The notes below the pieces were generated by a model that did no database searches, was not told where the DNA came from, and saw only the letters and a list, made by a program, of their open reading frames with translations. Source: a virus. Taken from it: a stretch of DNA of 24,860 bases. Each line of letters begins with the position of its first letter. Within the stretch, counting starts at the first letter, position 1. Where the stretch lies: IMG/VR virus record IMGVR_UViG_3300027668_000093, positions 1 through 24,860 of that record; one strand, given 5' to 3'. Made by a program: the position numbers and the translations under genes. This document shows positions 1 to 24,860 of the stretch, one piece after another.

Positions 1-36
1 ACAAATAGTACAACAATTTAAGTAGGTAAATACAGT

Positions 37-486
37 ATGAGCACATTAGAAAAAAGTATATATGAAAGAATTACAGTAGCTGGCGATAAGAAAGCGCCTA
101 ATAAGCCTCCGGCGTCTAGAGCTTATAGAGGACTTAGTACAGTAAACCCAAATAATACGTCAACTACGTTATATGACCTTTCGTTAATTAAACAAGATTT
201 AATAAATCATTTTCATATTAGACAAGGTGAAAAATTAGAAAATCCTGAGTTTGGAACAATCATTTGGGAAGTTTTATTTGAACCAATGACAGCGGCATTA
301 AAAAACGCCGTTGCAAAGAATGTTACTGATATTGTAAATTACGATCCGCGTACACAAGTAAATTCAGTAACAGTTGACTCGTTTGAAACTGGAATTCAGA
401 TTGAATTGGATCTTACATATCTTCCGTACAATATATCTGAATCAATGCGCTTAACTTTTGATGAAAACAATGGTTTAATTTCGTAA
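37..486 (+). CDS. gp25: Baseplate wedge protein gp25 (GPW/gp25 family)
   Basis: This 149-residue protein is a T4 gp25-type baseplate wedge subunit; T4 gp25 is slightly shorter (about 132 residues). In T4-like phages gp25 sits in the inner baseplate next to gp6 and gp53 and helps connect the wedge to the sheath. The diagnostic family signature is visible at residues 69-83 (NPEFGTIIWEVLFEP), with Trp77 and the LFEP turn. It is preceded by the conserved DLSLIKQDLINHF segment near residues 47-59, which fits an N-terminal helix. The first ~40 residues are polar and poorly conserved. The start at 37 is the only ATG ahead of the conserved core; a weak Shine-Dalgarno (AGTAGG, 21-26) lies 10 bases upstream. 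Gene 6 follows 57 bases later, the usual arrangement in marine T4-like phages. Sure of family; role is from family knowledge. Confidence 0.94.
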   Translation: MSTLEKSIYERITVAGDKKAPNKPPASRAYRGLSTVNPNNTSTTLYDLSLIKQDLINHFHIRQGEKLENPEFGTIIWEVLFEPMTAALKNAVAKNVTDIVNYDPRTQVNSVTVDSFETGIQIELDLTYLPYNISESMRLTFDENNGLIS

Positions 487-511
487 CTTATATACGCACT
501 TATCCGAAACC

Positions 512-520
512 AATAAATAC
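512..520 (+). promoter_or_regulatory. Candidate T4-type late promoter for gp6
   Basis: AATAAATAC differs from the T4 late consensus TATAAATA only at the first base, and ends 23 bases before the gp6 ATG. This distance leaves room for a short leader carrying the Shine-Dalgarno. The same extended sequence recurs before two other gene boundaries in the window, which supports function. T4 late promoters have no -35 box and are read by gp55-programmed RNA polymerase; neither factor is in this window. Confidence 0.6.
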
Positions 521-528
521 ATGTAAGT

Positions 529-536
529 GAAGGAAG
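529..536 (+). promoter_or_regulatory. Ribosome binding site of gp6
   Basis: GAAGGAAG contains a good AAGGA Shine-Dalgarno (530-534) nine bases ahead of the ATG at 544. It fixes the gp6 start and is one of the strongest ribosome binding sites in the window. Confidence 0.75.
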
Positions 537-543
537 CAATAAT

Positions 544-3500
544 ATGTCAACAACCGATAGACAAAATAGGTTATTAGTAGCAGAGAATTGGAAACGTATA
601 TACCAAAGTTTCCGTAATGCTGACTTTCAAAGTTATGACTTTGATAATTTAAGAAGAACAATGATATCTTACCTTAGGACTAATTATCCTGAGGACTTTA
701 ACGACTACATTGAGTCGAGTGAATACCTTGCACTGATTGATTTGATTGCATTTTTAGGTCAAAACATATCCTTCCGCATGGATCTAAATGCAAGAGAAAA
801 CTTTTTAGAATTAGCAGAACGTAGAGAATCAGTTCTCCGTTTAGCACGGATGCTTTCTTATAATCCAAAGCGCAACCAAGCCGCAACAGGTATGTTAAAA
901 GTAACTAGTGTTTCTACTACAGAAGAAGTAATAGATACTAACAACTTTAATTTAGCAAACCAATCCATTCAATGGAATGACCCAACTAATACAGATTGGT
1001 ATGAGCAGTTTATTAAAGTAATGAATTCTGCACTACCTGCAAATGGTACATTTGGTCGCCCAATTAAAAAAGAAAAAGTAGACGGTGTTCCGCATCAGCA
1101 GTATAGATTTAATGCTGTTAACACAGATATTCCAACATACGGATTTAATAAATCTGTCCAAGGAAAAAATGTATCATTTGAAGTTGTGTCCTCAGACATA
1201 AACTCTGCTACAAAGAATGTTGAAGAAGAAATTCCATTAACTGCAAATAGCTTTGCATACCTTTATAAAGACGACAGCCGCGGACCTGCAAGTAGTAACA
1301 CTGGTTTCTTTTGCATGTTTAAACAAGGTACATTAGACAGTGGCCAATTTATAGTTAACAATCCTACAACTAATCAAGTAATTGATATAGACGCAACAAA
1401 CATTAACAACAGCGATGTTTGGCTTTATAAGCTAGACGAAAACGGACAAGAGTCTGAAATTTGGACAAAGGTTGATGCAATAGAAGGCAACAACGTTATC
1501 TATAATAGTGTTAGTAAAAAGATTAGATCAGTTTATAGTGTACTTACAAGAGTAAGTGACAGAATTAGTTTAGTGTTTTCAGATGGAACTTTTGGCGAAT
1601 TGCCTAAAGGTGTATTTAAAGTTTTTTATAGAACTAGTAACAACCAAAGTTATGTTATTAAGCCAAATGATATGACTGGAATACAAGTTAGAGTTCCTTA
1701 TTTAAGTAGAAGTAATACTGTTGAAACAATTACGCTTAATTTGGAATTAAAATACACAGTAGCAAATAGTGCGCCAAGTGAGTCAACAGAAAGTATTAAA
1801 CAAAATGCTCCGTCGACTTATTATACACAAAACAGAATGGTAACTGCTGAAGATTATAATGTTGCACCATTGGGCATTAGTCAAGATATTATTAAAGTAA
1901 AATCAGTTAATAGATTTGCAAGCGGAATTAGTAGGTACTATGATTTATTAGATGCTACTGGAAAATATAGTAGCACAAATTTATACGCAAATGACGGTAT
2001 TGTTTATAAAGAAGATTTAGTTAATAAAGATAGTTTTGCATATGTAACACAGACTGATATTGAAAGTGCTATTACAAATAAAATAGAACCAATATTAAAA
2101 GATAGAAGAGTGTTAAACTATTATCTAACAAACTTTACAAAGATTATTACTTCTGATTTAAAAGCAGAATGGGTACAAGTAACTACAGATACTAATAGAG
2201 GCACTGGTAACTTAATTGACGAAAGTAGTGCGTCTTATAAAGTAGGAACTTACACAGCAAATAATTTACGTTTACTTGAAGCAGGCTCACTTCTTAAATT
2301 TGAAGCACCTACAGGCTATCATTTTATGGTAGGCGATAAAACTACACTAATGGCAGGATCTGCAACTCATGCAGGATCGTTATCTTATAAGTGGGTAAAA
2401 GTAATTAGTGTTAACGGTGACGGTACGAAAACTACTACAGCTGGGTTAGGTGCTATTACACTTAATGATAGTATTCCGACAACAGCACTATTGACTGAAA
2501 TTAGACCTAAACTTACTACAGTTATTACTCCAGCAGTTAAAACACAAATCATTGATCAAGCATTTGCAAATAATACATTTGGATTGCGATACGATGTTGC
2601 TACTAGACAATGGCGTATTATTACAGAAGTAAATCTAAATACTAATAGTGCATTTAGCACAGGTAAAACTGGTGATGTTAGTAGTCAAAATTTAGATGCT
2701 AGTTGGTTGTTATGGTTTAAAACAGATGGCGAAAAATATAACATTACATACAGAGCTATGCGCTATGTATACGAAAGCGACGAAGAGATCAAGTTCTACT
2801 ACGACAGTAGTGATAAAATTTACGATAATAAAACAGGCAAAATTATTAAAGATAAAATTGAAGTATTAAGCATTAATACACAGCCTGACTTAACATTACC
2901 ATTTACATCAGATTATAATTTTGAAATTACAAAAGAATATAGAGATGCTGAAGGATATGTTGATTCAAAGAAAATAGAAGTATCTTTCTTTGATGCAGAC
3001 GACGACGGCGTAGTTGACAACCCAGGATCATTCCTTGATATTGTTAACGAGACAGTTGCTCCTACTACAAAATATATATTCCAAAAGAAGTACACTACAT
3101 CTGACGGTGTTGAAGACTTTAAATACGTAACTGCTACATCACAAAACATAACAGTGCTTACTTCAGAATCAGCTATAGGAGCATATAGCTCTTATGATGC
3201 ATCAACTGTATTTTTTGCAGTTGACACTGGATTATTTAAGAAGTTATCAACTGATAAACTTTCAATATCACAAGTATCAAACTTTAAAGCATTCATTGGT
3301 AGAGCAGGTCTAAAATTTAGATATGTACACGCTGCCGATAATAATAAAAGAATTGATCCTAGTAGCACAAACTTAATAGACACATTCTTGTTAACACGTT
3401 TGTATGACACTACTTATAGGCAGTGGTTAAATGGCGATGTTATAGCACAACCATTACCACCAAGTAGTGATCAGTTGTATAGAAGTTATGGCGCAGAACT

Positions 3501-4092
3501 AGATAAAATTAAATCAATTAGTGACGAAGTTATATATCATCCAGTAAAGTATAAAATACTATTTGGATCATCAGCGGAGACTGGATTGCAAGCAACATTT
3601 AAAATTGTAAAGAATATTGAAACTGTTACTAATGACAATGAAATAAAATCAAACGTAGTTAGTGCAATAAATGAATATTTTAGTTTAGACAATTGGGAGT
3701 TTGGAGAGTCGTTTTACTTCTCGGAACTTTCAACATACGTAATGAATCAACTTGCACCAACTATTAGTTCTATAGTAATTGTACCAGATGAAGATTCACA
3801 AGCATTTGGATCATTGTTTGAGATTAAATCAGAATCAGATGAAATTTTTATAAGCGGTGCAACAGTGGCAAACATAGAAATAATAGATAGCATTACAGCA
3901 ACTAGATTAAAAGCATCCGGCACTGTTATTACAGCAAGTGTTGAAGTTGCAAATACTGGAATACAAAGTTCTAGTACAGCATATACATCGACAATAAACA
4001 CCGGAACAGCAAGTTCTAGTTCAAGTTCGTCGAGTTCAAGTTCTAGTTCATCAAGTTCTAGTTCAAGCTCAAGTGGAGGCTACGGCTACTAA
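544..4092 (+). CDS. gp6: Baseplate wedge protein gp6, enlarged, with poly-Ser tail
   Basis: This 1,182-residue protein is a gp6-type baseplate wedge subunit, far longer than T4 gp6 (about 660). gp6 dimers form the ring that holds wedges together around the hub. Visible parallels with T4 gp6 are the N-terminal block at residues ~28-115 (YLALIDLIAFLGQNISFRM, then a helix and a SYNPKRNQAA-like turn), the FSDGTFGELP turn near residue 345 (T4: FYFGEGEIS), the MVTAEDYN segment near 431 (T4: CVTATDYD), and a J-like alpha/beta segment at ~1000-1090 (VKYKILFG through IVIVPDE). Between ~545 and ~995 lies an extra stretch of roughly 450 residues that I cannot align to T4 gp6; it carries a DADDDGVVD loop at 817-825. 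Residues 1157-1177 are 21 serines, then GGYGY. The stop overlaps the next start (TAATG), so the two genes are likely translationally coupled. Family call is firm; the insertion's role is unknown. Confidence 0.92.
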   Translation: MSTTDRQNRLLVAENWKRIYQSFRNADFQSYDFDNLRRTMISYLRTNYPEDFNDYIESSEYLALIDLIAFLGQNISFRMDLNARENFLELAERRESVLRLARMLSYNPKRNQAATGMLKVTSVSTTEEVIDTNNFNLANQSIQWNDPTNTDWYEQFIKVMNSALPANGTFGRPIKKEKVDGVPHQQYRFNAVNTDIPTYGFNKSVQGKNVSFEVVSSDINSATKNVEEEIPLTANSFAYLYKDDSRGPASSNTGFFCMFKQGTLDSGQFIVNNPTTNQVIDIDATNINNSDVWLYKLDENGQESEIWTKVDAIEGNNVIYNSVSKKIRSVYSVLTRVSDRISLVFSDGTFGELPKGVFKVFYRTSNNQSYVIKPNDMTGIQVRVPYLSRSNTVETITLNLELKYTVANSAPSESTESIKQNAPSTYYTQNRMVTAEDYNVAPLGISQDIIKVKSVNRFASGISRYYDLLDATGKYSSTNLYANDGIVYKEDLVNKDSFAYVTQTDIESAITNKIEPILKDRRVLNYYLTNFTKIITSDLKAEWVQVTTDTNRGTGNLIDESSASYKVGTYTANNLRLLEAGSLLKFEAPTGYHFMVGDKTTLMAGSATHAGSLSYKWVKVISVNGDGTKTTTAGLGAITLNDSIPTTALLTEIRPKLTTVITPAVKTQIIDQAFANNTFGLRYDVATRQWRIITEVNLNTNSAFSTGKTGDVSSQNLDASWLLWFKTDGEKYNITYRAMRYVYESDEEIKFYYDSSDKIYDNKTGKIIKDKIEVLSINTQPDLTLPFTSDYNFEITKEYRDAEGYVDSKKIEVSFFDADDDGVVDNPGSFLDIVNETVAPTTKYIFQKKYTTSDGVEDFKYVTATSQNITVLTSESAIGAYSSYDASTVFFAVDTGLFKKLSTDKLSISQVSNFKAFIGRAGLKFRYVHAADNNKRIDPSSTNLIDTFLLTRLYDTTYRQWLNGDVIAQPLPPSSDQLYRSYGAELDKIKSISDEVIYHPVKYKILFGSSAETGLQATFKIVKNIETVTNDNEIKSNVVSAINEYFSLDNWEFGESFYFSELSTYVMNQLAPTISSIVIVPDEDSQAFGSLFEIKSESDEIFISGATVANIEIIDSITATRLKASGTVITASVEVANTGIQSSSTAYTSTINTGTASSSSSSSSSSSSSSSSSSSSSGGYGY
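2992..3027 (+). other. Possible calcium-binding loop in gp6 insertion
   Basis: Residues 817-828 read DADDDGVVDNPG. This matches the DxDxDGxxD pattern of EF-hand, dockerin and thrombospondin-3-like calcium loops at positions 1, 3, 5, 6 and 9, but position 12 is Gly rather than Asp or Glu. It lies in the part of the protein without a T4 counterpart. Calcium binding is inferred from the motif only. Confidence 0.4.
4012..4074 (+). repeat. Poly-serine tract at gp6 C-terminus
   Basis: Twenty-one consecutive serine codons (residues 1157-1177) use a mix of AGT/AGC and TCA/TCT/TCG codons, so the DNA is a degenerate AGTTCN-like hexamer repeat rather than one pure codon run. The tract ends three residue types later as GGYGY. 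It is probably a flexible, disordered extension on the outside of gp6. Confidence 0.9.
4075..4079 (+). promoter_or_regulatory. Shine-Dalgarno of the giant gene inside gp6
   Basis: GGAGG, made by the two glycine codons directly after the poly-Ser tract, lies 12 bases ahead of the giant gene's ATG at 4092. It is the only good Shine-Dalgarno near this start. It implies that initiation of the giant gene depends on ribosomes finishing gp6, and it may constrain the glycine codons. Confidence 0.6.
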
Positions 4093-7000
4093 TGGCATAT
4101 AATAACGACCAAAATGAATATCCACTTCCAGTTAATGGCAAATCTAACAGGAAGTCTGCAGAGTTACTACCAAGGTATTTTCGAACTGAAGCTAACACTA
4201 AGTTTTTAAATGCTACATTAGATCAACTTACAAAGCCCGGTACTGCAAAAAAATTAAATGGATATTTTGGAAGAAAAACAGCTAATGCTTATACTCCAAA
4301 TGACTTGTACATTGGTGATATTTCTTCTCAAAGAGAAACACATCAACTAGAACCTGCACTTGTATCTAAAGATATTCTTAATAATGTTTTATTTTATAAA
4401 GACTATAATGATTTTAGAAATCAATTAGATATATTAGGCGCAACAGTTTCAAACGAAAGTTTACTAAACAGCCAAGAGTATTATGCATGGAACCCAAATT
4501 TAGATTGGGATAAACTTACTAACTTTAGAGAGTATTATTGGTTACCATCTGGTCCTGCACCTATTAGTATATTTGGTCAAAATGATGATGTAACAAGTAC
4601 TTACACAGTAACAAGTGTAGACAATGCAGGAAACAAAGGATATGTGTTTAACGGAAATCTAACACAAAATCCTACATTAGAATTATACAGAGGCCAAACA
4701 TACATGTTTGATGTTTCTGCTCCAGGACTGCCATTTACTATTAGAACTTCACGACAAATTGAAAGTGACAATGAGTATGCAATTGGTATTACAAATTCAG
4801 GAACAGATTTAGGAACAGTTGAATTTACTGTACCTCTAAATGCGCCTGAGAGATTGTACTATGTATCAGAAACTGATGTTAACACAGGCGGGACACTTAG
4901 AATTGCAGACATTGAGTCTAACACATCGATAGATGTTGTTAGCGACATACTAGGCAAAAAAACATACACTACAGCAAATGGATTTTCGTTAATGAACGGA
5001 ATGAAATTAAAGTTTGAAGGAACTGTTATTCCGAAAAAGTATGCAACTAATACATGGTATGTTGAAGGTGTTGGTGATAAGATTGTATTAATAAAAGATA
5101 GTGATCTTGTAATTTCACAAGCGTACTCAGCAGACGTAGAAGTATTGTTTGATGCAAATGACTTTGACAATTTACCGTATAGTACTGCAAGTTCTTATGC
5201 GGCAACTAAAGATTATATTGTAATTAATAGAGCTTCTTCAGATAAAAATGCTTGGTCGAGAAATAACAGATGGTTCCATAAATCAGTACTTGAAAAAACT
5301 GCTGAATTAAACGGCGAAGTATTTGATATTGATCAAAGTGCAAGAGCAAAACGACCTGTTATTGAATTTATTGCAGGATTAAAATTGTTTGAGTTTGGTA
5401 CTGAAGCAAAAACTGAAAATGTAAACTTAGTTGACACGTTTACAAAAGATGCATTTTCAACAATTAGCGGAGCAGACGGTTATAGCATTGACGGTGTTGA
5501 TGTTACCGACGGTATGCGTATTTTGTTCACAGCAGATACTGATCTACTTGTAAACAATAACATTTATAAAGTAAAGTTTATTAAACATAACTCTACAGTT
5601 GCTCAAATTGCACTAGTTGACGAAACAGATACTACACCAATTAATAATCAAGTAGCGTTAATTACACAAGGTACTAATGCAGGTAAACAGTATTACTATA
5701 ATGGAACTTCTTGGAAGTTAGCACAGTACAAGTCAAGTACAAACCAACAACCGTTGTTTGAATTGTTTGACGATTATGGTATTAGTTACAGCAATGCTAC
5801 AACTTATCCGGTAAGTAATTTTGCTGGTAATAAGATTTTTAGTTATAAGGTTGGCACAGGGAAAAATGATGTTGAATTAGGCTTTCCTATAACATACAGA
5901 GCACTTGAAAATGTTGGCGATATTACGTTTGACTTTAACCTAGCATCGGAAAAGTTTAGTTATCAACTTGATAATGTTCCTTATAATAAAACTACTGAAA
6001 TTGGATTCTGTAAAACATATACTGATATTGATAGCTTTACATACTGCAACGGCTGGACAAAGGCCAAAACTAATACAGTGCAAAAAGTTATTAGACAGTA
6101 CGATGTTACTACTGTAACAACAGACTTTGCTATTGACACTTATAATAATAGTGGATCATTAACTGATTTAACTGTAGCAGTACAAGTAAATAGTGCTTGG
6201 AGATTTGATTATACATTAGTTAATGTTAACGGAGTTATGACTGTTAGATTTACAACAGCAATTCCTGCAAAAAGCAGTGTAATAATTAAAACTAATAGTG
6301 ACACAATTAAAAATGCAAATGGATATTACGAATTTCCACATGCAATGGAAAAGAATCCACAAAACGACAAACTTACTTCGTTTACATTAGGCGAAGTTAA
6401 CGATCATGTATTTTCGATGATTGAAGACATGCCTGGCTTTACAGGTATATTTCCTGGACCAAGCAATCTTAGTAACTTAGGAAATGTAAATTCTTATGGT
6501 AAGAAGTTTTTACAATATGCAGGCTCGTCGAATATTAGTACATACCATGTAACAGATAGAGATGCAAATATAATTAAGGCTATTGATCATTCTAGACGCG
6601 AATATAGAAAGTTTAAAAGATCATTTATGCAAGCGGCTGACACGTTAGGGTATGATGGCCCGACTAAGCAACACGTTGACTTAGTATTAAAGAGTGTTAA
6701 TAAAGATAAAACTAATACTCACCCTTATCACTTTAGTGACATGATTCCGTTTGAAGGATCTAAGCGTTTAGAATTTACAGTGTACGATATAGAAAATACT
6801 TTCTTCTCGCTGAGCGAAACGTTTAGTTTAGCAACACTTTCATCTAAGGCAGTATTAGTATATCAAAATGGTATTCAGCTAATACACAATAAAGATTATA
6901 CATTTAATACAGATGGATTTGTTGTTATATCTGCAACTAAAGTCAAAGATGATTTAATTGAAATATACGAATTTGGAAATACTGATGGGAGTTATGTACC

Positions 7001-10000
7001 ACCAACTCCTAGTAAGTTAGGATTGTATCCAGTATTTTATCCTGCAATAATTAACGATAATACCTACTTAACAACTACTAAAGTAATCCAAGGACACGAC
7101 GGTAGCAAGACTGTAGCATACGATGATTATAGAGATGAGTTATTATTAGAACTTGAAAAGCGAATTTATAATAACATTAAAGTAAAATATGATACTACTA
7201 GATTAGATGTAAACGATTTTATTCCAGGAATAGATAGAGATACAAAGTTTACTAAAACACAAGTTGATGCAGGAATGATGCGCGACTTTGTACAGTGGAC
7301 TGAAAGTTTAGGTGATGTTAATTATACTGATAGCAGTAGTTTTTACACTAGAGATAATAGCTTTACTTGGAACTACTCTAACATGGCATCGTGGGACGGA
7401 AAAGCGATTACTGGTTTTTGGAGATCCGTTTATAAACAAGCATTTGATACAGATCGTCCACATACCCATCCTTGGGAAATGTTAGGCTTTACAATAATGC
7501 CTACATGGTGGGAAACAACATATGGTCCTGCACCATATACAAGCGACAACTTAGTATTATGGGAAGATCTACAAGAAGGTAGAGTTAAAGCTACAGGTGT
7601 TCCTATAGAAATCATTACCAAATATAAAAGATCTAAATTATTAACACACATTCCGGTAGATGAGTTTGGCGATCTATTAAGTCCTCAATCAGCAGGATTT
7701 ACTTCAGGATTTGTTTCTGAAAATATAGACGCATCATTTAAATTCGGTGACGAAGCTCCGGCTGAAACAGCATGGAGACGAAGTGGTGAATATCCATTTA
7801 GTTTAATTAAGTCATGGATATTAAATCAGCCTAATAAAGTAATTGGGTTAGGCTTTGACACATCAAGAATGAAAAAGTCGTTGTCTGGACAATGGATTTA
7901 CACAGCATCAAACAAAGCAATAACTCCTACAGATATAGTTTATCCGAATATAATAACCGATCCAGCAGAAGTATTAACAAGTGGATTAATTAACTATGTT
8001 ATTGAATACTTAACTTCAGAAGCAACAACTGATGTTGCAAGTTATAAAGAACAATTTAAATTAGTAAAAAATCAATTAGGAATTAAATTAGGTTCTTTTA
8101 CTGATAAAGAAAAATTAAAATTTATTTTAGATAGCAGAACTCCGTTTAATAAAGGTAACGTATTTCTTCCTAAGGAGAATTACAATATATTCCTTAACAC
8201 AAGTTCTCCATTAACTGTTGCTTCTTACAGCGGCGTAATGATTGAGTTAGCACCGTCTGGGTATATTGTCCGAGGTTACAACAGTACTAATCCTGTATTT
8301 ACATATCTTGATCCTAGGTCAACTAGTACAGATCCAAATATTAATGTTGGAGGAGTATCAGAAACATACCTTGAATGGACTGGAGGACAACGCTACGTAG
8401 TTGGAAGCAATGTACAGTATAATAATGTATTCTTTAGAGTAAAAACAAATCATACAAGTACTGAATCTTTTGAATCTGCAAACTTCCAAAAACTTGCTGA
8501 ACTACCAATGGTGGGAGGAGCAACTGCAACGTATAGAAAAGCATTTACAACTGACAAAATTGATGTTCCTTACGGTACATTATTTAAAACAGTTCAAGAG
8601 GTAGTAGACTTTATATTAGGTTACGGTGCTTACTTAGAATCACAAGGATTTACATTTAATTATTATAATCCAGAATCACAAGTTGTTGAAGATTGGAAAT
8701 TAAGTACTAAAGAGTTTTTATATTTTACTACACAAAATTGGACAGCTGGCACAGTATTGTCAATAAGTCCGTCAGCAACTAAGTTAGAATTTAAAGCATC
8801 GTATACTACCACTGACGACTTATATAATAGCTTTTATAATTACAGCATTTTAAATGCCAATGGCGAGAAAATATCTGAAAACCTTACTAGACTGAATAGA
8901 GAAGACAGTGTTTTCCAAATGCAGTTAAAAGATTCATCAGAAGGAATATACCATGTTATATTACCTCAAGTACAAGTTGAGCACGTTGCTGTATTAGATA
9001 ATATTTCAGATTTTAAAGATGTAATATATAGTCCTGCCACTGGTTACCGACAAGAACGTATTAAAGTATTAGGATATGTAGCCGCAGGTTGGGACGGAAG
9101 TTTAAACATTCCAGGATTTGTGTTTGACCAAGCTGAAGTTACAGAATGGGCATCTTGGAAAGATTATGCAATTGGCGATGTTGTAAAGTATAAAGAATTT
9201 TACTATAGCGCATTAATTGAAGCAGTTGGTACTGAAACGTTTGTTGCAACTAGTTGGGCAAGACTAGAAAGCAAGCCTACTCCAAAGTTAATGCCAAACC
9301 TTGATTATAGAGTTAATCAGTTTGCTGATTTTTATGACCTTGATTCGGACAATTTTGATGCTGAACAGCAGAAGATGGCACAGCATTTAACAGGTTATCA
9401 AAAGCGTCAATACTTAGAAAATATTATTAATGACGATGTTAGTCAGTATAAGTTCTATCAAGGTATGATAGCTGACAAAGGTACACGTAATGCTATTGAC
9501 AAGTTATTTGATAGTTTAGCAAGTGCTGACAAAGATAGCATAGACTTTTACGAAGAATGGGCAATTAAATCAGCACAGTACGGCGCTAGTACAGGCTTTG
9601 AAGAAATTGAATATCAGTTAGATGAATCTAAGTTTAGATTAGAACCACAGCCTATTGAGTTAGTTGACGTTGTTCCAACAGCAACAACTGATTTAGTTTA
9701 TAGAGTACCGCATCATGATGTATTCTTAAAGCCAGCAAACTATGAAACTACTAGGCTTCCTACAAAATATTTAAATAACGAATATATAAAAACAGTTGGA
9801 TATGTTACAAGCGATGATGTTGATAGAGCAGTAACAACTAAAGCCGGAATATTAAACTTTGCTACAACAGACATAGACAAAGGTGCGTATGTTTGGGTAT
9901 CAACTGATAACCAGTCATGGGACGTATTGAAGCATTTTAATAGTAACCTTGTAGTAAACACAATTACACAAGAAGCAACTACTATAACGTTAAATTGTGA

Positions 10001-13000
10001 CAAAACTGTTGACGTGGCTATTGGTGATATTATTGGATTATATAATGTAGATCAAATTGTTGGAACTGATACAGTAGCAACAGCAGTTGAAGCATTTTAT
10101 ACAGTAACAGATGTTTACAATAACAAAATCGAATTTGTTTCTGACAATAATGATTGGGAAAAGATTGGAACGTTAACTAATGTAAATGGAATAATTACAA
10201 AGTTTACTTCACAAAGAGTTGCTACTTTAGCAACAGCAAATGATTTAAGTACTAAGGACTTACAGTCATTAGAAATTATTTGGGTAGACGATGACGACAG
10301 CGGTAAGTGGAGAGTAATTAAGAACACTCCAGTTTATTCTCAAGCACAAACTATTAAGAGTTCACTATCGTTAGATAGTACGCAACATAACTTCGGACAT
10401 AGTATTGCTGTAAACGACTCTAATACACTTTTAGCAGTTGGTATTCCTAACAAAGGAAACGGCGAAGTACATATATTCAAGCGTAGCAGTGATGCAAACA
10501 ATCTTGTATTTGATCAAACAATTAGTGCTCCTATAACTTATGTAGATGTAGGTACGTCACAGCAATTTGGCGAAAGCGTTTCGTTTAGCCCAGACGGCAA
10601 GTATTTAATTATTGGATCACCGTATGCAAGTAACGTAAAGACTGCATATAAAGGAACATATGTTCCTGGTAATAACTATAATAAAAATGACATTATTAAA
10701 TCAGGTCCAAACTTATTTAAAGCAGTATCGGTTATTGACGGAGCAGTTGATGCAATACCGTATACTACTTTTAATTCGTATCCTGACTTAGTTTCCGAAA
10801 CAGATAGCACATTACTTAATTTACTACAAACAGGCAACTATAAACTTAATAGTAAAACTAATACCACACACTTGCTAGTTAGAGGCCCTAAAGAAGCATA
10901 CGAAGGGTCGAAAGTAGGCGACAGCATTGTGCTAAAATGGAATAGCAACAGTAACATAAACACACAAGGTTATGATGTTGCTGTTGAGCCATTTGACGGT
11001 CAATTTACTCCAATAACTGGTGCATTCTTAACAGATACACATGCTATTACAGCTAAGGTTGAAAACGTATTGCATATTGCAAACTTCCAAAACTTACCTG
11101 GCGTTGGACAAACAGTAAACAGTGCAGTAGCAAGTGGTATAGTTGCTTATGTAGGCGACAGTGACGGAGCCGCAATAGTTTATGTGTCGAATGTTAACGG
11201 ATCGTTTGCTTCAACAGGACAGTTGTCAATTGGTTCTATTGCAGTTGGTGATTATACTGAAGATTATGTAGACCCTACAGCAGAAGTAGGTGGTTATTGG
11301 ATGATAACTACTCCTGCATACGAAACAGCGGCAGATAGTTCAAACATATTTACTGATCCAGGAAACGGGTTAGTGTATCAAGACATTATTAAAGAAGGCT
11401 CAGGAAGATCACCTAACTATTATTACAATATTCAAGATAACATAACAGCTATTGGTGTAAAAGCATCGTTAAACGACCAAGTGTCGTTTATTGAGAGCTT
11501 TACTTATGAAGGCGATCCAAATGAAGTATTTGCTGTACAGAATTCTACTAAGTGGGCAATAAGGGTTCCTAAAGTATTATCGGATACATTGTCAAATACT
11601 GATCAGTTCTATCTTTTCTTAGATAACCACAGCGGAGTAGTTGATCTTACAAACACTGCATTTACCTTTGGTATTACAAACAAGCAACATACAATTTATG
11701 ATATGTGGGATGGATATATTGACTTTGTGTTTGATAACTTTAGTACAATAAACCAATTACCGTTTGAGCCAGCAGTAGGCGACACTGTACGTGATGCATC
11801 AAGTGGAGCAACAGCAGAAGTTGTATTTTATAAAAGAGAATTTAATGACATAAGAATTTATGTTAAAAATGTTACAGGTACATGGAGCCTTGGAGATAAT
11901 TGGGGCCAAACTGCTGATATCATTAGATCAGGATCGCCAGACAGAACAATGGGCGAAATTAAAGCAACTTCGTTAGGGTCGGCAGTAGTTGGTAAGATAC
12001 TAGTTATTAACGAATCAACTAACTTTGCTAATGTTGCAACTACTGAATTGCTTGACAAAGAGTATTGGATTTACGATGAAATTACTCTACAAGGTATTGC
12101 AAGAGGCGCAAACGTACCTTCGAGTAATAACAATGATTGGTCACAAGTTAATAATATTGTTGCAAGTAATGCTACAAATGCATCTGTAAGTGGACTGACA
12201 GAAGAAGGTATGATTTCTGTTTATACAATCAACGAAGTTAACCAGTTTGACATTAACAGTTCTTATGTAATGCCTGAAAGAGAAAACCATAAACACTTTG
12301 GCGATGAAATACAAATAACTCAAGTTGATAAATTGTATAAAGTTGCAGTTGCATCCGGCGGAAATGACACACAGTCTAATCCAGGTAGTATACACTTTAT
12401 TAAGCACGGTTCTTTTAACACAGTTGGAAATACAGTTGAAACGTATAACTGGCAACTAGACGTTAATCCGTTATTTAGGGGAGTGTTTAATTCAACTACA
12501 TTCTATAAAGTAGGCGAAATTGTTAATTATCTTGGTACAATGTATAGTGCAAACATAAACATTGCTAGTGGACTAGCATTTGTAGCAAGTAACTGGACCG
12601 CATTAACAGCAACAACGTCACACGTTGGTTACATTCCTAGTACACCGGAACAATTAGTAATTGGTGAAGGTATTTATACCCCAGAGGGCGGCATAAGAGA
12701 CTTTGCTAGACGATTTGACCAAGATAAACTTGGACAAGTATTAATTACTAGTACAAAAATACAAGGTAATGATAGTACAGGATCAAGAGCAGTTAATGTA
12801 TACAGACAAGTTAACGGACAGTTTACTTTATCTCAAACAATTGAAGCTCCGTACTTAGATGTAAGCACAGACACACTTACTGGGTATGCTGACACAATAT
12901 CAATTAGTGCAGACGGCACTATGATTGCTATAGGCGAACCTTATAACAACTCTGTTGCAACTGCCCAAGGTAAAGTGTATCTTTATAAGTTAACAGGCGG

Positions 13001-16000
13001 AACATTTGTACTATCACAAACATTGTACAGCCATAACAACGAAGTAGCAGAACAATTTGGTAGTGCAGTTAGCTTTGACGGCAATCAACTAGCAGTAACG
13101 TCATTGCAAGGCGACATTGATACGCTAACAACATATGATACTGATACAACTTACTTTGATAATAAGTTTACTAACTTTAAAAATTCAATGATGGATAGTG
13201 GTGTTGTTTACGTTTATGAAAGAATTAATGAAACATTAGTATACGCTGAAGAGTTTATATTCGATGATTATTCGTCGATGGCATTTGGTAAAAACTTATT
13301 AGTAAGTAACAACCACGTGTATGCAAGTATGCCTAGAATGACAGACTACAATACCTATCAAGGTATGGTTGTTGATTACAGAAAAGTAATTGGTACAACT
13401 GCTTGGGTGACTCACAGAAGTCCATTAGATCAAGTTGATTTGTCTAATATAAAAAGTGCATTTTTGTATAACACTAAAACTAATACATTAATAGCAGACA
13501 TTGATGTTATTGATCCTGTTCAGGGAAGAATTCCTGGCATAGCAGAACAAGAGTTAAGTTTTAAAACATATTATGATCCAGCATCTTTTAATATTGGTAA
13601 TGATAGCGTAGTAGTTGACACACTAGCGGGCTGGACAAAGCAAGCAGTGGGCAAACTGTGGTGGGATTTAAGTGCAGTTAAGTATTATAACTATTATCAA
13701 AATGATATTACTTACCAAACAAACTTTTGGGGAGAATTATTCCCAGGTACTTCTATAGACGTTTACGAATGGGTAGAAACAGAATTTCTTCCAAGTGAAT
13801 GGGATACAATTACTGATACAGAAGAAGGAATTGCAACTGGAATAAGCGGATTAAGTAAATATGGCGATACTGCATACAGTGAAGCACTAGTATGGGACGA
13901 AGTATCAGCAACGTCTAGAAAAACATATTACTACTGGGTGTTAAATAAGAAGACAACTCCAAATGTAGAGTCTAGGACAATGAGCGCACAGGCTGTACAA
14001 ACACTTATTAAAGATCCAGCAGGAGCAGGACACAAGTTTGTTGCACTTATGTCTAAAGATAGGTTTGCATTGTTTAATGTAGCTAACTCTATGACAGACA
14101 CGGATGTTGCACTTAACATTCGTTATTGGACTACGGCTAATAAGAATCAAAACATACACAACGAATATCAAATGATATCGCAAGGTGTTGCAAGTAGTAA
14201 GCCTAACAAAGATATTGAACGCAAATGGTTTGATAGTTTAATTGGTTACGATTCTAAAGACAGAATTATACCTGATCCGGCATTAAGTGTAAAAACAAAA
14301 TATGGAATTCAAGACAGACCAAGACAGGGTATGTTTGTAAACCGGGCTGAAGCATTAAAGCAAATAATTGAAAGAACTAATGATATATTAGCAAAAACTA
14401 TTATTGTTGATGAGTTTAATATTATTGATCTAGTAAAAAATGACCCAGTACCGAGTGCTAGTACACAACTTTATGATGCAGTAATTGATACTTATGAAGA
14501 TATAGCATTTTTAGGAATTGCAAATAAAACAGTTCCGACACTTACGCCTACGGTAGTTGATGGAAAACTTAAACAAATTTTAATTACTGCATCTGGCAGG
14601 GGCTATATTGATTCTACTTATGTTAGCGGAACTAGAAAAGGTCCAAAGATTACTGTTACTGGTATAGGTACTGGAGCAGAAGTTGAATGTACTTTAAATG
14701 AATTAGGACAAATTTCAACAGTTACTATTGTTAACGCAGGTAAAGGTTATGATAATTCTACAGTACTTACAGTTAGAAACTTTACAGTACTAGTTAAGTC
14801 TGATATTAATGTTTCGAACAAATGGAGCATGTATCAGTTAGTTGCCGGTAAGTGGATAAGAAATATTAGTCAACGATTTGATACAAACTTATACTGGAAC
14901 TACAAAGACTGGTACGCTACTGGATACAACTCCTTTACTTCTGTAGTTGATTTAATTACTGCAAGCTATCAGTTAGATGGAATAGTTAACGACATTGGCG
15001 ATACTGTAAAAATTGAAAATGTTGGATCGGGTGGATGGTTATTACTAGAAAAAATTAAAAATGAAGTTGATGTTGATTATACTGTAAATTATAAAACAGT
15101 AGGAAAGCAAAATGCAACTATTGCGTTTACTGAGTCATTGTACAATGTAAACACAAGTAAAATTGGATTTGATAGCAACAACTATGATACAGTATTTTTT
15201 GATGCACAACCTGTTACTGAAACTAGAATAATACTTGAAACAATAAGAGATCATCTTTTTGTTGACAACTTAGAAGTAGAATATAATAACTTATTCTTAG
15301 CTAGTGTTAGGTATGCATTTAGTGAACAGCCAAATATTGACTGGGCATTTAAATCAAGTTTTGTAAAAGCACAACACAATTTGGGTAAACTAGCACAAAG
15401 AGTTACATTTAAAAATGACAATTTAGAAAGTTACCAAACTTATATAAACGAAGTTAAGCCCTACAAAACTAAAGTTAGAGAGTATGTAAGTTCTTATAAT
15501 AATACAGACCTTACACAATCAACAATATCAGACTTTGATTTACCGCCGAAGTATAGTATTGCAGACGGAAAAATTAAAGCTTCTAGTGCCAAGGCTTCAG
15601 ACATTGCAGTGTACGGTGAAAGAGCTGTATCTTCATATCCGGACAAGCACTGGTTTGATAATGTTGGATATCAAATTACAAGTGTTGAAATTGGTAATAA
15701 AGGGTCTGCATATAACTTACCTCCAGTAATTAGATTTGAAGGAGGCGGTGGCACAGGTGCTACAGCAAAGGCATTCTTAAACAACGGCAAATTAAGCAAA
15801 ATACAAGTATTAACTCCTGGTAGCGGGTACATTAGCGCACCAACTATTATAGTTGAAGGCGGATTAAGCAACACTGGAACAATTGGCAACGCAACTGCAA
15901 TTTTAGGTAATGGCGTAGTTAGAGGTACTAAAGTTTCGTTTAAATTCGATAGGGTAAGCGGATTACCTTACATTACTACATTGGCTACAACAGAAACATT

Positions 16001-18860
16001 TGTTGGAACTGGCAGTAAATTTAACTTTGATCTAAAATGGCCAATGGATAGAAAAACAACAAGCACAAGTGTTGTTGTTACTGGTGTTGAGCTATTAAGA
16101 AGTGAGTATGCATTTACTAATGTTAACGATGTTACTAAAGGATACACTAGAAGTGTTGGAAGAATAGCATTTACTACTCCGCCTAAATTAGGCTCAGCAA
16201 TAACTGTTACATATAACAAAGATATAAATTTGTTAGATGCACAAGATAGAATTAGTTTACTTTACAATCCTACTACAGGAATGGTAGGCAAAGACATTGC
16301 ACAGTTAATGGATGGTATTGATTACGGTGGCGTTGAGATTAAGAGTTTTGGATTTGAAGGAAGTTCCGGTTTTGATACTGAGCCTTTCTTTACAGAAACG
16401 TTTGATACTTATGATAACACATACGAGGATTTAGTATTCCAGCTAGACGGATCAACTGCTACATTAACTTGGGACACTCCGTTGTTAAGCGGAGTTACTT
16501 ATAACGTATATAAAAATAATGTGCGAATTGATGACGCTTATTACAATGATTCATCAATAGCAACTAATCCAAATGCTAAAATGCTTAGTATTATTGGAGA
16601 TGGCGTACTAACTTCGTTAAATTTACAAGACAACGGTGTATCATCAGTAAGTGACGATACGTTTATTATTAGAAAAACTACAAGTGACGGTAGCTTTAAG
16701 CCAGACACAACATCATACGACACACTGCTTGATGGCGGAACAACATTGTATGATACTGCTAAAGGTATTGATGCTTCGGAAATAGTTGTTGACGGCGACG
16801 GGTTTGTAACTCAGGCTAATAGCAAAGGTCCTGAGGAGTTAGTTCCTGGACAAATATTAGATACTTTAGACTTAAAAGTCGTCCATCGTCCAGTTGAAGG
16901 CGGCAGTACAATTTACAGTGATGTTCATTGGACAGACGGCACAACGGCTATATTCAAATTAGGCGGCCATCCAAACTCTGCAGATGCAGTATTTGTAAGA
17001 CTTGACAATGTTAAAGTTGCACCAAGTTTATATACAGTTGATTATGCAAATAACACAATTACATTTGCAACGGCTCCGACTACTAGACAACTGCTAAACA
17101 CTATTGTTATGGGAGAAGCTGGTCAGAAGATATTAGACATTAACACGTTTAACGGTGACGGCAGCACAATAGAATTTGTTACTAAAGTAGAATGGCAATC
17201 AGACATGACACACTTTGTTAATATTAACGGAGTACTACAAACGGTTACTATTTTCTCAGCAGGCGATGCCTATGGTGTAGATAAAGGATATACTGGAATT
17301 AGATTTAGTACTGCTCCTGCACTAGATGCAGTAATTGATTTTGGATTGTTCTATGCTACTGGTACAAACTTTAGCCAAGTTGCAAGTCAATCGTTTGTAG
17401 CAGACGGAAGTACTACACAGTATACACTAGCAACTGCTCCAATAGGAAGTAATCCTGTTGCAAATCAGACTATAGTTAAAGTTGACGGTAGTATTTTAAA
17501 TGCAGGATACAGTGACAGACATGTTATTAGTGCTAACGTACTACAATACCAATTACAAAATTGGCAGTTAGGATTAAACACAATCCGCGGTGAGGATATT
17601 GAAGTTTATTTAGACGGTATTAAATTAGTTAGAAATATCCAATACAAATGGGATTCGGCTAGTAACATAGTTAATATAACAGCTAACGTAGCTACTGCTG
17701 GACAAATACTTGATGTATTTTTAGTAGCAGATGGTGCATATGCATTTGGTTATGTTGGAGTTGATCCAGATGATAGTTCAACTAAGTTTATAGCAACACC
17801 GGGCGTAATATACTTTGACACTGCTCCTGCACTTGATGTAACTGTTGAAGTAACAACATTTAGTAACCATGACATATTAGACATTGAAAGAATCAAATAT
17901 AATGTTATTAGTCGTACTTCGATAGCAGAAGGAAATGTAGACTTCCAAGAGTATACTTTGTTAACTAATGGCTTTGTAAAATTACGCAAGGAAGTAAACG
18001 ATGCAAGATATGTTTGGGTAATATTAAACGGAACACAGTTAACACCGGCAGTAGATTATTATGTAACTGAAGATAAGATGCATATTAAGATAGTAAGCAC
18101 TATTAGTGCAAGTGATATTGTTGAGTTAATACACTTTACTGCTCCGCCGACTAGCCAAAAGTTTGGATTTAGGCAATTTAAGGATATGCTAAACCGTGTT
18201 CACTATAAGCGCATGGACGAAACGAATAAGTATATGTTGAGTCAACCACTTAATTGGTTTGATTTAAGAATTGAACTTTTGGATGCAAGTGGGTTACCGA
18301 CACCTAACAAGACTTCAAAAATACCAGGAGTGGTATTTATTAATGGTGAGAGAATTGAGTATTTTGTGAAACAAGGCAACACTTTGAGACAGTTACGCAG
18401 AGGAACGCTAGGAACAGGTGTTAACACCATCTATCCAGCTGGAACTTTAGCTATGGAGCAAAGCATTGGCCAAACAATTCCTTACAAAGACGAAACACTT
18501 ACTCAAATACTTACAGCAGACGGTACGTCTACTGCATATGAGTTAGATTTTATACCTAACAATATAAATGAATTTGAAGTATTTGTAGCAGGAAAGCGTT
18601 TAAGGAAGAACGCAATAACAATCTTTAACCCAACAGTTGACTTAGATAGTCCAGAGGGTGATGAAACTTCCGTAGCAGAGTTTAGTGTAGACGGTACTAC
18701 TAGTACATTAACGCTTACAACTGCTCCTTTAGAGAATCAAAAGATTATTATAATAAGAAAACTAGGTAAACTTTGGACAGACGTCGGAACTAGCCTTGCT
18801 AACCAAGAAAATGACATTGCACGGTTCCTTCGAGCGAAAGTTACGGAGCTAGTCAAATAA
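4092..18860 (+). CDS. Giant modular virion structural protein (4,922 aa)
   Basis: This intact ORF resembles the very large structural proteins that follow gp6 in marine T4-like phages, where T4 has genes 7-10. Recognisable conserved blocks include LLPRYFRTEANTKFLNATL (25-43), WNPNLDWDKLTNFREYYWLP (133-152), a NQQPLFELFDDYG block, PHTHPWEMLGF (1124-1134) with WW at 1139-1140, GYQKRQYLENIINDDVSQYK in the block at ~1743-1833, and PGVVFINGERIEYF (from 4745). Between these sit added modules: a cupredoxin-like domain (193-273), four CBM5/12-like modules, FG-GAP-like propeller blades (2098-2180 and 2735-3082), two Gly-rich repeats (3488-3568, 3860-3924), a weak FN3-like segment (~4117-4155) and beta-rich DGST repeats (~4350-4922). 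By eye I count only four cysteines. There is no signal peptide or membrane segment. The likely place is the baseplate periphery; a wedge (gp7-like) plus host-adhesion role is inference. Confidence 0.9.
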   Translation: MAYNNDQNEYPLPVNGKSNRKSAELLPRYFRTEANTKFLNATLDQLTKPGTAKKLNGYFGRKTANAYTPNDLYIGDISSQRETHQLEPALVSKDILNNVLFYKDYNDFRNQLDILGATVSNESLLNSQEYYAWNPNLDWDKLTNFREYYWLPSGPAPISIFGQNDDVTSTYTVTSVDNAGNKGYVFNGNLTQNPTLELYRGQTYMFDVSAPGLPFTIRTSRQIESDNEYAIGITNSGTDLGTVEFTVPLNAPERLYYVSETDVNTGGTLRIADIESNTSIDVVSDILGKKTYTTANGFSLMNGMKLKFEGTVIPKKYATNTWYVEGVGDKIVLIKDSDLVISQAYSADVEVLFDANDFDNLPYSTASSYAATKDYIVINRASSDKNAWSRNNRWFHKSVLEKTAELNGEVFDIDQSARAKRPVIEFIAGLKLFEFGTEAKTENVNLVDTFTKDAFSTISGADGYSIDGVDVTDGMRILFTADTDLLVNNNIYKVKFIKHNSTVAQIALVDETDTTPINNQVALITQGTNAGKQYYYNGTSWKLAQYKSSTNQQPLFELFDDYGISYSNATTYPVSNFAGNKIFSYKVGTGKNDVELGFPITYRALENVGDITFDFNLASEKFSYQLDNVPYNKTTEIGFCKTYTDIDSFTYCNGWTKAKTNTVQKVIRQYDVTTVTTDFAIDTYNNSGSLTDLTVAVQVNSAWRFDYTLVNVNGVMTVRFTTAIPAKSSVIIKTNSDTIKNANGYYEFPHAMEKNPQNDKLTSFTLGEVNDHVFSMIEDMPGFTGIFPGPSNLSNLGNVNSYGKKFLQYAGSSNISTYHVTDRDANIIKAIDHSRREYRKFKRSFMQAADTLGYDGPTKQHVDLVLKSVNKDKTNTHPYHFSDMIPFEGSKRLEFTVYDIENTFFSLSETFSLATLSSKAVLVYQNGIQLIHNKDYTFNTDGFVVISATKVKDDLIEIYEFGNTDGSYVPPTPSKLGLYPVFYPAIINDNTYLTTTKVIQGHDGSKTVAYDDYRDELLLELEKRIYNNIKVKYDTTRLDVNDFIPGIDRDTKFTKTQVDAGMMRDFVQWTESLGDVNYTDSSSFYTRDNSFTWNYSNMASWDGKAITGFWRSVYKQAFDTDRPHTHPWEMLGFTIMPTWWETTYGPAPYTSDNLVLWEDLQEGRVKATGVPIEIITKYKRSKLLTHIPVDEFGDLLSPQSAGFTSGFVSENIDASFKFGDEAPAETAWRRSGEYPFSLIKSWILNQPNKVIGLGFDTSRMKKSLSGQWIYTASNKAITPTDIVYPNIITDPAEVLTSGLINYVIEYLTSEATTDVASYKEQFKLVKNQLGIKLGSFTDKEKLKFILDSRTPFNKGNVFLPKENYNIFLNTSSPLTVASYSGVMIELAPSGYIVRGYNSTNPVFTYLDPRSTSTDPNINVGGVSETYLEWTGGQRYVVGSNVQYNNVFFRVKTNHTSTESFESANFQKLAELPMVGGATATYRKAFTTDKIDVPYGTLFKTVQEVVDFILGYGAYLESQGFTFNYYNPESQVVEDWKLSTKEFLYFTTQNWTAGTVLSISPSATKLEFKASYTTTDDLYNSFYNYSILNANGEKISENLTRLNREDSVFQMQLKDSSEGIYHVILPQVQVEHVAVLDNISDFKDVIYSPATGYRQERIKVLGYVAAGWDGSLNIPGFVFDQAEVTEWASWKDYAIGDVVKYKEFYYSALIEAVGTETFVATSWARLESKPTPKLMPNLDYRVNQFADFYDLDSDNFDAEQQKMAQHLTGYQKRQYLENIINDDVSQYKFYQGMIADKGTRNAIDKLFDSLASADKDSIDFYEEWAIKSAQYGASTGFEEIEYQLDESKFRLEPQPIELVDVVPTATTDLVYRVPHHDVFLKPANYETTRLPTKYLNNEYIKTVGYVTSDDVDRAVTTKAGILNFATTDIDKGAYVWVSTDNQSWDVLKHFNSNLVVNTITQEATTITLNCDKTVDVAIGDIIGLYNVDQIVGTDTVATAVEAFYTVTDVYNNKIEFVSDNNDWEKIGTLTNVNGIITKFTSQRVATLATANDLSTKDLQSLEIIWVDDDDSGKWRVIKNTPVYSQAQTIKSSLSLDSTQHNFGHSIAVNDSNTLLAVGIPNKGNGEVHIFKRSSDANNLVFDQTISAPITYVDVGTSQQFGESVSFSPDGKYLIIGSPYASNVKTAYKGTYVPGNNYNKNDIIKSGPNLFKAVSVIDGAVDAIPYTTFNSYPDLVSETDSTLLNLLQTGNYKLNSKTNTTHLLVRGPKEAYEGSKVGDSIVLKWNSNSNINTQGYDVAVEPFDGQFTPITGAFLTDTHAITAKVENVLHIANFQNLPGVGQTVNSAVASGIVAYVGDSDGAAIVYVSNVNGSFASTGQLSIGSIAVGDYTEDYVDPTAEVGGYWMITTPAYETAADSSNIFTDPGNGLVYQDIIKEGSGRSPNYYYNIQDNITAIGVKASLNDQVSFIESFTYEGDPNEVFAVQNSTKWAIRVPKVLSDTLSNTDQFYLFLDNHSGVVDLTNTAFTFGITNKQHTIYDMWDGYIDFVFDNFSTINQLPFEPAVGDTVRDASSGATAEVVFYKREFNDIRIYVKNVTGTWSLGDNWGQTADIIRSGSPDRTMGEIKATSLGSAVVGKILVINESTNFANVATTELLDKEYWIYDEITLQGIARGANVPSSNNNDWSQVNNIVASNATNASVSGLTEEGMISVYTINEVNQFDINSSYVMPERENHKHFGDEIQITQVDKLYKVAVASGGNDTQSNPGSIHFIKHGSFNTVGNTVETYNWQLDVNPLFRGVFNSTTFYKVGEIVNYLGTMYSANINIASGLAFVASNWTALTATTSHVGYIPSTPEQLVIGEGIYTPEGGIRDFARRFDQDKLGQVLITSTKIQGNDSTGSRAVNVYRQVNGQFTLSQTIEAPYLDVSTDTLTGYADTISISADGTMIAIGEPYNNSVATAQGKVYLYKLTGGTFVLSQTLYSHNNEVAEQFGSAVSFDGNQLAVTSLQGDIDTLTTYDTDTTYFDNKFTNFKNSMMDSGVVYVYERINETLVYAEEFIFDDYSSMAFGKNLLVSNNHVYASMPRMTDYNTYQGMVVDYRKVIGTTAWVTHRSPLDQVDLSNIKSAFLYNTKTNTLIADIDVIDPVQGRIPGIAEQELSFKTYYDPASFNIGNDSVVVDTLAGWTKQAVGKLWWDLSAVKYYNYYQNDITYQTNFWGELFPGTSIDVYEWVETEFLPSEWDTITDTEEGIATGISGLSKYGDTAYSEALVWDEVSATSRKTYYYWVLNKKTTPNVESRTMSAQAVQTLIKDPAGAGHKFVALMSKDRFALFNVANSMTDTDVALNIRYWTTANKNQNIHNEYQMISQGVASSKPNKDIERKWFDSLIGYDSKDRIIPDPALSVKTKYGIQDRPRQGMFVNRAEALKQIIERTNDILAKTIIVDEFNIIDLVKNDPVPSASTQLYDAVIDTYEDIAFLGIANKTVPTLTPTVVDGKLKQILITASGRGYIDSTYVSGTRKGPKITVTGIGTGAEVECTLNELGQISTVTIVNAGKGYDNSTVLTVRNFTVLVKSDINVSNKWSMYQLVAGKWIRNISQRFDTNLYWNYKDWYATGYNSFTSVVDLITASYQLDGIVNDIGDTVKIENVGSGGWLLLEKIKNEVDVDYTVNYKTVGKQNATIAFTESLYNVNTSKIGFDSNNYDTVFFDAQPVTETRIILETIRDHLFVDNLEVEYNNLFLASVRYAFSEQPNIDWAFKSSFVKAQHNLGKLAQRVTFKNDNLESYQTYINEVKPYKTKVREYVSSYNNTDLTQSTISDFDLPPKYSIADGKIKASSAKASDIAVYGERAVSSYPDKHWFDNVGYQITSVEIGNKGSAYNLPPVIRFEGGGGTGATAKAFLNNGKLSKIQVLTPGSGYISAPTIIVEGGLSNTGTIGNATAILGNGVVRGTKVSFKFDRVSGLPYITTLATTETFVGTGSKFNFDLKWPMDRKTTSTSVVVTGVELLRSEYAFTNVNDVTKGYTRSVGRIAFTTPPKLGSAITVTYNKDINLLDAQDRISLLYNPTTGMVGKDIAQLMDGIDYGGVEIKSFGFEGSSGFDTEPFFTETFDTYDNTYEDLVFQLDGSTATLTWDTPLLSGVTYNVYKNNVRIDDAYYNDSSIATNPNAKMLSIIGDGVLTSLNLQDNGVSSVSDDTFIIRKTTSDGSFKPDTTSYDTLLDGGTTLYDTAKGIDASEIVVDGDGFVTQANSKGPEELVPGQILDTLDLKVVHRPVEGGSTIYSDVHWTDGTTAIFKLGGHPNSADAVFVRLDNVKVAPSLYTVDYANNTITFATAPTTRQLLNTIVMGEAGQKILDINTFNGDGSTIEFVTKVEWQSDMTHFVNINGVLQTVTIFSAGDAYGVDKGYTGIRFSTAPALDAVIDFGLFYATGTNFSQVASQSFVADGSTTQYTLATAPIGSNPVANQTIVKVDGSILNAGYSDRHVISANVLQYQLQNWQLGLNTIRGEDIEVYLDGIKLVRNIQYKWDSASNIVNITANVATAGQILDVFLVADGAYAFGYVGVDPDDSSTKFIATPGVIYFDTAPALDVTVEVTTFSNHDILDIERIKYNVISRTSIAEGNVDFQEYTLLTNGFVKLRKEVNDARYVWVILNGTQLTPAVDYYVTEDKMHIKIVSTISASDIVELIHFTAPPTSQKFGFRQFKDMLNRVHYKRMDETNKYMLSQPLNWFDLRIELLDASGLPTPNKTSKIPGVVFINGERIEYFVKQGNTLRQLRRGTLGTGVNTIYPAGTLAMEQSIGQTIPYKDETLTQILTADGTSTAYELDFIPNNINEFEVFVAGKRLRKNAITIFNPTVDLDSPEGDETSVAEFSVDGTTSTLTLTTAPLENQKIIIIRKLGKLWTDVGTSLANQENDIARFLRAKVTELVK
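4668..4910 (+). other. Cupredoxin-like domain lacking metal ligands
   Basis: Residues 193-273 of the giant protein have the outline of the small cupredoxin-like domain seen in marine phage structural proteins: NPTLELYRGQTYMFDVS, then GLPFTIRT, GITNSGT, VEFTVPLNAPERLYY and a GGTLRI end. Family members as I know them carry GHPF and a C-x2-H-x2-MGG motif. Here the equivalent positions are Leu213, Ser259, Asp262 and Thr265, so no copper site is expected. The fold assignment is by pattern only. Confidence 0.6.
7336..7595 (+). other. Conserved Trp-rich block of giant protein
   Basis: Residues ~1082-1168 contain a dense series of aromatic residues and the motifs PHTHPWEMLGF and PTWWETTYGPAPYTSDN followed by LVLWEDL. 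I know this block as highly conserved in the giant structural proteins of marine T4-like phages, but no function is established to my knowledge. It separates two regions of accessory modules and may be part of the protein's structural core. Confidence 0.6.
8367..8507 (+). other. CBM5/12-like module 1
   Basis: Residues 1426-1472 follow the pattern W-x-GGQRYVVGSNVQYNN-x-FFRVKTNHTS ending in NFQKLAELP. This is the Trp, Tyr-x-x-Gly-x-x-Val, Tyr/Phe-Tyr/Phe outline of carbohydrate-binding module family 5/12, about 45 residues long. Sugar binding is inferred. Confidence 0.5.
9147..9278 (+). other. CBM5/12-like module 2
   Basis: Residues 1686-1729 read WASWKDYAIGDVVKYKEFYY followed by a TETF segment and TSWARLES. 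The paired Trp, YAIGDVV and terminal W-x-x-L are the clearest match among the four CBM5/12-like modules in this protein. It directly precedes the conserved block at ~1743. Confidence 0.6.
9319..9590 (+). other. Conserved helical block, possible gp7-like core
   Basis: Residues ~1743-1833 are charged and predicted helical by eye, with EQQKMAQHLTGYQKRQYLEN, then KFYQGMIADKGTRNAIDKLF and DFYEEWAIKSAQYG. The KGT...IDKLF pattern recalls the YSTKGIEASYKFLFKVLY segment near the C-terminal part of T4 gp7, which belongs to the wedge core. The resemblance is short, so the gp7 link is a hypothesis; conservation in marine T4-like giant proteins is known to me. Confidence 0.5.
10383..10637 (+). other. FG-GAP-like beta-propeller blades, first group
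   Basis: Two blades are visible at residues ~2098-2180: NFGHSIAVNDSNTLLAVGIP with GEVHIFKR, and QFGESVSFSPDGKYLIIGSP. This is the integrin-type FG-GAP pattern (FG-x-S-V-x-x-x-DG-x-x-L-x-x-G-x-P, then a VyxF strand). Calcium-binding DxDxDG loops typical of integrins are not evident. Confidence 0.6.
10647..10745 (+). other. CBM5/12-like module 3
   Basis: Residues 2186-2218 contain YKGTYVPGNNYNKNDIIKSG and NLFKAVS, matching the G-x-Y-x-x-G-x-x-Y-x-x-x-D-x-V core of a CBM5/12-like module. The N-terminal Trp is replaced by Tyr, so it is a weaker case. It sits immediately after the second propeller blade. Confidence 0.4.
12294..13335 (+). other. FG-GAP-like blades, second group, with CBM-like insert
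   Basis: Further blade-like repeats occur at residues ~2735-2775 (HFGDEIQI to GSIHFIKHG), ~2931-2967 (ISISADGTMIAIGEP and GKVYLYKL), ~2987-3009 (QFGSAVSFDGNQLAV) and ~3058-3082 (MAFGKNLLVSNNHVYAS). With the two blades some 550 residues upstream the count is about six, near the number needed for one propeller. If they are one propeller it is interrupted by a large insertion. Confidence 0.55.
12474..12611 (+). other. CBM5/12-like module 4
   Basis: Residues 2795-2840 read FRGVFNSTTFYKVGEIVNYL, then GTMYSANINI and SNWTALTA. The pattern G-x-(F/W)-x(4)-Y-x-x-G-x-x-V, Tyr and terminal SNW fits a CBM5/12-like module inserted between propeller-like blades. Confidence 0.55.
14553..14796 (+). repeat. 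Gly-rich GTGA repeat 1
   Basis: Residues 3488-3568 contain GRGYIDSTY, PKITVTGIGTGAEVE, LGQISTVTIVNAGKGYDNS. The pattern is GxGY...P.ItV.G.GTGA.a...G.I..v.i...GxGY. It is duplicated at 15669-15863. Confidence 0.65.
15669..15863 (+). repeat. Gly-rich GTGA repeat 2
   Basis: Residues 3860-3924 repeat the pattern of the copy at 14553: KGSAYNLPPVIRFEGGGGTG, ATAKAF, GKLSKIQVLTPGSGYISAPT. The two copies are about 370 residues apart and diverged in sequence. Such units are known to me from large marine phage and bacterial surface proteins and look like compact beta units of unknown ligand. Confidence 0.7.
17157..18800 (+). repeat. C-terminal beta-rich DGST repeats of giant protein
   Basis: From residue ~4356 to ~4900 the protein is a series of loosely related ~80-100 residue units that open with (A/G)DGST-x-x-(F/Y)-x-L, pass a strand like V-x-(V/L)-(D/N)G-x-x-L and often close with TAP or a related turn. 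Clear openings lie near residues 4356 (DGSTIEFV), 4438 (DGSTTQYTLATAP) and 4811 (DGTSTAYELD). A conserved segment, PGVVFINGERIEYF with LRRGTLGTG, interrupts them at 4745-4785. Similar units occur in phage fibre proteins; this end may project outward. Confidence 0.55.
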
Positions 18861-18864
18861 ATAC
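18856..18864 (+). promoter_or_regulatory. Candidate late promoter overlapping giant-gene stop
   Basis: AATAAATAC is identical to the site before gp6 and lies 21 bases upstream of the ATG at 18886. The TAA stop of the giant gene (18858-18860) is inside it. It would allow the small protein and the fibres to be transcribed independently of the 14.8-kb gene. Confidence 0.6.
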
Positions 18865-18885
18865 ACATAGCAGTGAGAGAACAAA

Positions 18886-19491
18886 ATGACAGACAAATTA
18901 AATGACACATCAGGAATAAAGGTACAGGGACACATTAAGATTAGTGACCCTGCTACTGGCGAAGTATATGTTGACAAGCGTAACGCAATTCATTATGAAA
19001 ACATGAGTCTTGCACTTGCGGAAAGTTTAGCAAATGCTGGCAAAGGAGCCATTTATGAAATGAGCTTTGGCAACGGAGGAACAAGTGTCGATCCAACAGG
19101 GATTATTACTTACTTAACTCCTAACTCAACAGGTACAAATGCTAGTTTGTATAATCAAACATTTACTAAAGTTGTAGATGATTTGAGTACAAACAACACA
19201 GATCCTGTTAGAAATAAATTAGAAACTAGACACGTAAGTGGTACTAACTACACAGACATAATTGTAACGTGTTTACTTGATTACGGCGAACCTTCCGGAC
19301 AAGATGCATTTGATACTGCTACAGATGCAACTAGTACATATGTGTTTGACGAGTTAGGGTTAAAGAGCTACGATCCTAGTACAACAGGTAAGTTAATTAC
19401 ACATGTAATTTTCCACCCAGTACAAAAATCATTAAACAGACTTATACAAATTGATTATACTGTAAGAGTCCAAAGTTTGTCAGGAGCATAA
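18886..19491 (+). CDS. Conserved small virion protein (201 aa)
   Basis: I do not know an assigned function for this protein. It resembles a small conserved protein found beside the fibre genes of marine T4-like phages, with an N-terminal signature KVQGHIKISDPATGEVYVDK (13-32) followed by RNAIHYENMSLALAESLAN and an IYEMSFGNGGTSVDPTG turn near residues 57-73. The C-terminal half alternates short strands (TDIIVTCLLDYGE, HVIFHPVQKS, LIQIDYTVRVQSL), suggesting a compact alpha/beta or beta protein. There is no membrane segment or catalytic motif. The start has a weak Shine-Dalgarno (GTGAGAG, 18873-18879). It is the first gene after a late promoter and ends 4 bases before a fibre gene, so a baseplate-periphery or fibre-attachment role is reasonable inference. 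It does not look like T4 gp8 or gp9. Confidence 0.85.
   Translation: MTDKLNDTSGIKVQGHIKISDPATGEVYVDKRNAIHYENMSLALAESLANAGKGAIYEMSFGNGGTSVDPTGIITYLTPNSTGTNASLYNQTFTKVVDDLSTNNTDPVRNKLETRHVSGTNYTDIIVTCLLDYGEPSGQDAFDTATDATSTYVFDELGLKSYDPSTTGKLITHVIFHPVQKSLNRLIQIDYTVRVQSLSGA
19482..19486 (+). promoter_or_regulatory. Shine-Dalgarno of first fibre gene
   Basis: AGGAG lies inside the last codons of the 201-aa gene, nine bases ahead of the ATG at 19496. It supports this start and translational coupling across the 4-base gap. Confidence 0.7.
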
Positions 19492-19495
19492 TTAG

Positions 19496-21520
19496 ATGGC
19501 ATATACTATTAACTTTACAGATTTTACAAACAAAGGTAGCATTACTGTTGAAGATAGCACTTTAAACGTACAAACTAGTTTAAAGTTTCCAGGCAGAAGT
19601 ACTACAGCATACGGTACTGCTATTAATGAAAATTTCTTGCACTTACTAGAAAACTTTTCAAATACATCAGCACCTAGCAATCCTGTTGAAGGACAAATTT
19701 GGTATGATAATACACCAGGCAGTGAACAGTTAAAAGTATATGATGCAACGCAATGGGTAGCATCTGGTGGATTAAAGAAAGCACTAACAGCACCAGAAGC
19801 GGCAAATAGCGTAGTTGGTGATTTGTGGGTCGATACAGACAATCAACAGTTATACTTATTTACAGGTTCAGGTTGGGTATTAGTAGGGCCAGAATTTAGT
19901 GGTGGTCTTAACACTGGCGCACAACCAGTTGAAATAATTGGCCAAGACAATGTTGTTTACAATGCAGTACAAGTAGAAGTTGCGGCAAAGCCAGTTGCAA
20001 TAATTTCAGCAGATGCGTTTACTCCTAAAGCAGTAATTAGTGGATTTACTACAATTAGTCCGGGCATTAACTTAACTACTACAAATATTACAGGTGACGG
20101 CGCTCCAAAGTTTGTTGGACCAGCTGATGTTGCAGAAAACTTATTAGTAGGAACTACTAAAGTACCTGCGGCAAACTTTTTAAGAAGTGATGCAGTAAGT
20201 ACAACAAATTATCAAATTAAAATTAAAAATGATTCAGGATTATTATTAGGTAGCGGTAACCAGCTTGCACTAGAAGTTGAAGGCGAAGCTGGAGTTATTA
20301 CACATAACACTAGTGGTAGTAATATTGACATCAGAGTTAATAATTCAGGAACAACACAAACAGCAATCAGAATTGACTCAACTACAAACGTTGGTATTAA
20401 TAATACTGCTCCGTCAGAAAGTTTAGATGTAACAGGAAATGTTAAATTAAGCGGAAACTTATTAGTAGACGGAACTACGTCTAGCACAAACTTTGGTAAT
20501 GGTGCATTAATAGTAGCAGGAGGCGCTGGTATTGCTGGTAATTTAAACGTTGGCGGAACTTTTGAAGTCGACGGTATTTTAACTACACAAAACCAAGCAC
20601 CTGATTCTCCTAACGTAAGAAACATCGGTAACTCGGCTAACAAATACTTAGGAATATATGCAACTACATTTAACGGAAACTTACTTGGTAACGTAACAGG
20701 TACAGTTAGTGGCAGAGCAGGCAGTGCAGATAAACTAGCTAGTAGTACAAACTTCCAAATGACCGGAGAAGTAATTGCTAACCAGTTAATATTCGATGGA
20801 CAAACAGGCGGTAGTACAAAAGTATTTACAACTTCAGTTTCAAATGCATTTATTAGTAATAAAACAAGCACCAATAACACTGTATCAGATGATGAATTCT
20901 TATTAAACAGAACAACAGGAACAACAGGGCTTTATAGAGTTAGCAGAGATACTTTATTAGCTAGTGTTCCAACTAACCCAACAGGCGTACTAATGCCGTA
21001 TGCTGGTAGAGTAGCACCTGCACATTGGTTATTATGTGACGGTAGTGAAGTATTACAAGCAGATTATCCGTTTTTATACACATTAATTGGGTTTGATTAT
21101 AAGCAAGCAGACCAACTTAGTGATAGCGGTGTGTTAAAATTTGCATTACCTGATTTAAGAGGTCGCGGAGCAGTTGGTCTAGATAACATGGGCGGATCGG
21201 CAGCAGGCAGAGTAACAGGACTAAGAGGTTCTGAGATTGGTAACAGTGCTGGTACACAAGATGTTACTATTGGACTTACTAACTTACCAGAACATGAACA
21301 TGATTTAGTTGTTGAAGGAACACAATTTTACGCAATATTAGATGCGGCAAAGGGTGCAGAAAGTCCTACTTCATCTATTACATACGATGCTCCAACAGGA
21401 AGCGGCCAGGGGCAGGCTGTTTCAACAAGTGGCGGAGTAGCAGGCAGTACGGGCACAGCAATAGATACTATGAATCCGTTTATGTCGATGAACTATATTA
21501 TCTACACTGGAAACATATAA
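19496..21520 (+). CDS. Short tail fibre-like protein with gp12-type collar domain
   Basis: This 674-residue protein is a trimeric-fibre type virion protein. Residues 1-~265 are the module shared with the next two genes: MAYTINFTDFTNKGSITVED, INENFLHLLENFS, then two W-x-D repeats (GQIWYDNTPG and GDLWVDTDNQQLYLF). The middle is a repetitive shaft (NVGINNTAPSESLDVTGNVK near 300, GGAGIAGNLNVGGTFEVDG, and NSANKYLGIYATTFNGNLLG). The C-terminus, from residue ~497, is a phage tail collar domain: GVLMPYAGRVAPAHWLLCDG with Cys514, FALPDLRGR, then LPEHEHD with His600 and His602. T4 gp12 binds zinc through an equivalent H-x-H pair at the trimer axis and attaches to lipopolysaccharide; the same role is inferred. 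It ends in MNPFMSMNYIIYTGNI, the usual end of such domains. T4 gp12 is about 527 residues. Confidence 0.9.
   Translation: MAYTINFTDFTNKGSITVEDSTLNVQTSLKFPGRSTTAYGTAINENFLHLLENFSNTSAPSNPVEGQIWYDNTPGSEQLKVYDATQWVASGGLKKALTAPEAANSVVGDLWVDTDNQQLYLFTGSGWVLVGPEFSGGLNTGAQPVEIIGQDNVVYNAVQVEVAAKPVAIISADAFTPKAVISGFTTISPGINLTTTNITGDGAPKFVGPADVAENLLVGTTKVPAANFLRSDAVSTTNYQIKIKNDSGLLLGSGNQLALEVEGEAGVITHNTSGSNIDIRVNNSGTTQTAIRIDSTTNVGINNTAPSESLDVTGNVKLSGNLLVDGTTSSTNFGNGALIVAGGAGIAGNLNVGGTFEVDGILTTQNQAPDSPNVRNIGNSANKYLGIYATTFNGNLLGNVTGTVSGRAGSADKLASSTNFQMTGEVIANQLIFDGQTGGSTKVFTTSVSNAFISNKTSTNNTVSDDEFLLNRTTGTTGLYRVSRDTLLASVPTNPTGVLMPYAGRVAPAHWLLCDGSEVLQADYPFLYTLIGFDYKQADQLSDSGVLKFALPDLRGRGAVGLDNMGGSAAGRVTGLRGSEIGNSAGTQDVTIGLTNLPEHEHDLVVEGTQFYAILDAAKGAESPTSSITYDAPTGSGQGQAVSTSGGVAGSTGTAIDTMNPFMSMNYIIYTGNI
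20984..21200 (+). other. Phage tail collar domain
   Basis: Residues ~497-568 carry G-x-x-x-P-Y-x-G, P-x-x-W-L-L-C-D-G-S and LPDLRGR, the signature of the Phage_Tail_Collar family (T4 gp12-like). The downstream H-x-H pair (600, 602) and the Met/Asn-rich terminal segment belong to the same receptor-binding head. Confidence 0.85.
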
Positions 21521-21521
21521 A

Positions 21522-23336
21522 ATGAGCTATAAATTAAACAAAACAGACGGAACATTACTAGTAGATTTAATAGATGGGTCGATAGATACAGCTAGTACGT
21601 CACTTACTCTAGTAGGTAAAAACTATTCAGGATTTGGTGAAGTTTTAAATGAAAACTACATTAAATTATTAGAAAGTTTTTCAAACTCAACTAGTCCACT
21701 TAATCCAATTGCTGGACAATGTTGGTGGGATACTTCAGAGGCAAGATTAAAAGTATATAACGGCACACAGTTTAATGCAGTAGGCGGGCCGTTTGTAACG
21801 GCAGCACAACCTACAATGGTTGCTGGTGATTTATGGATTAATAACAACACTGATCAAATGTACTTTTATGACGGTGTAGGTGATCCTACACTAGCAGGAC
21901 CAGGATATTCATCACAGCAAGGTAAGTCGGGCTTTATAATAGTATCAAGACTTGATACACAGAGCAGAAATAGAACATGTGCTGACTTATATGTTGGCGG
22001 AACATTAATGGCTGTAATGAGTGCTATTGAGTTTACTCCTGCAACAGCAATTACTGGTATAACTGGCAATGTTAAAAAAGGTATTAATGTTATTGATACT
22101 AATTCTTCAACAGGATTTACGTATCAAGGAGTTGCAGACAAAGCACTAAACTTAATCAAGGCAGATGGTACTTCTGTTAGTGCAGACAGTTTCCTTTCAG
22201 CAATAACAGACGGTAGTACAACTGGATCATTGCAAGTATTAAACTCCAACGGTATTACAGTAGGACCAAATGCTAACCAGATTATGAAAATAGTCGGTAA
22301 TAGCTTTGTTACAGAAAATGCTAGAATTGATGATGACTACATTATTAAGGTTACAAGTTCTGCGGCTGGATCACAGGTTATTGATGCATTGCATATTGAT
22401 GCATCTACTAAGCGTGTTGGTATATTCCAAGATACTCCGTTGCACACATTAGATGTTACAGGTGATATGCGTGTAACAGGTAACTTAATTGTTGAAGGAG
22501 CAAGCGCAAGTATTGATGTTGCTACACTTCGAGTTGAAGATAAGCAAATAGAGCTTGCTATTACAAGTGATAGTACATTACTAAATGATGCAGGCGTTGA
22601 TGATGCAGGTATACTAGTTAGAGTAACTGGTGATGATAAGAGCTTTACTTGGAAAAATGCAACTAAAGCATGGACTTCGTCAGAGCACATGGACATTGTA
22701 ACAGGCAAGTCATATAAAATTGGCGGAACTGATGTATTATCAGCAACAACACTAGCTAGTTCAGTAACAAGTGCAACAGGGTTAACAACAATTGGTACAC
22801 TAGGTGCATTAAGTGTTGATAACATGAATTTAAATGCCGCAACAATTACAACAACAGCACTTGGATTAACAATTACTAGTGCTGATACAATTACTATTAG
22901 TAATAGTAAAAAAATTACAGGTGTAGGTGCTCCTACAGCTGGAGCAGATGTTGCAAACAAGACTTATGTAGATCAACAAATTGCTGGATCAAGTATTTCC
23001 TTTAGTATGGATATTACTAGTCTTAACGACACGCAAATTGCGTTAGTTATTAATGACCTAGTACCAGCAAGTGGGGTATCTAACGGTACAACAGCTAGAA
23101 TACATGGTACATCACTTACAGGTGCGGCGGTTTCAGGCATTGATGTTAGTGCTGTTCTTACTAAATCGTTTGTTACAGTTGATAAAAATGGTACAGAAAA
23201 CCAGGCAGTCTTACAAGATGTTGGATTTACTAATGCAACAGGTACAGTAACAGTAACAGTTGCTCGAAGTTTGAAACAGTTTATTACCTCAGGTGGTAAT
23301 TGGACGTTTGATCAAAACTTGTCTAGTAGCGTTTAA
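21522..23336 (+). CDS. Tail fibre-like protein, paralogue 2, novel C-terminus
   Basis: This 604-residue protein repeats the N-terminal module of its neighbours: GKNYSGFGEVLNENYIKLLE (about 33-52), GQCWWDTSEARLKVYNGT and GDLWINNNTDQMYFYDG, followed by SAIEFTPATAITGITG, KKGIN and a NGITVGPNANQIMKI strand near 245-257. A shaft follows with VGIFQDTPLHTLDVTGDMRV and an ASIDVATLRVEDKQIELA segment. Near 463-490 is ITGVGAPTAGADVANKTYVD, a known fibre motif that starts a short trimeric coil. The last ~110 residues, from SFSMDITSLNDTQIALVIND to the end, are beta-rich and not recognised by me. The start overlaps nothing (1-base gap) but has only a weak ribosome site, so reinitiation after the upstream stop is likely. 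It is probably a fibre or fibre-base protein of the baseplate. Confidence 0.85.
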   Translation: MSYKLNKTDGTLLVDLIDGSIDTASTSLTLVGKNYSGFGEVLNENYIKLLESFSNSTSPLNPIAGQCWWDTSEARLKVYNGTQFNAVGGPFVTAAQPTMVAGDLWINNNTDQMYFYDGVGDPTLAGPGYSSQQGKSGFIIVSRLDTQSRNRTCADLYVGGTLMAVMSAIEFTPATAITGITGNVKKGINVIDTNSSTGFTYQGVADKALNLIKADGTSVSADSFLSAITDGSTTGSLQVLNSNGITVGPNANQIMKIVGNSFVTENARIDDDYIIKVTSSAAGSQVIDALHIDASTKRVGIFQDTPLHTLDVTGDMRVTGNLIVEGASASIDVATLRVEDKQIELAITSDSTLLNDAGVDDAGILVRVTGDDKSFTWKNATKAWTSSEHMDIVTGKSYKIGGTDVLSATTLASSVTSATGLTTIGTLGALSVDNMNLNAATITTTALGLTITSADTITISNSKKITGVGAPTAGADVANKTYVDQQIAGSSISFSMDITSLNDTQIALVINDLVPASGVSNGTTARIHGTSLTGAAVSGIDVSAVLTKSFVTVDKNGTENQAVLQDVGFTNATGTVTVTVARSLKQFITSGGNWTFDQNLSSSV

Positions 23337-23337
23337 C

Positions 23338-23346
23338 GATAAATAT
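23338..23346 (+). promoter_or_regulatory. Candidate late promoter for last fibre gene
   Basis: GATAAATAT contains the ATAAATA core of the T4 late consensus and ends 23 bases before the ATG at 23370. It starts one base after the stop codon of the upstream gene. It departs from the other sites at the last base. Confidence 0.5.
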
Positions 23347-23353
23347 ATTATAC

Positions 23354-23359
23354 AAAGGG
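23354..23359 (+). promoter_or_regulatory. Ribosome binding site of last fibre gene
   Basis: AAAGGG lies ten bases ahead of the ATG at 23370, in the short leader after the candidate late promoter, and decides this start. Confidence 0.5.
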
Positions 23360-23369
23360 TTATATACAT

Positions 23370-24836
23370 ATGGCATATACAATTAATAGATACAGTGGCA
23401 CTACTTTAGCAACAGTGCAAGATGGTACAGTTGATGCAACTTCCGATTTACGGTTTGTTGGTAAAAACTATGCTGGATATGGTGAGATACAGAACGAAAA
23501 CTTCTTATTCTTGCTTGAAAGTTTTAGTGGAGCATCGCAACCGCCTAAAGCTATTACTGGTCAAGTGTGGTATGACACAGCAGTACAAAAATTAAAATTT
23601 TACAACGGTACTAAGTTTAAGAATACAGGCGGAGCAGAAGTTTCTGCAACACAGCCTACAGGATTAACAGCAGGCGACTTTTGGTGGGATAGCGGAAACA
23701 ATCAGTTATACGCATTTGATGGCACATCATATATCCTTGTAGGACCACAAAGTACCGGCAGTGGCGTTACGCAAATGACAAGTAAAACTGTTAAAGACAC
23801 TACTGCAACTAACAGAAGTGTTATTGTTGCAACAATTAACGATGAAGTAGTTTACATAATTAGTAGCCTTGAATTTACTATGGATGTTAGTGATTCATCT
23901 GCAATTACAGGATTTGACGTAGTTAAAAAGGGCTTGACAATGGTCAACACCCAAGCATCAACCAATGGTGTTACAACTACTGATCATGTGTATCACGGAA
24001 CTGCATCTAATGCATTAAGACTAGGCGGAAATTTAGCAAGCGATTTTGTACTAAGTGCAACAGGATCTTTTAATAGTGTTATACGTTTTGCAGACGCTGG
24101 ATTAACAGTAGGCGATAGTAATGATTTACTAATTACTATTGAAAATGGTAATGACGGATCTATTGCTAACCAAGTTGGTACTAACAGTATTATTAAACTT
24201 AAAGCTAACAACGCCGCAGGAGCACTAACACACTCAGCAACGTTCACAGCATTAGGCATGGCGCCTGCAACTACTAACGCATTTGATTTAGGTGCATCTG
24301 GTAATGTATGGGCAAACGTTTATGCAACAAATTTACAAGGCAATGCAACAACAGCAAGTGCATTAAAGCTATCTGGATCAGTTTACTTACCAGATGCAAG
24401 TGCTACAGCAAACACAGCGGCACTAAGAGACGCAAGCGGAAACTTAACAGCAACCTTATTTCAAGGTGTTGCTACACAAGCACGGTATGCTGACTTAGCA
24501 GAAGTATATGCCACTGATGAAATATATCCAGTTGGTACAATTATGGCAGTTGGCGGTGAAGCAGAAGCTACAGCGGCAGCGGCAAGTCATTATTGTATTG
24601 GTGTTATATCAGACAAACCAGCATACTTAATGAACTCAGAAGCTGAAGGTCAAGCAATTGGTCTTAAAGGAAGAGTTCCAGTAAGAGTTACTGGACCAGT
24701 TAAGAAAGGCCAGCCAATTTATGCTTGGGCAGACGGAGTAGGATCAACACTTGCAACTACTGGCATGGTAGGTATTGCACTAGAGTCAGATGACTTTACT
24801 GAAGAAAAATTAATTGAGTGTGTACTAAAAGTATAA
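23370..24836 (+). CDS. Tail fibre-like protein, paralogue 3, YADLAE C-terminus
   Basis: This 488-residue protein is the third member of the tandem family. Its N-terminal ~260 residues match the other two: MAYTINRYSGTTLATVQDGT, GKNYAGYGEIQNENFLFLLE, GQVWYDTAVQKLKFYNGT, GDFWWDSGNNQLYAFDGTSY, SLEFTMDVSDS, VVKKGLTMVNT and a GLTVGDSNDLLITIENG strand. The shaft is short (NAFDLGASGNVWANVYATNL, near 303-322). From residue ~370 comes a domain opening RYADLAEVYATDEIYPVGTI, then HYCIGVISDKPAYLMN, GLKGRVPVRVTGPVKKGQPI and a GMVGIALES turn. I know this type of C-terminus from phage fibres; it resembles the Peptidase_G2 group of C-terminal maturation domains, but I cannot identify a catalytic residue. It has its own promoter and ribosome site. 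Role as fibre protein is inferred from context and modules. Confidence 0.87.
   Translation: MAYTINRYSGTTLATVQDGTVDATSDLRFVGKNYAGYGEIQNENFLFLLESFSGASQPPKAITGQVWYDTAVQKLKFYNGTKFKNTGGAEVSATQPTGLTAGDFWWDSGNNQLYAFDGTSYILVGPQSTGSGVTQMTSKTVKDTTATNRSVIVATINDEVVYIISSLEFTMDVSDSSAITGFDVVKKGLTMVNTQASTNGVTTTDHVYHGTASNALRLGGNLASDFVLSATGSFNSVIRFADAGLTVGDSNDLLITIENGNDGSIANQVGTNSIIKLKANNAAGALTHSATFTALGMAPATTNAFDLGASGNVWANVYATNLQGNATTASALKLSGSVYLPDASATANTAALRDASGNLTATLFQGVATQARYADLAEVYATDEIYPVGTIMAVGGEAEATAAAASHYCIGVISDKPAYLMNSEAEGQAIGLKGRVPVRVTGPVKKGQPIYAWADGVGSTLATTGMVGIALESDDFTEEKLIECVLKV
24477..24833 (+). other. YADLAE-type C-terminal fibre domain
   Basis: Residues ~370-488 form a compact beta-rich unit: YADLAE-x-Y-x-x-D-x-x-Y-x-x-G-T, an IGVIS-x-x-P-A-Y-L-M-N strand pair, GLKGRVPV-x-V-x-G and a final IECVLKV strand. 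This arrangement is typical of C-terminal domains that end phage and surface fibres and may assist trimerisation. Self-cleavage, as in some related domains, is not demonstrated by any residue I can point to. Confidence 0.5.
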
Positions 24837-24840
24837 ATAC
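24832..24840 (+). promoter_or_regulatory. Perfect T4-type late promoter at window end
   Basis: TATAAATAC is an exact match to the T4 late consensus TATAAATA plus the C seen at two other sites. The stop codon of the preceding gene (24834-24836) is inside it. The gene it serves would start beyond the right end of the window. Confidence 0.65.
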
Positions 24841-24860
24841 TTAATATACGTAGTTTGAGG

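Follow-up and report, generated by a model that had tools for sequence, protein, structure and literature searches.

Modular tail fibers with exchanged ends are well known, and several described phage systems resemble parts of the locus analyzed here. For T4, a review states that gp10, gp11, and gp12 derived from a common fold and that the N-terminal 200 residues of gp10 are 23% identical with gp9 (PMC3004832). For CBA120, another article describes several tailspikes of one phage, TSP1 to TSP4, on an anchor at the baseplate that carries domains like those of T4 gp10 (PMC8825819). Two further proteins resemble a single domain of the locus: the phi29 pre-neck appendage gp12, with its C-terminal Peptidase_G2 (PF11962) domain, and the named depolymerase tailspike Dpo31, with its chaperone domain D4 (PDB 28lx and 28nb).

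The window, by which we mean the whole 24,860-nucleotide stretch analyzed (IMG/VR record IMGVR_UViG_3300027668_000093), holds three tandem genes, f1, f2, and f3 (Table 1). Like the gp9–gp12 baseplate periphery of T4, a set of neighboring trimeric proteins (PMC3004832), the array is predicted to encode adjacent trimers; unlike it, the array consists of three near-parallel genes built on one N-terminal module, which has no sequence-profile match to T4 proteins in the PDB. In CBA120, TSP4 acts as the anchor and the other TSPs bind TSP4 (PMC8825819), whereas each gene of the array has its own module copy, and the AF2 similarity of the module to TSP4-N is weak (probability 0.1–0.3). The same N core is found in PA5oct (gp358–gp359 and gp316–gp318), Atu_ph07, and Phosso, in which, as in the window, a module gene (gp358–gp359 in PA5oct) follows a phrog_11259 gene. 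PA5oct gp358 joins the module to a Gp10_C end and gp359 to a YADLAE end like that of f3, the latter also present in Atu_ph07 and Phosso. These phages differ from the window in having one or two copies at the locus, with a best match per gene of about 60 to 136 module residues, and in PA5oct another three-gene array (gp316–gp318) lies elsewhere in the genome. Because gp358, gp359, and gp316–gp318 are annotated “ESI-MS/MS,” we regard the PA5oct module proteins as virion proteins. The same annotations are silent on whether the YADLAE cap stays in the virion.

Results

Three homologous modules in a fixed array

The gp25-like gene upstream and the adjoining phrog_11259 gene suggest a baseplate setting for the array. 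The product of the second gene in Table 1, a candidate gp6/J-like baseplate wedge, has no Pfam match and a TIGR02243 score far under the cut-off. ORFs at the place of the giant 4922-residue ORF in Atu_ph07 and PA5oct are annotated as structural, a correspondence of position. In 158 of 164 loci, no more than 100 nt separate the phrog_11259 gene from the first module gene; at the other end, the f3 stop lies 24 nt from the contig end. The search for invertible switching found just four short, imperfect inverted pairs (72–81%) in positions 18,500 to 24,860.

Table 1. Features of the array and its upstream context in the window
Feature	Coordinates	Strand	Basis
gp25-like baseplate wedge protein gene (context)	37..486	+	PF04965, 30.9 bits (cut-off 27.2)
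gp6/J-like baseplate wedge candidate (context)	544..4092	+	TIGR02243, 32.5 bits (cut-off 155.8)
Giant ORF, 4922 aa (context)	4092..18860	+	ORF call
phrog_11259 gene (201 aa) immediately preceding the array	18886..19491	+	PHROG match
f1, 674-aa fiber with tail-collar end	19496..21520	+	PF07484 and PHROG tail families
f1 N-terminal module, residues 1–287	19496..20356	+	Homologous to f2 and f3 N termini
f1 Phage Tail Collar domain, residues 497–557	20984..21166	+	PF07484, E 4e-13
f2, 604-aa fiber, end without known family	21522..23336	+	ORF call, Pfam, PDB profile
f2 N-terminal module, residues 1–290	21522..22391	+	Homologous to f1 and f3 N termini
f3 ORF with YADLAE end	23370..24836	+	ORF call
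f3 N-terminal module, residues 1–285	23370..24224	+	Homologous to f1 and f2 N termini
f3 shaft, residues 286–372; start of discordance with other modules	24225..24485	+	Sliding Spearman
YADLAE motif, residues 373–378	24486..24503	+	Putative self-cleavage site at A374/D375
Predicted Peptidase_G2-type intramolecular chaperone domain of f3, residues 375–488	24492..24833	+	VIA-align, PDB profile, PF11962

A preliminary description of this DNA had proposed three tandem ORFs with common N termini and differing C termini, arisen by duplication on one N-terminal module; the first proposal is confirmed and the second supported. BLASTP aligns f1 with f2 (32% over 341 residues, E 4e-38), f1 with f3 (32% over 293, E 5e-31), and f2 with f3 (37% over 268, E 3e-42), with pairwise N-terminal sharing of about 257 to 330 residues. 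Pairwise alignment places the break near residue 257–290, because Smith–Waterman scores against 200 shuffles are high for residues 1–260 in the three protein pairs (z = 39, 41, and 47) and low beyond residue 290 (z = 5.2, 3.3, and 2.2). The break is not clean: the f1–f2 alignment continues past it to about residue 330, and a further 45-residue stretch is common to f1 351–395 and f3 281–325 (E 0.005). The GKNY motif that had been said, in this or an equivalent form, to open all three proteins appears in f1 as the equivalent GRSTTAYG. In a tree made by a quick method, the modules fall into separate groups, with support of 83 for f1, 99 for f2, and 96 for the main f3 group. Residues 1–50 are poorly modeled (pLDDT 34–49). 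Sequence profiles matched the module to no solved phage structure; profile A6 returned two PDB rows, both nonphage with E 0.1–0.2, in a type of search that remote folds may escape. Foldseek gave weak rows to 7rfo and 7rej for the Ackermannviridae-type XD1–XD3 docking domains, a comparison in which the module start is modeled with low confidence. The position and conservation of the module suggest that it is a socket domain.

From 587 confirmed IMG/VR loci, 80 were kept for comparison. The order f1-f2-f3 is found in 72 of the 72 records that show three module genes (81 records in all, none with a fourth), and each of the 217 complete ORFs longer than 300 residues has an N class that matches its C cluster. 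These were drawn from 233 ORFs, the remainder being 14 truncated ORFs and, in L012 and L074, two ORFs that are complete but short. Among the 217, no N class carries several C classes inside the clade, no swapped ends among f1, f2, and f3 occur in these ORFs, and all 29 collar-ended tree rows lie on f1-group modules. The constant order and the N–C match therefore indicate that the paralogs near the window do not trade ends. The trio is best read as old, arisen by duplication before the clade diversified and now fixed. A fixed order with a single copy of each kind could also be expected of one hetero-oligomeric fiber, its N modules coassembling in place of three homotrimers; we consider this quite improbable, since module genes stand alone in 47 of 165 loci and in Phosso and Atu_ph07, and the f1, f2, and f3 modules form long-diverged groups.

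The f1 end is coinherited with its module, and the f2 end likewise, less tightly. The f1 collar match (49.5 bits, cut-off 24) is shared with the short tail fiber of T4 gp12, which also contains a collar domain and forms a homotrimer, folded under the baseplate, that binds LPS. The f2 end has no Pfam match at E ≤ 1, and Foldseek matched its AF2 model, of mean pLDDT 65, to nothing at E ≤ 0.001; positions 378–486 of its profile resemble a PDB tail fiber and, in part, tailspikes.

The f3 end resembles the phi29 gp12 chaperone

The f3 domain shares with phi29 gp12 its fold, its C-terminal place, and the site motif, S|DFAE in gp12 and A|DLAE in f3. VIA-align superposes it on 3suc with Z 15.4 (rmsd 2.4, 113 residues), and the AF2 model of residues 375–487, which has the fold of the gp12 C-terminal fragment, matches 3gqh with Z 14.8 (rmsd 2.3, 107 aligned); local pLDDT is 85–92 over 381–488. 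The first aligned residues are f3 D375 and residue 692 of 3gqh, so that gp12 S691-D692-F-A-E695 aligns with the f3 site and A374 occupies the S691 position. The site Asp and Glu are present in 69 of 69 ends, a set picked by a YADLAE profile in which conservation is partly built in. Both residues have a role at the gp12 processing site and are taken here as a mark of the family; a literature search on gp12 Asp692 or Glu695 returned only an unrelated match. If gp12 S691 matters, f3, with A374, may lack cutting.

The PF11962 match of f3 is borderline (26.9 bits for the domain alone and 24.5 for the whole protein, cut-off 25), and 23 of 30 homologs match this family (E ≤ 0.01). PDB profile matches of the f3 end are Dpo31 and 3gqh; YADYAE opens the matched stretch in 28lx, and DYAE lies near the start of 28nb. 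Against gp12 alone, a profile-to-sequence comparison gives a weak match (probability 31% in hhalign, E 5e-4). The f3 domain is shorter than that of gp12 (114 versus 163 residues, an ~50-residue gp12 stretch being without counterpart), belongs to a contractile-tail fiber in which no enzyme domain was detected, and carries A before D; unlike Dpo31, f3 has no detected depolymerase domain. The fold also occurs in capsid cement and head-fiber proteins.

The YADLAE domain had been proposed as a receptor-binding head. Given its similarity (Z 15) to the intramolecular chaperone of phi29 gp12, it is probably not a receptor head, and the model, motif, and PF11962 match point instead to a putative autoprocessing chaperone domain. 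The domain might alternatively be a stable trimeric β-barrel tip of the cement or head-fiber type that is never cut and may bind the host: proteins of HFTV1, Sf11, phi29 (gp8.5), and Pam3 have the same fold (Z 8.1–12.5), the cement families PF22758 and PF09956 match 6 and 2 of the 30 homologs, f3 residues ~299–473 match Campylobacter phage proteins, some annotated as tail fiber and one as carbohydrate binding, and a receptor-facing part would be expected to be exchanged. We judge this rather unlikely, as the top matches are gp12 and the Dpo31 chaperone domain and the D-x-A-E of the gp12 processing site is retained throughout the 69 ends.

The history of the f3 end is decoupled from its module

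Phylogenetic comparison of N modules with C-terminal domains, as envisaged in the preliminary description, reveals discordance for the f3 end. An earlier concordance of whole C termini (Pearson N versus C 0.95, 0.94, and 0.82 for f1, f2, and f3; 57 loci) was dropped because the last 130 residues of f3, once analyzed apart, proved discordant, which averaging had masked. In 72 complete loci, pairwise identities of these 130 residues correlate poorly with those of the f3 module (Spearman 0.25) and the f1 module (0.24), compared with 0.70 for the f1 end with its module and 0.81 for the f3 with the f1 module; the f3 end also correlates with the f2 end (0.53) and the anchor (0.44). Placing the f3-end data on the tree of any other part costs 401 to 581 lnL, and the backbone tree costs the f1 end 72, the f2 end 113, and the anchor 68 lnL. 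Some discordance is general, since AU rejects all cross-fits with one exception, the backbone tree for the f2 module data (p 0.07). The backbone tree contains 9 of 21 supported f3-end splits (SH ≥ 0.9) and 23 of 24 supported f1-end splits. Mean f3-end identity holds at 0.53 to 0.60 across increasing backbone identities, from <0.50 up to 0.85. Along f3, the sliding Spearman falls from 0.73 (241–320) to 0.28 (401–480), and the f3 proteins of loci L166 and L155 are 83–93% identical at 301–390 and 34–56% at 391–480. Close pairs of the L028/L029 type differ in patches, residues 271–330 included, with no single clean block.

These data suggest that the f3 end was exchanged between phages by recombination. 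A different cause would be strong diversifying or convergent selection that spoils the tree of an unrecombined end. Several close pairs that differ in patches fit such selection, as does the count of end pairs ≥85% identical on backbones <72%, which is 0 of 2359 for each of the three ends; therefore no recent transfer is caught in the clade. Selection of this kind is nonetheless unlikely, because mean identity of the f3 end (0.56) is not below that of f1 (0.49) or f2 (0.38), 12 of the 21 f3-end splits are absent from the backbone tree, and loci L010 and L073 have f3 ends that are 77% identical on backbones that are 54% identical, with f1 ends at 44%. Furthermore, end and module are mismatched in locus L113, whose N module lies among single-gene lineages and whose end lies within the f3 group (AU p 1.8e-10 and 2.3e-6).

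Evidence for exchange of ends at a wider scale

In other arrays, an extra third gene is 37–50% identical over ~465 to 620 residues and then has a YADLAE end (L170 and L176) or another end (L182 and L131), and the ~90-residue core recurs in distant phages joined to a collar, Gp10_C, Gp53-like_C plus collagen, or YADLAE end. In a near-single group, from which six of the seven rows were analyzed, the ends look split (AU p 0.085), and we claim no exchange there. Among genome contigs, 13 pattern matches to relatives of the Atu_ph07 anchor gene yielded no confirmed case.

The proposed C-terminal exchange is thus supported at this wider scale, by the f3 end, L113, the extra third gene, and the other end families, and is not seen among the three paralogs near the window. 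C termini that coevolve with their N termini, which had been named as the pattern that would contradict exchange, are found for f1, partly for f2, and not for f3. The common module with differing ends and the varied ends on distant cores and extra third genes would suit a cassette of interchangeable receptor-binding heads traded between three genes on one attachment module. The probability of such a cassette is low, as it is at odds with the absence of trade in 217 of 217 ORFs, with an f1 end that tracks its N module, and with an f3 end of chaperone type and not of a known adhesin.

Discussion

We lean somewhat toward an explanation in which three baseplate fibers share one socket module and f3 is capped by an exchanged, self-cleaving chaperone. 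The genes f1, f2, and f3 would encode three different fibers of one jumbo myophage baseplate, each with a socket domain formed by the ~285-residue N-terminal module and each probably a homotrimer with a β shaft and its own end. Duplication before the clade diversified would have left the trio fixed, with dedicated roles for f1 (of the collar type), f2, and f3. The f3 end, as an intramolecular chaperone like that of phi29 gp12, would drive trimerization and then be released by self-cleavage before D375 to leave an ~374-residue fiber. Phages would swap this cap by recombination near the conserved YADLAE stretch, and the attachment modules and f1 end would be inherited together. We propose that exchange of the cap reflects its role in assembly or, at the least, its independent folding.

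What is new here, as judged from sequences and models, is a large uncharacterized family with a fixed three-fiber array and an exchange signal located in a predicted autochaperone instead of an obvious adhesin. On our reading the family is marine. A broader proposition, which we offer tentatively and with some doubt, is that marine jumbo phages keep fiber anchors and adhesin arrays fixed and that the traded part is a disposable self-cleaving cap absent from the finished virion. If true, the most recombining part of a host-recognition locus would be an assembly tool, and recombination of fiber C termini would not equal host-range change unless that end persists in the virion. The three fibers, their order, and the predicted cut site are now named and open to direct testing.

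Architecture of the fibre locus

The window is a complete 24,860-base virus record whose best named relatives are jumbo phages, i.e., Sinorhizobium phage Phosso, Agrobacterium phage Atu_ph07, the RaK2 group, and PA5oct-like phages. The three fibre genes f1, f2, and f3 follow a gene for a phrog_11259 protein, used below as the anchor, and an exceptionally long ORF. We regard the second gene as a candidate for a gp6/J wedge protein, with a TIGR02243 score far below cut-off; a long poly-serine tract closes this ORF. The 4922-residue product has a CBM_5_12 match at 1428 to 1458 and an FG-GAP_2 match at about 2148 to 2183, and in Phosso, Atu_ph07, PA5oct, and Vibrio phage 2.275.O, too, very large ORFs precede the phrog_11259 gene.

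Genes and gene clusters discussed in the text (window coordinates unless a locus is named)
Feature	Position	Remarks
gp25-like wedge protein		first gene; PF04965
1182-aa ORF	544-4092	second gene; TIGR02243, 32.5 bits vs cut-off 155.8
4922-aa ORF	4092-18860	between wedge and fibre genes
201-aa ORF (anchor)		after 4922-aa ORF, before f1; phrog_11259, E 1e-72
f1	19496-21520	first of the last three genes; 674 aa, collar end
f2	21522-23336	second of the last three; 604 aa
f3	23370-24836	last gene; YADLAE end
PA5oct gp316-318	L273:1925-7423 (PA5oct 97424-102922)	second array: three tandem genes, same N core, away from anchor gene
Second cluster, 347-kb record behind L106	L274:2358-5678	minus-strand ORFs, 196-325 aa; four module matches
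Radical-SAM-type genes downstream of fibre array	L007:16011-20062; L084:14618-21742; L085:15388-22460	

The proposal of three fibre paralogues with one N-terminal module is borne out by BLASTP, shuffles, and alignment. Pairwise identity is 32 to 37% over 268 to 341 residues (E 3e-42 to 5e-31), and similarity over the first 260 residues lies 39 to 47 SD above shuffled sequences vs 2 to 5 for the part after residue 290. An NEN..LLE..S motif, two W-x-D-type repeats, and an FT segment occur in all three proteins. The alignment advised in the preliminary description places the break around residues 257 to 290, beyond which some sequence is still common to f1/f2 and f1/f3.

To define the array in close relatives, to which a set picked by f3 similarity is restricted, we used the best 80 loci of 587 stretches confirmed in an f3-module search. 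Together with the window, these yielded 233 ORFs matching the module HMM in 81 records, with three such ORFs in 72 records, two in eight, and one in one. Of the nine smaller records, all but L048 appear among the listed matches with a collar or f2 ORF truncated at the edge. The order is f1-f2-f3 in 72 of 72 three-gene records (some genes being cut at the locus end), and the C-terminal cluster is that expected from the N class in all 217 complete ORFs >300 aa (65, 78, and 74 by class). A search along the full length of five longer contigs (134-185 kb) gave full module matches at the array's three genes and weak, partial ones elsewhere. In L074 (from 6022) and L012 (from 3196), the f1 module (an ORF of 209 and 161 aa, respectively) and the collar lie in different ORFs; the break resembles a frameshift or stop and may be an artefact of sequencing or assembly.

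Anchor-based sampling of the module

Using the phrog_11259 gene as anchor, so that loci are not picked by fibre (two of the match lists ending at 80), brings the module, with the first set, to at least 222 distinct loci. Within the available stretch of the 165 loci listed with the anchor and ≥6 kb downstream, module genes number three in 94, one in 47, two in 18, four in five, and none in one; in 158 of 164 listed, at most 100 nt separate the anchor from the first module gene. Among the three-gene arrays listed, gene 1 carries the collar end in 83/94, gene 2 the f2 end in 78/94, and gene 3 the YADLAE end in 83/87 complete cases. Gene 1 is YADLAE-ended in seven arrays, whose N modules cluster with three further rows in a separate group (support 100); these genes are thus another lineage and not f1 genes that gained a different end.

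Phosso and Atu_ph07 each have one module gene, YADLAE-ended, and weak partial matches elsewhere. PA5oct has two at the anchor (one Gp10_C-ended, one YADLAE-ended) and a second array of three, gp316-318, none of which has a Pfam match. The record carries ESI-MS/MS notes on all five proteins, so the virion is reported to contain several proteins of this type. Radical-SAM-type genes also lie downstream of the module gene in Phosso and Atu_ph07; in L007 there are three, two just under the Pfam cut-off and one with a SPASM domain. One to four phmmer matches to such genes or a neighbouring Phosso oxidoreductase are found in 30 of 47 loci with ≥7.5 kb past the last module gene.

Discordance of the f3 end

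C-terminal exchange, also proposed earlier, is supported for the f3 end near the window by discordant identities and trees, and not for the f1 end, which is inherited with its module. We compared pairwise identities part by part in 72 complete anchor-plus-triplet loci (distinct from the 72 three-gene records), taking the last 130 residues as the f3 end. The f1 N, f1 end, f2 N, and f3 N parts are mutually concordant (Spearman 0.66-0.81). The f3 end correlates at 0.25 with f3 N, 0.24 with f1 N, 0.19 with f1 end, and 0.31 with f2 N, and more highly with the f2 end (0.53) and anchor (0.44). Other parts evolve faster than the f3 end, whose mean identity is 0.56 vs 0.49 for the f1 end and 0.38 for the f2 end.

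In FastTree cross-fits of 53 representatives, fitting the f3-end data to the tree of any other part lowers the log-likelihood by 401 to 581 units; losses on the N-module backbone are 72 (f1 end), 113 (f2 end), and 68 (anchor). The backbone likewise contains 9/21 well-supported splits of the f3 end, vs 23/24, 18/25, and 19/23 for the f1 end, f2 end, and anchor. Since the AU test rejects every cross-fit but one, mild discordance is general, and that of the f3 end is distinguished by its size. In sliding windows, the correlation of f3 with the other two modules is 0.69 to 0.73 to residue 320, then 0.51, 0.46, 0.37, and 0.28; that of f1 stays at 0.59 to 0.78, and that of f2 dips to 0.34 at 1-80 and 0.41 to 0.48 at 281-440. 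Among pairs examined by position, L166/L155 change sharply past f3 residue 390, and L028/L029 and others are patchy from residue 271 on.

Mean f3-end identity is 0.53, 0.54, 0.59, and 0.60 as backbone identity goes from <0.50 to 0.85. Among 87 close pairs (backbone ≥0.85), ends <0.70 identical number eight for f3, four for f2, and none for f1. Counting against exchange, none of 2359 pairs combines an end ≥0.85 with a backbone <0.72, and exchange events are therefore not recent in this sample. Most likely, the f1 end is inherited with its own N module, the f2 end less tightly so, and the f3 cap has been exchanged.

Mixed ends on one module

A tree of 160 N modules, built by a quick method, resolves an f1 group (31 rows, support 83), an f2 group (26 rows, 99), and f3 with allies; 29/29 collar-ended rows fall in the first and 21/22 f2-ended rows in the second. 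The two PA5oct modules are sisters (99) despite different ends, pointing to separate duplication or homogenised N modules. Third genes of three four-gene arrays (L170, L176, and L182) and of L131, for which the available stretch shows three genes, form one group (100) with a long common part (37-50% pairwise identity over ~465-620 residues), and two have YADLAE and two other ends. L088 joins the same ~90-residue core to Gp53-like_C with collagen repeats.

The N module of the single module gene in L113 groups with other singles (100) and its YADLAE end inside the f3 group (99). Constraining the module to f3 lowers lnL by 117 (p 1.8e-10), and constraining the end to the singles lowers it by 56 (p 2.3e-6); these p values (30 rows) are optimistic, the group having been picked after the first trees were seen. 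The listed Campylobacter phage rows match f3 over about residues 299 to 473 only, and the YADLAE domain thus occurs on other proteins too. Among the predicted viral structures matching the f3 model are proteins whose names refer to Mtd N-terminal, collar, Gp10 C-terminal, Gp53-like, and collagen domains, which is consistent with a single module bearing many ends.

The YADLAE domain resembles the phi29 gp12 chaperone

The AF2 model of f3 (29 rows) has a mean pLDDT of 70.8, reaching 85 to 92 over residues 381 to 488. For this domain, phi29 gp12 ranks first (Foldseek, VIA-align), with 3suc at Z 15.4 (rmsd 2.4, 113 residues, 22% identity) and 3gqh at Z 14.8, followed by HFTV1 (Z 12.5) and capsid cement proteins. 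The first aligned residues are f3 D375, within the YADLAE motif (373-378), and residue 692, the first of the gp12 C-terminal fragment 3gqh. Residues 689 to 696 of the phi29 record read TWSDFAEY, and we take D692 and E695 to be the active pair. The motif's A, D, A, and E are invariant in 30/30 profile rows, its D and E are present in 69/69 ends picked by profile, and Pfam Peptidase_G2 is found in 23/30 rows. Against solved sequences, the 30-row profile finds Dpo31 (1e-4), the Dpo31 chaperone domain (9e-4), and 3gqh (1e-3); the hhalign match to gp12 alone is weak (31%). A review states that the chaperone domain of phi29 is missing from its virion (PMC9863714). The GA-1 neck appendage domain is described as of the Ser-Lys type (PMC3742440), and the name "neck appendage" alone therefore does not decide mechanism.

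A fibre array on one putative docking module

f1 resembles collar-ended short tail fibres, and the f2 end belongs to no known family. Most likely, the product of each gene would form a fibre as a homotrimer, with the common module docking it close to the phrog_11259 protein and the giant protein, and assembly of f3 would take place beneath a chaperone cap that is then probably removed by cleavage; homotrimer formation, the docking partner, cleavage, and any receptor binding are all predicted features. Parallels are described in the literature: T4 gp10, gp11, and gp12 have one fold in common and gp9 and gp10 N-terminal sequence (PMC3004832), the tailspikes of CBA120 form a cluster on docking domains of the gp10 type (PMC8825819), and Alteromonas phages of different families have fibres and chaperones in common (PMC10579305). 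The f1-f2-f3 array is a variant of the kinds represented by T4 gp9-gp12, the CBA120 tailspikes, and the Alteromonas phages.
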